Source: Humibacter ginsenosidimutans
GTDB lineage: Bacteria; Actinomycetota; Actinomycetes; Actinomycetales; Microbacteriaceae
DNA: 64,000 nucleotides
Assembly: GCF_007859675.1 (NCBI RefSeq)
Contig: NZ_CP042305.1
Span: forward strand, 4,119,639 to 4,183,638
Reading direction: 5' to 3'
Under the pieces are notes generated by a model. That model ran no database searches, was not told the DNA's origin, and was given only the letters and a program-made list of their open reading frames with translations. A program made the translations under genes and the position numbers. Positions within the stretch are counted from its first letter, which is position 1, and each line of letters starts with the position of its first letter. Shown here one piece after another: positions 1-64,000 of this stretch.

Positions 1-1224
1 GGCGACTCGATCGCGCGCGTGCTGAAGGCATCCGGTGCCGAGCTCGCCAGCGAGTACTACATCAACGACGCGGGCGCCCAGATGGACAAGTTCGGCGACT
101 CCGTGCTCGCTGCGGCCAAGGGCGAGCCCACGCCGGAGGGCGGCTACCCGGGCCAGTACATCGCCGACCTCGCAGCCGCCGTGCTCGAGCGCGAGCCCGA
201 CCTGCTGTCGCTGCCCGATGAGGATGCCCTCGCCACGGCCCGCGAGCTCGCCTACGACCTGCAGCTGGCCGAGATCCGTCAGTCGCTGAAGGACTTCAAC
301 GTGGAGTTCGACGTGTTCTTCAGCGAGCGCACGCTGCACGCGAAGAACCCCCAGACGGGCACGAGCCTCGTGGACGACGCCGTGGGCCGGTTGCGCAAGC
401 AGGGTCACGTCTTCGATGCGGACGACGCCGTCTGGGTGCGCACCACCGACTTCGGCGACGACAAAGACCGGGTCATCCGGCGAAGCAACGGCGTCTACAC
501 CTACTTCGCGGCCGACGCGGCGTACTACCTGAGCAAGTCCGACCGCGGTTTCGAGCACAAGATCTACCTGCTCGGCGCCGACCACCACGGATACGTGCAC
601 AGGTTGCGGGCGCTCGCCGGCGCGGCAGGAGACGATCCGAATCGTGACATCGAGGTGCTGATCGGACAGCTCGTGAGCGTCAACGGCGCTCGGCTTTCGA
701 AGCGGGCCGGCAACATCATCGAGCTCACCGACCTGCAGAAGTGGCTCGGAACAGACGCTCTCCGCTACTCCTTGGGTCGCTCACCTGCGGACTCTCCGCT
801 CACGCTCGACCCCGAGCTGCTGCGCAGCCACTCCAACGACAACCCCGTGTACTACGTGCAGTACGCACACGCCCGCACCCGCTCGGTAGCACGCAACGCC
901 GAGGCGGCGGGTGTGACGCGCAGCGCGTTCGCGCCGGAGCTGCTCACGCACGAGACGGAATCCGCTCTGCTCGGCGCACTGCAGGAGTTCCCGCGCATCG
1001 TCGCCATGGCGGCGGAGTTGCGCGAGCCGCACCGCGTCGCGCGGTACATCGAGGAGGTCGCGGGGCTGTACCACAAGTGGTACGACAACTGCCGCGTCAT
1101 CCCGCTCGGCGAGGAGCCCATCACCGACGTGCACCGCACCCGGCTCTGGCTCAACGACGCGACGGGCCAGGTCATCCGCAACGGGCTCGGCCTGCTCGGC
1201 GTCTCGGCGCCCGAGCGCATGTAG
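1..1224 (+). CDS. argS: Arginyl-tRNA synthetase, 5'-truncated by the window edge
   Basis: Attaches arginine to tRNA-Arg in the cytoplasm (class I synthetase). The reading frame is open from base 1 and begins with [12 protein letters not shown], the segment that normally follows the HIGH motif, so roughly the first third is missing. The KMSKS-type loop is seen as [10 protein letters not shown] near nt 680-715. The C-terminal part has the DALR anticodon-binding signature ([13 protein letters not shown]) and ends with the usual LGVSAPERM. It heads the conserved actinobacterial argS-lysA-hom-thrC-thrB-rho block. Nothing unusual is visible in the 407 residues present. Confidence 0.97.
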
Positions 1225-1275
1225 CCACCGGCGGCACGCCTCGTGCGAGCCGCACACCACGCGAACCGGGGGACC

Positions 1276-2145
1276 ATGTCGAATCAGGATCAGCCGACGG
1301 AGCCGTTGCCGCCGTACCGGGCGGACGAGTCGCCGACGAAGCCGTATGCCGCCCTCGGGCATCCCGAACCGTCCGCAGACGGCGCCGGCGACGGGCCCGC
1401 GCCCGGTCGGCGCCGCGGTCTGAAGGCCGCCGTGTGGATCGTCGGTGTGGTGGCGGTGCTCGTCGTGCTCTTCTTCGTGACGGATGCCGTGCTGCGCCAG
1501 GTCGCACAGAACGCCGTGAGCGACGAGATCCGCTCGCAACTGCCCGACGACGTGACCGCGAACGACCTCTCCGTGAAGATCGACGGGTTCTCGGTGATCG
1601 GGCAGTACCTGAGCGGCCGGTTCGAGAAGATCGAACTGACGTCGAGCGACGTGCTCGTGCAGGGCAACAGGCTGAGCGCGAACATCGTCGCACACGGCGT
1701 GCCGACCGACTTCTCCAAGCCGGTCCAGCGCATCGACGGGTCGATGACGATCGGTCAGCGCGCCGTCAACGGCCTCGTCGACCTGCCGAACGGCACCACG
1801 GTCACGCTGAAGCAGAACGAGGTGGGGCTCAAGGGAACCGGCCAGATTCTCGGCATCGATGTCGGGTACACGGCGTCCGTGACTCCGACGCTGAAGGGCG
1901 GAGACACCGTCGTGCTCTCGCCGCAGAACGTGAGCGTGACGGCCGGTGGCGGGTCGCTCGACGTGACGCGGTTCGCGAAGGACCTGCTGCCGTCGCAGAT
2001 CTCGATCTGCGTCGCGCAGTACCTGCCGAAGGGCATCGATGTGACGGGCCTCACGGTCGAGGACGACGTCGCCCACGTCTCCGTGCGCGCGAACGACTTC
2101 GTGCTCAGCGACGAGACATTGCAGACCAAGGGCTCCTGCGGCTGA
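1276..2145 (+). CDS. LmeA-like (DUF2993) membrane-anchored lipid-binding protein
   Basis: A 289-residue protein. It has a proline-rich, acidic cytoplasmic head (about residues 1-45), one membrane segment (GLKAAVWIVGVVAVLVVLFF, about 48-67) and an extracytoplasmic domain. The domain carries the DUF2993 pattern (VKIDGFSVIGQYLSGRFEKI, then an SSDV..QGNRLSANIVAHGV segment). The mycobacterial relative LmeA binds phospholipid and affects lipomannan elongation; that role here is only inferred from family. The ATG at 1276 is preceded by a GGGGGA ribosome site. An upstream in-frame GTG at 1243 has no such site. It lies between argS and lysA, where actinobacteria often carry an unrelated small gene. 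Confidence 0.72.
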   Translation: MSNQDQPTEPLPPYRADESPTKPYAALGHPEPSADGAGDGPAPGRRRGLKAAVWIVGVVAVLVVLFFVTDAVLRQVAQNAVSDEIRSQLPDDVTANDLSVKIDGFSVIGQYLSGRFEKIELTSSDVLVQGNRLSANIVAHGVPTDFSKPVQRIDGSMTIGQRAVNGLVDLPNGTTVTLKQNEVGLKGTGQILGIDVGYTASVTPTLKGGDTVVLSPQNVSVTAGGGSLDVTRFAKDLLPSQISICVAQYLPKGIDVTGLTVEDDVAHVSVRANDFVLSDETLQTKGSCG

Positions 2146-2194
2146 CAGAGCCGCGTGTGACGCGCTCGTTTTCCGGGGTTGGGATACCAGCGGA

Positions 2195-2200
2195 TACACT
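2195..2200 (+). promoter_or_regulatory. Candidate -10 element (TACACT) for lysA-hom-thrC-thrB
   Basis: TACACT matches the actinobacterial TANNNT -10 pattern in the 148-base gap upstream of lysA. No clear -35 is visible. The predicted leader of about 85 bases is too short for a lysine riboswitch, and no riboswitch-like structure was recognised. Confidence 0.35.
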
Positions 2201-2293
2201 TTTGGGGCCGCGCATTCGCGCATCGTCTCTCGGCTTCAGGGGTCAATCCGGATCCGCTCGCCAGCCCATCCCAACTGTTCGAGGTGACCTTTC

Positions 2294-3775
2294 GTGCCCG
2301 ACAACCCGCTGGCCCCAGACTGGCTGCACGCCCCCGACGACGGCAACGCGTTCGTTCCCGAGGTCTGGCCTACAGGCATCCGCAGAACCGACGACGGCGT
2401 CGCTGTGATCGGCGGTGTTCGCGTCGACGACCTCGTCGCCGACTACGCGACGCCGCTCTACGTTCTCGACGAGCGCGTGGTGCGTGAGCTCGCCGAGCGC
2501 GTGCGCCTGGCCTTCACCGACGCCTTCGAGCGCGTGGACACCACGGCAGAGGTTTATTACGCGGGCAAGGCGTTCCTCAGCACCGAGGTCGCCCGCTGGG
2601 TCACCGAGGCCGGTCTGCGCATCGACGTCGCCAGCGGCGGCGAACTCGCGGTGGCGCTGGCGGCGGGAGTGGATGCCGGCCGGCTCGGCCTGCACGGCAA
2701 CAACAAGTCGCGTGCGGAGATCGACCGTGCGATCGAGGTCGGAGTCGGCACGATCGTGATCGACTCCGAGCAGGAGATCGCGCGGGTCGCGCAGGCAGCA
2801 TCCGCCCACGGGCGCGTGCAGCGCGTGCGGCTCCGGGTGCGCACCGGCGTGCACGCGCACACCCACGAGTTTCTCGCGACAGCGCATGAGGACCAGAAGT
2901 TCGGCGTCGCGCTCGACGACGCCGAACGGCTCGTGGCGCTGATCCGCTCGCACGACGGTCTCGAATTCGTCGGCCTGCACTGTCACATCGGCTCGCAGAT
3001 CTTCGGCGCCGACGGTTTCGCCGAATCCGCGGCGCGGCTCGTCGCCGTGCATGCCAGGCTGCTGGCCGGCGGCCCGGTGCCCGAGCTGAACCTCGGCGGG
3101 GGATTCGGCATCGCCTACACGAGCGCTGATGAACCCGACCGCATCGAAGACCTGGCGCAGCGTGTTGCCCAGGTGCTCGCGGCGGAGTGCGAGCGGGCGA
3201 ATATCCCGCTTCCCGTCGTGGCGTTCGAGCCCGGCCGCTACATCGTCGGGCCTGCAGGTGTCACGCTCTACACGGTCGGCACCACCAAGCCCGTGAACCT
3301 CGACGCCGACGGCACACCGGCTCAGCGTCTGTACGTCAGCGTCGACGGCGGCATGAGCGACAACGCACGTCCCGCGCTGTACGGGGCCGATTACTCGGCC
3401 CGCATCGTCTCGCGCACCTCGCCCGCCGAGCCTGTGCTCGTGCGGGTGGCGGGCAAGCACTGCGAGTCGGGTGACATCGTCGTGAACGACGAGTACCTGC
3501 CCGCTGACGTCGCCGAGGGCGATGTGCTCGCCGTGGCGGCGACCGGCGCCTACTGCTGGTCGCTGTCGAGCAACTACAACTATCTGCCGCGGCCCGCCGT
3601 GGTCGCGGTGTCAGACGGAGCCTCACGCATGATCGTGCGCGGCGAGACCGTCGACGACCTGCTCGTCCGCGACCTCGGGGCGCGGCACGCAGAGACCGCG
3701 CCCGCCGTGGAGCGGCGGCATGAGGATGCGCCGGGTCCGCTGGCCCGCGCCGATCGCCAGGAGGGGGCGAAGTGA
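2294..3775 (+). CDS. lysA: Diaminopimelate decarboxylase
   Basis: Catalyses the last step of lysine synthesis, meso-diaminopimelate to L-lysine plus CO2, using PLP. The 493-residue length is normal for actinobacteria. The PLP lysine sits in YYAGKAFLS. Other family landmarks are HCHIGSQIF, the glycine-rich phosphate loop LNLGGGFGI, SVDGGMSDNARP, and GKHCESGDI with the active-site cysteine contributed to the partner subunit of the dimer. The GTG start is preceded by GAGGTG at 2281-2286. Its stop overlaps the hom start by four bases, so lysine and threonine genes are translationally coupled. Both pathways branch from aspartate semialdehyde. Confidence 0.96.
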   Translation: MPDNPLAPDWLHAPDDGNAFVPEVWPTGIRRTDDGVAVIGGVRVDDLVADYATPLYVLDERVVRELAERVRLAFTDAFERVDTTAEVYYAGKAFLSTEVARWVTEAGLRIDVASGGELAVALAAGVDAGRLGLHGNNKSRAEIDRAIEVGVGTIVIDSEQEIARVAQAASAHGRVQRVRLRVRTGVHAHTHEFLATAHEDQKFGVALDDAERLVALIRSHDGLEFVGLHCHIGSQIFGADGFAESAARLVAVHARLLAGGPVPELNLGGGFGIAYTSADEPDRIEDLAQRVAQVLAAECERANIPLPVVAFEPGRYIVGPAGVTLYTVGTTKPVNLDADGTPAQRLYVSVDGGMSDNARPALYGADYSARIVSRTSPAEPVLVRVAGKHCESGDIVVNDEYLPADVAEGDVLAVAATGAYCWSLSSNYNYLPRPAVVAVSDGASRMIVRGETVDDLLVRDLGARHAETAPAVERRHEDAPGPLARADRQEGAK

Positions 3776-5121
3776 TCGAATACCGAACCCTGAAGGTCGC
3801 GCTGCTCGGGGCCGGATCCGTCGGTTCCCAGGTGGCGAAGCTGCTGCTCGAGCACGGCGACGAGCTGGCATCCCGCATCGGTGCCGGGCTCGAACTCGTC
3901 GGCATCGCGGTGCGCGACGTGGATGCCCCGCGCCGCGCCGACCTCCCGCGCGAGCTCTTCACGACCGACGCGCGCTCCCTCATCCTGAGCGCGGACATCG
4001 TCGTCGAGCTGATGGGCGGCATCGACCCCGCGCGGGAGTACGTGCTGCTCGCGCTCACCTCGGGCGCCGACGTCGTCACCGGCAACAAGGCGCTGCTGGC
4101 CGAGCACGGACCCGAGTTGTTCGCCGCCGCCGAGCAGGTGGGCGCGCAGCTCTACTACGAGGCAGCCGTCGGCGGCGCGATCCCCATCATCCGGCCGCTG
4201 CGCGAGAGCCTCGCGGGCGACAGGGTGGAGCGCATCCTCGGCATCGTCAACGGCACCACCAACTTCATCCTCGACCGCATGGACACGGCGGGGGAGAGCA
4301 TGGAGTCCGCGCTCGCCGTGGCGACCGAGCTCGGCTACGCGGAGCGGAGCGATCCGTCCGCCGACATCGAGGGCTACGATGCCGCGGCCAAGGCCGCGAT
4401 CATCGCAGGCCTGGCCTTCCACACGAGTGTGCCGCTCGGCTCCGTGTATCGCGAGGGCATCACGAGCGTCACGAAGGAACAGGTCGACGCCGCGCGCGCC
4501 GGAGGCTACGTGATCAAGCTGCTCGCCATCTGCGAGCGCGTGGTCGGCGAAGACGGTGTCGAGGGCGTTTCGGCGCGCGTGTATCCGGCATTGGTGCCGA
4601 GGGAGCATCCGCTGGCCGCCGTGCGCGGCGTGCACAACGCCGTCTTCGTGCAGGCAGCGGCAGCAGGCGACCTCATGTTCTACGGGGCCGGTGCCGGCGG
4701 CCTGCAGACGGCCTCGGCGGTGCTGGGCGATGTGGTCTCCGCAGCCAGGCGCCACGTCGTCGGCGGGCCAGGTGTCGCCGAGTCGACGCGCGCCGATCTC
4801 CCCGTGCTCGGCGCAGAGGCGGTGCGCACGCGCTACCAGATCACGCTGCGCGTCACCGACGCCCCCGGCGTGCTCTCGCGCGTCGCCGCCACGTTGGCTT
4901 CGCACGACGTGTCGGTCGAGACGCTCACCCAGACGGTCGCGCACGCCGCGCTGGCATCCGACGGCCAATCCGCCGGTCGGGATGCCGTTCCCGGCACGGC
5001 TACGCTGGTCATCGGAACGCATGTGGCGTTCGAATCCGCACTGGCGGCCACGGTCGGCGCCCTCCGCGACAGCGGGGAAGTCGTGGCCGTGACCTCCGTT
5101 CTACGAGTTGAAGGAGCCTGA
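3772..5121 (+). CDS. hom: Homoserine dehydrogenase
   Basis: Reduces aspartate semialdehyde to homoserine with NAD(P)H, the branch towards threonine and methionine. 449 residues. The N-terminal Rossmann fold begins with LLGAGSVGSQVAKLL. The substrate domain has VTGNKALLAEHG and GIVNGTTNFILDRM. A C-terminal ACT domain (from about residue 345, RYQITLRVTDAPGVLSR) is the usual site of threonine feedback inhibition in actinobacterial enzymes. It starts at a GTG inside the lysA stop (GTGA overlap) and is followed after one base by thrC. It lacks an aspartokinase domain, so it is the monofunctional form. Confidence 0.96.
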   Translation: MIEYRTLKVALLGAGSVGSQVAKLLLEHGDELASRIGAGLELVGIAVRDVDAPRRADLPRELFTTDARSLILSADIVVELMGGIDPAREYVLLALTSGADVVTGNKALLAEHGPELFAAAEQVGAQLYYEAAVGGAIPIIRPLRESLAGDRVERILGIVNGTTNFILDRMDTAGESMESALAVATELGYAERSDPSADIEGYDAAAKAAIIAGLAFHTSVPLGSVYREGITSVTKEQVDAARAGGYVIKLLAICERVVGEDGVEGVSARVYPALVPREHPLAAVRGVHNAVFVQAAAAGDLMFYGAGAGGLQTASAVLGDVVSAARRHVVGGPGVAESTRADLPVLGAEAVRTRYQITLRVTDAPGVLSRVAATLASHDVSVETLTQTVAHAALASDGQSAGRDAVPGTATLVIGTHVAFESALAATVGALRDSGEVVAVTSVLRVEGA

Positions 5122-5122
5122 C

Positions 5123-6223
5123 GTGGCCCACCAATGGCAGGGCGTTCTGCGCGAATACGCCGACCGTCTCGACGTGAGCGAGGCGACGCCGATCGTCACG
5201 CTCGGCGAGGGTGGCACGCCGCTCATTCCCGCGGCCGCGCTCTCGCGCCGCACCGGGGCGGATGTCTACGTCAAGTTCGAGGGCATGAACCCGACGGGCT
5301 CCTTCAAGGACCGCGGCATGACCATGGCGGTCTCGAAGGCCGTCGAGCAGGGCGCGAAGGCCGTGATCTGCGCGTCGACGGGCAACACCTCCGCCTCAGC
5401 CGCCGCCTACGCGACCCACGCCGGCATCAAGGCCGTCGTTCTCGTGCCAGAGGGCAAGATCGCGATGGGCAAGCTGAGCCAGGCCATCGCCCACAACGCC
5501 GAGCTTCTTCAGGTGCGCGGCAACTTCGACGACTGCCTCGACATCGCCAGAGACCTCGCCGCCAATTACCCGGTGCACCTGGTCAACTCGGTGAACAACG
5601 ACCGCATCGAGGGCCAGAAGACGGCGGCGTTCGAGGTCGTCGAGGTGTTGGGCGACGCCCCCGACTTCCACTTCATCCCGGTCGGCAACGCCGGCAACTA
5701 CACCGCGTACACGCGCGGCTACACCGAGGAGGCGGAGCGCGGGATCTCCACGAAGCTGCCCCGCATGTTCGGCTTCCAGGCAGCGGGCAGCGCGCCGATC
5801 GTGCTCGGACACCCGGTGAAAGACCCCGACACGGTGGCCAGCGCCATCCGCATCGGCAACCCGGCGTCGTGGGAGCTCGCGATCGCGGCGCGCGAGGCCA
5901 CGAACGGCTATTTCGGCGCCATCGACGACGAGAAGATCCTCGCCGCTCAGCGCATCCTCTCCGCCGAGGTGGGCATCTTCGTCGAGCCCGCCAGTGCGAT
6001 CAGCGTCGCCGGCCTGCTCGAGCGCGCGGAGGCGGGGGATGTCCCTGCCGGCTCGCGTGTCGTGCTCACGGTCACCGGCCACGGCCTGAAGGACCCGCAG
6101 TGGGCTCTTCGTCTTCCCGGCGGCGGCGAGGTGCAGCCCACGTCCGTTCCCGTGGACGTCGCGGAGATCGCCGACGTGCTCGGCCTCAGCCGCGCCGCCG
6201 CGAGCCCGACGGACGCGGTGTGA
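5123..6223 (+). CDS. thrC: Threonine synthase
   Basis: Converts O-phosphohomoserine to L-threonine (PLP fold type II). 366 residues, the short actinobacterial/Bacillus form. The PLP lysine is in NPTGSFKDRGM; the phosphate-binding and serine-rich loops are CASTGNTSASAAAYA and PVGNAGNYTAY. The GTG at 5123 is chosen because AAGGAG lies at 5111-5116, six bases upstream; the frame is also open from a TTG at 5108. It overlaps thrB by four bases (GTGA) in the hom-thrC-thrB order typical of actinobacteria. Confidence 0.96.
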   Translation: MAHQWQGVLREYADRLDVSEATPIVTLGEGGTPLIPAAALSRRTGADVYVKFEGMNPTGSFKDRGMTMAVSKAVEQGAKAVICASTGNTSASAAAYATHAGIKAVVLVPEGKIAMGKLSQAIAHNAELLQVRGNFDDCLDIARDLAANYPVHLVNSVNNDRIEGQKTAAFEVVEVLGDAPDFHFIPVGNAGNYTAYTRGYTEEAERGISTKLPRMFGFQAAGSAPIVLGHPVKDPDTVASAIRIGNPASWELAIAAREATNGYFGAIDDEKILAAQRILSAEVGIFVEPASAISVAGLLERAEAGDVPAGSRVVLTVTGHGLKDPQWALRLPGGGEVQPTSVPVDVAEIADVLGLSRAAASPTDAV

Positions 6224-7230
6224 GCGAGTTCGGCGGCGAATCGCCGGTCTCCGGCGCGGGAGTCGGGCAGGCGTCGGCAGGCGCGGCGACCACGCTCGAC
6301 CGTGTGCCCGTCGGGCGCTCGGTGCGCGTCAAGGTGCCGGCGACGTCGGCCAACCTCGGCCCCGGATTCGACACGCTCGGTCTGGCGCTCGCTCTCTACG
6401 ACGACCTCACGGTCACCGTGCGCGAGGCGCCGGGAGCGACCGTCACGGTGCACGGCGTCGGCGAGGGCGAGGTGCCGACCGACGAGACCAACCTCGTCGT
6501 GCGCTCCATCGCGCACACGTTCGCGGCGGCGGGCGTGCCGATGCCCGGTGTGCAGCTCATCGCCAACAACTCCATCCCGCACGGCCGTGGCCTCGGTTCC
6601 TCCGGCGCTGCCATCGTGTCGGGGATCGTGGCGGCGAAGGGGCTGCTCGAGGGCATCGTCGAGCTCGACGCGGCGCAGTTGCTCGCGCTGGCGACGGAGT
6701 TGGAGGGGCATCCTGACAACGTCGCCCCCGCCCTTTTCGGCGGCCTCACCATCGCGTGGATGTCCGGCACCGGTCCCGCGCACAAGAAGCTGATGGTGCA
6801 TCGGGGCGTGTCGCCCCTGGTGTTCGTTCCGGAGCACGTGATGTCCACGGCTCTCGCGCGCAGCCTGCAGCCGCAGTCGGTGCCGCACGAGGACGCGGTC
6901 TTCAACGTGTCGCGTTCGGCGCTCCTCATCGCGGCTCTCGTGCAGAGTCCTGAGCTGCTGCTGGCGGCCACCGAGGACAAGCTGCATCAGAACTATCGTG
7001 CGCAGGCCATGCCGGAGACCAACCGGCTCATCTCGGCACTGCGCGCCGCGGGCTTCCCGGCCGTCGTGTCGGGCGCCGGGCCCTCGATCCTGGTGCTGTG
7101 CAGCGATCCTGCGCAGCGCCTCGCCGCAGCCAGTCTCGTCGCCGACTCGGCGGAGACCGTGTGGCAGCCGCTCATGTTGGCCGTCGACTTTCTCGGCGCC
7201 ACCGTGCAGCGAACGGCCGGCACCCCGTAG
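6220..7230 (+). CDS. thrB: Homoserine kinase
   Basis: GHMP-family kinase making O-phosphohomoserine from homoserine and ATP. 336 residues. Motif 1 is VPATSANLGPGFDTLG, motif 2 (the ATP loop) is HGRGLGSSGAAIVSG, and motif 3 is VVSGAGPSILVL. The start at the GTG overlapping the thrC stop leaves a Gly/Ala-rich extension of about 25 residues before the conserved core. Translation coupling to thrC is therefore the simplest reading, though a later start cannot be excluded. It is the last gene of the lysA-hom-thrC-thrB unit. Confidence 0.95.
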   Translation: MSEFGGESPVSGAGVGQASAGAATTLDRVPVGRSVRVKVPATSANLGPGFDTLGLALALYDDLTVTVREAPGATVTVHGVGEGEVPTDETNLVVRSIAHTFAAAGVPMPGVQLIANNSIPHGRGLGSSGAAIVSGIVAAKGLLEGIVELDAAQLLALATELEGHPDNVAPALFGGLTIAWMSGTGPAHKKLMVHRGVSPLVFVPEHVMSTALARSLQPQSVPHEDAVFNVSRSALLIAALVQSPELLLAATEDKLHQNYRAQAMPETNRLISALRAAGFPAVVSGAGPSILVLCSDPAQRLAAASLVADSAETVWQPLMLAVDFLGATVQRTAGTP

Positions 7231-7306
7231 CCGTGTCGGTCGGGTCGACGTGCTGGAGCGGCGGCGCGCCGCGCGACGACGCGTGGCCCGAACGACATGC
7301 CGACGG

Positions 7307-7315
7307 TGGTAGACT
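7307..7315 (+). promoter_or_regulatory. Extended -10 promoter element upstream of rho
   Basis: TGGTAGACT fits an extended -10 (TGN-TANNNT). It lies in the 287-base gap between thrB and rho and would give a leader of about 195 bases before the rho GTG at 7518. Rho is autoregulated through its leader in several bacteria, so a long leader is of interest, but no attenuator was identified. Confidence 0.4.
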
Positions 7316-7517
7316 GGCCGCACCCACCGGGTGGCGCGCACGTAGCGCGAATCCGGTGATCGGGTGAAATTCTTGTAACTCACTGCTGTCGTACCCGCTC
7401 GCAGTCCGCGTGGCGATCCCCGACGCACGCGGTCGAACCACGACCGGGCGGCATTCGTACGGCACGCACTCTGGGCGAGGTGCATCTATGCCCGCCAGAG
7501 GAAAGGAATCCTCTTCA

Positions 7518-9668
7518 GTGACTGATGTCAATCTCCGCGCCGATGGCGCGGACTCCACCACCGATCTGTCGGCGCTGCGTGTGCCGCAGCTGCAGGCCCT
7601 GGCCTCCGAGCTGGGCATCTCCGGCGCGGCGAAGCTGCGCAAGGGCGAGCTCGTCGCCGCCATCGAGGCGGCGCGCGGTGCAGCGGCTCCTGCCGCGGTC
7701 GAGCCGACGGTCGCCGCGCAGCTCGAGCTTCCGGTCGAGGACGAAGCCGTCCCCGCGACCGCGCCGAGCGCGGAATCCGATGCTCAGGCGCCCGCCGAGT
7801 CGGAGCTCAGCCCGGCCCAGGCCGAGGCAGCCCTGCAGGCCGCTCTCGACCTGCAGACCCCGCCGGCGCGCGCGCGTCGCGGCTCCCGTCGCGTCACGAG
7901 CGTCGACGGCGGCCACACGGTGTCCGCCGCTGGCCACGTGAACCACGGCGAGGCCGGCCTCCCGCCGCTCGCCGACGACTCGGGCGCCGACGATGCCCAG
8001 GCTGTTCCCGCGGCACGCGATGCTGCGACCGAGGCCTCCGCCGCCGACACGTCGTCGGACGTCGAGCAGAAGGCGTCCGAGAAGGATGCCGCTGCCGCCG
8101 CTGAGACGCCGGAGGGCGCCCAGGGCGAGCAGCAGCCGCGTCAGGGCCGTCGCAACCGCGGCCGCAACAAGAACCGCCGCGGCGAGAACGGCCAGGCCGA
8201 GAACGGCCAGCAGGCCGCGGACGCCGAGCAGGGCCAGAGCGATCAGCAGAACCAGAACGGCCAGCAGAACAAGGGCCAGGGCGGTCAGCAGACCCAGCAG
8301 AAGCAGGGCCAGAACCAGCGCGGCCAGAACGGCCAGCAGGGCCAGCAGAACAACCGCCAGAACCAGGGCGGCCAGCAGAACCAGGGTCAGCAGGGCGACG
8401 ACGAGCGCGGCGGCCGTGGCCGTTACCGCGACCGCAAGCGTCGCGGTGCCGGTGACGAGGTCGAGCCCGAGATTCTCGAAGACGACGTGCTGATCCCCGT
8501 GGCGGGCATCCTCGACGTGCTCGACAACTACGCGTTCGTGCGCACGAGCGGCTACCTGCCCGGCCCGAGCGACGTGTACGTCTCGCTCGGCCAGGTGAAG
8601 AAGTACAACCTGCGCAAGGGCGACGCCGTGGTCGGCGCCATCCGCCAGCCGCGCGAGGGCGAGAACACCGGACGCCAGAAGTACAACGCGCTCGTCAAGG
8701 TGGACTCCGTCAACGGCCAGTCCAACGACGAGGCGCAGAACCGCGTCGAGTTCACCAAGCTCACCCCGCTCTACCCGCAGGAGCGCCTGCGGCTGGAGAC
8801 CGAGCCCACCAAGCTCACGCAGCGCATCATCGACCTGGTCGCTCCGATCGGCAAGGGTCAGCGCGGCCTCATCGTGGCGCCGCCCAAGGCCGGCAAGACC
8901 ATCGTGATGCAGCAGATCGCCAACGCGATCACCACGAACAACCCCGAGGTGCACCTCATGGTCGTGCTCGTGGACGAGCGGCCCGAAGAGGTCACCGACA
9001 TGCAGCGCACGGTCAAGGGCGAGGTCATCGCGTCCACGTTCGACCGTCCCGCCGAAGACCACACCACTGTCGCCGAGCTCGCCATCGAGCGCGCGAAGCG
9101 CCTGGTGGAGCTGGGCCACGACGTCGTCGTGCTGCTCGACTCGATCACGCGCCTCAGCCGCGCGTACAACCTGGCGGCGCCGGCATCCGGTCGCATCCTC
9201 TCCGGCGGTGTCGACGCGTCGGCGCTCTACCCGCCGAAGCGCTTCTTCGGCGCAGCGCGCAACATCGAGCACGGCGGGTCGCTGACCATACTGGCCACGG
9301 CGCTCATCGAGACCGGGTCCAAGATGGACGAGGTCATCTTCGAGGAGTTCAAGGGCACCGGCAACTCGGAGCTGCGCCTGTCGCGTCAGCTCGCAGACAA
9401 GCGCATCTTCCCGGCCGTCGACGTGAACGCGTCGGGCACGCGCCGCGAGGAGATGCTGATGAGCGCCGACGAGGTGAAGATCACCTGGAAGCTGCGTCGC
9501 GCCCTTGCGGGCCTCGATCAGCAGCAGGCGCTCGAGGTGGTGCTCGGCAAGCTCAAGGAGACCAGCTCCAACGTGGAGTTCCTCGTGCAGATGCAGAAGT
9601 CGATGCCGGCGCCCACGAACGGTCACGGCGTCGCGCACTCGCACGCGCACGAGAACGACCACCGCTAG
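7518..9668 (+). CDS. rho: Transcription termination factor Rho with long Gln/Asn-rich insertion
   Basis: Hexameric RNA helicase that ends transcription. 716 residues, about 300 more than E. coli Rho. Order: Rho_N helical domain (about residues 13-52, [20 protein letters not shown]); an Ala/Pro/Glu-rich insertion (55-205); an Arg-rich then Gln/Asn/Gly-rich tract (about 207-300, repeats of NGQQ, QNQ and GGQQN); the RNA-binding cold-shock-like domain ([20 protein letters not shown]); and the ATPase core with Walker A APPKAGKT and Walker B VVVLLDSI. Start: GTG at 7518 after GAAAGGAA; an in-frame ATG at 7488 is an alternative. rpmE, which follows rho in mycobacteria, is absent here. Confidence 0.96.
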
Positions 9669-9676
9669 CAACGTCA

Positions 9677-9738
9677 CCGGATGCCCGCACGGGCGCGCCC
9701 TGCCGACCTCGGTGGGCGCGGCCCGAGCGGGCATCCGG
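9677..9738 (+). terminator. Large GC-rich stem-loop after rho
   Basis: CCGGATGCCCGC at 9677-9688 pairs perfectly with GCGGGCATCCGG at 9727-9738, with a further palindrome GGGCGCGCCC (9691-9700) in the loop. It starts nine bases after the rho stop. There is no T tract, so it resembles the U-less hairpins common in actinobacteria. A role in termination or RNA processing is inferred. Confidence 0.55.
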
Positions 9739-9814
9739 CATTTCGTCGCACGCGCGGCGAACCCTTCGTCACCACGGCACCACCCACAGCACCACAGTCA
9801 TCCGGGAGCAGCAC

Positions 9815-10892
9815 ATGTTCGACTCCATCCAGACCCTGCTCGACGAGCACGAGCAGCTGCAGGAGCAGCTCGCCGACCCCGCGCTGCACGCCGACCCCGC
9901 CCGCGCCAAGAAGGTGAACCGCCGGTACGCCGAGCTGAGCCAGATCAAGGCCGCCTACGAATCGTGGAAGTCGCACGGCGACGACCTGGATGCCGCCCGC
10001 GAGCTCGCCAAAGAAGACGACGCGTTCGCCGAGGAGGTGCCCGCGCTCGAGGAGTCGCTGGCCGCGGCCCAGGAGAAGTTGCGCCGCCTGCTCATCCCGC
10101 GCGACCCCGACGACGGACGCGACGTGATCATGGAGATCAAGGGCGGTGCGGGGGGGAGCGGAGTCCGCTTTGTTCGCCGCCGACCTGCTGCGCATGTATC
10201 TGCACTACGCGGACTCCAAGGGTTGGAAGACCGAGCTCTTGGAGCAGGACCAGACCGATCTCGGCGGCTATACCAACGTGCAGGTCGCCATCAAGGGCAA
10301 CTCGCCCGACCCCGCGCAGGGTGTGTGGGCGCACCTCAAGTACGAGGGCGGCGTGCACCGCGTGCAGCGGGTGCCGGTGACGGAGTCGCAGGGGCGCATC
10401 CAGACCTCGACGGCGGGCGTGCTCGTCTTTCCCGAGGTCGACGAGCCCGAAGAGATCGAGATCAGCCCGAACGACCTGCGCATCGACGTGTTCCGGTCGT
10501 CGGGCCCCGGCGGTCAGTCGGTGAACACGACGGACTCCGCCGTGCGCATCACGCACGTTCCTACCGGCATCGTGGTGTCGATGCAGAACGAGAAGTCGCA
10601 GATCCAGAACCGCGAGGCCGGCATGCGCGTGCTGCGCGCTCGTCTGCTCGCGAAGCAGCAGGAGGAGCTGGATGCCGCGGCCTCCGATGCCCGCAAGTCG
10701 CAGATCCGCGGCATGGACCGTTCGGAGCGCATCCGCACCTACAACTTCCCGGAGAACCGGATCGCGGACCACCGCACCGGATACAAGGCCTACAACCTCG
10801 ACCAGGTGATGAACGGCGCGCTCGACCCGGTGATCGATTCCGCCATCCAAGCCGACGAAGAGGCGCGGCTGGGCGCCCTGGGCGAGGACTGA
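9815..10892 (+). pseudogene. prfA: Peptide chain release factor 1, single-base frameshift
   Basis: RF1 reads UAA and UAG and triggers peptide release. From ATG 9815 the frame gives a normal N-terminus up to [12 protein letters not shown]. Then a run of seven G (10150-10156) shifts it out of frame, and the rest continues one base over. The remainder includes [10 protein letters not shown] (the PxT codon-recognition loop) and [10 protein letters not shown] (the catalytic GGQ loop), and ends at 10892. Removing one G gives 358 residues, the normal RF1 length, reading AGGAES where the family usually has GGEES. RF1 is essential and normally single copy, so sequencing error is more likely than loss. 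A true +1 frameshift cannot be excluded from sequence alone. Confidence 0.9.
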
Positions 10893-10922
10893 GCTCGTCG
10901 CCGCACCCGGCGGCAGCGATGA

Positions 10923-11660
10923 CTACGGAGGGCCCGACACCGATCGGAACGTGTCGGGATAGTCGCCGAGCCACGACCAGTGCCCGATCGGCCACGTGAT
11001 GACGAACGCGCGCCCGACGACGTCGGACTCCGGCACGAATCCGTGACCGGGCAGGCCCTGGTTGAGCGACGAGTCCTGCGAGTGATACCGGTTGTCGCCC
11101 ATCACCCAGAGCTCGCCTTTCGGCACGGTCACGTCGAAGGTCACGCTGGCGGCGTCCGTGTCCCCTGGCGGGATGACCGCGTAGGGCTCGACGAGTGGTG
11201 AGCCGTTCACCTCGAGCTGTCCGAGCGCATTGCAGCAGCTCACGTGATCGCCTGGCAGGCCGATCACGCGCTTGACCAGGTGATTGTTGCTGTCGGGAGC
11301 GGCGAGGCCGATCACAGAGAGCACCCACTCGATCGGTGTGGTGTTCGTCTTCTCCTCGTCGGGCTGAAGCCATCCGCCCGGGTCGGTGAAGACGACGACG
11401 TCGCCGCGGTGGATGGGGACGAGTCCGGGCTCGAGCTCGTTCACCAGAATCTGGTCGTTGATCTGCAGCGTGTTCTCCATCGAGCCCGACGGAATGTAGA
11501 ACGACCGCACCAGAAACGTCTTGACGAGGAACGACACGAGCAGCGCGGCCACGATGATGATGGCCAGATCGCGCAGCAGGAGCAGTCGCGACCGGCGACG
11601 GCCTCGGGCCGAGGATGCGCCGCGACCGCGTGCATCCTCGCCCGCCGTCGCGCTGCCCAT
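10923..11660 (-). CDS. lepB: Signal peptidase I
   Basis: Membrane serine protease that removes signal peptides of Sec and Tat substrates outside the membrane. 245 residues: a Gly/Arg-rich cytoplasmic head, one membrane segment (about 27-50, [20 protein letters not shown]), and the S26 catalytic domain. The serine is in [10 protein letters not shown] and the general-base lysine in [10 protein letters not shown]; box E is [13 protein letters not shown]. It is convergent with prfA, 30 bases apart, and divergent from the HAD gene. In most actinobacteria lepB lies near rplS, so its position inside the rho-atp block is unusual. Confidence 0.94.
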
Positions 11661-11779
11661 GCACGCGAGTCAATCACATGCGGATGCTGCTGACCTCGCT
11701 GCGGCGCGCTGGCGATTCTGCGCGATCGGCGCCTGTGCTTCGCGCGAAGCTGCGTGCCGCGTGCCGTTACGCTCGAACG

Positions 11780-12616
11780 ATGACGCTCCCCGACCTCCGG
11801 CTCGTCGCCGCCGACATGGACGGCACGCTGCTGGATGCCGATGGCCACGTTCCCGACCGGCTCTGGCCGCTCCTGGACGTGATGCGCGAGCGCGGCATCG
11901 CATTCGTCCCCGCGAGCGGGCGACAGTACGCGACGCTGTTCCACACGTTCGAGCGCGACGCCGAGGGCATGGCGTTCATCGCCGAGAATGGCACCTACGT
12001 CGTGCACGACGGACGTGAGGTGAGCTCGTCCAGAATCGACGCATCCTTCGTGCGTGCGGTTCTGGATGCGCTGCGCGGGGCATCCGAGAACGGCGTCGAT
12101 CTCGGCGTGGTGCTGTGCGGCACCCGCCGTGCGTACATCGAGCGCGACGACGAGCCGTTCCTGGTCGAGGTGCGCAAGTACTACCTGGAGCACGCGGTCG
12201 TGGCCGACCTCGGCGATCACCTCGACGACATCATCAAAGTGGCCGTCTACGACTTCGGCGACGCCGAGAACGAGGTCGCTCCGGCGCTCGCGGCCTTCCG
12301 CGACACGCACCAGGTGGTGGTCTCCGGTGCGCACTGGGTCGATGTCATGGCGGCGGGTGTCAACAAGGGCACGGCCCTGCGCGCGCTGCAGAAGTCTCTG
12401 GGCGTGACGGCCGAGCAGACCGCGGCATTCGGCGACTATCTCAACGACGTGGAGCTGCTGCAGGCCGCCGATCTGTCGTACGCGATGCAGAACGCCCACC
12501 CCGAGGTGAAGGCGGTGGCACGCTTCGACGCGCCGTCGAACGCCGACGAGGGCGTGATCACCGTGCTGCGGCACCTGCTCGGCGTCGATGACGCGTTCTC
12601 GGCCGGCCGCCCCTGA
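11780..12616 (+). CDS. Cof-type HAD-IIB phosphatase
   Basis: Predicted small-molecule phosphatase of the Cof/YidA group (sugar phosphates, flavin or PLP phosphates; substrate not predictable). 278 residues. HAD motif I is AADMDGTLLD (nucleophile first Asp), motif II the Ser in PASGRQ, motif III the Lys in GVNKGTAL, and motif IV FGDYLNDVELL. The C2B cap lies between motifs II and III. The ATG at 11780 directly precedes the conserved TLPDLRLVAADMDGT start. The frame also runs open upstream to 11615 but without family similarity. Confidence 0.85.
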   Translation: MTLPDLRLVAADMDGTLLDADGHVPDRLWPLLDVMRERGIAFVPASGRQYATLFHTFERDAEGMAFIAENGTYVVHDGREVSSSRIDASFVRAVLDALRGASENGVDLGVVLCGTRRAYIERDDEPFLVEVRKYYLEHAVVADLGDHLDDIIKVAVYDFGDAENEVAPALAAFRDTHQVVVSGAHWVDVMAAGVNKGTALRALQKSLGVTAEQTAAFGDYLNDVELLQAADLSYAMQNAHPEVKAVARFDAPSNADEGVITVLRHLLGVDDAFSAGRP

Positions 12617-12620
12617 GCCC

Positions 12621-13061
12621 TCACTCCGGCACGATGACCTCGCACCAGCGACGCACAGTGCGAGCGAGCCGCAGATCGAGGGTGACCAACGGTGCCCCGA
12701 GCAGTTGCGCGAGGGCGACATAGCTCGCGTCATAGGTGCTCAGATCGTCGCGCAGGTGCCACATGGGCTGCAGCAACCGGTGCGCTGCGTGACGCTCGAT
12801 CGTCAGCTCGCCGAACAGGTCGAGGGCTTCGCGGGCTCGGCTGAGGGTGAGTGCGCCTCCTCGCACGATTCCGCGCAGAGCGTGCACGAACTCGTAGTCG
12901 ACGAGCGTGGGCGCGCGCAGGTCCGCGGTGAACCATCGTTCGGCGACATCGCCCGCGGCGAGCCACCTGATGAGCGCGGAATTATCGACGACGATCCGGA
13001 CCGGTGTCGCCGAAGATGCCGTCGGGGCCGTAGACGCCGTCGCCGTCGAAGAGACCCGCAT
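12621..13061 (-). CDS. vapC: VapC-type PIN-domain toxin
   Basis: Predicted PIN-domain ribonuclease toxin, about 146 residues. The acidic active site is visible: Asp in IVVDNSALIRW, Glu in VDYEFVHALRG, Asp in STYDASYVALAQ and Asp in LVTLDLRLA. It follows and overlaps the VapB gene on the same strand, the usual antitoxin-first arrangement. The start is uncertain. No ATG, GTG or TTG lies near the conserved core; the nearest is the ATG ending at 13061, which overlaps the antitoxin by 80 bases and adds about 20 residues. PIN toxins usually cleave tRNA or rRNA; the target here is unknown. Confidence 0.82.
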   Translation of the reverse strand: MRVSSTATASTAPTASSATPVRIVVDNSALIRWLAAGDVAERWFTADLRAPTLVDYEFVHALRGIVRGGALTLSRAREALDLFGELTIERHAAHRLLQPMWHLRDDLSTYDASYVALAQLLGAPLVTLDLRLARTVRRWCEVIVPE

Positions 13062-13299
13062 CCCGTTCCGCCCTCGCCTCATGTATTCCGCGAACGATCT
13101 CGTCGACCGTCGGCCGCTCGCTTCCGTGTGCGCGCCGTCGGGCATCCTCGAAGATCTCCGCGTTGCTGCGATAGGTGACGAGTCCGGCGAGTTGCTGCGC
13201 CACGTAGTCGGAAAGGGACATGCCGGCATCGCGTGCCCGCTCCTTGAGCTTGGCGTGCACGTCATCGGGGAGGTTCCTCACCTGCAGCATCACGGCCAT
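12982..13299 (-). CDS. vapB: VapB/FitA-type ribbon-helix-helix antitoxin
   Basis: About 105 residues. The N-terminal ribbon-helix-helix segment is LQVRNLPDDVHAKLKERARD followed by AGMSLSDYVAQQLA, a DNA-binding dimer fold. The C-terminal half (charged, then VYGPDGIFGD) is the expected toxin-wrapping tail. The ATG at 13299 (MAVMLQVR) is chosen; ATG 13290 is also possible. Such antitoxins repress their own promoter together with the toxin. The upstream gap (13300-13399) is shared with a divergent small gene and is the likely operator region. Confidence 0.82.
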   Translation of the reverse strand: MAVMLQVRNLPDDVHAKLKERARDAGMSLSDYVAQQLAGLVTYRSNAEIFEDARRRAHGSERPTVDEIVRGIHEARAERDAGLFDGDGVYGPDGIFGDTGPDRRR

Positions 13300-13399
13300 G
13301 CTCTCGGGATACATGTGATGCACATGCGCCAGGTCAGCGATCTGTGGATAACTGTCGCCTGGGGATGGCTCGCTAGGCTTTGTGCCCGAGGGAGGCGAC

Positions 13400-13720
13400 A
13401 TGACCGGGATCGCGGGTGCACTGCTCACGTGGCTCGTCGTCGCCGACACCTGGCTGAGGCTCACGATTCACGCGGAGCCGTCGGCCGTCGTGATCGTCGC
13501 GCTGGTCGCGGCGGTCGGGATGCTCGTGGTCGCAGCGGCTGTCGCCGTGCGCGTCGCGCTCCGTTCAGCGGACCGACCCGCGGCCGCGTCTCGCGTGCGG
13601 GATCGGCGTCGTTCTGCCGTGCTGTCGGCCGGTGTCGTTGTGCTCGTGCGCCCGGTCGGTGGGCGCGGTGCCAGGGCGCCGGGTCGCGGGGGAGTCCCCG
13701 CTCAGGTGGCGGTCGCGTAG
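13400..13720 (+). CDS. Small membrane protein of unknown function
   Basis: 106 residues starting at an ATG preceded by GGGAGGCGAC. Two hydrophobic stretches are predicted (GIAGALLTWLVVADTWL near the start and SAVVIVALVAAVGMLVVAAA around 34-53), followed by a basic Arg-rich tail. No family was recognised. It is divergent from vapB, and its upstream region probably also holds the vapBC operator. Coding potential is supported by the ribosome site and hydrophobic pattern but not by homology. Confidence 0.5.
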   Translation: MTGIAGALLTWLVVADTWLRLTIHAEPSAVVIVALVAAVGMLVVAAAVAVRVALRSADRPAAASRVRDRRRSAVLSAGVVVLVRPVGGRGARAPGRGGVPAQVAVA

Positions 13721-13771
13721 CGACTCCGGGCGGGGAAGAAGCATCCCCATCCGTCGACCTGGAGTACCCGC

Positions 13772-14119
13772 ATGTCCGATTCCGTGCCGCGCTGCGCCCG
13801 CAGCAGAACCCTTCGCCTGACCCGATTGTGTGCGCTCGTCGCGCGCCGCAGCATCCACCGGCTGCACCTGCGGCTGTCTCTCTTCGGCGGCTGGATCTGG
13901 GTCGCAGCCGCCTCCCTGATCGGCTTCGAGGCGCTGGAGATCCTGCTCGGAGCCTTCATCACCGCTCCCGAACTGCTCCCGCTCGCACTCCTCGCCCTCG
14001 CCGCGATCTGGTTGCTCCGCCGCACGCTCACCCGTCGCCGCCGACGACGTGCCACCCCCCACCTCTCCCCGCCCGACGTCGCGGGCCGACTGAATCGGAA
14101 TGACCACGCGAGCCCGTGA
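13772..14119 (+). CDS. Small basic membrane protein of unknown function
   Basis: 115 residues from an ATG at 13772 with CTGGAG ten bases upstream. Arg-rich N-terminus, then two hydrophobic segments (LFGGWIWVAAASLIGFEALE and LLPLALLALAAIWLL), then a run of arginines. No family was recognised. It ends 12 bases before the inverted repeat at 14131-14235. It is 51 bases after the previous small membrane gene, so the two may form an operon. Confidence 0.5.
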   Translation: MSDSVPRCARSRTLRLTRLCALVARRSIHRLHLRLSLFGGWIWVAAASLIGFEALEILLGAFITAPELLPLALLALAAIWLLRRTLTRRRRRRATPHLSPPDVAGRLNRNDHASP

Positions 14120-14130
14120 GTGACGGCGGA

Positions 14131-14235
14131 GTCAGGCAGGGGGATCTGAGTTCCGGGGGCTGGCATCGGGTCTGGCGGGAGCCGCGCCCAGCGCGGCGGG
14201 GGCATGTCACCGGAACTCAGATCCCCCTGCCTGAC
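14131..14235. repeat. Perfect 26-bp inverted repeat with 53-base spacer
   Basis: Arm 14131-14156 is exactly the reverse complement of 14210-14235. The spacer holds a second hairpin, GCCGCG (14181-14186) against CGCGGC (14192-14197). The element fills the gap between the convergent 13772 gene and cysE (12 and 15 bases from their stops). It could be a two-way terminator, a REP-like palindrome or a small mobile-element remnant. No transposase and no target duplication were seen. Confidence 0.9.
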
Positions 14236-14250
14236 GTTGGGGGAGAGACC

Positions 14251-14838
14251 TTAGATGTAAATCCCCGGATCGAGCCACGCCTCGTCTTCCCGAACCTGTG
14301 CGTGATGACGCGGAGCATCCTGCGGCCGCGCGTGCGCCGGTATCCCCACCAGCACCGAGTCCGCCGGAGCCGACTTCACGACGACCGCGTTCGCCCCCAC
14401 AACACAGCGCTCCCCGAGCACGATGTCTCCGAGCACCTGCGCGCCGGCGCCGACGACGACGCCGGCGCGCAGCGTGGGATGCCGTTTGCCCCGCCCCCGC
14501 GACTTGCCGCCGAGGGTGACGCCGTGGTACAGCATCACGTCGTCGCCGATGACCGCGGTCTCGCCGATCACGACGCCCATGCCGTGGTCGATGAAGAAGC
14601 GGCGACCGATGCGGGCTCCCGGGTGGATCTCGATCCCGGTCAGGAACCGGGCGAACTGCGAGAGCAGCCGCGCCGGCGTCTTGAGCCCGGGGGAGAGCCA
14701 CCAGCGGTGCGCAATACGGTACAGCCAGATGGCGTGCAGCCCGGAGTACGCGAGGGCGATCTCGAGATCACTGCGCGCGGCGGGGTCGTGCCGTCTGGCG
14801 TTCGCGATGTCTTCGCGCATCCGGGAGAGTACGGTCAT
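14251..14838 (-). CDS. cysE: Serine O-acetyltransferase
   Basis: Makes O-acetylserine from serine and acetyl-CoA, the substrate for CysK. 195 residues, the short bacterial form. An N-terminal helical part precedes a left-handed beta-helix of hexapeptide repeats ([51 protein letters not shown]). The catalytic His/Asp region is FIDHGMG. The start ATG at 14838 lies 13 bases after the cysK stop, so cysK-cysE is an operon and the two enzymes probably form the cysteine synthase complex. Its C-terminus ends in Ile (GIYI), as required for insertion into the CysK active site. Confidence 0.94.
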
Positions 14839-14851
14839 CGCTGCGGCGGCC

Positions 14852-15790
14852 TCAGTCCTGCAGGTCTGCGTAGAGCACGGTCGACACGTAGCGCTCGCCG
14901 AAGTCGGGCACCACGACGACGATCGTCTTGCCGGAGTTCTCCGGCCGCTTGGCGACCTCGACGGCGGCGTGCACGGCGGCTCCCGACGAGATGCCGCCGA
15001 GGATGCCTTCCTCCGCCGCGAGCCTGCGGGCCATGGCGATCGCGGCATCCGCGTTCACGTCGATCACCTCGTCGTAGATGGAGGTGTCGAGCACCTCCGG
15101 CACGAAGTTCGCGCCGAGACCCTGGATCTTGTGCGGTCCTGGCGCACCGCCGTTGAGGATGGGCGACTCTTCCGGCTCGACGGCGATGATGCCGATCTCG
15201 GGCTTCTGCTCGCGCAGGTACGCGCCGGCTCCCGTGATGGTTCCGCCCGTGCCGATGCCTGCGACCAGCACGTCGACGTCGCCGGCGGTGTCTTCCCAGA
15301 TCTCGGGACCGGTCGTGTCGTGGTGAATGGTCGGGTTGGCCTGGTTGGCGAACTGCTGCGCCCAGATGGCGTTGTCGGTGTTCGCGACGATCTCCTTGGC
15401 CTTCTCGACGGCGCCGCGCATGCCGTCGGCGCCGGGGGTGAGCACGACCTGGGCGCCGAAGGCGCGCAACACCACGCGACGCTCCTTGCTGGCCGTCTCG
15501 GGCATGGTGATGACGAGCTTGTAACCGCGGGCGGCTGCGGCGAAGGCGAGTGCGATGCCGGTGTTGCCGCTGGTGCCCTCGACGATCGTGCCGCCGGGCT
15601 TCAGCGCACCCGACTTCTCGGCGGCGTCGATGATCGCGACGCCGATGCGGTCTTTCACGCTGGCGGCCGGGTTGTAGAACTCGAGCTTGGCGAGCACTGT
15701 CGCGCCCGCACCGTCGGTGACGTTGTTGAGTCGAACGAGAGGGGTCTTTCCGACGACCTGGGTGATATCGGAGTAGACGTTGCCGGTCAT
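14852..15790 (-). CDS. cysK: Cysteine synthase A
   Basis: PLP enzyme making cysteine from O-acetylserine and sulfide. 312 residues. The PLP lysine is in [11 protein letters not shown], the substrate loop is [12 protein letters not shown], and the phosphate loop is [19 protein letters not shown] near the C-terminus is typical. ATG start with GAAGGACAG just upstream. It is the first gene of cysK-cysE, divergent from prmC. Confidence 0.96.
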
Positions 15791-15855
15791 GGATCTGTCC
15801 TTCGTGGGTCGAGGTACGGCCTCAGAACGAGACGTCGAGCGACGCCCGCTTCTGC

Positions 15856-15861
15856 AGCCTA
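15856..15861 (-). promoter_or_regulatory. Candidate -10 element (TAGGCT) for cysK-cysE
   Basis: On the minus strand TAGGCT fits TANNNT and would give a leader of about 60 bases before cysK. No good -35 is visible. No cysteine- or SAM-responsive leader was recognised. Confidence 0.3.
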
Positions 15862-15960
15862 TTCTTGACGCGCGGCAGACGCGGCCTGTGTGACGTGCTC
15901 ATGACGAGCGCTCGGCTTCGCCGGAGGCCGCGACAGCACGAATCCCGAGGAGCGAGCAGC

Positions 15961-16870
15961 ATGCCCGACGACGCACGACGCGCCGAGCCGACGGCCGACC
16001 CGACGGTTCCCGACGCCATCGCGCTGCGCGACCTGCTCCGGGAGTCCGCCGCCGTGCTGTCCGAGGCGGGCATCGTCGATCCGACAGTCGACGCCGAGCT
16101 GCTCGTCGGCCACGTGCTCGGTGCGAGCCGTGGCCGCGTTCAGGCTCAGGCGGTGATGGATGCCGCGGTCTCCGCCGAACAGGCTGCTGCCGTGCGTGCG
16201 CTGGTCGCCCGGCGCGCAGGGCGGGAGCCGCTGCAGCACATCACGGGCAGAGCGCCCTTCCGGTCTCTCGAGCTTGCTGTGGGGCCCGGCGTCTTCGTGC
16301 CGCGGCCGGAGACGGAGCTGCTGGCGCAACTGGCGATCGACGCCTTGCGTGCGACCGCCGAGCCGGAGCCGATCGGCGTCGACCTCGGCACGGGCAGCGG
16401 TGCGATCGCGCTCGCGATGGCGACGGAGGTTCCGCACGCGATCGTCTTCGCCGTCGAGCGGTCCACTGAGGCGCACGTGTGGGCCAGGCGCAACATCGAC
16501 GAGGCCGGGGTGACCAACCTCCAGCTCGTGCACGGCGATCTCGCGGATGCCCTTCCCGACCTCGACGGCCGCGCAGCCGTCGTCGCGTCCAACCCCCTTA
16601 CGTGCCCGATGACGCGATTCCGCGCGATCCCGAGGTGCGCCTCTTCGATCCGCCGGCGGCGCTGTACGGGGAGACGACGGCTTGGACGTGGTGCGCGCGC
16701 TCTCGCTGCGGGCGCTGCGGCTGCTTCGGCCCGGCGGACTTCTCGCCATCGAGCACGGCGAGTATCAGGGGCAGGCGGTGCGGGGCATCCTCACCGCCGA
16801 CGGCTGGCATGCGACGGCGACGCACGTCGATCTCACGATGCGTGATCGTGTCACGACGGCGGTGCGCTGA
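15961..16870 (+). pseudogene. prmC: Release-factor glutamine methyltransferase, two single-base deletions
   Basis: PrmC methylates the glutamine of the GGQ loop in RF1 and RF2. The ATG at 15961 follows GAGGAG. Frame 1 gives the helical substrate domain and the SAM-binding motif VDLGTGSGAIALAMA. At the catalytic NPPY motif a C5 run (16593-16597) is one C short, giving NPLTCP. A second loss in the G4 run at 16668-16671 restores no frame by itself. Adding one C and one G gives 303 residues reading NPPYVPDDAIP and ALYGGDDGLDVVRALS, a normal PrmC. Both sites are homopolymers, so sequencing error is the likeliest cause. Confidence 0.88.
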
Positions 16871-16876
16871 GCCTCG

Positions 16877-17818
16877 TCAGCGCGCGGCTTTCGCCTTCGC
16901 GTTCTCGGCGCGCTCGCGCGCTGTCTTCAGCGCATCGCGCTCGCGTTTGCGGGCGTCGCGCAGAGCCTTCTCCGCCTCGCGCCGTGCCTTGGCCGCTTCC
17001 TTGACACGTTTGTCTGAACTGTAGAGGGCGCTGTCTCGCGCTTCCGTGTCGTCGGACGACGTCGGCGCGGCGCTGGAACCGCCCTCGTCGATGTAGCGCT
17101 GAATGCCGTCGAGCATCCGTTCCAGCCCGAACGCGAAGTCGTCGTAATCGTCGGAGGTGTAGGCACCGGAGGTGACGACGGGGGCGAGGTCGGGAAAGCG
17201 GTCGGCCGTGATGAGCGAAGCGAGCACGGAAGCATACGCCGACCCGCTCACCTCCTCCGGCGACGCCCCGGACTCCGCGATCGAGCCCTGCACTCCGCCG
17301 ACCGCGCGCGCGTAGGAGGCGACGAGCAGCACGCACGCCATCTTCTCGTTGTCGGTGAGCGGCGCGGGTCGCAGCGCACGAAGGGCCGTGTCGATGAGAC
17401 GCATCGTGTTCGGGGTCATCGGCACGCTCGTGATGGGCAGCTGGCTGTACCAGGGATGCCGTTTCAGCGCCTCGACGTTCCCGAGCGTCCACTGCTTCAG
17501 CCCGGCACGCCAGTCGTCATCGGGCGGCTCGGGGAGCTCGATCCCGGCGATGGCATCCTGCATCAGCAGCAGCAGATCGTCTTTGCTCGTCACGTAGCGG
17601 TACAGCGACATCGTGGTGAATCCGAGCGCGGAGGCGACCTTCGCCATCGAGACGGCGCCGAGTCCTTCGGCATCGGCGATCTCGATCGCGGCATCCACGA
17701 TGCGCTCGATGCTGAGCTCGCGCTTCGGGCCGCGCTGCGGGCGCTCTGCGACGCCCCAGGAGAGGGCGACGGCGTGCGGCAGTGCCGGCTCAGGCGACGC
17801 TTCGGTGTCGGACATCAC
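16877..17818 (-). CDS. TetR/AcrR-family repressor with long basic C-terminal helix
   Basis: 313 residues. The helix-turn-helix is at about 36-85 (IVDAAIEIADAEGLGAVSMA, then SALGFTTMSLYRYVTSKDDL), followed by the ligand-binding domain typical of regulators of drug exporters. The last 50 residues are a charged Ala/Arg/Lys helix, probably coiled coil, longer than usual for TetR proteins. Two ATGs in tandem (17818 and 17815) follow GAGGAG; the second has the better spacing. It lies downstream of the DrrAB-type exporter on the same strand and probably regulates it. It is convergent with prmC, six bases apart. Confidence 0.85.
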   Translation of the reverse strand: MMSDTEASPEPALPHAVALSWGVAERPQRGPKRELSIERIVDAAIEIADAEGLGAVSMAKVASALGFTTMSLYRYVTSKDDLLLLMQDAIAGIELPEPPDDDWRAGLKQWTLGNVEALKRHPWYSQLPITSVPMTPNTMRLIDTALRALRPAPLTDNEKMACVLLVASYARAVGGVQGSIAESGASPEEVSGSAYASVLASLITADRFPDLAPVVTSGAYTSDDYDDFAFGLERMLDGIQRYIDEGGSSAAPTSSDDTEARDSALYSSDKRVKEAAKARREAEKALRDARKRERDALKTARERAENAKAKAAR

Positions 17819-17902
17819 GCTCCTCGCAATGATCGGTCCACGGTGCTCGTGCAGTGCGCAACGGTGCCGTCAGTTTAAGTGAGCCGACCGTCGGGACGGG
17901 CG

Positions 17903-17943
17903 CGCAGTCGTGCACGGTGCGGCATCCACCGCGCACGACTGCG
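17903..17943 (-). terminator. Hairpin between the exporter genes and tetR
   Basis: CGCAGTCGTGC (17903-17913) pairs perfectly with GCACGACTGCG (17933-17943), with a small GGTG/CACC stem in the loop. It lies 30 bases after the permease stop and 85 bases before tetR, suggesting termination or attenuation between them. There is no T tract. Confidence 0.5.
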
Positions 17944-17973
17944 TCTTCCGGTCGCCGCCGATGCGGCCGAGGG

Positions 17974-18786
17974 TCAGCCCTTGACGCGCCCACCGAAGAC
18001 GAGCGCCGACCCGACGGCGCCGACGATCAGGATGCCCGCCAGCCACGCCAGCGCCACCCACAGGTTCGCGCCCGGCGCCGTTCCGCTCATCAGGTCGCGG
18101 AGCGTTTCGATGATCGGCGTGTACGGCTGGTGATCGGCGAATCCGTGCAGCCAGGACGGCATCGTGTCCACGGGCACGAAGCCGCTGGAGAGATAGGGCA
18201 GGAAGAGGAACACGAAGTTGATCGACGACGCGGCGTCCACGCTCAGCAGCAGACCGCCCAGCACGCTCAGCCAGGTGAACGCGACGATGATCGCGACGCA
18301 GAAGAGCACGACGCCGATCCAGCCCGCGACCCCTGCCGCCGGACGGAAGCCGAGCAGCAGCGCGACGCCGATGACGGGAACAGCTGCTGCGAGATTGCGC
18401 AGCACACTGGCGACGACGTGTCCGTGCAGCACGGCCGAGCCCATCACGGGCAGGGTCTTGATGCGGTTCACGGTGCCGGTGGCGACGTCCTGGGCGACGC
18501 CGATCGCGGTGGCCGCCGCCCCGAAGCCGAGGCACAGCACGAGGGTTCCCGGCACGACGTAGTTCACGTAGTCGCCGTCCGACTCGATGGCGCCGCCGAA
18601 GATCACGACGAACACGAGCATGATCGACACCGGAATGGCGAATGCGGTCACGAGCGAGTCGACGCTGCGCAGAGTGCGCCTGATCTCGCGTCCCGACATC
18701 GCGACGATGTCGGAGATCGCCCTGCCGAGTCCGCCGCCGCTGGTGCGATCGGCGGGCATCGTGGGTGTCATCGTGATGGTGGTCAT
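17974..18786 (-). CDS. ABC-2 type exporter permease (DrrB-like)
   Basis: 270 residues, about six membrane segments (for example LVTAFAIPVSIMLVFVVIFG and WIGVVLFCVAIIVAFTWLSV). The cytoplasmic N-terminus and the FGFAA-like region (GTLVLCLGFGAAATAIGVAQ) followed by the D..TGTVNRIKTLP motif are typical of DrrB/daunorubicin-type permeases. It overlaps the ATPase gene upstream by four bases. Such pairs export lipophilic drugs, antibiotics or lipids; the substrate cannot be told from sequence. Confidence 0.9.
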   Translation of the reverse strand: MTTITMTPTMPADRTSGGGLGRAISDIVAMSGREIRRTLRSVDSLVTAFAIPVSIMLVFVVIFGGAIESDGDYVNYVVPGTLVLCLGFGAAATAIGVAQDVATGTVNRIKTLPVMGSAVLHGHVVASVLRNLAAAVPVIGVALLLGFRPAAGVAGWIGVVLFCVAIIVAFTWLSVLGGLLLSVDAASSINFVFLFLPYLSSGFVPVDTMPSWLHGFADHQPYTPIIETLRDLMSGTAPGANLWVALAWLAGILIVGAVGSALVFGGRVKG

Positions 18787-19790
18787 GCCGCCTTCTCCTT
18801 CTGCGTGCTGTCGTTCTGCTTCGTGTCGCCGTCGGCGCCGGTCGTCGCCGGGCGTCCGGTGAGCGTGAGGAACACGTCGTCGAGGGTCGGTCCCACGATC
18901 GCGATGTCCGTCACCTGGATGCCCGCGCTCGCCGTGTGCGCGAGGAAGCCACGGATGTCCGCGACGGCATCCACCGTCGGCATCCGCACAGCCGTGTCGT
19001 CGTCGACGACCTCGACGCCCGCCTTGCCGCCGGCCGATGCCGCGGCTCGCTGCGCGTCATCCCTGGTCTCGAAGGTGAAGACGATGTGGTCACCGCTCAC
19101 CTGCGACTTGAGCTCATCGGGAGTGCCCGTGGCGACGATGACGCCGCCGTCGATGACGCCGACGCGGTCGGCGAGCCGTTCTGCCTCGTCGAGATACTGC
19201 GTGGTGAGCAGGATGGTCGTGCCCGCGTTCGCGAGCTCGTCGACGAGCGACCAGAGCTGGGCTCTGCTGCGCGGGTCGAGCCCCGTCGTCGGCTCATCGA
19301 GAAAGAGCACGGGCGGCGTGGCCACCAGGCTGATCGCGAGGTCGAGTCGGCGGCGCATTCCGCCCGAATAGCCGCCGACCCTCTTGTTCGCGGCGTCCAT
19401 GAGGTCGAACGCCTCGAGCAGGTGCCGTACCCGGCCTCTGCGCTCGGCTCGTGGCACGTGGTTCAGCGTGGCCATCATGGCGAGGTTCTCGGTGCCGGTC
19501 TGGAACTCGTCGACCGAGGCGTACTGGCCGGTGAGCGCGAACATCCGCTTCGCCTGAGCCGGCCGCGCCAGCACGTCGACGCCGCCGATGCGCGCGCTCC
19601 CGGCGTCGGGCCGCACCAGCGTGGAGAGGATGTTCACCGTCGTGGTCTTGCCGGCACCGTTGGGGCCGAGCAGCGCGTAGATCTCGCCGCGCCCCACGTG
19701 CAGGTCGACGCCGTCGAGCACCGCGTGCTTTCCGTACGCCTTGCGCAGTCCGGTCACCTCGATGACCGGCTGCCGATGTGTCGTGGTCAT
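18783..19790 (-). CDS. ABC exporter ATP-binding protein (DrrA-like)
   Basis: 335 residues. Walker A is GPNGAGKTTT, the signature YSGGMRRRLDLA, Walker B VLFLDEPTTGLDPRSR, and the switch region TTQYLDEAERLADR. The C-terminal extension (about 230-310) is the DrrA-type domain that contacts the permease, and the end is charged. First gene of a two-gene unit with the permease (ATGA overlap). The TetR regulator lies further downstream. The promoter region (19791-19944) is unusually AT-rich and repeat-bearing. Confidence 0.93.
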   Translation of the reverse strand: MTTTHRQPVIEVTGLRKAYGKHAVLDGVDLHVGRGEIYALLGPNGAGKTTTVNILSTLVRPDAGSARIGGVDVLARPAQAKRMFALTGQYASVDEFQTGTENLAMMATLNHVPRAERRGRVRHLLEAFDLMDAANKRVGGYSGGMRRRLDLAISLVATPPVLFLDEPTTGLDPRSRAQLWSLVDELANAGTTILLTTQYLDEAERLADRVGVIDGGVIVATGTPDELKSQVSGDHIVFTFETRDDAQRAAASAGGKAGVEVVDDDTAVRMPTVDAVADIRGFLAHTASAGIQVTDIAIVGPTLDDVFLTLTGRPATTGADGDTKQNDSTQKEKAA

Positions 19791-19834
19791 GCCATCGCCT
19801 TCCCTTCGATCTGTGTATGGCGTACTCGAAGTGT

Positions 19835-19865
19835 ATTACATAAACAGTGTGCGATGTAAACAGTG
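19835..19865 (-). promoter_or_regulatory. Promoter/operator of the DrrAB-type exporter with direct repeats
   Basis: On the minus strand TTTACA, a 16-base spacer and TAATAC form a plausible -35/-10 pair. Two copies of CACTGTTTA lie 16 bases apart (plus-strand TAAACAGTG at 19841-19849 and 19857-19865), covering the -35 and the spacer. This is a natural place for repressor binding, perhaps by the nearby TetR protein. The AT-rich stretch stands out against its surroundings. Confidence 0.5.
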
Positions 19866-19929
19866 AGTTTTCAAACAGCAAGGCGCTGCGGTCACGCGGC
19901 GATCACAGGGACGGTCCCTTCTCACCGAA

Positions 19930-19935
19930 TAGAAT
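19930..19935 (+). promoter_or_regulatory. -10 element (TAGAAT) just upstream of tsaC
   Basis: TAGAAT ends nine bases before the ATG of the threonylcarbamoyl-AMP synthase gene, so the transcript would have almost no leader. No ribosome site is present in the gap, which supports a leaderless or near-leaderless mRNA. Confidence 0.5.
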
Positions 19936-19944
19936 CGCTGGGTC

Positions 19945-20655
19945 ATGACCTCCTTCTTCGACTGCTCCGACGACGACGGGCTCGCCGAGGGCACCAAGCA
20001 AGCGCGTGCCTCGATCGAGTCCGGCGAGCTCATCGTCCTGCCCACCGACACCGTCTACGGCATCGGCGCCGACGCCTTCAGCGCGGCCGCCGTCACGGCG
20101 CTCCTGAACGCGAAGGGCCGCGACCGCCAGTCGCCGCCGCCCGTGCTCATCCCCGCTCTCGCCACGCTCGACGCACTCGCGGAGACCGTTCCGCAGGAGG
20201 CGCGCGATCTCGCGGGCGCCTTCTGGCCCGGCGGCCTCACGATCGTGCTGCCCGCACAGCCGTCCCTCTCCTGGGACCTCGGCGAGACCAAGGGCACCGT
20301 CGCGCTGCGCATGCCGAACAACCCCATCGCGCTGGCGCTGCTGCGCTCCACCGGTCCGCTTGCCGTGTCGTCGGCGAACAAGACCGGTATGCCGGCGGCC
20401 ACCACGGCCCGAGGGGCCGAGGAGATGCTCGGCGAGTCCGTGCAGGTCTATCTCGACGGCGGTACGGTGGGCGTCGACTACGCGGACGCCGATGTGACGG
20501 AGACCTCATCGACGATCGTGGATGCCACGGCGCTCGCCTCCGGCTCGGGCAAGCTGCGCATCCTGCGTCACGGCGTCATCTCCGATGAGCAGATCCGCGA
20601 GGTCGTCGGCGACGCGCTCGACGACGAGCCGGCAGGGGATCAGCAGCCCACATGA
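19945..20655 (+). CDS. tsaC: L-threonylcarbamoyladenylate synthase (Sua5/YrdC family)
   Basis: Makes threonylcarbamoyl-AMP from threonine, bicarbonate and ATP for the t6A modification of ANN-reading tRNAs. 236 residues. The YrdC fold shows LPTDTVYGIGADA, the basic KGRDRQSPPPVLI motif, FWPGGLTIVLPAQ and LAVSSANKTGMPAATT. The C-terminal Sua5 domain is not evident beyond a short tail. It sits between prmC and wecA as in mycobacteria (Rv1301). Four-base overlap with wecA. Confidence 0.93.
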   Translation: MTSFFDCSDDDGLAEGTKQARASIESGELIVLPTDTVYGIGADAFSAAAVTALLNAKGRDRQSPPPVLIPALATLDALAETVPQEARDLAGAFWPGGLTIVLPAQPSLSWDLGETKGTVALRMPNNPIALALLRSTGPLAVSSANKTGMPAATTARGAEEMLGESVQVYLDGGTVGVDYADADVTETSSTIVDATALASGSGKLRILRHGVISDEQIREVVGDALDDEPAGDQQPT

Positions 20656-21830
20656 AGCTTCTCCTGGCCATCGGTCTGATCACGGCGATCGTGACGTTCG
20701 TGCTTTCGATCGTGGTGTGGCGGGTGGCGCTGAAGTACAAGCTGTACCCCCGCATCCGCGAGCGCGACGTGCACACCAGACCCACGCCGAGGCTGGGCGG
20801 TGTCGCCATGTTCCTCGGCATCGTCGTGGCGTTCGGCGTCGCCTACCTGTTCTCCTCGAGCTTCCCCTTGCTCGGCGTCGTGTTCTCCGACCCGACCCCG
20901 GTGCTGGCCATCCTCGGCGCAGCACTGCTGATCGTCGTGATCGGCGTCGCCGACGACCTGTGGGACCTCGACTGGATGACCAAGCTCGCCGGACAGTTCG
21001 TGGCCGCCGGTCTCGTCGCGTGGCTGGGCGTGCAGATCTACTCGCTGCCGCTCGGCGGCGGAGTGACGGTCGGTTCCCCCACGATGAGCGTGGTCATGAC
21101 CGTGTTCGCGATCGTGCTCGTGATGAACGCGATCAACTTCATCGACGGATTGGACGGCCTGGTCGCCGGCGTCGCGCTCATCGCCAACGGCGTGTTCTTC
21201 ATCTACAGCTACCTGATCACCGTGCGCACCAGTCCCTCGAACTACTTCAGCCTCGCCTCGGTGATCGCGATCATCCTCGTGGGGGCCTGCGCTGGCTTCC
21301 TTCCGCTGAACTGGCATCCGGCGCGCATGTTCATGGGCGACACCGGGGCACTGCTCGTCGGTCTGCTGATGGCATGCTCCGCGATCGCGGTCACGGGCCA
21401 GATCGAGCCCTCCGCCCTGCAGCAGGGCGGCGCCAGATCGCTGTTCCCCGCCTTCATCCCGATCATCCTGCCGTTCGCCGTGCTGATCGTTCCTCTGCTC
21501 GACTTCGTGTTGGCGGTGTTCCGCCGGGTACGGGCCGGAAAGTCACCGTTCAGCGCCGACCGCAAGCATCTGCACCATCGTCTGCTCGACATGGGGCATT
21601 CCCAGCTGCAGGCCGTGCTCATCTTCTACGCCTGGACCGCCGTCGTCTCCGTGGGATGCCTGCTCTTCTTCTTCCAGCCCATCTGGCCGGCCGTGCTGTT
21701 CCTGTGCGTCGGCCTCGTGGTGTGCACGGCGTTCACGCTCGCTCCGCTGGGGCGGCGCAAGACGGCGGACCCGCTCGCGGTCGGCGCACCCGACGACACC
21801 GCACCGAGACCGAAAGACGAGATCCGATGA
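20652..21830 (+). CDS. wecA: Undecaprenyl-phosphate GlcNAc-1-phosphate transferase
   Basis: Integral membrane transferase (MraY/WecA family) that loads a sugar-1-phosphate onto decaprenyl/undecaprenyl phosphate, starting arabinogalactan or other wall glycan synthesis. 392 residues, about ten membrane helices. Conserved cytoplasmic motifs: DDLWDLDWMTKLAGQ, NAINFIDGLDGLVAG, HPARMFMGDTGALL and the HLHHRLLDMGHSQ His-rich loop of the WecA branch. Overlaps tsaC and the next gene by ATGA on both sides. Orthologue position matches mycobacterial rfe (Rv1302). Confidence 0.94.
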   Translation: MKLLLAIGLITAIVTFVLSIVVWRVALKYKLYPRIRERDVHTRPTPRLGGVAMFLGIVVAFGVAYLFSSSFPLLGVVFSDPTPVLAILGAALLIVVIGVADDLWDLDWMTKLAGQFVAAGLVAWLGVQIYSLPLGGGVTVGSPTMSVVMTVFAIVLVMNAINFIDGLDGLVAGVALIANGVFFIYSYLITVRTSPSNYFSLASVIAIILVGACAGFLPLNWHPARMFMGDTGALLVGLLMACSAIAVTGQIEPSALQQGGARSLFPAFIPIILPFAVLIVPLLDFVLAVFRRVRAGKSPFSADRKHLHHRLLDMGHSQLQAVLIFYAWTAVVSVGCLLFFFQPIWPAVLFLCVGLVVCTAFTLAPLGRRKTADPLAVGAPDDTAPRPKDEIR

Positions 21831-22348
21831 CCGATCGACCGAACGGGGCCCGCAATCCCCGCACCAAGACGCGGCTCAGCGCTGCGCCGATGCTGAAGCG
21901 GGCACTCCGCGACGGAGCGATCTTCGCCGCGGTCGTGACCGTGGTCGGAGCGGTGGTCGGGATGCTCGTCGCCGGCCTTCCCGGACTCTGGGGCGGAGTG
22001 CTCGGCGGCATCCTCTCGGCAGTCTTCCTCGGTATCACCGCTGTCAGCATCCTCATCGGCGGACGCCTCGCGAAGGGCGACCTGACCTCGCCGGTGTTCT
22101 TCGGAACGGTGATCGGCACGTACTTCGTCAAGCTCGTCATCTTCGTGGTGCTGACGCTGTTGCTGCGCTCGCAGTCGTGGATCGACGGACGCGTCTACTT
22201 CGTGGTCGTGATCATCGTCGTGCTCGGCTCGCTCGTGCTCGATCTCGTCGCCTTTGCACGCACCCGCGTTCCCTATGCAAGTGATGTGACTTTGCCTGGA
22301 GAAGAAGAGCGAGGTCTTGACGAGCGAGACCCGGAAGACCGGTCCTGA
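21827..22348 (+). CDS. AtpI-like membrane protein ahead of the ATP synthase operon
   Basis: 173 residues with four hydrophobic helices (FAAVVTVVGAVVGMLVAGLP, GGVLGGILSAVFLGITAVSI, FVKLVIFVVLTLLL, YFVVVIIVVLGSLVLDLVAF). The N-terminus is basic and the C-terminus acidic. Position directly before atpB and topology match the AtpI / Rv1303 type of protein, which helps c-ring assembly in some bacteria. Sequence alone does not prove that role. The start overlaps the wecA stop by four bases. Confidence 0.75.
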   Translation: MTDRPNGARNPRTKTRLSAAPMLKRALRDGAIFAAVVTVVGAVVGMLVAGLPGLWGGVLGGILSAVFLGITAVSILIGGRLAKGDLTSPVFFGTVIGTYFVKLVIFVVLTLLLRSQSWIDGRVYFVVVIIVVLGSLVLDLVAFARTRVPYASDVTLPGEEERGLDERDPEDRS

Positions 22349-22371
22349 CGCCGTTTGGTCTTTGATATGCT
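22344..22371 (+). promoter_or_regulatory. Candidate promoter of the atp operon
   Basis: TATGCT at 22366-22371 fits the -10 consensus, with CCTGAC (22344-22349) 16 bases upstream as a partial -35. It overlaps the end of the AtpI-like gene and lies 84 bases before atpB. Confidence 0.4.
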
Positions 22372-22455
22372 GTCTTCTGCCACCCCCGACCCCGTTCCTT
22401 TTCTGAACGCCTGACGCCGGAGAATGCTCTGATAACGCCAACACTTCTCACTACG

Positions 22456-23259
22456 GTGCTGTCTGCCAACGGCAATGGCTCTGACGGCGGCTTCACCGGT
22501 CCCTCGATCGACGACTTCTTCCCTCCCGCGGTTCTCTTCGCGGGAACGCCGTTCGAAATGAACCGCGTGATGCTCATCCGCGTTCTGGTCCTCGTTCTGC
22601 TGATCCTGGTCTTCTGGCTGGGCACGCGGAACATGAAGCTGCGCCCCTCGCGCATCCAGACCGCGTTCGAGTACATGGTCGGGTTCGTGCGCAACGGCAT
22701 CATCTACGACACGCTCGGCGAGCGGATCGGCAAGCGCTACGAGCCGATCCTGTTCACGTTCTTCTTCCTCATCCTCGGCATGAACCTGATGGGATCCATT
22801 CCGGGGTTCCAGCTCGCGCCCACCGCACTGATCGGCCTTCCTCTCGTGATGGCGGTGGTCTCGTGGGGCATGTTCATCTACGCGGGCATGCGGGAGAAGG
22901 GGTGGCGGTTCTGGAAGGACTCGCTGTTCGTCCCCGGTGTTCCGTGGTTCCTCTACCCGCTGCTCGCCCCGCTGGAGTTCCTCTCCACCTTCATCGTGCG
23001 TCCGGTGACGCTGACGCTCCGACTCACGATGAACATGCTGGCCGGGCACATGCTCGCCGTGCTGTGCTTCCTGGCGACCCAGTTCTTCTTCTTCACGGTG
23101 CTCGCCGACGGCAACCTGCTCGGCCTGCTCGGCATCGGATCCTTCGCCTTCGCCATCGTCTTCACCGTCCTCGACCTGTTCGTCGCGGTGCTTCAGGCGT
23201 ACGTCTTCGCGATCCTCTCTGCCATCTACATCCAGCTCGCGGTCGCCGAAGAGCACTGA
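22456..23259 (+). CDS. atpB: ATP synthase Fo subunit a
   Basis: Proton half-channel of the Fo motor. About 267 residues, five to six membrane helices. The essential Arg is in the TLRLTMNMLAGHMLAVL helix facing the c-ring. The last helices (AVLQAYVFAILSAIYIQLA) carry the conserved Gln and Tyr of the outlet channel. Start is uncertain. The GTG at 22456 has no ribosome site. A CTG at 22429 in the same frame sits six bases after GGAG and would add nine residues (LITPTLLTT). Confidence 0.95.
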   Translation: MLSANGNGSDGGFTGPSIDDFFPPAVLFAGTPFEMNRVMLIRVLVLVLLILVFWLGTRNMKLRPSRIQTAFEYMVGFVRNGIIYDTLGERIGKRYEPILFTFFFLILGMNLMGSIPGFQLAPTALIGLPLVMAVVSWGMFIYAGMREKGWRFWKDSLFVPGVPWFLYPLLAPLEFLSTFIVRPVTLTLRLTMNMLAGHMLAVLCFLATQFFFFTVLADGNLLGLLGIGSFAFAIVFTVLDLFVAVLQAYVFAILSAIYIQLAVAEEH

Positions 23260-23532
<273 letters not shown>

Positions 23533-23580
23533 TAGGTGCTGTCGATCCCATTTGTCGGCATTCTGAGCCAAGGAGTTTGA

Positions 23581-24132
23581 GTGCTTAGCGCCCTCGTCAC
23601 CGCAGCGGAAGAGACCCACAGCCCGGTCCTTCCGTCCATTCCGGATCTGCTCTGGGGAACGATCGTCTTCCTGATCCTCCTCGTGTTCTTCCTCCGTTAT
23701 GCGCTTCCGCGGCTCAACAAGCTCCTCGACGAGCGTCGCGAGGCCATCGATGGCAACATCGCTCGTGCCGAGCGCCTGCAGAACGAGGCCAATGAGGCGC
23801 TCGAGCACTACACGGCTCAGCTCGCAGAGGCCCGCTCAGAGGCGGGACGCATCCGGGAGCAGGCTCGTGCCGATGGCGCGGGCATCATCGCCGAGATGAA
23901 GGAGCAGGCCACGGCAGAGGCCGCCCGCATCACGGCGAACGTGCAGGTGCAGCTCGAGTCGGAGCGCGCAGCCGCCCTCGCATCGCTGCGCAACGACGTC
24001 GGCACCCTCGCCCTCGACCTCGCGTCGAGCATCGTCGGTGAGGTGCTCTCCGACGACAAGCGCGCCGAGGCCATCGTCGACCGCTTCCTGGCCGACCTCG
24101 AGGCCGACGAGAAGTCGAAGGCTGGCAAGTAG
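23581..24132 (+). CDS. atpF: ATP synthase Fo subunit b
   Basis: Peripheral stalk subunit. 183 residues: one membrane helix near the N-terminus (LWGTIVFLILLVFFLRYALP, about 23-42) followed by a long Ala/Glu/Arg coiled coil that reaches to subunit delta. GTG start with AAGGAG nine bases upstream. Its stop overlaps the atpH start by one base. Unlike mycobacteria, b and delta are separate proteins, not a fusion. Confidence 0.95.
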   Translation: MLSALVTAAEETHSPVLPSIPDLLWGTIVFLILLVFFLRYALPRLNKLLDERREAIDGNIARAERLQNEANEALEHYTAQLAEARSEAGRIREQARADGAGIIAEMKEQATAEAARITANVQVQLESERAAALASLRNDVGTLALDLASSIVGEVLSDDKRAEAIVDRFLADLEADEKSKAGK

Positions 24133-24917
24133 TGGGATCAGCGACTCGAGAGTCTCTCGCCGCGGCGGAGGCGGCCCTTTCGGCCGCTCCGACCGTGACG
24201 ATCCAGACCGGTGAGCAACTGCTGTCGGCCGGCCGGATCATCGATGGATCGGCGCAGCTCCGCTCGGTGCTGTCCGACCCCGACTCGGCGAACAAGGGTC
24301 AGCTCGTCCGCACGATCTTCCGGTCGCTCGATGAGACCGCGTCGTCGCTCCTCGTCGGCATGGCGGACTCCAGGTGGTCGAGCACCGATCAGTTCCTCGA
24401 CGCGGTCGAGGAGATCGGCATCCGCGCGATCGCCAGGGCATCCGGCGACGACGGGACCATCGAGTCCGAGCTGTTCTCCTTCGCCAAGGCCGTCGAGAGC
24501 GACGCAGAGCTGGAACTCGCGCTCGGCAGCAAGCTGGGCGATCCCGAGCGTCGGGTCGCCCTCGTCGATGCGCTGCTGACCGGCCGCGCGTCCGAGGCGA
24601 CCATCGTGCTGCTGCGCTACGTCGTGCAGAACCAGCGCGGCAGGCGTATCGGTGAGTTGATCTCGCGAGTGGCCGACATCGTCGCCCACGATGCCGACGC
24701 CATCGTCGTCACGCTCACGGCGGCGACGGCGCCGACGACCGAGCAGCTCGACCGCCTTCGCACCGCGCTCACCGCCCGGTACGGTCGCACGCCCCGCTTC
24801 GACGTCACCGTCGATCCCGAACTCGTCGGAGGCCTGCGCGTGCAGGTGGGCGACGAAGTGATCGACGGCAGCATCGCCAACCGCCTCGCAGATCTGCGAC
24901 TTCGACTCGCCGGCTGA
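24132..24917 (+). CDS. atpH: ATP synthase F1 subunit delta
   Basis: Connects the top of F1 to the b stalk. 261 residues, longer than the ~180 of E. coli because of an N-terminal extension typical of Micrococcales. The C-terminal OSCP-like signature is [23 protein letters not shown] start overlaps the atpF stop by one base. Not fused to b. Confidence 0.94.
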
Positions 24918-24951
24918 CGCCGGCCCACGAGCACAACCCAAGGAAAACCAA

Positions 24952-26589
<1,638 letters not shown>

Positions 26590-26631
26590 CCCGTATCGAT
26601 CAGACACCGACGAGAGTAAGACAGGAGTCCC

Positions 26632-29051
<2,420 letters not shown>

Positions 29052-29053
29052 CC

Positions 29054-29314
29054 ATGGCCACGCTGAAGGTCAGCGTCGTCTCGGCGGACCGCGAGGTCTG
29101 GACGGGCGAGGCAGCCATGGTCGTCGCGCGCACCGTCGTGGGTGAGCTGGGCATCCTGGCTGGTCACCAGCCGGTGCTCGGCGTGCTCGCGGAGGGCGAG
29201 GTGCGGATCACGCTCCCAGGGGGAGAACGTCTGGTCGTCGACGCCGCGGACGGGTTCGTGTCGTTCGAGAACAACCAGCTGTCTGTCGTCGCGAGCAAGG
29301 CTCAATTGGTCTGA
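29054..29314 (+). CDS. atpC: ATP synthase F1 subunit epsilon, short form
   Basis: 86 residues consisting only of the N-terminal beta sandwich (LKVSVVSADREVWTGEA, GELGILAGHQPVLGVL). The C-terminal two-helix domain that brakes ATP hydrolysis in other bacteria (proteins of 120-140 residues) is missing. The ORF ends cleanly at a TGA with no sign of a lost downstream frame, so this looks like a natural short form. Two bases separate it from atpD. Confidence 0.94.
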   Translation: MATLKVSVVSADREVWTGEAAMVVARTVVGELGILAGHQPVLGVLAEGEVRITLPGGERLVVDAADGFVSFENNQLSVVASKAQLV

Positions 29315-29351
29315 GCTCGCTTCGAGCGCGCCGAGTTCGATGGGGGATCGA

Positions 29352-29927
29352 ATGCCCGACAAAGGGGAAAGCGTCGAGCGGCAGTTCGGCGACGTCAGAA
29401 TCCCGATTCTGATCGCGATGGCCGGGCTGCCGGGGGCCGGCAAGTCGACGATCGCCGAGGTGATCAGCGCCAGGCTCGGCGCCACGATCGTGTCGGTGGA
29501 CCCGATCGAGTCGGCCATCCTGCACGCGGGCATCGACGCCGACCAGCCGACCGGCCTGGCCGCGTACCTCGTTGCCGAGACTCTCGCCGAGCAGGTGCTC
29601 ATGTCGGGCCACAGCGTGATCGTCGACGCGGTCAACGCGGTGGAGCCGGCCCGGCTGCAGTGGCGCGATCTCGCCAAGCGCGCGGATGTGCCGTTGCGCG
29701 TGATCGAGGTGGAGTGCTCCGATGCCGATCTGCATCGCGAGCGTCTCGAGAAGCGTGTGCGCAACCTGCCGCATTTCGAAGAGCCCTCGTGGCGCGCCGT
29801 CGAACAGAGCCTGGAGGACTATCAGCCGTGGAAGGGCGAAGTCGCCGAACTGCCCAGGATCACCCTGGACACCGTGAACGCGCTCGGTCAGAACGTGGAC
29901 GCGGCGGCGCGCTTTCTCGCGCCCTGA
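29352..29927 (+). CDS. P-loop kinase of the AAA_33/zeta-like type
   Basis: 191 residues. Walker A GLPGAGKSTIAEVI at about 25-38, an SVDPIE segment, and a likely Walker B DAVNAVEPARLQW. A basic lid (HRERLEKRVRNLP) follows. This architecture occurs in nucleotide, sugar or antibiotic kinases of unknown substrate. Start: ATG 29352 (MPDKGES) after GGGGGATCG; ATG 29340 is an alternative four residues earlier. It is 37 bases after atpC and 19 bases before yaaA. Confidence 0.75.
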   Translation: MPDKGESVERQFGDVRIPILIAMAGLPGAGKSTIAEVISARLGATIVSVDPIESAILHAGIDADQPTGLAAYLVAETLAEQVLMSGHSVIVDAVNAVEPARLQWRDLAKRADVPLRVIEVECSDADLHRERLEKRVRNLPHFEEPSWRAVEQSLEDYQPWKGEVAELPRITLDTVNALGQNVDAAARFLAP

Positions 29928-29946
29928 GCCGCCGCGCGGCGGCCTC

Positions 29947-30705
29947 GTGCTGATCCTGCTGCCGCCCTCCGAGTCGAAGCGCACCGGCGGGGCAGGCAAG
30001 GCGCGGCTCGACCTCCACTCTCTGCGCTTTCCCGAGCTGCGCCGTGCTCGTGAGGTCGCATCGATGGCGCTCGCAGTGCTCGCACGCGATGTCTCGGCCG
30101 AGGACGCCGCGAAGCAACTGGGCATCCCGCCCACCCTGGTGCACGAGGTCGCAGCGAACGCCGCCCTCTTCGACTCGCCGCTGATGCCGGCGATCGATCG
30201 CTACACCGGGGTGCTGTACGACGCACTGGATGCCGCAAGCCTGCCCTCCGAGGCTCGTCGCCACCTCGGTCGCACGGTGGCTGTGCATTCGGCTGTCTTC
30301 GGCCCTGTCGGCGCGCTCGACCGCATCCCCGACTATCGCATGTCGGCGACGTCACGTTTGCCGGGCATCCGCCTGAAGCAGCTCTGGGCGCCGGCCGTCT
30401 CCGCGGTGCTGGCGGTGGCATCCGGGCCCGTCGTCGACCTGCGCTCCGAGAGCTATGTCGCGCTCGGACCGGTGACGGGTGTTCGCGACGATGCGGCGTA
30501 CGTGCGCGTGATGACGGAGGGCGACGACGGCGTGCGTCGCGCACTCAACCACTTCAACAAGCATGCCAAGGGGATGCTCGTGCGCGCCTTCGCTCTCGAC
30601 CGTCCGCGCATCCGCTCGATCGCCGGCTTCGTGGACTGGGCGCGCGGAGCGGGCTTCCGCATGGAATCCGCAGGTGATCAGGAGGTTCGGCTCCTGGTCG
30701 ACTGA
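29947..30705 (+). CDS. yaaA: YaaA-family peroxide stress protein
   Basis: 252 residues, DUF328/YaaA family. Landmarks are the N-terminal LILLPPSESKR, YTGVLYDALDA, VHSAVFGPVGALDRIPDYR and the C-terminal FNKHAKGMLVRAF. In E. coli YaaA lowers intracellular iron toxicity during hydrogen peroxide stress and has a DNA-binding helix-hairpin-helix. GTG start. No regulator site for OxyR was recognised upstream. Confidence 0.92.
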   Translation: MLILLPPSESKRTGGAGKARLDLHSLRFPELRRAREVASMALAVLARDVSAEDAAKQLGIPPTLVHEVAANAALFDSPLMPAIDRYTGVLYDALDAASLPSEARRHLGRTVAVHSAVFGPVGALDRIPDYRMSATSRLPGIRLKQLWAPAVSAVLAVASGPVVDLRSESYVALGPVTGVRDDAAYVRVMTEGDDGVRRALNHFNKHAKGMLVRAFALDRPRIRSIAGFVDWARGAGFRMESAGDQEVRLLVD

Positions 30706-31066
30706 GCTAGGATCGGGATTGTGCCAGCGGGGGTCGGCACGATTCGTTGCGGCGACGCCCGGGCCACTCAATCAGGGCGTTCGCGGTGTTCTCTTGTTGC
30801 GTCTTCATCGCGGGCGAACGCAATACCGTCGGGTCGGCGAATGAGGTCGGCGCACGTCCCCTCCGCGCGCCAGAATGATCGTTCACGGTGCGATGACCGG
30901 GTTTCTGATCGCCTGCGGTCGGGCAAGTGCGATACCGGTCACCACGAGGCACACCGTCAGGATCATCAGACCACCGCCGACCCGGCCTTGTCTGCTACGC
31001 GGCGCGCTGAGAGTCGGGAGTTCGCGAACGATCGTGGCGTGCGCGCCGTCGCAGGCAGGCGGCGTG
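30706..31066. other. 361-base gap without a supported gene
   Basis: Between yaaA and tag. TAGGAT (30708-30713) followed seven bases later by GTG resembles the leaderless starts seen elsewhere here, but the frame it opens has no protein-like composition. On the minus strand a short hydrophobic stretch (MILTVCLVVTGIALARP, ending near 30883) could be the end of a tiny membrane protein, without a convincing start. No RNA structure was recognised. Confidence 0.5.
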
Positions 31067-31732
31067 TCAGCTCTCGTCGTGCTGCGCGTCCGAGGCGAGC
31101 CAGCACCCCGCCAGGTGATCATCGACGAGACCGGCCGATTGCATGAGTGCGTACATCGTGGTGGGTCCCACGAAGCGGAACCCGAGACCGCGAAGTCGTT
31201 TGCTCAGTGCCGTGGATTCCGGTGTGATGGCAGGGACCTCGGACATCGAGGCGGGCGGAGCGTCGTGCATCGCGTCAGGAGCGAACGACCAGATGAGCTC
31301 GTTGAGCGGCTCGTCGAGCGCCATGGTCGCTCGGGCGTTGGCGATGGTCGCCTCGATCTTGCCGCGGTGCCTGATGATCTCGGCATTGGTCAAGAGCCGT
31401 TCGACGTCGGATTCGTCCATCGCTGCGACGCTGGCCGGATCGAAGCCGTGGAAGGCCTCCCTGAACGCCGGACGACGAAGCAGGATGGTGCGCCAGGAAA
31501 GTCCGGCCTGAAAGCCCTCGAGGCAGATCTTCTCGAAGAGTCTGCGGTCGTCGCGAAGGGGCCTGCCCCACTCCTCGTCGTGGTAGCGACGGTATTCGAC
31601 GTCGGTGCCGATCCACCCGCATCTCGCGACGTCGTCGTCGCCGATCACGAGGTCGGGGCGTCGCGGGGTGACGGGCGCGTCGTCGCGCGCGGGAGCATCC
31701 GTGCCGGCCTCTCGGTTCGTGGTGGCGTTCAT
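31067..31732 (-). CDS. tag: DNA-3-methyladenine glycosylase I
   Basis: Excises 3-methyladenine from alkylated DNA. 221 residues. Family landmarks: RCGWIGTDVEYRRYHDEEWG (with the N-terminal Cys and the HDEEWG motif), LFEKICLEGFQAGLSWRTIL, FRFVGPTTMYALMQSAG and the C-terminal DDHLAGCW. The Cys and His residues of the zinc snap appear present. It overlaps the ogt stop by four bases, so both alkylation-repair genes are cotranscribed. Confidence 0.95.
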   Translation of the reverse strand: MNATTNREAGTDAPARDDAPVTPRRPDLVIGDDDVARCGWIGTDVEYRRYHDEEWGRPLRDDRRLFEKICLEGFQAGLSWRTILLRRPAFREAFHGFDPASVAAMDESDVERLLTNAEIIRHRGKIEATIANARATMALDEPLNELIWSFAPDAMHDAPPASMSEVPAITPESTALSKRLRGLGFRFVGPTTMYALMQSAGLVDDHLAGCWLASDAQHDES

Positions 31733-32217
31733 GCTGCGAGCGTGATCCCTTCGTGTTCGAGGAGCCAGAGCTTGGTCGGGACTCCCTCGCCTCCGCTGTA
31801 GCCCGTGACGCGGCCGTCCGACCCGAGCACTCGGTGACAGCCGATGAGCAACGGGATCGGATTGCTGCCGACGGCACCGCCGACGGCGCGTCCCGCTGAG
31901 GGCTTGCCGACCGCGAAACCCAACTCACCATATGTCGTGTACTCGCCCCAGCGGACCTCGCGCAGCCGATCCCAGACCGCACGGCGGAACGGAGTGCCGG
32001 CGGGGGAGAGCGGCACATCGAAATCGCGCCGCTCAGCCGCGAAATACTCATCGAGCTGCTCGCGGGTTTCGAGCAGCACGTCGTCCGGTCGCTCGATCTC
32101 GCCATCGTGAGGCAGGGCACCGCCTCGCTCGATGCTGAGCGAGGTGACCGCCGAGCCGTTCGAGATGAGCTCCAGTGCGCCGATCGGGCTCGGCATGCGA
32201 AGCAGGTAGGTCTCCAT
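31729..32217 (-). CDS. ogt: Methylated-DNA--protein-cysteine methyltransferase
   Basis: Suicide repair protein moving the methyl group from O6-methylguanine to its own cysteine. 162 residues. The active-site region reads LLIGCHRVLGSDGRVTGYSGG. The residue before the acceptor Cys is Gly, where the family almost always has Pro (PCHRV); activity is still expected. The helix-turn-helix and arginine finger lie in AGRAVGGAVGSNP. ATG 32217 chosen: it starts the conserved METYLLRMPSPIGAL and lies seven bases after a -10 hexamer. Translationally coupled to tag. Confidence 0.93.
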   Translation of the reverse strand: METYLLRMPSPIGALELISNGSAVTSLSIERGGALPHDGEIERPDDVLLETREQLDEYFAAERRDFDVPLSPAGTPFRRAVWDRLREVRWGEYTTYGELGFAVGKPSAGRAVGGAVGSNPIPLLIGCHRVLGSDGRVTGYSGGEGVPTKLWLLEHEGITLAA

Positions 32218-32224
32218 GCGGTTC

Positions 32225-32230
32225 AGAGTA
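32225..32230 (-). promoter_or_regulatory. -10 element (TACTCT) for a leaderless ogt-tag mRNA
   Basis: TACTCT on the minus strand ends seven bases before the ogt ATG, which puts the expected transcription start at or next to the A of the start codon. No ribosome site precedes the ATG. Confidence 0.5.
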
Positions 32231-32370
32231 TGCGCGACCTCCGACTCCGCCGCGGGAGGTGCCGGCATCGGTGGACGGCGCGTGCGACATCACGGTTGGG
32301 GACGGAGAGTCGGATTCGGGAAAGGTGCGGATCGTCGGGACATCCAAAGGGTGACGACGGGCGCAGACCC

Positions 32371-32376
32371 TAGAAT
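32371..32376 (+). promoter_or_regulatory. -10 element (TAGAAT) for a leaderless mRNA
   Basis: TAGAAT ends six bases before the GTG at 32383. With no room for a ribosome site, a leaderless transcript is the simplest reading. Confidence 0.5.
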
Positions 32377-32382
32377 TTCGCC

Positions 32383-33162
32383 GTGGTTCTGCTCGATGTC
32401 ATCTGCCTCGTCGTCGCTCTCGTGGCTGTCGCGTTCGCCGTGATCGCGCTCGTCAGGGCTCGGTCCGCCGAGGATCGGTCCGCGGCGGCGGCGGCGCAGA
32501 TCGCGCGAGCCGAGAGCACGGCCCAGGCCGCGGCATCCGGCATGGAGCAGCTCGAAACCCGTGTGGCGCAGGCCAGGCAGGATGCCGTGCACGCGGCCGA
32601 AGAGGCGTCCAGAGCCGCGCAGGCGGCCGCCCAGGCCTCCGCTGCCGCGGCCGCCAGCAGGCGCGAGGCGGAAGCAGCCTCGGACAAGGCGTCGCAGGCC
32701 GAGGCGGAAGCGGCGCGCGCCGAAGCGGAGGCGGCCCGTCTCGAGGCGAGTGCGACCGATGGCGCCGTCGTCGCCGATACCGTGCAGGCAGGCGGGGCCT
32801 CGAGCACGAATCGAGCATCCGTGCAGCGGGCGGAGGACAGGGACGTCTCTGGTGGTGTCTCCGGCGAGACCGAGCGCGTGGTGCAGGTGGCATGGCAGTT
32901 GGAACGGGTGCGCAACGCGACCTGGGTGCTGCGCAACACCGGGCTCGCCACCGCGCGTGACGCCCTGCTGTCCGATGCGACCGTCCCACCGAAGTTCGTG
33001 CGGCCCGACGAGGTGATCCCGCGTGATGTCGAGCGTCAGGACGTGCTGCAGTTCAGGGTGACGGCCGGACGCGGCACGCCGCCGCCTCGCATCAGGGTGA
33101 CCTGGCGCGAGGGTGCAGGATCGCCCGCCTATTCGCGCGAGTTCACGGTGCTCGCGGTCTAG
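32383..33162 (+). CDS. Membrane-anchored Ala-rich coiled-coil protein of unknown function
   Basis: 259 residues: one N-terminal membrane helix (LLDVICLVVALVAVAFAVIA), then about 100 residues of Ala/Glu/Arg/Gln heptads (long coiled coil, for example AAEEASRAAQAAAQASAAAA), a Gly/Ser linker, and a globular C-terminal domain (about 165-259: VVQVAWQLERVRNATWVLRN, then TPPPRIRVTWREGAG). The C-terminal domain looks like a beta sandwich. No family was recognised. It is divergent from ogt and followed by a TetR regulator. Confidence 0.75.
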   Translation: MVLLDVICLVVALVAVAFAVIALVRARSAEDRSAAAAAQIARAESTAQAAASGMEQLETRVAQARQDAVHAAEEASRAAQAAAQASAAAAASRREAEAASDKASQAEAEAARAEAEAARLEASATDGAVVADTVQAGGASSTNRASVQRAEDRDVSGGVSGETERVVQVAWQLERVRNATWVLRNTGLATARDALLSDATVPPKFVRPDEVIPRDVERQDVLQFRVTAGRGTPPPRIRVTWREGAGSPAYSREFTVLAV

Positions 33163-33249
33163 CGGTGACTCGCTGCCGTCCCTCTTCTTTCTGGTGCGGC
33201 AGCGGGCTCGACCCTGCTTGGACAAGCGAACCTTCATTCGTCTCCGCTC

Positions 33250-33279
33250 TTGTGGAGTGAGTGCACACTCAGTTACGAT
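33250..33279 (+). promoter_or_regulatory. Promoter with palindromic TetR operator
   Basis: TTGTGG (33250-33255) and TACGAT (33274-33279) are 18 bases apart. Between them lies TGAGTG-CA-CACTCA (33258-33271), a perfect 6+6 palindrome with a two-base centre, of the type bound by TetR regulators of ABC exporters. The GTG of the TetR gene is six bases after the -10. Autoregulation of the TetR-exporter operon is inferred. Confidence 0.7.
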
Positions 33280-33285
33280 CCCCGG

Positions 33286-33984
33286 GTGTCGAAGATCCCG
33301 AACCGAGCGAGCCCGCTGCCTCCGGAAGCGCGCAAGGCGGCGATCATCGAGGCCGTGATCCCGGCGATGATCGAGCACGGCGCCGCCCTCACCTCCCGCC
33401 AGATCGCCGAGGCGGCCGGCGTGGCGGAGGGCACGGTGTTCCGCGCCTTCGGCGACAAAGAGACGCTGCTTCGCGAGGCAGCAGAAACCTATCTCGACCC
33501 GGCGCCTCTCCGCGCGCGGCTCGCAGCGGTCGAGAGCTCGTTGCCGCTGGAGGAGAAGGTCTGCGCGGTGCTGACCCTTCTGCAGCAGCGGTTCCACGGC
33601 GTCATCAGCATCATGGCCGCGACCGGCCGCATCGGCGATGCCCCGCCCGATGTGCGGCAACGAACGCCCGAGCGCCCGTGGGAGTACGTGTCGATCGTCT
33701 CGGCGCTGATGAAGCCGGAGCTCGAACGGCTCAACGTACCGCTCGAGGACATCGCCCCCTACGTGCGCCTCATCGCGTTCGCGACCTCGATCCCGGCGTT
33801 CAATCAGGAGCGCGTCTTCGACCCGCGCGAGCTGTCGCGCCTCATCGTGTACGGCGTCGCCGGTGGCGGGGAGCCCGAAGACGAGGATGCCGCGCGCGCG
33901 CAAGCCGGACATGCGGCTTCGCGGGGGATGGCATCCACCGAACAGCGAGACGAAGCATCCACCCTGCAGGCCGTCGACGCCTGA
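33286..33984 (+). CDS. TetR-family regulator of the adjacent ABC exporter
   Basis: 232 residues. Helix-turn-helix at about 17-62 (KAAIIEAVIPAMIEHGAALT, then RQIAEAAGVAEGTVFRAFGD), then a helical ligand-binding domain; the C-terminal 35 residues are Glu/Ala-rich and disordered. The start is the GTG at 33286, which follows directly on the promoter/operator and needs no leader. It is 30 bases ahead of the two exporter genes, so it probably represses the operon it heads. Confidence 0.88.
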   Translation: MSKIPNRASPLPPEARKAAIIEAVIPAMIEHGAALTSRQIAEAAGVAEGTVFRAFGDKETLLREAAETYLDPAPLRARLAAVESSLPLEEKVCAVLTLLQQRFHGVISIMAATGRIGDAPPDVRQRTPERPWEYVSIVSALMKPELERLNVPLEDIAPYVRLIAFATSIPAFNQERVFDPRELSRLIVYGVAGGGEPEDEDAARAQAGHAASRGMASTEQRDEASTLQAVDA

Positions 33985-34014
33985 CCACCCGAGACATCGA
34001 ACCGAGGACGAACA

Positions 34015-35748
34015 ATGTTGATGAGACTTCTCGTGCGGTACCTGCGACCGCACTGGCCGCTGCTGGTCGGCGTGGTCGTGTTCCAGCTCTTGCAGTCGTT
34101 CGCGTCGCTGTACCTGCCGACGCTGAACGCCGATCTGATCGACAAGGGCGTGATCAAGGGCGACACCGGGTACATCATGGCCAACGGCGGGTTCATGTTG
34201 CTGGTCACGCTCGGCCAGGTGCTCTGCAACATCATGGCCGTGTACTTCGGGGCGAAGGCGTCGATGCGCCTCGGTCGCGACATGCGAGCCGCGCTGTTCG
34301 CACACGTCGGTGAGTTCTCGGAGCGCGAGGTGACGAAGTTCGGCGCGCCGTCGCTCATCACCCGCAACACGAACGACGTGCAGCAGGTGCAGATGCTCGT
34401 GCTGATGACGTGCACCCTGCTGGTCTCCGCACCGATCTTGGCGCTCGGCGGCATCATCCTGGCGATCCAGCAGGACGCCGGGCTGTCGTGGCTGATCGCG
34501 GTGAGCGTTCCCGTTCTGCTGATCTGCGTCGTGCTGATCATCACGCGCATGGTGCCGCAGTTCCGCAGGATGCAGAAGCGCATCGACCAGGTGAACCGGG
34601 TGCTGCGCGAACAGCTGTCGGGCATCCGTGTCGTGCGGGCGTTCGTGCGCGAGGACATCGAGCGCGACAGGTTCGACACGGCGAACGAGCAGGTCACGGA
34701 GACGGCGTTGAAGGCCGGCCGTCTGATGGCGCTGATGTTCCCGACCGTGATGCTCGTGCTCAACGTGTCGTCGGTCGCGGTGATCTGGTTCGGTGCGTTC
34801 CGCATCGACGACGGCACGCTGCAGGTCGGAACTCTGACCGCGTTCCTGAGCTACCTGATGCAGATTCTGATGGGCGTCATGATGGCCACGTTCATGTTCG
34901 TGATGGTGCCCCGCGCCGCCGTCTGCGCCGAGCGCATCGGGGAGGTGCTGGGAACGGCATCCACGGTGACGGCGTCGGAGCACCCGGTCACGGAGCTTCG
35001 CGAGCACGGGACGATCGAGCTGTTCGAGGTGGGATTCGCCTACCCGGGCGCGGAGGATCCGGTGCTCAGCGACCTCAACGTGCGCATCGAGCGGGGCCAG
35101 ACGGTCGCGATCATCGGTTCGACGGGATCGGGCAAGACCACGCTCATCAACCTGCTGCCGAGGCTCTTCGACGCCACGAGCGGATCGGTGCTGGTCGACG
35201 GCGTCGACGTGGCCGAGATCGAACCCGACGTGCTCTGGGCGCGCATCGGGCTTGTGCCCCAGAAGCCCTATCTGTTCTCGGGCACCGTGGCATCCAATCT
35301 GCGCTACGGCAAACCGGATGCCACTGACGACGAGCTGTGGAGAGCGCTCGAGATCGCACAGGCGAGCGACTTCGTGCGGGAGATGGACGGGCAGCTCGAG
35401 GCCGAGATCGCCCAGGGTGGCACGAATGTCTCGGGCGGTCAGCGGCAGCGGCTCGCGATCGCCAGGGCGCTGGTGAAACGACCGGAGATCTATGTGTTCG
35501 ACGATTCGTTCTCGGCGCTCGATCTTGCGACGGATGCCCGTCTGCGCCGCGCGCTCAAGCAGCGCGAGCAGGGCGCGACGTTCGTGATCGTGGCCCAGCG
35601 CGTGTCGACCATCACCGACGCCGACCAGATTCTCGTGCTCGAGAACGGCAGGATCGTCGATCAGGGCACGCATGAGGAACTGCTGGAGACATCCCCGACG
35701 TACGCGGAGATCGTGTCGTCACAACTGGCGGCGGAGGACGCAGCATGA
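34015..35748 (+). CDS. Heterodimeric ABC exporter subunit with degenerate ATP site
   Basis: 577 residues: six membrane helices (residues ~1-310) fused to an ATPase domain. Walker A GSTGSGKTT, signature NVSGGQRQRLAI (canonical), Walker B YVFDDSFSALD. The catalytic Glu after Walker B is replaced by Asp, the mark of the degenerate site in heterodimeric exporters such as BmrCD and TM287/288. Overlaps its partner by four bases. Substrate unknown; multidrug or lipid export is typical. Confidence 0.94.
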   Translation: MLMRLLVRYLRPHWPLLVGVVVFQLLQSFASLYLPTLNADLIDKGVIKGDTGYIMANGGFMLLVTLGQVLCNIMAVYFGAKASMRLGRDMRAALFAHVGEFSEREVTKFGAPSLITRNTNDVQQVQMLVLMTCTLLVSAPILALGGIILAIQQDAGLSWLIAVSVPVLLICVVLIITRMVPQFRRMQKRIDQVNRVLREQLSGIRVVRAFVREDIERDRFDTANEQVTETALKAGRLMALMFPTVMLVLNVSSVAVIWFGAFRIDDGTLQVGTLTAFLSYLMQILMGVMMATFMFVMVPRAAVCAERIGEVLGTASTVTASEHPVTELREHGTIELFEVGFAYPGAEDPVLSDLNVRIERGQTVAIIGSTGSGKTTLINLLPRLFDATSGSVLVDGVDVAEIEPDVLWARIGLVPQKPYLFSGTVASNLRYGKPDATDDELWRALEIAQASDFVREMDGQLEAEIAQGGTNVSGGQRQRLAIARALVKRPEIYVFDDSFSALDLATDARLRRALKQREQGATFVIVAQRVSTITDADQILVLENGRIVDQGTHEELLETSPTYAEIVSSQLAAEDAA

Positions 35749-37718
35749 GCGAGACAACAGGACGCGACCGTCCGGCGCCCGCGCGCCGCCGAGGTCCGGG
35801 CGGCGGCGGGCCGTTCGGCGGGGCGAACATGCCCGCCGAGAAGGCGATGAACTTCGGTCCGAGCGCGAGGCGACTGCTCGGCAGGCTGAGGCCGGAGTCG
35901 CTCGGCCTCGTGTTCGTCGTGCTGCTCGCCGTGGTGAGCGTGACGTTCAACGTGCTCGGTCCGAAGCTGCTCGGCGAGGGCACGAACATCGTCGTCGCAG
36001 GCTTCGTCTCCAAGAGTCTGCCCGCCGGCGTCACCCAGCAGCAGGTCATCGACGGCCTCAGGGCGAAGGGCGAGACGCAGCAGGCCGACATGCTCAGCGG
36101 CATGACCTTGACGCCTGGCCATGGCATCGACTTCACCGCGTTGTCGCACGTGCTGCTGCTCGTGCTCGTGCTCTACGTGCTGTCGTCGATCTTCAGCTGG
36201 CTGCAGGCGTACATCCTCAACGGCATCACCATGCGCACCGTCTACCGGCTGCGCAAAGACGTCGAGGCGAAGATCCACCGCCTGCCGTTGAAGTATTTCG
36301 ACACGATGCCGCGCGGTGAGCTGCTCAGCCGGGTCACCAACGACATCGACAACGTGCAGCAGAGCCTGCAGCAGACCATGAGCCAGGTCGTCACGTCGCT
36401 GCTCACCGTGGTGGGCGTGCTCGTGCTGATGTTCGTGATCTCGCCGCTGCTCGCGCTCATCGCACTCGTCTCGATCCCGCTCACGCTGGTGGTGACGGTG
36501 CTGATCGCGAGGCGCTCGCAGAAGATGTTCGTGGCGCAGTGGCGTCACACCGGAACGCTGAACGCGCAGATCGAGGAGACCTACACGGGGCACGCGATCG
36601 TGAAGGTCTTCGGCAGGCAGCGCGAGGTGAACGAGCGGTTCGCGGCGAAGAACGAGGAGCTCTACAAGGCGAGCTTCGGAGCGCAGTTCGTCTCCGGGAT
36701 CATCCAGCCCTCGATGCAGTTCGTCGGAAACCTCGTCTTCGTGGCGATCGCGGTGGTGGGCGGACTTCAGGTGGCGGCCGGCATCATCCAGATCGGTGAC
36801 GTGCAGGCGTTCATCCAGTACTCGCGCCAGTTCACGCAGCCGCTGGCCCAGCTCGGCTCGATGGCCAACCTGCTGCAGTCGGGCGTCGCCTCCGCGGAGC
36901 GCGTGTTCGAGCTGCTGGATGCGGACGAGGAGTCCGAGGATCCGGCCGAGCCGGCGAGCCTCGGTGCCACAGAGGGGCGGCTCGAGTTCGAGGACGTCTC
37001 GTTCCGCTACGCGGAGGACAAGCCGCTGATCGACGACCTGTCGCTCGTCGCCGAGCCGGGGCAGACCGTCGCGATCGTGGGTCCCACCGGAGCGGGCAAG
37101 ACCACGCTCGTGAACCTCATCATGCGGTTCTACGAGGTGGATTCCGGGCGCATCGCGCTCGACGGCATCGACATCACGGAGCTGACCAGGCGCGAGCTGC
37201 GCAGCCGCATCGGCATGGTGCTGCAGGACACCTGGTTGTTCGCGGGCACCATCAGGGAGAACATCGCGTACGGTCGCCCCGATGCCACGGAGCAGGAGAT
37301 CGTCGACGCGGCGACCGCCAGCTACGTCGACCGGTTCGTGCGCTCGCTGCCCGACGGCTACGACACGGTTCTCGACGACGACGCCAGCAACATCTCGGCG
37401 GGCGAGAAGCAGCTGCTCACGATCGCGCGCGCGTTCCTCGCTCGGCCGAGCGTGCTCATCCTCGACGAGGCGACGAGCTCGGTCGACACCCGAACCGAGC
37501 TGCTGGTGCAGAAGGCGATGAGCGCGCTGCGCGAGGGGCGCACGAGCTTCGTCATCGCCCACCGGCTCTCCACCATCAGAGACGCCGACCTCATTCTCGT
37601 GATGGAGGCCGGACACATCGTGGAGCAGGGCACGCATGCGCAGCTTCTCGCGGCCGGCGGCGCCTACTACACGCTGTACAACGCGCAGTTCGCAGGAGCC
37701 GTCACCGACGAGGTCTGA
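35745..37718 (+). CDS. Heterodimeric ABC exporter subunit with catalytic Glu
   Basis: 657 residues. A Gly/Pro/Arg-rich N-terminal extension (about 40 residues) precedes six membrane helices and the ATPase domain. Walker A GPTGAGKTT, signature NISAGEKQLLTIA (SAGE in place of SGGQ), Walker B LILDEATSSVD with the catalytic Glu, H-loop IAHRLST. The altered signature faces the partner's Walker A, completing the asymmetric pair. A long loop of about 40 residues sits between the first two membrane helices (near residues 85-125). Confidence 0.94.
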   Translation: MSETTGRDRPAPARRRGPGGGGPFGGANMPAEKAMNFGPSARRLLGRLRPESLGLVFVVLLAVVSVTFNVLGPKLLGEGTNIVVAGFVSKSLPAGVTQQQVIDGLRAKGETQQADMLSGMTLTPGHGIDFTALSHVLLLVLVLYVLSSIFSWLQAYILNGITMRTVYRLRKDVEAKIHRLPLKYFDTMPRGELLSRVTNDIDNVQQSLQQTMSQVVTSLLTVVGVLVLMFVISPLLALIALVSIPLTLVVTVLIARRSQKMFVAQWRHTGTLNAQIEETYTGHAIVKVFGRQREVNERFAAKNEELYKASFGAQFVSGIIQPSMQFVGNLVFVAIAVVGGLQVAAGIIQIGDVQAFIQYSRQFTQPLAQLGSMANLLQSGVASAERVFELLDADEESEDPAEPASLGATEGRLEFEDVSFRYAEDKPLIDDLSLVAEPGQTVAIVGPTGAGKTTLVNLIMRFYEVDSGRIALDGIDITELTRRELRSRIGMVLQDTWLFAGTIRENIAYGRPDATEQEIVDAATASYVDRFVRSLPDGYDTVLDDDASNISAGEKQLLTIARAFLARPSVLILDEATSSVDTRTELLVQKAMSALREGRTSFVIAHRLSTIRDADLILVMEAGHIVEQGTHAQLLAAGGAYYTLYNAQFAGAVTDEV

Positions 37719-37750
37719 CTCGTCGTCCCCCGTCCGCGGGCGACGACGAG
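37719..37750 (+). terminator. Hairpin after the ABC exporter operon
   Basis: CTCGTCGTC (37719-37727) pairs with GACGACGAG (37742-37750), and the loop adds further C/G pairs. It begins at the last base of the stop-codon region of the second exporter gene. Strong stem without a T tract. Confidence 0.5.
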
Positions 37751-37810
37751 AGTGCACAGATGCGGGGATCCGCCCGATGCGGGTCCTCGCATCGACGCCA
37801 CCCTTGTGCC

Positions 37811-38941
37811 ATGCCAGCACACGTCATCGCGTCGGATCCCCTCGACCTGCTCACCCTCGTTCCCGAACTGATCGGCTTCGAGCCGCAGAACAGCCTCGTG
37901 CTCGTCGCGTTCCGCGGCGCGAGAACGTGCGGGACCCTGCGGGTCGACCTCCCCGACGCCACGGCGTCGTCGGGGGAGATCAGGCTCTGGGCGCAGTCGG
38001 CGCTCGGCGTCGTGCGCAGGCTGCACGACGTCGACGCCGTGCTGCCGGTCGTCGTCACCGACGAGGCCTGCGGTGGCGGCGAACCTCGTGGCGAGCTGGT
38101 GGAGCGTCTGCGGAGGCAAGCATCGTCGATGAGGCTGCGCATCTCCGGCCCCCTCTACGAGGCGTGCGACGCGTGGGGCAGCTATGGCGGCAAGCGGCGT
38201 GCAAGGGGCGAGCTGGATGCCGCGAGGCGGCTGCGCAGACTCGATCCGGATGCCGCCCCGGTGCGAGGCAGACCGGGCGAGGAGGTCGAACTCGACGCAG
38301 TCGACCACGCGCTGGTCGCACGAACGGCCGCTCTGCTGGAGCGACTCGACGACGCGAGTCGCAGCGGCGAAAGCGTTGATCAGGTTCCCGACCCCGTCTG
38401 GTTCGCCGGGTACTGCGCGGGTTGGGATGCCGATGCCGTCGGGCCGGCGGCGGCAGCGCTCACCGCGCACGTGCTGGAGCAGCCGTGGGCGCGCGACGTC
38501 GCGCTCTTCACCTGGGCCTGGGGACGTGCGGCAGGACGACGGGCCTTTCGCTTCCAGGAGCGATGGCGGCGAGGCGGCCCGTTGCGCGACGAACGGCTCG
38601 CGTCGGCCTTGGCGGGGGAGGCCGTTCTCGGCCGACCCTCCGTGTCGGGCGTGGAACACGCGATCGGCCTTCTGCGCAGAGTGGCCGCGCTGCTGCCCGC
38701 AACACGGCGGGCGCCGGTGCTCTCGTCGCTGGCATGGCTGAGCTGGGCTCTCGGCCGAGGCTCCGTCGCCGGCGGCTATGTCGCTCTGGCTCGCGAGTGC
38801 GATGCGGGATACGGCTTCGCCGAACTGGTCGAGACCATGCTCGACCGCAGCATGCTGCCGCAATGGGCATTCGGGTCGGGCGGCACGACGCCGCGTGAGC
38901 TGGCGACGAAGGGCTCTGGGGGCGTCGTGCCCAAGGGGTGA
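37811..38941 (+). CDS. DUF4192-family protein
   Basis: 376 residues. The N-terminal signature VIASDPLDLLTLVPELIGFE, then PQNSLVLVAFRG, is the start of DUF4192, an actinobacterial family of unknown biochemical role. The rest is Arg/Ala-rich and helical, with a late segment LLPATRRAPVLSSLAWLSWA and GYGFAELVETMLDR that is typical of the family. ATG 37811 chosen because the conserved start follows directly. It is 64 bases ahead of the FHA gene and may or may not belong to that locus. Confidence 0.82.
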   Translation: MPAHVIASDPLDLLTLVPELIGFEPQNSLVLVAFRGARTCGTLRVDLPDATASSGEIRLWAQSALGVVRRLHDVDAVLPVVVTDEACGGGEPRGELVERLRRQASSMRLRISGPLYEACDAWGSYGGKRRARGELDAARRLRRLDPDAAPVRGRPGEEVELDAVDHALVARTAALLERLDDASRSGESVDQVPDPVWFAGYCAGWDADAVGPAAAALTAHVLEQPWARDVALFTWAWGRAAGRRAFRFQERWRRGGPLRDERLASALAGEAVLGRPSVSGVEHAIGLLRRVAALLPATRRAPVLSSLAWLSWALGRGSVAGGYVALARECDAGYGFAELVETMLDRSMLPQWAFGSGGTTPRELATKGSGGVVPKG

Positions 38942-38989
38942 TGGCCGCTCCGCGCTCGGCGCTCCGCGAGCATCGTGCAGGCCGGCCAC

Positions 38990-38995
38990 TACACT
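38990..38995 (+). promoter_or_regulatory. Candidate -10 element (TACACT) for the FHA-PP2C genes
   Basis: TACACT ends ten bases before the ATG at 39006. No clear -35. A very short leader would result. Confidence 0.35.
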
Positions 38996-39005
38996 CGGTG
39001 ATGCG

Positions 39006-40266
39006 ATGACGGGGAGGGGATCGGTGGCCTCAGCACAGCCCTTCGGGAGAAGCAGGGGCTACGTATACGCGTCGGCCCCGCGTCCCCCCCGAAGACGACT
39101 GGATCGCCGTCGTCGCCGACGCGTTCGTGGCACTCATCGAGTCCGGCCACGGCGACCGGGGCGTTGATGCCCTGACCAGGCTCGCGCAGGCCGGCCCGGT
39201 CTCGCTCGAAGAGATCGTGTCCGCCATCCCGGCGGGAACGGGCGGTGTCGACTCCTTCGCCGTGGCGCGTTACGACGAGGAGACGGCAGACGGGTGGCAG
39301 ATCACCGCCGTCGTGCGCGGTCGCGCCGTCGTCGACGTCTATTCGGTGGGCGGAGCCCGGCGGTTCACCTCCTCAGGCATGCAGCCTTGGCTGATCGCGA
39401 CGTTCCGCGACGTCGTCGCGGTGGAGCTCGGCGGCCCGGCGCGTCGCTTCGGCGCGATCTCGCATCGTGCCCCGAGCGCGCTCGCCATCGGGCAGGGCAG
39501 CGCTCATGCTGGCGGAGTGCTGTGGTCGGCGGTCGCAGCCGAGAGCGCTGGGTTCGAGACGGCCGACGGCGAAGCGGGCTACGTGCGCCCGCCCGCCTCC
39601 TTCGACGACGACACGGTTCGCCATGTGCGCGCACTGATCGGCGCTGCGCAGTCCGGGTCCGCTGCTTCACCGAGCATCGGCCCCGGCCCTGACGTCGACG
39701 TCGATGTCGAAAGAATCGAGCGCGCGCCGCGGCCGGGGTTCGACGACGTCACCGTCGAACGCACAGCGGCCGACGAGCGCGCGGTGGACGAGCATGTGGT
39801 CAGCGAGCATGCGGTCGACGAGGCCGGACGCACACCGACGCACGGCGATGCCCCCTCCCTGCCGAAGGATGCCCCTACCGGGCTCGCAGGCCCCGTGGAC
39901 GATGGGGAGGGGGCAGAGGCATCCGGAGTCGTTCTCGTCGCTGTCGCCGGTCATGACGCCGTGCCCCTCGAGAATCCCATCGTGGTCGGCAGAAAGCCTG
40001 TCGACAGGCGCCGATCGGGCAGTGCCTCCGTGCTCGTGACGGTGCCGTCTCCGCAGCACGTCGTCTCCGCCTCGCATGTGCGCATCGAACGCGCGGGGCG
40101 CGCCGTGGTCGTCACCGACCTGCGCTCCCGCAACGGCACCACGATCGCCCTCGCTGGCGGCGGCTCGCGGCGCCTCCGGCCCGGAGAATCGTTCGCCGTG
40201 CCGGGAGCCGCCACGATCGATATCGGCGACGGGACTATCATCGACATCACTCCGGCGGCACCGTGA
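39006..40266 (+). pseudogene. FHA-domain protein with one frameshift
   Basis: The ATG at 39006 opens a frame (MTGRGSVASAQPFGRSRGY) that leaves register at a run of seven C (39084-39090). From 39091 another frame continues with EDDWIAVVADAFVALIESG to 40266 and has no start of its own before 39127. Removing one C gives 419 residues: an N-terminal alpha/beta domain of unknown type (to about 225), an acidic linker, and a C-terminal FHA domain (VVGRKP, VSASHVRIERAG, VVTDLRSRNGTT), which binds phosphothreonine. A homopolymer error is likely. It precedes the PP2C and kinase genes, so it may read kinase output. Confidence 0.8.
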
Positions 40267-40333
40267 TCGAGCGTGCGTTCGGACAGCGACCCGTGATTCG
40301 CAGGCATGCAGATCCACCCGAGAGGATGCGCGC

Positions 40334-41161
40334 GTGACCCAGATCGGGCGAAGCAGCAAACGCCACCATGTGGCCGTGCCCGGCGGAGACGGCGCCCGCA
40401 TCACGCTGGCCTGGGCGGCATTGACGGACAAGGGTTACCGGCGCGCCGTCAACGAGGACAGCCTGATCGCCAAGTCGCCCATCTTCGCCGTGGCGGACGG
40501 GATGGGCGGGCACAGCGCAGGCGACATCGCGAGCGCCGCCGTCGTGAGCAGGCTGGCGGAACGGGTGTCCGCCTCGTTCGTCGACGAGCGCGCGATCGAC
40601 TCCGCTCTCCGAGCCGCCGTCGTCGACATGGAGAAGAGCGCGGGCCAGACCGATCTGGGCACGGGAACCACCGTGACGGGCTTCGCGCTGACCACGGCCG
40701 ACGGCGCTCCGAACTGGCTCGTGTTCAACATCGGCGACTCGCGCGTCTACGAACTCGAGGAGGGTGAGCTGCGGCAGCTCACCGTCGATCACTCCATCGT
40801 GCAGGAGCTTCTCGACGCGGGCGCGATCACTCCGGCGGAGGCCGAGGTGCATCCGCACTCGAACGTCATCACCCGTGCCGTCGGCTTCAACGAAGACCCC
40901 GTGCCCGACTTCGCGCTGGTCCCCATCGTGGCCGGAACGCGGCTGCTCGCCTGCTCCGACGGGTTGACGAAGGAGCTCACCGAGCACGGCATCCGGCATT
41001 TCCTCACCGTCGGCACCAGCCCGCTCGATGCCGCAGGGCAGCTGATGGACGCCGCACTCGGCAACGGCGGCCGCGACAACGTCACCGTCGTGGTCGTCGA
41101 CGTCCTCGAGACTCCCGAATCGCCGCGACCGAGCGGGCGCAGGGGCGCGAAGAAGCGCTGA
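40334..41161 (+). CDS. PP2C-family Ser/Thr protein phosphatase
   Basis: 275 residues, soluble. Metal-binding motifs: NEDSLIAKSPIFAVADGMGG (Asp at ADGMGG), NIGDSRVYEL, LACSDGLTKEL and GGRDNVTVVVV. The basic C-terminal tail is Arg/Lys-rich. GTG at 40334 with GAGAGGA upstream. Its neighbour is the transmembrane Ser/Thr kinase, so it is the likely counterpart that removes its phosphates. Unlike PstP of mycobacteria it has no membrane segment. Confidence 0.93.
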   Translation: MTQIGRSSKRHHVAVPGGDGARITLAWAALTDKGYRRAVNEDSLIAKSPIFAVADGMGGHSAGDIASAAVVSRLAERVSASFVDERAIDSALRAAVVDMEKSAGQTDLGTGTTVTGFALTTADGAPNWLVFNIGDSRVYELEEGELRQLTVDHSIVQELLDAGAITPAEAEVHPHSNVITRAVGFNEDPVPDFALVPIVAGTRLLACSDGLTKELTEHGIRHFLTVGTSPLDAAGQLMDAALGNGGRDNVTVVVVDVLETPESPRPSGRRGAKKR

Positions 41162-41211
41162 GCGCGAGATGGCCTCCGATGGGCGCGCGATCCGCGTCCT
41201 GACGCCCATGA

Positions 41212-41246
41212 CGCCCCCAGCTTGGGGCGCCTGAGCCGCCTACAAT
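41212..41246 (+). promoter_or_regulatory. Hairpin and -10 element before the kinase operon
   Basis: CGCCCC (41212-41217) and GGGGCG (41224-41229) form a stem after the phosphatase gene, followed by TACAAT (41241-41246), a good -10 that would give a leader of about 40 bases before the kinase ATG at 41295. A terminator plus a new promoter is the simplest reading, separating the FHA-PP2C genes from the kinase-led unit. Confidence 0.5.
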
Positions 41247-41294
41247 GGGGGCACGTTTCCCCGCCGGGGACGACAGTGCAGACGGGAGGCGCCG

Positions 41295-42685
<1,391 letters not shown>

Positions 42686-42689
<4 letters not shown>

Positions 42690-45600
42690 TCCGTTCGTTC
42701 GTTCGTGGCCACCGCACCGTGGCGTGGACGGTGATCGTCGGGGTCGTCGTCGTGGCGCTGACGGCGACCATCGCCATCGTCTCCGGCGGGTTCGTGCAAC
42801 AGCGCATGGTGCTCGGCGATGCCGCCGTGTGGGTGACGAACTCATCGAAGCAGCTGCTCGGCAGAGCCAACACCGCCATCGACTCGCTGAACTCGGCCGT
42901 CGTCGCGAGCGCCACGAGCGTCGACGTCGTGCAGTCGGGGTCGTCCGTGCTGCTCGTCGACCACAGCGACAACACCGTGTCTTCCGTCGACACCGCGACG
43001 GTGACGGCGGGCAAGCCGGTGGCGCTTCCGCCGCGCGATGCGCAGATCGGCATCGCGGGTTCGCGAGCCGTCATCGTGTCGGGCACGACCGGTCAGATCT
43101 GGCTCCTGCCGTTGAAGCAGCTCGAGACGTTCACCTCCGGCTCGACTCCCACCATCGATCTGGGCAGCCGCGTCATCACCTCGCTGAGCCCCGGCGGCAC
43201 GCTGTACGCGTACTCCAGCCAGGCGGCGACCATGTACCGCATCGACGCCGAGCACGGCGACCAGGTCGCCCAGACCTGGCATGTCGAGGCTCCCGGCAAG
43301 GCGAGTTCGCGCACGACACCGCTGCAGCTGACGTCGACGGGCGCGGGGTGGATGCTGTACGACGCGACATCCCGCACCCTGCGTTCCGAGTCGGGCACGC
43401 ACGTGCTCCCTGCCGCAGCGGGCGACGGGGGAGTCGTGGCGCAGCCGACCGACGCCGAAACAGCGCCCGTGGTCGCCGCGGATTCCGGCGTGTTCGTGCT
43501 CTCCGGCACTGCGTTCCGCCACACGGAGTCCGGCAGCTACGGAACGCCGGCCGCGCCCGTCTGGAACGATGGATGCCTCTACGCCGCCTGGAACACCGGC
43601 CAGACCTGGCGCTCCTGCACGGGTGGCGCCGCCGGTCGCCCGGGAACGCTCGCGTCGCTGCGCCCCGGCTCCGCCCTCACGTTCCGGGTCAACGACGGCA
43701 CCGTCGTGCTCAACGACACGGCGCACGGCACGACCTGGTCCGTGCAGCACGGCAACGCACTGATCGACAACTGGTCGGACTTCGCCAAGCCCGACGACAC
43801 GACGACGCAGTCGGAGGAGAACACCGAGGACACGCCGCCGAAGTACGAGAAGGCCGAGGTTCCGCCGGTCGCCGTCGACGACGAGTTCGGTGCGCGCCCT
43901 GGCACGACGAGCCCGTTGCCCGTGCTGCTCAACGACTACGACGCGAACGGCGACGTGCTGGTCATCGATTCCTTCACGCCCATCCCGCAAGAAGAGGGGC
44001 GCATCGCCCGCACCGCCGACGACCAGCAGCTGCAGATCACCTTGCCTGCCGACGCGAGCGGGCGCATCAGGTTCGAATACACGATCAGCGACGGCCGCGG
44101 CGGCGAGGCGCAGGCGCAGGTCACGGTGACGGTGCGCACCCCGGACGAGAACTCGCCGCCCGTGCAGGTGCGGGCGACGAAGGCGACGGTCGCCGCGGGC
44201 GGGCGGGTCTCGACGCAGGTGCTCGGGGACTGGTACGACCCGGACGGCGATCCGATCTACCTCGTCTCCGCGACCACGGCATCGCCCGACAGCGCGTCGT
44301 CGACCCCGGAGGGCACCGTGGTGTTCACCGGCTCGGGCTCCGGCACGGGCATGCGCAACGTCGCTCTCACAGTGTCAGACGGGAGGGCCGAAGCGCACGG
44401 CACGCTGGCCGTCACGGTGCGGCGCCCCACCGAGGTGCCGATCATCGTCGACCCGTTCGTGGCGACCGTGACGGCGGGCGACCAGATCACGATCTCGCCC
44501 TTGGCGCACGTGCGCGGCGGCGTGGGAACGGTGCGGCTGGCATCCGTTCCCGACAAGCCGGACGTCACGCTGCAGCCCAACCTCGACGACGGCACGTTCA
44601 CGTTCTCCTCCGACACCCCGGGCAGCTACTACGTCGACTACACCGTCACCGATGGCCAGAGCACCGCGACCGGTGAGGTGCGCGTGGTGGTGAGCGCGCC
44701 GCAGGACGCGGGCGACGCCCCGGTCACGGTGCCGCACAACGCGTTCATCGAGCAGCAGAGCTCCGGTCAGGTCGACGTGACGGCCACCGACTACGACCCG
44801 GCCGGCGGGGTGCTGCTGGTCACGGGCGTGGCCGCGCCGAAGCAATCGGACGGCGTGAGCGTGCAGGTGCTGGAGCAGCACATTCTGCGGGTGACGCTGA
44901 CCCGGCCGTTGAGCGGTCCTGTCACGTTCGGCTACACCGTGAGCAACGGCACGGCGAGCACGAACGGCACCGTGCGCGTCGTGGAGATCCCGCGGCCGGC
45001 GGTGCGGCAGCCGCCCGTGGCTGATCCCGATTCGGCCACCGTGCGCGTCGGCGACGCCATCGACATCCCCGTGCTCGACAACGACTCGCAGGCCGACGGC
45101 GACGACCTGACCTTGGACCCGGTGTTGCCGACACCGCTGCCGAAGGGCGCTGGACTGCTGTTCGCCTCCGGGAACGTGTTGCGCTACCTCGCGCCGGACA
45201 AGCCGGGCAACTACACGGCGGTGTACCGGGTCGACGACGCAGACGGGCAGTGGGCGACGGCGCAGGTGAGCATCGCGGTGCGCGAGATCGACGTGGCATC
45301 CAACAGGGCTCCCGTACCGCAGACCGTCACCGCGCGCGTGCTGGCGGGGAACACCGTGCGCATCCCCATCCCGCTGTCGGGCATCGACCCTGACGGTGAC
45401 TCGGTGAAGCTCGTCGGCCAGTCGACCAATCCGCAGAAGGGGGCCGTGACGTCGGTCGGTCCGAACTGGATCGACTACCAGGCCGGCGACTACTCGGCGG
45501 GAACCGACACGTTCGACTACACCGTCGTCGACGCGCTGGGTGCGCACGCCGACGGAGTGGTGCGCATCGGCATCGCGCCGCAGGACGACACGGCACGCAA

Positions 45601-48478
45601 CCCCGTCGCCGTCGAGGACCAGGTGGCGGTGCGGCCGGGGCGCACCGTCTCGGTGCAGGTGCTCGCGAACGATTCCGACCCCGACGGGGGAGCCCTGCAC
45701 ATCGTGTCGGTGCAGCGCACCTCGACGCAGATCGCCAAGGCGACGTTCACGAGCAAGATCGTCAAGGTCGTCGCGCCCAAGAAGGAGGGCAGATACGGCT
45801 TCATCTACACGATTCAGAACGACGCAGGCGGAACGAGCTCCAACTTCCTCACCGTGGTCGTGCGTGCAGATGCACCTTTGTCCAGGCCGGTCGTACAGGA
45901 CACCGTGGTGTCGCTCAGCGACATCCTCGGCAAGCAGCAGATCACCGTCGATCCGCTCGCGAACGTGTTCTTCGCCGATGGGCCGGTGAGCAGCCTCAAG
46001 CTCTCGCTGGTCGACGGGTTCGGCGACACGGCGCACGTGACCTCCGACGGCCGCGTGCGCGTGCGGGTGCTGGCGAAGTCGCAGATCATCCCGTTCAAGG
46101 TCACGCATCCCGACGATGCGTCGATCTCGTCGTTCGGGTTCATCTGGGTTCCGGGGCTCGACGATGCCCTTCCTCAGCTCAAGCCCGGCGCGCCGAAGCT
46201 CACGGTGCAGAGCGAGAAGACGCTCGTCATCGACCTCGACAAGTACGTCGTGGCGGCGGGAGGCAAATCCGTGCGGCTCACGGACTCGTCGCACGTGCAC
46301 GCCACGCATGCCGACGGCTCGTCGCTGGTGCGCAACAGCCACACCCTCGTCTACACGAGCGCCTCGCGGTATTTCGGGCCGGCATCCATCTCGTTCGAAG
46401 TGACGGACGGCAGCTCGGCCAACGATCCGCGCGGACACATCGCCACGCTCGTGCTGCCGATCACCGTCACGGCCCGCGACAACCAGCCGCCGACCTTCAC
46501 CGGCGCCCAAGTCGATTTCGAGCCGGGTCAGCAGAAGACGCTCGACCTGCTGAAGCTCACCAGGTATCCGTACGCGCGCGATCAGGGCGAACTGCAGTAC
46601 AGCGTGCTCGATCCTCAGCCTCAGGGTGCATCCGTCTCGCTGCAGGGGAGCAGCCTGACCGTGAAGGTCTCCGATCAGACCGGCAAGGGCACGCATCTCA
46701 GCGTGATCGTCGGCGTGCGGGATGCCGTCAACACCGGCAAGTCGGGACGGATCGATATCACGGTCGTTCCCTCGACGAGGCCGCTCGCCGTTCCGCAACC
46801 CGATCAGGTGGTCGCCAGGCGCGGGGTGACGACCACCGTCAACGTGCTGGCGAACGACGCGGCCACCAACCCCTTCCCCTCGACGCCGCTGCGCGTGATC
46901 GCGGTGCGCGGGTTGGCGAACGGCGCGCTGCCGCAGGGCGTCAGCGTGACGCCGAGCGCCGATCGCTCCCATCTCACGGTGAGCGTGGCGGCGAACGCGG
47001 TGCCCGCCGACACGACCCTGCAGTACGAGGTCGCCGATGCGACGAACGACCCTGCCCGCTACACCTGGGGAACCGTCACGATCTCCGTCGAAGACCGGCC
47101 GGAACCGGTCTCCAACGTGAGCATCGCCGGCGTCGCCGACCATCAGCTGACCGTCGCGTGGGATGCCGGCTCGGACAACAATTCCGCGATCAAGAACTAC
47201 GTCGTCTCGCTCGTCGCCTCCGGTCAGGTCGTCGGCACGACCACGTGCGACGCCACGACGTGCACCGTGCCCACCCCTGGCAACGGGCCGCAGAACGCCG
47301 TGACCGTGCAGGTGGTGGCGGTGAACGGCATCGGAAGGTCCGATCCCGTCAGCTACCCCGACGCCGTGTGGTCGAACGTCGTTCCCGGCGCGCCGACCGA
47401 CGTGACGGCGACACGCGGAGACCAGAGCATCCGGGTCAGCTGGGATCCGCCGAAGTCCGGTGGCGGGAGCGTCGTCACCGCGTACCGGGTGTCGGTGGGC
47501 ACGGCGACGGTCACCGTCGACGGCGGCACGACTTCCGCCAAGATCACCGGACTCACCAACGGGCAGCAGGTGCAGGCGACGGTCACCTCGATGAACGACT
47601 TCTACGGGGTGTCGCCGGCGTGGAACTCGGCCGTGTCGAATGCCGTCACGCCCGCGGGGGCGCCGATCTGGATATCCACGCCCTCCGTGACACCGAGAAA
47701 TGACGCGAACGGAACCGTGGACATCGGTTGGGGGTCGGCCGCGAACGCCAACGGATCGGCGATCACCTCGTATTCGGTCTCGTGCGGTTCGCAGACGGTG
47801 ACCACGACGGGCACCTCGACCAGCTGCACCTTGCCGACGGGACAGTCCACGACTGTCACCGTCACCGCCTCGAACGACGTGGGGAGCTCTACGTCGCAGC
47901 CTGTCTCGGCGACGCCGCCGGCAGCTCCGCAGACTCCCACGAGGGTCACCGTCTACGTCGCCGATCCCGGCGATTCCCAGAACGGCCGCTTCGTGCCGAC
48001 CTTCCAGGGCGTCTCACCGACCCCGTCGACGAGCGGCGGCGGTTCGGTCTCGTATTCCGTCAAGATCAACGGCGGAGATCCGCAGCAGCTGGGCATCGGC
48101 GACCATCTGCCCGTGCAGTCGAACCAGTACGGGGTGCAGCTCTCCGTGTCGGTGCAGGTGACGGTCACCTATCCCAACGGCGCGACTCTGTCCAGCGGCT
48201 GGTCCGACCCGGTCTCGGCAGGCATGGCGGTGGATGCCACGCTCGGCGGCCTGCAATACACCCCTGCCGCGAACGGCAACGGTGGCACCTTCAGCTGGAC
48301 GTCGGCCCCCGGAACGGCATCGACCACACCGGCCGGCCCGTACAACTCGGTCTCGATCACGTGCAACGGCACGCAGGCGACCGGCAACACCTGCACCACG
48401 AACTCGACGAACCCCACGCTGGCCGTGCGCGTCGGAGCAAACGGACGCACCTACGAGATGGACTACCCAGGGCAATGA
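42686..48478 (+). CDS. Giant membrane-anchored Ig/cadherin-like and fibronectin III repeat protein
   Basis: 1930 residues. A short cytoplasmic head and one membrane helix (about 12-35, TVIVGVVVVALTATIAIVSG) put the rest outside. About 40-370 is a beta-rich region with propeller-like repeats (VLLVDHSDNTVSSVDTATV). An acidic linker follows. From about 392 come some eleven modules of 95-100 residues with the pattern VAVDDEF..RPG...PVLLNDYD, repeated near 774, 971 and 1363 (VLDNDSQADGD, VLANDSDPDGG, VLANDAATNP). From about 1470 there are three fibronectin III modules and two more beta domains. No sorting signal. Overlaps both neighbours by four bases. Confidence 0.88.
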
Positions 48479-49536
48479 CCGAAGAGCACGAGCACGACAC
48501 CCAAGACCGCAGCACGGGTCGGATGGCCGAGCCGCCGGCCCCGGCCGAGCCGCCGCGCCCCTCCGCCGTGCTCACGGACGACCAGGCCGCCTGGTTCCAG
48601 AGCATGGTGGACGCCATCGTCGCCAACGTCGAACGCGTGCTGCTCGGCAAGACGCACGTCATCAGGCTCGCCGTGACCGCGCTGCTCAGCGAGGGCCACC
48701 TCTTGCTGGAAGACGTGCCGGGAACGGGCAAGACCTCGTTGGCGAGGGCGCTCGCCGAGAGCATCTCGGGAACGAGCAGCCGCATCCAGTTCACCCCCGA
48801 CCTGCTGCCAGGCGACGTCACGGGGGTCGGCGTCTACGACCAGCGCAAAGGCGACTTCGAGTTCCATCCCGGCCCGGTCTTCGCCAACGTGGTGCTCGCC
48901 GACGAGATCAACAGGGCCAGCCCGAAGACGCAGGCCGCGCTCCTGGAGGTCATGGAGGAGCGCCAGGTCAGCGTCGACGGCGTGACCCATCGCCTGGCCC
49001 CGCCGTTCATGGTGATCGCCACGCAGAACCCCGTCGAGCAGGCGGGAACGTACCGCCTGCCGGAGGCGCAGCTCGACCGGTTCATCATGAAGGCATCCAT
49101 CGGCTACCCGGACCACGCGTCGATGGTGCGCATTCTCGAGGGCGCGGACCACCCGGCGCACGACACCGTGCTTCCCACCGTCGTGATGGGCGACATGGTC
49201 ACCACGATGACCAAGCTGGCCAGGTCGGTGCATGTCGATCCGTCGATCAACGACTACGTGTCGCGGCTGGTGGATGCCACGCGCAGCGCCGACGAGGTGC
49301 GTCTCGGCGTCAGCGTGCGCGGCGGCCTCGCCCTCATCCGCACGGCCAAGACGTACGCCGCGGCGCTGGGACGCGCCTACGTCGTGCCCGACGACGTGAA
49401 GACGCTGGCGGAGCCCGTGCTGGCTCACCGGATCGTGCTCGATCCCGAGGCCGAGTTCGACGGCGTCACCGCGGGCAGCATCGTCGCGAACGTCGTGCTG
49501 GAGACACCGCCGCCGCTGGACGGGACGCTGGTGTGA
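48475..49536 (+). CDS. MoxR-family AAA+ ATPase
   Basis: 353 residues. Walker A VPGTGKTSLA at about 82-91, Walker B VVLADEINRASPKTQ, sensor 1 VIATQNPVEQAGTY, arginine/lid segment GVSVRGGLALIR. An acidic N-terminal extension of about 40 residues precedes the core. MoxR proteins act as chaperones or metal-insertion factors, often for VWA or DUF58 partners. The DUF58 gene follows with a four-base overlap. Inferred role: assembly or activation of the surface machinery encoded around it. Confidence 0.94.
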   Translation: MTEEHEHDTQDRSTGRMAEPPAPAEPPRPSAVLTDDQAAWFQSMVDAIVANVERVLLGKTHVIRLAVTALLSEGHLLLEDVPGTGKTSLARALAESISGTSSRIQFTPDLLPGDVTGVGVYDQRKGDFEFHPGPVFANVVLADEINRASPKTQAALLEVMEERQVSVDGVTHRLAPPFMVIATQNPVEQAGTYRLPEAQLDRFIMKASIGYPDHASMVRILEGADHPAHDTVLPTVVMGDMVTTMTKLARSVHVDPSINDYVSRLVDATRSADEVRLGVSVRGGLALIRTAKTYAAALGRAYVVPDDVKTLAEPVLAHRIVLDPEAEFDGVTAGSIVANVVLETPPPLDGTLV

Positions 49537-50876
49537 GCTTCGACGCGCACTCCGGCAGCACCGGGATCGACAACGCTCGAACCCGGATCGTCGGCGCGCG
49601 CGATGACCGACTCGCCGATGCCGTGGTCGCGGTGGTGCGCTTCTGGCGCCGATTCACGCTGTGGTGCTCCCGCGCGATCCACTGGGTCACGCAGGTCACC
49701 ACCGTGACGGGCGTGTGCGTCGCCGCCGTGACGATCGCCGCCTTCATCGCCGGCTATGTCGCAGGCTGGTCGGAGGCCCTCGTCGTGGCGTGGGTGGGGG
49801 CGGCGCTGTTCGTGCTGGCCGTCGGCTACCTGCTGGGATCCGTCGCCTATCGCGCGACGGTGCACCTGCCGACGCCGCGCGTCGTCGTCGGCGGCTCGGC
49901 ACCGGTTGACGTGGAGGTCTCGAACCCCACAAGACGCGGCCTGCTGGCGGCACGCATCGAGGTGCCGGTCGGGGACGGCGTCGCGGAGTTCGCCGTGCCG
50001 GGGCTGCGCCCCGGCACCAGGTTCCGCGATGTCTTTCAGGTGCCGACGACGCACAGGGGAGTCGTGATCGTCGGCCCGGTGCGCTCGGTGCGCGCCGACC
50101 CGGTCGGGCTCCTGCGCCGCGAGACCGACTGGCAGCAGACCGCCGAGCTCTTCGTGCACCCGCAGACCGTCACGCTGCCGAGCATGAGCACGGGACTGGT
50201 GCGCGACCTCGAAGGCAACACCACGAGAGACCTCACGACGAGCGACATGTCCTTCCACGCCTTGCGCGAGTACGCGCGCGGCGACGAGCGCAGGCACATC
50301 CATTGGCGCAGCACGGCGAAGACCGGCGCGTTCATGGTGCGTCAGTACGAGCAGACCAGACGCAGCAACCTCCTCATCGCGCTCTCGACGGCGGAGGGCG
50401 ACTTCGCATCGAACGACGAGTTCGAGCTCGCGGTCAGCGCGGCGGCGTCCCTCGGCGTGCGCGCGGTGCGCGACGATCGCAGCGTGTCGTTCGTGGTCGG
50501 GGAGCGCACGCCCGATTTCGCCAAGACGCCCGTGCTCGATGTGCGCAGACTCGACGCGGTCACCCCGACCCGTCTGCTCGACGCGCTGTGCCGCATCGAG
50601 ATGGCGGGGTCAGCCCTGCACATCACCGACGTGGCCAAGGTGTCCGCCGACACCACTCCCGACCTGTCGATCGTGTTCCTCGTCTGCGGTTCCGACGTGA
50701 CGACCGCGCACCTGAGGCAGGCCGCGACGATGTTCCAGCTCGGTATCGCCGTCGTGGTGGTGCGATGCGCGCCGGGCAGCGCCCCTGGGCTACGTCGGGT
50801 GGGCGACGTGAGCATCCTCACCATCGGATACCTCGAAGATCTGCGCTCGAGCCTGGCCAACTGGAAGGCCGTATGA
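49533..50876 (+). CDS. DUF58 membrane protein, MoxR partner
   Basis: 447 residues. Two membrane helices near residues 50-105 (TVTGVCVAAVTIAAFIAGYV and LVVAWVGAALFVLAVGYLLG). The DUF58 hallmark is LREYARGDERRHIHWRSTA at about 244-262, followed by a VWA-like fold (NLLIALSTAEGDFA). Usual partner of MoxR and transglutaminase proteins in many bacteria. GTG start inside the MoxR stop and ATG overlap into the transglutaminase gene. Confidence 0.93.
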   Translation: MSFDAHSGSTGIDNARTRIVGARDDRLADAVVAVVRFWRRFTLWCSRAIHWVTQVTTVTGVCVAAVTIAAFIAGYVAGWSEALVVAWVGAALFVLAVGYLLGSVAYRATVHLPTPRVVVGGSAPVDVEVSNPTRRGLLAARIEVPVGDGVAEFAVPGLRPGTRFRDVFQVPTTHRGVVIVGPVRSVRADPVGLLRRETDWQQTAELFVHPQTVTLPSMSTGLVRDLEGNTTRDLTTSDMSFHALREYARGDERRHIHWRSTAKTGAFMVRQYEQTRRSNLLIALSTAEGDFASNDEFELAVSAAASLGVRAVRDDRSVSFVVGERTPDFAKTPVLDVRRLDAVTPTRLLDALCRIEMAGSALHITDVAKVSADTTPDLSIVFLVCGSDVTTAHLRQAATMFQLGIAVVVVRCAPGSAPGLRRVGDVSILTIGYLEDLRSSLANWKAV

Positions 50877-53203
50877 GCGTCGGGCTTCGTCACCGCATCG
50901 CCGCCACGGGGTACCTGCTGGTGCTCATGACGTGCGCCGTCGTCGCGTTCTGGCCGATCTATCGCGACTCGGACTTCGTCGCGATGGCGATCGGCGCACT
51001 GGTCGCGGGCGCCGCGGTCGCCGTCGTCGGTGCGATCCGGCGATGGAGCACCCTGGTCACCGCGTGCGTCGCGGCGGGCGCGTTCCTCGTGCTCGGCGTT
51101 CCGCTGGCCGTGCCGGGAGAGACGATGTGGCGCGTGGCGCCCACCTGGCAGGGGTTTCTCGACTTCCTCTCCGCACTCGCGCTGAGCTGGCGCCAGCTCG
51201 TGACGATCAGTGTTCCCGTCGGGTCGTATCAGGCGCTGCTGACGCCGCCCTACGTGCTGGCGTTCGCTGGAACGCTGGTCTCGATCACGGTGGCGCTTCG
51301 AGCGAGGATGCCCGAGCTCGCCCTCGTCCCTCCGCTGGCCGTGTTCACCATGGCGATCGTTCTCGGCTCCGACACGACGGCGACGCCGCTGCCCTTGGTG
51401 GTCGCGATCGCCGCGCTCAGCGTCGGCTGGCTCGCGTGGATGCGTCGTCGCCGCCGCGTCTCCCGCCTGGTGTCCCTCGACAGCGCGCACGCCGACGGTG
51501 TGCGCCGCGGCGAACGCTCGTTCGCCGCGGCGCGGTCTGTCACGGTCGCGACGGTGGCGGTCGCCGTCGCCGTCGCCGCCGGGGTCGCCGTGACGACAGT
51601 GCTGCCCACGACGGCCGCGCGCACCGTCGCGCGCACGACCGCCATGCCGCCGTTCAACCCGCGCGACTATGCGAGCCCGCTGTCCGGATTCCGCTCCTAC
51701 CTGCAACCCGCGACCGCCCACCGGGCGCTGTTCACCGTGACCGGCGCGGGAAGACTGCGCACGATCCGCCTGGCCACGCTCGACACGTACAACGGCGTCG
51801 TGTACTCGGTGGGCACGCAGCCGGGCGACTCGGGGGCGTTCGCGCGGGTGCCGGACACCCTTGCGCTGCCGGATCGGGACGGGGACGGCGCGGGGCGGAG
51901 CATCCAGACGCTCGAGGTCTCGATCGACGGGCTCTCCGGTCCGTGGCTGCCGACGTTCGGCGATCTGCAGACGATCTCCTTCGGCGGTGACGATCCGGGA
52001 GCACTTCGCGACGGCTTCTACTACAACTCGACGACGGCGACGATGGCCGACATCGCCGCGGTGCGGGCAGGCGATTCGTACAGTGTCACCGCGCAGACCA
52101 CGCCGTCGCTCACCATCGCGCAGCTGGCGACGGCGAAGCCGGGCGACGCTGCGCTGCCGGCGGTCTCCGTCATGCCCGACGATCTCGACGACACCGTGCA
52201 CCGCTACGAGGGCGACGCCGACACCCCGGGCAAGAAGCTCTCCGCCGTGCTGCTCAAGCTCACACAGAACGGCTACATCAGCCACGGCATCGGTTCGGAG
52301 CCGACAAGCCTCTCCGGGCACGGCGCCGACCGCATCACCTCGCTGCTCACCGATCAGCCGATGATCGGCGACCAGGAGCAGTACGCGGTGACGGCGGCGC
52401 TGATGGCGAGGCGACTCGGATTTCCGGCTCGCGTGGTGCTCGGCTTCACGGTCCCGCAGAACAGCGACAACGGTTCGACGACGATCACGGGGTCGGACAT
52501 CACGGCGTGGATCCAGGTGCAGACCGCGAAGCAGGGCTGGGTCGACGTGGATCCGAATCCGCAGGTGCGGCCCATCCCAGAGAAGAAGCCGGAGCGTCCG
52601 AAGCAGATCTCCCGACCGCAGTCCGTCGTCGACCCGCCGAAGGACACCAGCGACCGGGATCAGAACCCGCCGCCGCAGTCGCACGTGAAGCAGGAGAAGA
52701 CCGACCAGCTGCCGCTGTGGCTGAGCATCCTGCTGACGGTGCTCACCGTGCTCGGGTGGACGCTGTCGGTCGCGGCGCTGGTCGTCGCGCCGTTCCTCGC
52801 CGTGATCGCCGCCAAGTGGCGCAGGCGCCGAGGGCGCCGGTCGTCGCGTGCCGGTCCTCGGGTGCGCATCTCGGGTGCGTGGCGCGAGTTCGCGGACTCC
52901 GCCGTCGATCACGGCTACTCGCCGCACGCCTCCGCCACGCGCAGCGAGGCCGCGCAGGCGGTGGGCGGTCCCCGGTCGCTGCTGCTCGCCTCGGTGGCCG
53001 ACCGGTCGGCGTTCGGACGGGCCGAGCCCACCGAGGCCGACGCCGACCAGGTGTGGCGCGCCGTGGAGGAGCTGCGTCGGGACCTCGACGCGCGCACCAC
53101 CAGATGGGGTCGGCTGCGTGCGCGCGTCTCCCTCCGGTCGCTGGGCGGCTACCGTGGAGGGAGAACCGAAAAGGGTTCGTCATCGACAGGGAGTGAGCGG
53201 TGA
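50873..53203 (+). CDS. Membrane transglutaminase-fold protein with lost catalytic residues
   Basis: 776 residues, TgpA-like layout: about six N-terminal membrane helices, a periplasmic domain with a transglutaminase core (about 440-570), a Pro/Lys linker, one more helix (about 622-645, LLTVLTVLGWTLSVAALVVA) and a cytoplasmic tail. In active enzymes the core reads GDCEQ...HAW...VDP. Here it reads GDQEQYAVTAALMARRLGFP (Gln 501 in place of Cys) and ITAWIQVQ (Thr 544 in place of His); only Asp 560 in WVDVDPNP remains. A non-enzymatic role, such as peptide or amine binding, is inferred. Overlaps both neighbours by four bases. Confidence 0.92.
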   Translation: MSVGLRHRIAATGYLLVLMTCAVVAFWPIYRDSDFVAMAIGALVAGAAVAVVGAIRRWSTLVTACVAAGAFLVLGVPLAVPGETMWRVAPTWQGFLDFLSALALSWRQLVTISVPVGSYQALLTPPYVLAFAGTLVSITVALRARMPELALVPPLAVFTMAIVLGSDTTATPLPLVVAIAALSVGWLAWMRRRRRVSRLVSLDSAHADGVRRGERSFAAARSVTVATVAVAVAVAAGVAVTTVLPTTAARTVARTTAMPPFNPRDYASPLSGFRSYLQPATAHRALFTVTGAGRLRTIRLATLDTYNGVVYSVGTQPGDSGAFARVPDTLALPDRDGDGAGRSIQTLEVSIDGLSGPWLPTFGDLQTISFGGDDPGALRDGFYYNSTTATMADIAAVRAGDSYSVTAQTTPSLTIAQLATAKPGDAALPAVSVMPDDLDDTVHRYEGDADTPGKKLSAVLLKLTQNGYISHGIGSEPTSLSGHGADRITSLLTDQPMIGDQEQYAVTAALMARRLGFPARVVLGFTVPQNSDNGSTTITGSDITAWIQVQTAKQGWVDVDPNPQVRPIPEKKPERPKQISRPQSVVDPPKDTSDRDQNPPPQSHVKQEKTDQLPLWLSILLTVLTVLGWTLSVAALVVAPFLAVIAAKWRRRRGRRSSRAGPRVRISGAWREFADSAVDHGYSPHASATRSEAAQAVGGPRSLLLASVADRSAFGRAEPTEADADQVWRAVEELRRDLDARTTRWGRLRARVSLRSLGGYRGGRTEKGSSSTGSER

Positions 53204-53904
53204 ACTGTGCGGCATGCGGCGCCGCGCTTCCGGCGGGCGCCATGTTCTGCGGGCGGTGTGGAAGAGCCGTGAACGCCACGCAGGTGCCGAAGGCCCGCGT
53301 GGCCGATCCACGACCCGGCGACACGACCATCCTGAACCCTGGAACGACCTCGGAACGGCCGACAGGAGACATCGGCACCGCGAGCGCCGGTGCAGACGAT
53401 TCGGCCGACGCAGCGTCGCAGGTCGAGGATGCCGGCGGCAGCGTCGCGAGACCGGAGTCGCTGATCGAGACGCGCCCCATCAGCGTCGTGAGCTCGATCA
53501 CCGGCCACGCCGACGACGGCTCCACCGCAGGCGCCCCGGCATCGGGATCGGGCTGCGACGGCGCCGCCTCTCAACCGCCCGTGCCCTACGTGCTCTCGTT
53601 CTCGACGGGAGAGCGCATCGTCGTCGTCGGATCCGGCCTGCTCGGGCGCAGACCGTACGTGCAGCCGGGCGAGAGCTTCGACCAGCTCGTGTCCATCGCC
53701 GACCACGAGCGCTCCGTCTCGAAGACGCACCTCGAGTTCGGGGTCGAGGTCGGGGACCTGTGGATCTGCGACAGGTACTCGGCCAACGGAACCGTCATCA
53801 TCCCGCCCGCCGGTGCCCCGCATCGGCTGGAACCGGGGAGACGGTACAGGGTTCCGCGAGCCGGCCGCGTCGAGATCGGGGATCGCTGGTTCGACGTGCG
53901 CTGA
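53200..53904 (+). CDS. Zinc-ribbon and FHA-domain protein
   Basis: 234 residues. N-terminal CxxC-x(10)-CxxC zinc ribbon (NCAACGAALPAGAMFCGRCG), a long disordered Ala/Ser/Asp linker with a TTILNPGTTSE segment (possible phosphothreonine site), and a C-terminal FHA domain (about 130-230: VVGSGLLGRRP, RSVSKTHLEF, RYSANGTVI). FHA domains bind phosphothreonine, so it is a likely target or reader for the kinase in this locus. GTG start overlaps the previous stop. Confidence 0.9.
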   Translation: MNCAACGAALPAGAMFCGRCGRAVNATQVPKARVADPRPGDTTILNPGTTSERPTGDIGTASAGADDSADAASQVEDAGGSVARPESLIETRPISVVSSITGHADDGSTAGAPASGSGCDGAASQPPVPYVLSFSTGERIVVVGSGLLGRRPYVQPGESFDQLVSIADHERSVSKTHLEFGVEVGDLWICDRYSANGTVIIPPAGAPHRLEPGRRYRVPRAGRVEIGDRWFDVR

Positions 53905-54006
53905 CGGCATCCGCCTCTGCGTCCCCAGGAGCGCCGATGGACGGGTCATGCCACCCCAGCGCTCTTGCCGCAGCACGACCCGGGTGAGTTGCGTTGCAGT
54001 GGAGGC

Positions 54007-56949
54007 ATGACAGTTCTCGGCCGTTCCCCGCACGACGCCGTCGTGTTGCCCAGGCGTGCACCGGCCCCAGCACGTGGGACATTCCCCGTGCTCGCCGTGC
54101 TCGCACCTGTCGCCGGCGCGGCCGTGCTCTATGCGGTGATCGGGTCGCCGATGATGCTGGCCTTCGCGGCGCTCAGCCCGGTCATCGCGATCGCCGGCGC
54201 TGTCGACGGACGCATCGCGGCCAGGAGGAGACGCCGTGCGGATGCCCGCACTCACGCCGCGGAGAGCGCCGTCTTTCTCGACTCAGTCTCCTCCGCGCAC
54301 CGTGCCGAGCGTGCGGCACTCGACGCCGAACATCCGTCCGCCGCCGCCCTCCTCGCCGACGCATCGCATCGCTCGCGGCGGTGGACCGCTCCAAGCGCAC
54401 GCCTCGCGGTCGTGCGCATCGGCACCGGAACGACGGCCAGCAGGCTGGTCGTGTCGGGTTCGGCTGAGTCCGAGGAAGACCTCGAGCTCGTCGCGGCCGC
54501 GCGCTCGCTCGCCGATGCGCCGATACTGGGTGATCCCGCGGACGGCATCGGCGTCGTCGGCCCGCTGCCTGCGGCGAGAGCTCTGGTGCGCGGCCTGGTC
54601 GTCCAGCTCGCGCACGCACATCCACCCGGCGCACTCGCGCTCGACGCGCCAGACGCCGAGGCCTATCGCTGGCTCGCCGGCTACCCGCACGCCGGGCGCG
54701 CGCATGCCGCGCCCCTGGTCGTGCACGTCAGCGACACGGGTGAGGACCCGGCAGGGGGAAAGCTGCGGGCCGATGCGCAGGCATCGATGGCCCGTCGGAA
54801 CGAGCCGTTGGGCGAAGCGATCCTCGCCGTGGCGCCGAGCGTGGAGACGCTGCCGAGCGGATGTCGTCTCGTCGTGCGGGTGGAGGCCGACGGTGATCTG
54901 AGGATGCTCTCGGCAGCGGCAGAACAGACGGGTGCTCGAGCCGAGCTGATCACGGCGCAACAGGCCTTGGGATTCGGCACGGCGCTCGCCGTGGAGGCCG
55001 CAGCCAGAGGCATCGCGGCAGTGTCACCGCTTGCGGAGCACGTTGAACTCGCCGAGCTGGGCGCCGCGGTCGACGCGGATCGGACCGCGGCCGCGGACGC
55101 GGCGCTGCCCGCAACGTTCTGCGTGTCCGACGCCGGGCCGCTCGTCATCGATCTCGTCGCGTCGGGGCCGCACGCGGTCGTCACCGGAACGACGGGCAGC
55201 GGCAAGAGCGAATTGCTCACCTCCTGGGTGCTGGGCATCGCATCGGCGGCGAGCCCCCTGGTCGTGAACTTTCTGCTCGTCGACTTCAAGGGCGGCACCG
55301 CCTTTCAGCGGCTGGCGGCGCTGCCGCACACGGTCGGCGTCGTCACCGACCTCGGCCACGGCGAGGCGTTGCGGGCGCTGAAGAGCCTGCGCGCCGAGAT
55401 CCGACGCCGGGAAGCGGAGCTGGCGCGACGCGCGGCATCCGACCTGCGCGATGCGCCCGACGCGTTCCCGCGGCTCGTCATCGTCGTGGATGAGGCGGCG
55501 GCGATGCTCGCCGCATTCCCCGATCTCGCCGCTCTCTTCGTCGACATCGCCGCACGGGGCCGCGCGCTCGGCATGCATCTCGTCCTCGCCACGCAGCGCG
55601 CGACCGGCGTGCTCGGCGACGCGCTCATCGCGAACTGCGCACTGCGCATCTCACTGCGACTGTCCTCCGAGGCGGACAGCGCTGCATTGCTCGGAACGGA
55701 TGCCGCAGCGCGACTTCCGCACGGCATCCCCGGCAGGCTCGTCGTCAGCCGCGACGGAACGACGGTGATCGCGCAGGCGGCGTCGGCGCGCGACAGCGAC
55801 ATCGAGTCGGTCGTCAGCAGGTTCGCTGGAGGGGTCGTGCCGCGTGCTCCGTGGCTGCCGGCGCTGCCCTCGCGCATCCCGCTCTCGGCCTTCGGCGCAT
55901 CGCCTCCGGATTCCGTGGTGATCGGCGCCGGGGACGACCCGGACCGCCAGGTGCAGGAGGGCATCGTCTACCGCCCGACCGCCGCGCACCTGCTCGTGCA
56001 GGGTGCGCGCGGCTCGGGAAAGTCGACGGTTCTCGCCGCAGTCGGGGCACAGTGGACGGGCGAAGTCGTCGTCGTGCCGGCTGACGTCGAGGGAGCGTGG
56101 GATGCGCTGTCAACGGCAGCGGCACGCCCCGCGTGCGACGACCCCGCGCCGTGCCTCGTGCTCCTCGACGACGTCGACGCTCTGCTCGAGCGGTTCGACG
56201 ACGAGCACCGCGACGCCGTCGTGGAGCGCATCCGCGCTCTGCTCATCGACGGTCCACGCGCCGGCACGGCACTCGTCTGCACGGCTTCCTCATTGCCCAG
56301 CGCACTGCGCGCCGTCGCAGGCCGTTTCGGAGAGCGGCTCGTGCTGCGTCAGTCCGACCGCCAGGAGCACGTGCTCGCCGGCGCGCCCGCCGAACTCTAC
56401 GACGCGGATGCGCCGCCCGGCCGGGGCGTGTGGCGCGAGCGCGCGTGCCAGGTCATGCTCGTGCCGCCGCCTCCGCTGCCAATCCGGTTCCCGCCGCCCG
56501 AACTCGAGTTCGAGGCGGGGACGGTCACCGTCGTCGTGACGCAGAACCCGGAGGCGGTGCTCACCGGGTTCGCTGCAGCAGACCTCGACGTGGAGGTCAT
56601 CGATGTCGGGGCGATCGGCACCGATTCACCAGGGGTCGGCGACTCCACCAGCCCCGTCGGCGTCGTGGCCGATCGCCCCGACCACGACGCGGGCACGCAC
56701 TCCAGCGGGGGCGTGAGCGTGCGAACGACGGCCCGCGCCGTGGTGCTGGTCGGCGACGCCGAGACGTGGCAGAGCCGGTTCGGTCTGCTCGCCAGAGTGC
56801 GCTCGCGAGCGGTCATGGTGTTCGACGGATGCCCGCTCCCGCACCTGCGAGCCCTGCTGCACACCAGGGAGCTCCCGCCCACGACGGTCCCCGGGCATGT
56901 GCTCGTGCGCGAACCGAGCGGGGTCTTCAGTCGGGCGCGGATGCCGTGA
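54007..56949 (+). CDS. EccC/FtsK-like double ATPase, type VII secretion-type motor
   Basis: 980 residues. Two N-terminal membrane helices ([20 protein letters not shown] and [20 protein letters not shown]), an EccC-like middle ([20 protein letters not shown], then [10 protein letters not shown]), and two P-loop domains. First: Walker [10 protein letters not shown] (from residue 394), Walker [12 protein letters not shown]. Second: Walker [10 protein letters not shown] (from 666), Walker [13 protein letters not shown]. This layout matches EccC/EssC better than chromosome-segregating FtsK, which has four N-terminal helices and one ATPase domain. EccC proteins often have three ATPase domains; here two are clear. 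Start uncertain: GGAGG is only one base before ATG 54007. No WXG100 gene lies in the window. Confidence 0.88.
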
Positions 56950-56951
56950 GC

Positions 56952-58067
56952 TCAGCCCAGAACCTCCGCCAAGGGCGTCGGCGTCAGGCCGTTCGCCTCT
57001 GCCACGCCAGCGTTCGTGACCCGGCCGTCGACCACGTTGAGTCCCAGCGCGAGCGCCGGGTCCGCGCGGAGCGCTGCCTGCCATCCGTTGTTCGCGATCG
57101 CGCGCAGGTAGGGCAGCGTCGCGTTCGTGAGCGCGTGCGTCGAGGTGTGCGGAACCGCGCCCGGCATGTTCGCGACGCAGTAGAAGATGGTGTCGTGCAC
57201 CCTGAAGGTCGGGGCATCGTGGGTCGTCGGGTGCGAGTCCTCGAAGCATCCGCCCTGGTCGACGGCGATGTCCACGAGCACGCTGCCGGGGCGCATCTTC
57301 GCCACCATGTCGTTGCGCACCAGCTTCGGCGCCTTGGCGCCCGGCACCAGCACGGATCCGACCACGAGGTCGGCGTCGAGCACTGCGCGCTCGACCTCGA
57401 AGGTGGTCGACGCGATGGTCTTGATGCGGCCCGCGTACAGGGCGTCGAGCTCGCGCAGCCGTCCGACGTTGGTGTCGAGCACCGTCACATCGGCGCCGAG
57501 ACCCACCGCCACCTGTGCGGCGTTGGAGCCCGCGACGCCGCCGCCGAGCACGACCACCTTGGCGGGGTAGGTTCCGGGAACCCCCGGCACCAGCAGCCCG
57601 GAACCGCCCTGCGGCTTGAGCAGGGTGTTCGCACCGACGATCGGCGCGAGCCTGCCGGCCACCTCGCTCATCGGGGCCAGCAGCGGCAGCGAGCGATCGG
57701 CGCGCTGCACGGTCTCGTAGGCGATGGCCGTGACACCGGCGTCGGCCAGTGCCTTCGTCAGAGCCGGCTCGGCGGCCAGGTGCAGATACGCGAACAGCAC
57801 GAGGCCGTCCCTGAAGTAGCCGAACTCCCGCTCGATCGGCTCTTTCACCTTGAGCAGAAGCTCTGCGCTCGCCCAGGTGGCGGCCGCGTCGGGCTCGATG
57901 ATCGCGCCAGCATCGGAGTAGGCGGAGTCGGGGATCGACGAGCCGTCGCCTGCACCGCGCTCCACATGCACTTCGTGCCCGTTGCCGACCAGATCGTGCA
58001 CACCGGCCGGAGTGATCGCCACCCGGTACTCGTTGTTCTTGATCTCGCGTGGAATGGAGATTCTCAT
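56952..58067 (-). CDS. ald: Alanine dehydrogenase
   Basis: Reversible NAD-dependent deamination of L-alanine to pyruvate. 371 residues, exactly the family length. Start [20 protein letters not shown]; the catalytic Lys in LLLKVKEPI and His in [10 protein letters not shown]; the NAD fold [17 protein letters not shown]. The substrate and hinge segment [14 protein letters not shown] is typical. GGAAG precedes the ATG at 58067. Convergent with the EccC-like gene, two bases apart. Confidence 0.97.
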
Positions 58068-58161
58068 CGTCTTCCGTTTCTTTCTTCTCACGGACCGTCC
58101 TCGGCCCGCCCGCGGTCTCCTTTGACCGCGAAGACTGATGGCGCGCTGCGCCGTTATCCGC

Positions 58162-59178
58162 TCAGACCGTCGGGCGCAGGCGGCCGACGGGCGCCCCTCC
58201 GCCGTACACGACGGCATCCGCTCTCTCGAGCGCCTCCTGTGCCGTCGCGGCATCGATCGCGCCGGCTTTCGCCAGGGCGCCGACTGCCGCGACCCGCGCC
58301 GCCGGAACACTGCCGCCGAGCATCTTGACGGCGACGGTCGTGCCGTTGGCCACGCACACGGTCATCACGCCGTCGGCACCGGCCTTGGCGTAGCCGCCGA
58401 TCGTCTCCATCAGCACGGTGTCCGGACGGCCGGGGCCCGAGATCGCCCACGGGTGCTCGCGCGCGCTGCGCAACACGCTCGCCGCCGTGCGATACAAGGC
58501 GAACGGCGAGGACTCCGACGCCGTTGCCATGCGGTGCACGCCCCGTGCCAGGCCGGCCAGGGTGACGGCGAACACCGGAGCGCCGCAGCCGTCGACGGCC
58601 GCGTGCGACACCTTCTCGCCGGTCAGACGCTCGACGACGTCCCTGATGTGCTGTTGCAGAGGATGCCGTGCGTCGAGATAGTCGTCGACGCTCCACCCCT
58701 GAGCGACGCATGCCGCGAGCATCCCCGCATGCTTTCCCGAGCACTCCATGTAGATCGGGGCGGCGTCGCCGCCTGTGCGAAGCACGGCGCTGCGCGACTC
58801 GGCATCGGCGGGCAGCGCGGACGGGCAGCGCAGCGCGCTGTCGTCGAGGCGCGCGTCGGCGAGGGTGCGGCGCACGACGTCGACGTGCCGAGGGGTGCCG
58901 GCGTGACTCGCGGAGGCGAGGGCGGTCTGCTCCGCGTCGAGCTCGGCGCCGGCCGTCAGCGAGCCGACGGCCTGGAAGGGCTTCAGAGTGGAGCGGGGGA
59001 GTACCGCGGCATCCGGATCGCCCAGAGCCAGCACACGCTCGCCCTCCGGAGAGAGAACGATGGCGGACCCGACGTGCCGGTTCTCGATGAAGCCGCTGCG
59101 GTCGGAGACCGCGAGTTCCACGGCGGCGGTGCTGTCGAAGGTGCCGGAGAACTGCTGCGCACGCACCGATTCACTCAT
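58162..59178 (-). CDS. Asparaginase (bacterial/thermolabile type II-like family)
   Basis: 338 residues, of the Pfam Asparaginase_II family. Motifs: RSTLKPFQAVGSL near the N-terminus (Ser-x-x-Lys nucleophile site), ALASASHAGTPRHVD, MECSGKHAGMLAAC, VDGCGAPVFAVTLAGLARG. It hydrolyses asparagine to aspartate and ammonia. ATG 59178 (MSESVRAQQ) chosen; an upstream TTG/GTG frame extends only eight residues. It lies 94 bases after the divergent-strand position of ald, same strand, and may be cotranscribed with it in amino-acid catabolism. Confidence 0.9.
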   Translation of the reverse strand: MSESVRAQQFSGTFDSTAAVELAVSDRSGFIENRHVGSAIVLSPEGERVLALGDPDAAVLPRSTLKPFQAVGSLTAGAELDAEQTALASASHAGTPRHVDVVRRTLADARLDDSALRCPSALPADAESRSAVLRTGGDAAPIYMECSGKHAGMLAACVAQGWSVDDYLDARHPLQQHIRDVVERLTGEKVSHAAVDGCGAPVFAVTLAGLARGVHRMATASESSPFALYRTAASVLRSAREHPWAISGPGRPDTVLMETIGGYAKAGADGVMTVCVANGTTVAVKMLGGSVPAARVAAVGALAKAGAIDAATAQEALERADAVVYGGGAPVGRLRPTV

Positions 59179-59337
59179 GGTGTTTTTCAGTGTAACGAGC
59201 ACGGTTCGCGGGATGTTTGCGCCGATGCGAACGATCCGTGCGATCCTTGCCGGTCACGCGGCGGAGTGTGCGGGAGCCGTGCACGATCTGTCAGAGTGGG
59301 CGGTGTGCGGCCCGGTGGCCGACGGAAGGGACCGATC

Positions 59338-59808
59338 GTGAACGTCGACCATCACTACGCCCTCGAGCTGGAGTGGACGGGAAACCGCGGCACGGGAACG
59401 AGCGACTACCGCGCGTACGGTCGCGATCACATCGTGCGGGCGGAGGGCAACCCGCCGATCGAGGGCTCGAGCGACCGCGCGTTCTTCGGCGACCCCGAGC
59501 GCTGGAACCCGGAAGAGCTCATGGTGGCGGCACTTTCTCAGTGCCACCTGCTCAGCTACCTGCACGTCGCTCAGCGCAATGGCGTCGTCGTGATCGCCTA
59601 CACCGACACGCCGACAGGCACCATGACGACCACACCCGACGGCGGAGGGCACTTCACGTCGGTCACCCTGCGCCCCGAGGTCACGGTGTCCGACGCGTCG
59701 CAGGTCGAGCTCGCGCAGACCCTGCACGAGGAGGCCGCCCGCCTGTGCTTCATCGCGGCCTCGGTCAACTTCCCGGTCGGCCACGAGCCGACAACGCGCC
59801 TCGCCTGA
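59338..59808 (+). CDS. OsmC-family peroxiredoxin-like protein
   Basis: 156 residues. The two redox Cys are in ALSQCHLLSYLHVA and AARLCFIAASVNFPV, the OsmC/Ohr pattern for reduction of organic hydroperoxides. FFGDPERWNPEELMVAALSQ is the usual approach to the first Cys. GTG start with GGAAGGGACC upstream. Divergent from the asparaginase gene. Belongs to the OsmC-like subgroup without the Ohr Arg loop signature. Confidence 0.9.
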   Translation: MNVDHHYALELEWTGNRGTGTSDYRAYGRDHIVRAEGNPPIEGSSDRAFFGDPERWNPEELMVAALSQCHLLSYLHVAQRNGVVVIAYTDTPTGTMTTTPDGGGHFTSVTLRPEVTVSDASQVELAQTLHEEAARLCFIAASVNFPVGHEPTTRLA

Positions 59809-60182
59809 CGCCCCGTCCCGCGCCTGGCGCCGCGTCCCCCCGAGAGTGAGTCTTTCGATCCCCGAGAGTGCGTCCTTCTGTCCCCGAGGGTGTGCTTTCA
59901 CCGTCGCGAGCGTGCGCGTTCTGTCCAGGAGTGCGCACTTCCGCCGCGAGCGTGTGTGTCGACCTCGGGACGACACATGGTCGACTCCGCCCGGATCGGT
60001 TCCTTCGAGCGCCCGCACACGTCAACGAGTGACCATTTCGCGCTCCACCGAAACGTCCGATCATCCCCGGTCATCTCCGCGCTCGCTCACAGCGTCAGAC
60101 ATCGCGCCAGCCTCAGTGCGCATCGGGCGTGAGACCGTCAGGACCCGCCGTCTCCCCAGCGAGACCGTCGGGACCCACCGCC
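59809..60182. other. 374-base gap with tandem repeats, no gene
   Basis: Between the OsmC gene and plsC (convergent). It contains six degenerate units of about 22 bases (59838-59961) and a 30-base direct repeat (60131-60190). No ribosome site or protein-like frame was found. Confidence 0.6.
59838..59961. repeat. Six degenerate 19-22-base tandem repeats
   Basis: Units begin near 59838, 59860, 59882, 59904, 59925 and 59944. The first three are exactly 22 bases and start with CCCCGAG; the shared core is CGAG-N-GTG followed by a pyrimidine stretch. The later units drift (TCGCGAGCGTG, CCAGGAGTG, CCGCGAGCGTG). Too degenerate for CRISPR; spacing of about two helix turns would suit clustered protein sites, but no binder is known. 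Confidence 0.75.
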
Positions 60183-60190
60183 TCAGAGCG
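60131..60190. repeat. Two 30-base direct repeats at the end of plsC
   Basis: 60131-60160 and 60161-60190 both start with GAGACCGTC and share 21 of the first 24 bases. The second copy runs into the last codons of plsC. It looks like a recent tandem duplication. Confidence 0.75.
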
Positions 60191-61007
60191 TGTCGGCGTC
60201 GGCCGGCGCCTCGTTGTACACCCCGGCCTCGGTCTGCCCGCTGAGGCGCTGGATCGCGGCCATGATGGCATCCGTCGCCTCGCGACGGGCCTTGCCGCTC
60301 GTCGCCGGACCGAACGACGCGACGTCGATCGGCTCACCGAACGCGACGGTGACACGTGCGAACGTGGGCGCCTTGCTGCCTACCGGCTGCAGACGCTCCG
60401 TGCCGATCAGTCCTACCGGCACGACAGGGGCACCCGTGGTCAGCGCCAACCAGGCGACCCCCGTGCGGCCGCGGTACAGACGTCCGTCGAGCGACCGCGT
60501 CCCCTCCGGGTAGAGCGCGAACGCGTTGCCTGCCTCGAGGATGCTCCGACTCAACTCGAGCGCATGCTGCGAGTCCCTGCCCGCCCCGCGCCGTACCCCC
60601 ACGGCACCGATCGCGCCGAAGAAGGTGCGCTTGATCCAGCCCGAGATGCCGCGCCCCTCGAAGTAATGGGACTTGGCGAGGAACTGCACGGGCCGAGGCG
60701 CCACGACGGGGATCACGACGCTGTCGATGAACGAGAGATGGTTGCTCGCGAGGATGACCGCACCCTCGCGAGGAACATTGTGGCGGCCGATCACCTTCGG
60801 CCGGTACAGCACGCGGGCGACCGGCGCCACCACGAACCGGCCGAAGCCGTAGAGGAACCCGAGGCGCGGACGCTCTCCCGCGGAGTGCTCCATCGCCATG
60901 TCGGCACGTCCTCCCGCGGGTGAGAGGGCCTCGTGCCGATCACCGTCCTCGCGTCTCTCGGAGCGAACCAGAGCGGTGGGCGTGGCCGTACCCGAGAGAG
61001 TCGTCAT
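60183..61007 (-). CDS. plsC: 1-acyl-sn-glycerol-3-phosphate acyltransferase
   Basis: Acylates lysophosphatidic acid in phospholipid synthesis. 274 residues. Block I ASNHLSFIDSVV contains the HX4D catalytic pair; block II is ARPVQFLAKSHYFEG-like; block III FALYPEGTRS; block IV VPVGLIGTERL. The first 40 residues are a variable extension (MTTLSGTATPT). The ATG at 61007 is preceded by AAGGTCGTGAGC. A later start at MAMEHSAGERP is possible. Peripheral membrane protein; no clear membrane helix. Confidence 0.9.
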   Translation of the reverse strand: MTTLSGTATPTALVRSERREDGDRHEALSPAGGRADMAMEHSAGERPRLGFLYGFGRFVVAPVARVLYRPKVIGRHNVPREGAVILASNHLSFIDSVVIPVVAPRPVQFLAKSHYFEGRGISGWIKRTFFGAIGAVGVRRGAGRDSQHALELSRSILEAGNAFALYPEGTRSLDGRLYRGRTGVAWLALTTGAPVVPVGLIGTERLQPVGSKAPTFARVTVAFGEPIDVASFGPATSGKARREATDAIMAAIQRLSGQTEAGVYNEAPADADTL

Positions 61008-61086
61008 GCTCACGACCTTAAGAACCTGCATATGCCGGCAGGGGCATGGGAGCGTGCAGGAGAGGGCAGCAGACCGACGTACGGCG

Positions 61087-61104
61087 GGCGCCTCGACAGG
61101 CGCC
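61087..61104 (-). terminator. Hairpin directly after the secreted Cys-rich protein gene
   Basis: GGCGCCT (61087-61093), four-base loop, AGGCGCC (61098-61104), ending right at the stop codon of the minus-strand gene at 61105. Strong stem, no T tract. Confidence 0.55.
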
Positions 61105-62025
61105 TCAGAGGCCCGTCTTCGGATCGATGAAACACCGGGCGCCGCCCACCAGGTTCAGGCACGGTGCGTACTGGGCGGGGAACGGCTGCGTCAGAGGCGA
61201 ACCGAACCAGGTGGTGTAGAGGTTCCAGAAGTTGAGGTTGCCGTACGTCGAGCAGGGGGTGACGACATCCGGGTGCCGCACGGTCTGCGGCGAGGGCTGG
61301 TACGGCGTGTAGTTGTAGAGGTTCGCGGTCGCCTGCGTGCGGATGTCCACGACGCTGCCGCCGCACGCCGTGTTCGGGTGGTATTGAATGCGCACTCGGC
61401 CGACGTGGTAACGCCACGACGAGCCGCCGACCGTGTACTCCCTGAACTGCCACGCCGCGTTGTAGAGCTGGTTGAAGAAGCCGAAGTAACGGGCGTCGCA
61501 GCCCGCCGTGTCGGGGCATCCGTACCCGGTCGCGCGCTGGTACCCGTAGACCGTCGGATGTGTGAGAAGCGACTGCTCCTTCTGCAGCAGTACGAGCAGC
61601 ACCTTCGGGCTGATACGGCACGCCTGGGCGATCCTCGCGATGATCGAGCTCGCGGCCTCGTCGTGCTCGCCCCTCATCGCGGCACAGTGCGCGTATTGCG
61701 TCGGCTCGTCGGGCGTGTCCTCCCGGTAGTCCTTCAGGCACGGCACGTTCCCCTGCGGCGTGCAGTCGCGCTGCTGGAGGAAGCGCTGGATCTGCGCCGC
61801 GGTCATGGCGTCCGGGTCGTAGAACGCGGCGTCGCCGATGATCAGCCCGGCGTCGAAGTGCGTGTTCGACGGCGCCTTCTTCTCCGGGCTGCCCACGGCC
61901 ACGGCGGCGAGCACGGCGAACACCACGACGCAGAGCGCGGCGACCACGGCGATCGCGAGATCTCCGATGGGCGCCCGTGCCACCCACATGCCCATCCGTT
62001 CGGTCTCGCTGTGGCGTGCGGGCAT
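61105..62025 (-). CDS. Secreted or membrane-anchored Cys-rich protein
   Basis: 306 residues. One N-terminal membrane helix (about 21-45, DLAIAVVAALCVVVFAVLAA), then an outer domain with the motif DAGLIIGDAAFYDPDAMTAA and QIQRFLQQ. This motif occurs in a family of actinobacterial secreted proteins, some labelled hemagglutinin, of unproven function. At least eight cysteines lie outside, in pairs (RDCTPQGNVPCL, GCPDTAGCD, APCLNLVGGARC), so disulfide bonds are expected. LLQKEQSLLTHPTVYG suggests a lysozyme-like helix with a Glu, but this is inference. Confidence 0.78.
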   Translation of the reverse strand: MPARHSETERMGMWVARAPIGDLAIAVVAALCVVVFAVLAAVAVGSPEKKAPSNTHFDAGLIIGDAAFYDPDAMTAAQIQRFLQQRDCTPQGNVPCLKDYREDTPDEPTQYAHCAAMRGEHDEAASSIIARIAQACRISPKVLLVLLQKEQSLLTHPTVYGYQRATGYGCPDTAGCDARYFGFFNQLYNAAWQFREYTVGGSSWRYHVGRVRIQYHPNTACGGSVVDIRTQATANLYNYTPYQPSPQTVRHPDVVTPCSTYGNLNFWNLYTTWFGSPLTQPFPAQYAPCLNLVGGARCFIDPKTGL

Positions 62026-62086
62026 GCATCGACCCTACGGGGTGTCCTCGCACCGTGGATGCCCGCCGGGCGTCACGCGAGTCGGC

Positions 62087-62671
62087 TCAGGCGAGTCGGG
62101 CGAGCGCGGCCTGCGACTCGATCACGGCGTCGACGAATCCGTACTCGACGGCTTCGCCCGCGTCGTACCAGGCATCCCGGTCGCCGTCGCGCAGGATCTC
62201 CTCCTGCGTGTGCCCGGTCTGCTCGGCGGTGAGCCTCGCCATCTCCTTCTTGAACTTGACGATCTGCTCGGCCTGACGTCTGATGTCGGCGGCGGTGCCC
62301 CCGAAGCCGCCGTGCGGCTGGTGCATCACGACGCGGGTGTTGGGCAGCACGAACCGTTTGCCCGGGGTACCCGAGCTCAACAGGAACTGCGCCATCGACG
62401 CCGCGAAGCCGATTCCCACGGTGACGACGTCGGGCGTGATGTAGCGCATGACGTCGTAGATGGCGAAGCCCGCGGTGACGGAGCCGCCGGGCGAATTGAT
62501 GTACAGCTGGATGTCCTGCTTCGGGTCGTGCGCCGCCAGCAGCAGGAGCTTGGCGCAGATCTCGTTGGCGATCGCGTCGTCGACCTCGACGCCGAGGAAC
62601 ACGATGCGGTGCTCGAGCAGACGGTCGAAGACCTGTGGTGCCGGTGGCATGGATGTCATCGGTTCTGGCAT
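62087..62671 (-). CDS. clpP: ATP-dependent Clp protease proteolytic subunit
   Basis: 194 residues. Catalytic Ser in [11 protein letters not shown], His in [12 protein letters not shown], Asp in [20 protein letters not shown]. Oligomer contacts [19 protein letters not shown]. This is a single clpP; many actinobacteria have clpP1 and clpP2 in tandem next to clpX, and the second copy and clpX are not here. Divergent from a ClgR-like regulator, suggesting local control. Confidence 0.95.
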
Positions 62672-62770
62672 GTGATCCTCCTGCTGATGTCTCGTGGCAT
62701 GCGGCGACCTGTGCTCGGTCGGGTTCCATGCTCGAGTGCCTTCCGCGTCGCACGGCGGCGTTTCTGCCGA

Positions 62771-62784
62771 CGGCGACTTCGCCG
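62771..62784. promoter_or_regulatory. Palindrome between clpP and the ClgR-like gene
   Basis: CGGCGA-CT-TCGCCG, a perfect 6+6 palindrome with a two-base centre, in the divergent promoter region. ClgR sites in other actinobacteria are palindromes with CGC/GCG half-sites and a wider centre, so it is a candidate operator but not a match to that consensus. Confidence 0.4.
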
Positions 62785-62845
62785 AGAGCAGAACGCGACA
62801 CCGCTGTCGGCCACCGGCTCACGCGTAGCCTGGGAGAACCGCGAT

Positions 62846-63298
62846 ATGCAGCATGACGACGGCGCCTCGCGTCGCACAGGTCAGTGGATCGCGGGGAAGG
62901 GATCGCAGATGCTGCTCAGGTACGCCATGGGGTCGGCGATCAGAAGACTTCGGCTCGCCAAAGGTCTGACTCTGCGCGAGATCTCGCAGGCGTCGGCCAT
63001 CTCGTTGCCGTACCTCTCGGAGATCGAACGCGGTCGCAAAGAGCCTTCGAGCGAGATCGTTCAGACGGTCTGCGTCGTGCTCGGCATCACGTTGCGTCAG
63101 CTGATGCGCGAGACCGACGTGGAGCTGGTGGCCGCGGAACGCGCCGCGCACCTCGCGCCCGTGCTCGATCTCACCCCACGTCACGACGACGTATCGATCG
63201 GCTCGATCGCCGATCGGCTTCACGCGGAACGGATGCCGGTGCAGCGGATGTCTCGCGCGGTACGCCGCGCCGCCGACACGCAGTTGCTCGTGGCCTGA
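62846..63298 (+). CDS. ClgR-like XRE-family transcriptional regulator
   Basis: 150 residues with a Cro/CI-type helix-turn-helix at about 28-85 (IRRLRLAKGLTLREISQASA, then ISLPYLSEIERGRKEPSSEI). The SEIERGRKE.SSE signature is shared with ClgR, the activator of clp genes in Streptomyces, Corynebacterium and Mycobacterium. The divergent clpP supports the same role. TAGCCT (62826-62831) is a likely -10. The C-terminal 60 residues are variable and lack the usual AA proteolysis tag (ends LLVA). Confidence 0.85.
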   Translation: MQHDDGASRRTGQWIAGKGSQMLLRYAMGSAIRRLRLAKGLTLREISQASAISLPYLSEIERGRKEPSSEIVQTVCVVLGITLRQLMRETDVELVAAERAAHLAPVLDLTPRHDDVSIGSIADRLHAERMPVQRMSRAVRRAADTQLLVA

Positions 63299-63421
63299 GC
63301 ATCAGGCTCAGTCAGGATCGTGCGCGTTCGTGCATCTCGAACGCCCGAAACAGCACGCGCTCCGTCGCCGGAACGCGGTGGTCGACCGTGGCGGGCCGGC
63401 CCGCCGCTCGTGCGTGACCGC

Positions 63422-64000
63422 TCAGGCCGACAGGGCGGCGAGGGCGACCTCGATCACGCTCGCCGCGTCGTCGATGAGCTCCTCGCTGATCACGACGGAC
63501 GGCATGATGCGCAGCACGCTGTCCCAGCTGCCGGAGTCGAGCACGATCACGCCGCTGCTCGTCGCGTGCCGCAGGATGCCCGTGAGCGCCTCCGGGTTCG
63601 GCCGTCGCGTTCCCGGCACCACGAGTTCCACACCCCACATGGCGCCCTTGCCGCGCACGTCGCCCACCACGGGGAACCGCTCGGCCCAGTCGCCGATGCG
63701 CGCCTGCAGCGCCCGCTCGACGCGCTGCGCCTCGGCGATGAGACCCTCGTTCTCGATGGCCTCCAGCGTGGCGAGGGCGGCGGCGGTCGACACCGGGTTG
63801 CCGCCGAAGGTGCCGCCGATGCCGCCGGGCTGCACGGCATCCATGATCTCGGCGCGTCCGGTGACTGCGGCGAGGGGGAAGCCGCCCGCGATGCCCTTCG
63901 CCGTCGTGACGAGGTCGGGCACCACACCGAAGTGCTCGCTGGCGTACCAGGCGCCGGTGCGGGCGATGCCCGCCTGGATCTCGTCGGCGACGAAGACGAT
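63422..64000 (-). CDS. gabT: Class III aminotransferase, probably 4-aminobutyrate aminotransferase, partial
   Basis: C-terminal 192 residues of a PLP aminotransferase; the 5' part lies beyond the window edge. Visible: VADEIQAGIARTGAWYASEH (Asp binding the PLP nitrogen), the PLP lysine in TTAKGIAGGFPLAAV, GGTFGGNPVSTAAALATLEA, and the GKGAMWGVELV segment. The GabT subfamily is likely from AEIMDAVQPGGIGGTFGGNP, but other omega-aminotransferases are possible. It would feed GABA nitrogen to 2-oxoglutarate. Confidence 0.88.
   Translation of the reverse strand: MVFVADEIQAGIARTGAWYASEHFGVVPDLVTTAKGIAGGFPLAAVTGRAEIMDAVQPGGIGGTFGGNPVSTAAALATLEAIENEGLIAEAQRVERALQARIGDWAERFPVVGDVRGKGAMWGVELVVPGTRRPNPEALTGILRHATSSGVIVLDSGSWDSVLRIMPSVVISEELIDDAASVIEVALAALSA

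Follow-up and report, generated by a model that had tools for sequence, protein, structure and literature searches.

Nine consecutive genes of Humibacter ginsenosidimutans on balance probably encode a kinase-gated envelope or export system that derives from type VII secretion systems (T7SSs) and represents, within an operon family widespread among actinomycetes, the branch with a short motor. The fuller form of this family looks like a T7SS locus whose motor is of EssC type and bears FHA and which includes WXG100 proteins, because sister operons run into an FHA-bearing EssC-type ATPase that often lies beside a WXG100 gene. The genes occupy part of a 64,000-nucleotide stretch of DNA (the window), and a first-pass annotation had regarded their assembly as one of no known function. 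However, the set matches the PFNA operon published in Bifidobacterium longum, and T7SS variants that combine a kinase, a phosphatase, FHA proteins and a giant Ig protein have also been published already. An older secretion or envelope system under kinase control may thus include the supposed bifidobacterial immune sensor as one of its branches.

Gene content and active sites of the locus

An open-frame check and Pfam searches bear out the annotated gene order, with nine intact frames on the + strand and overlaps at five of the eight gene junctions. Pfam matches exceed the cut-offs for all of the proteins but the eighth, whose matches to zinc-ribbon and FHA models fall just below them. The genes are as follows.

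39127..40266, + strand: FHA1, 379 aa, with a C-terminal FHA domain (Pfam FHA, 7.3e-05, above cut-off)
40334..41161, + strand: PP2C-type protein phosphatase, start GTG 40334 (Pfam PP2C_2, 4.6e-13)
41295..42689, + strand: transmembrane Ser/Thr kinase, 464 aa (Pfam Pkinase, 7.4e-36)
42662..48478, + strand: giant N-terminally anchored protein, 1938 aa (Pfam Big_9/fn3, hydropathy, AlphaFold, homology to Bifidobacterium FN3)
48475..49536, + strand: MoxR-type AAA+ ATPase, 353 aa (Pfam AAA_3, 2.3e-63)
49533..50876, + strand: DUF58 protein, 447 aa, with two hydrophobic segments (Pfam DUF58, 2.5e-10; hydropathy)
50873..53203, + strand: TgpA-like membrane protein with a transglutaminase-fold domain, 776 aa (Pfam TgpA_N, 3.2e-14; Transglut_core, 1.5e-13)
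53200..53904, + strand: zinc-ribbon/FHA protein, 234 aa (Pfam Zn_Ribbon_1, 3.6e-05, and FHA, 0.003, both just below cut-off)
54007..56949, + strand: short EccC/EssC-type membrane ATPase without FHA, 980 aa, start ATG 54007 (Pfam FtsK_SpoIIIE, 2.1e-29)

Three details of the annotation need adjustment. An FHA gene does open the locus, but the ATG at 39006 from which it had been drawn lies in a different frame, and the most likely start, although uncertain, is GTG 39127. Likewise, the fourth gene does encode a giant Ig/FnIII protein, but it measures 1938 aa, or 1919 if translation begins at a later start (P0121), and not 1930. For the motor, the start is ATG 54007 and the length 980 aa. By simple hydropathy, the giant has a membrane anchor at residues 17–47 as its sole hydrophobic segment, and no such segment was found at the C-terminus. 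An AlphaFold model and a fold search of residues 1–408 predict a beta-propeller at residues ~53–370, after which Pfam places Big_9/cadherin-like repeats and then FnIII repeats. The kinase also has a single hydrophobic segment (342–379, hydropathy), followed by an external C-terminal domain that is FnIII-like by eye.

Residues needed for phospho-signalling are retained across aligned homologues: the phosphothreonine-pocket SxxH of FHA1 in 89 of 91 rows, the metal-binding Asp motifs of PP2C in 90–91 of 91, and the Lys, HRD and DFG of the kinase in 96–98 of 99. The zinc-ribbon/FHA protein keeps SxxH in 109 of 110 rows, and its zinc-ribbon Cys residues are present in just 57–60 of the 110. Walker motifs of MoxR are kept in 142–143 of 144 rows, and the first ATPase site of the motor is conserved among its aligned homologues. 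In contrast to these sites, the catalytic Cys of the transglutaminase-fold protein (TGM) is absent in all 105 aligned homologues, where the corresponding column holds D (54), A (24), G (9), Q (8), E (7) and S (3). This conserved loss argues against the operon's TGM being an enzyme.

An operon family with and without a linked motor

Similarity to the window giant was used to retrieve 79 named loci, a procedure that biases the sample towards Microbacteriaceae. Sixty of these have at least 7 kb to the left and at least 8.5 kb to the right of the giant, and the other 19 lie on too little contig. A kinase gene precedes the giant in 33 of the 60 (hereafter window-type loci), among which 24 have the complete set of nine families on the same strand, including one (L121) where a long FHA-bearing ATPase replaces the short motor; a further two miss just a detectable zinc-ribbon/FHA gene. 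Thus, the nine-gene grouping is not due to chance, and the scattering among close relatives that the annotation had named as evidence against its proposal is not observed. With a motor profile trained on window-type loci, the operon ends with the motor gene in 26 of the 33, and none above threshold is found in 7, which counts against an export function.

Sister operons in other families carry separate FHA proteins plus an FHA domain on the motor. Among 16 chosen named genomes, 12 encode a long ATPase 11.5–14.7 kb downstream of a giant and on its strand, and operon genes fill this interval wherever that stretch was read. All six long sister ATPases scanned bear an FHA domain. The annotation had stressed that FHA proteins act in trans here, unlike in EssC; the separate FHA proteins are indeed present, but the sister motors have FHA domains of their own as well. 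Three of the 16 genomes (G571, G574 and G580) have no adjacent long ATPase, and in G576 the neighbouring ATPase is EccC-like and on the opposite strand. The ATPase of L210 (Arthrobacter sp. zg-Y238) was rejected as an EssC neighbour, being on the opposite strand and grouping with EccC; accordingly, neither the 12 genomes nor the second tree include this locus.

A search for WXG100 genes linked to the operon elsewhere, which the annotation had proposed, proved productive. Such a gene adjoins the sister ATPase in 5 of 20 loci with a match above the Pfam cut-off and in a further 5 with a match below it; in 6 of the 20, our own filter found no WXG100-like gene within 1.8 kb. The locus L132/L168, from another order, has nearly the gene order of the window, its motor slot being occupied by an FHA-bearing ATPase together with a WXG100 gene (7e-16).

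No WXG100 gene was found beside 24 short motors, most of these loci ending less than 2 kb past the motor, and Pfam detects none among the nine proteins of the window, whose genome carries WXG100 genes elsewhere. Of 18 named window-type genomes, 7 have no clear EccC/EssC-family match other than the short motor, with Agromyces bauzanensis, Planctomonas and Cryobacterium psychrotolerans as candidate examples, and each of the 7 has one WXG100 gene. Six of the seven, like the window genome, carry it as a conserved orphan next to groEL; in the seventh (L224) it escaped gene calling, but the match coordinates likewise fall next to groEL. The same position was seen in 5 of 5 genomes from the family to which the bifidobacterial loci belong. 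WXG100 genes are present in 275 of 297 sampled genomes of the order and absent in 22. The giant occurs in just 3 of the 20 listed among these 22, so most giant-less genomes carry WXG100 too. We therefore rejected this groEL-linked orphan, common without the giant, as cargo of the short motor; its co-occurrence with the motor is no evidence of pairing.

The bifidobacterial PFNA operon may be a branch of the same family without a linked motor. Its published core is pkb2-fn3-aaa-duf58-tgm, joined in some species by prpC, a hypothetical gene and fha, and the account describes the operon as confined to Bifidobacterium. However, Pfam matches and coordinates give the same core order (kinase, FnIII giant, MoxR, DUF58, transglutaminase-fold protein) for the window, as they do for the bifidobacteria-like locus L153 and for L159, where MoxR lies inside the open frame of the giant. 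The window giant aligns with a Bifidobacterium FN3 protein (B. saguini, P0244) at 30% identity over ~1600 positions (E 3e-155). For B. longum, of which the PFNA papers used strain GT15, an FN3 giant of 1994 aa is reported, as is phosphorylation of the operon's MoxR by the kinase Pkb2. The open-access literature searched yielded neither a link between PFNA and T7SSs nor experiments on these genes outside Bifidobacterium.

These parallels raise the possibility that the locus is a signalling and surface-adhesion operon as described for PFNA, wherein the kinase, phosphatase and FHA proteins control the MoxR-assisted assembly and display of the giant, and the ATPase is an optional helper or passenger with no part in type VII export. 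The bifidobacterial operons read have no linked motor, as is true of the motor-less window-type loci; no WXG100 neighbour was found for the 24 short motors; and the PFNA work reports cytokine binding and adhesion. We nevertheless regard this alternative as less likely, given that a motor closes the operon in most window-type loci and that other families encode FHA-bearing EssC proteins within or adjoining the operon, frequently together with WXG100. Furthermore, the giant is widespread in the order and is found in mostly environmental genera, and host immunity therefore cannot be its general role.

Affinities of the motor

Sequence comparisons place the motor with EccC/EssC-type ATPases along its length, as the annotation had suggested. 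It scores 206 bits against the NCBIfam model for EccCa and 52 against that for FtsK, with values below the curated EccC/EssC cut-offs, and a PDB profile search returned 276 bits for EccC, 248 for YukB and 99 for FtsK. The best fold match is EccC (4nh0), the membrane and stalk region is EccC-type (matching EccC3, EccC5 and YukB), and the protein also contains a second P-loop domain. Pfam finds no FHA match in the window motor, which thus lacks the FHA-on-ATPase trait of T7SSb, T7SSd and T7SSe.

In the T7SSd subtype of Actinomycetota (Garrett et al. 2024, PMC11217815), a membrane kinase and an FHA-bearing ATPase occur together with WXG100 and an Ig giant, and the window could simply be a member whose extra genes had been overlooked. 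We consider this improbable. The window ATPase has no FHA domain, and WXG100 was not found nearby. The sole hydrophobic segment of the window giant is N-terminal, whereas the T7SSd giant TsdI is described as having a Sec signal and a C-terminal transmembrane helix. In addition, MoxR, fibronectin and transglutaminase are absent from the main text of PMC11217815. The comparison with TsdI and TsdC draws on the published description of T7SSd.

Clustering with plain FtsK had been named as a result that would speak against an EccC-like motor. Our best trees of the first ATPase domain group the short motors with FHA-bearing EssC, but the AU test, run on this domain alone, is also compatible with their grouping with FtsK (p 0.40). 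Although that test leaves room, and although sources name relatives of the motor 'DNA segregation ATPase FtsK/SpoIIIE', an FtsK-like DNA translocase whose place in the operon is incidental is highly improbable, given whole-protein profiles that score EccC far above FtsK, the fold, the EccC-type membrane and stalk region and the second P-loop domain, and the separate FtsK present in the genomes examined.

The kinase and motor also match superfamily members (kinase and FtsK/HerA) in a defence library, including MADS mad6 (2.4e-50) and mad8 (4.1e-29). The giant, TGM and MoxR have no match in this library, and filing the locus as a defence (MADS) system was dropped.

Proposed working and relation to known systems

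From the gene content, homology, linkage, retained or lost active-site residues and predicted folds of the window, we infer a phospho-circuit, complex formation and export. The transmembrane kinase would sense the envelope and phosphorylate threonine residues of other proteins from the operon; these phosphothreonines would be bound by FHA1 and the zinc-ribbon/FHA protein, which would thereby assemble or gate a membrane complex, and PP2C would reset the circuit. MoxR, DUF58 and the pseudo-transglutaminase may form a chaperone module in the membrane, with the giant as client, and assemble or remodel both this giant and the complex. Held by its N-terminal anchor, the giant could extend a propeller-Ig-FnIII rod through the wall, as has been proposed for TsdI and EsaA of other T7SSs, and the EccC-type ATPase would power export or assembly.

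We tentatively propose, at somewhat less than even chances, that the family is a further T7SS subtype of Actinomycetota, distinguished by an active kinase, FHA gating, an N-terminally anchored wall-spanning giant and a MoxR-DUF58-pseudo-transglutaminase module. The window would then be a minimal branch whose shortened motor may have shed its own FHA domain and linked WXG100, and PFNA would be a motor-less relative. If so, PFNA is one branch of a widespread envelope or secretion system of mostly environmental actinobacteria, and cytokine binding would consequently be a secondary use. An active-looking kinase, a phosphatase, intact FHA pockets and a motor would share one operon, such that phospho-control of T7SSs, raised as an open question in PMC11217815, becomes directly testable in such operons.

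Each known system resembles the window in part. PFNA has the five core genes in the same order, a homologous giant of similar size and also phosphatase and FHA genes; the window adds the EccC/EssC-type motor and a second FHA protein, has its FHA and phosphatase genes upstream and belongs to a host other than Bifidobacterium. MoxR-DUF58-transglutaminase modules place the same three gene types side by side, here overlapping, and the mycobacterial moxR operon has been noted as PFNA-like (PMC12067865). However, in the window family no aligned homologue of the transglutaminase-fold member has the catalytic Cys, and the window module is flanked by a giant client on one side and a secretion-type motor on the other. 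T7SSb (EssC/EssB, Bacillota) and T7SSa (EccB–E, Mycobacteriales) share the EccC/EssC-family ATPase, and the pairing of EssC FHA domains with the EssB pseudokinase in T7SSb recalls the kinase and FHA proteins of the window. In contrast, the window kinase has intact motifs, and EccB, EccD, EccE, mycosin, EsaA, EssA, EssB and YukD gave no Pfam match in the nine proteins (E 0.01).

Compared with T7SSd, the window pairs an FHA-less ATPase with an N-terminally anchored giant, has no linked WXG100, and adds PP2C, separate FHA proteins and the MoxR-DUF58-pseudo-transglutaminase module. Yet both come from Actinomycetota and share a membrane Ser/Thr kinase, an EssC-type ATPase and a giant Ig-repeat envelope protein, and the sister operons extend this likeness to an FHA domain on the ATPase and to WXG100.

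Arrangement of the operon in the window and in relatives

The window forms the terminal 64 kb of a 4.18-Mb single-contig genome. Most of the nine operon genes were called by open frames and third-position GC, and the remainder by translation. Together with Pfam, these calls bear out the nine genes and the order proposed in the first-pass annotation.

39127–56949 (+), operon of nine genes: FHA1, PP2C, kinase, giant, MoxR, DUF58, TGM, zinc-ribbon/FHA, motor
56952–58310 (−), convergent alanine dehydrogenase downstream of the motor

Pfam matches support the FHA, PP2C, Pkinase, Big_9/fn3 (giant), MoxR-type AAA_3, DUF58, TgpA_N/Transglut_core (TGM, a TgpA-like membrane protein with a transglutaminase fold) and FtsK_SpoIIIE (motor) assignments; for the eighth gene, zinc-ribbon and FHA were both matched slightly below the cut-offs. 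Genes overlap at five of the eight junctions; the gaps separate FHA1 from PP2C, PP2C from the kinase, and zinc-ribbon/FHA from the motor. Two ABC transporters lie upstream, and the nearest named proteins are from Humibacter (72% for the giant, 58% for the motor), which makes a member of the Microbacteriaceae close to Humibacter the probable source. Antisense frames resembling alanine dehydrogenase, judged by eye, also follow the motor in several loci in which the kinase precedes the giant.

Synteny was assessed in 79 named loci selected by giant similarity (best 80 of 435), a sample biased towards close relatives. The census covered the 60 loci with at least 7 kb to the left and at least 8.5 kb to the right of the giant. 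The kinase lies upstream of the giant in 33 of these, and 24 of the 33 carry all nine families on one strand, so that the families co-occur rather than being scattered in these relatives. In two more of the 33 the zinc-ribbon/FHA gene is the only one not detected, and seven lack a motor above threshold, including two Frigoribacterium loci (L069 and L076) with weak motor fragments in another profile search. In the remaining 27 loci the giant leads the operon and is followed, where the stretch permits, by MoxR-DUF58-TGM-zinc-ribbon/FHA-PP2C-FHA1-kinase; the full MoxR-DUF58-TGM trio is missing from the fetched stretch in six. The order of PP2C and FHA1 is reversed in some loci.

The contig carrying the window (C1) holds two extra copies of the operon in tandem (C1:905000–939900; L123 and L124), in which a profile search detected no motor. 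Tandem giants (two, three or more copies) occur in Arthrobacter, Paenarthrobacter and Isoptericola luteus (L108, L110, L115 and others), and three fetched stretches from one genome (L163, L182 and L183; G393, family f7) carry the giant gene but none of the other operon genes.

Relationship to the PFNA operon

The assembly had been described as having no known function. Its core, however, is the published bifidobacterial PFNA operon, described as pkb2, fn3, aaa-atp (MoxR), duf58 and tgm, to which some species add prpC, a hypothetical gene and fha (PMC8430577, PMC6803598, PMC10688814). One of these accounts states that PFNA occurs in bifidobacteria only (PMC10688814), and another paper notes a mycobacterial moxR operon as resembling PFNA (PMC12067865).

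Locus L159 has the order kinase, giant, DUF58, TGM, with MoxR inside the open frame of the giant. When this giant, from the same order as the window, was used as a query, the named proteins among the matches listed were from Bifidobacterium. L153, from the same family as L159, reads kinase-giant-MoxR-DUF58-TGM-PP2C. The window giant aligns with a B. saguini protein at 30% identity (477/1603 positions, E 3e-155). Searched with a profile of the giant, 184 of 297 genomes sampled from the order gave a match at E ≤ 1e-15, 12 of these being weaker than 1e-60; in the class, 37 of 296 genomes did so at E ≤ 1e-20, with some matches confined to the FnIII region. The restriction to bifidobacteria therefore fails for this gene set: the window operon contains the PFNA genes outside Bifidobacterium, and by gene content and homology it belongs with PFNA.

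Conserved residues and the giant protein

Active-site residues were compared across rows that each stand for a locus, some of them overlapping within the same genome. The kinase Lys, HRD and DFG are kept in 96–98 of 99 rows, the PP2C Asp motifs in 90–91 of 91, the SxxH of FHA1 in 89/91 and that of zinc-ribbon/FHA in 109/110, and the MoxR Walker motifs in 142–143 of 144. The motor keeps its Walker A1 Lys and B1 Asp-Glu in 30/30 rows and the second P-loop Lys in 19 of about 28. The catalytic Cys column of TGM is non-Cys in 105/105 rows (D 54, A 24, G 9, Q 8, E 7, S 3; one gap), with Ser in the three bifidobacteria-like rows and Gln in the window, and no Cys lies within six columns in these 105 rows; His is retained in 44/105 and Asp in 79/105.

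By hydropathy, the giant has a single hydrophobic segment (17–47) and none at the C terminus. Residues ~53–370 are predicted with high confidence to form an all-beta, propeller-like domain (408-residue model, mean pLDDT 80), and its top fold matches are propellers, including one of YVTN type from an archaeal surface layer (E 3.3e-9) and BamB. Pfam places Ig-like and FnIII repeats after this domain.

The motor, its sister operons and type VII secretion

The window motor is a 980-residue protein with a hydrophobic N-terminal region. It scores best against EccC-type proteins in a PDB profile search (T. curvata EccC 276 bits, YukB 248, EccC5 194, FtsK 99) and in NCBIfam (EccCa 206, EssC 202, FtsK 52 bits), where the EccC and EssC scores fall under the curated cut-offs. 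Its AlphaFold model (mean pLDDT 82, pTM 0.54) has EccC 4nh0 as the top fold match (E 5.5e-32). Trees built on the first ATPase domain unite the 14 short motors used in a single clade (100/100), next to a clade of FHA-bearing EssC proteins (98/88 in a later tree). Clustering with plain FtsK had been named as grounds for abandoning the proposed reading of the locus; the best trees place FtsK, EccC and EssC outside both clades, but an AU test on this domain does not reject a grouping of short motors with FtsK (p 0.40), and the argument is therefore carried by the whole-protein evidence.

Apart from FtsK and P-loop-only matches, the short motor is the sole clear EccC/EssC-family match in 7 of 18 named genomes with the window-type order (Aurantimicrobium, two Cryobacterium, two Planctomonas, Agromyces bauzanensis and Naasia); the other 11 encode an additional long ATPase of ~1500–1720 residues.

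In many giant-first operons the kinase is followed by a gene of ~250–290 residues and then an ATPase of ~1490. The intervening gene is conserved at ~270 residues (L184 6640–7479, L194 5148–5951) and looks FHA plus winged-helix-like by eye; the one protein scanned, from L194, has no Pfam match. Sixteen named genomes were chosen, mostly from giant-first loci but with the window order in one (L094). A long ATPase on the strand of the giant was present in 12, at 11.5–14.7 kb from the giant end to its first FtsK domain. No adjacent same-strand long ATPase was found in G571, G574 or G580, and in G576 the neighbouring ATPase is EccC-like and on the opposite strand. FHA proteins had been proposed to flank the motor in trans, which fits the FHA-free window motor, whereas all six long ATPases scanned (L194, L012, L121, L178, L184, L168) carry FHA together with FtsK_SpoIIIE.

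The suggested search for WXG100 genes linked elsewhere succeeded in several of these sister operons. Within 1.8 kb downstream of 20 long ATPases, WXG100 is above the Pfam cut-off at five (L168, L184, L185, L197, and L193 by coordinates), below it at five (L121, L194, L195, L203, L207) and recognizable by eye only at one (L178); three have another small helical protein (L205, L206, L012), and neither was found for six. In two loci whose order resembles that of the window, the place of the motor is taken by a long FHA-ATPase and WXG100. One is L132/L168 (G092, from another order), where PP2C and FHA1 have changed places; in the other, L121 from a Microbacteriaceae MAG, zinc-ribbon/FHA stands at the front. 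The sister operons have the appearance of type VII loci. A separate T7SS-like locus in the window's own genome (L012, C1:2110000–2129000) has a 1527-residue FHA-EssC frame, a WXG100 gene and a weak T7SS_signal protein, and is without a giant. EssC-like ATPases also occur on Rothia terrae plasmid p1 (L214; kinase and RHS gene nearby) and Curtobacterium plasmid pTCL (L215; WXG100 gene nearby), both outside the motor clades of the operon.

One WXG100 gene adjoining groEL is conserved across Microbacteriaceae and in genomes of the bifidobacteria-like kind, whether or not the operon is present; the five bifidobacteria-like stretches have a second MoxR-DUF58 pair ~2–4 kb away.

L013 7421–7855 (own genome, C1:1755576), groEL-linked WXG100
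L218–L223 and L233–L237, further groEL-WXG100 stretches

Linkage, homology, folds and residue conservation of the operon are shown here; it may operate a phospho-circuit and may function in export. The weak point of this mechanism is the missing cargo: no WXG100 lies beside short motors at 24 loci, and the groEL-linked WXG100 is too general in distribution for assignment to the motor.

No paper treating PFNA together with type VII secretion was found in the literature searched. Garrett et al. 2024 (PMC11217815) describe the T7SSd subtype in Actinomycetota, including Olsenella and Bifidobacterium: it combines a kinase, WXG100, an ATPase with FHA, and an Ig giant that carries a transmembrane segment at its C terminus. 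No mention of MoxR, fibronectin or transglutaminase was found in that paper's main text. Going by its motor and sister loci, the window operon is derived from a T7SS, but it is without the linked WXG100 and the FHA on the ATPase that feature in described subtypes.
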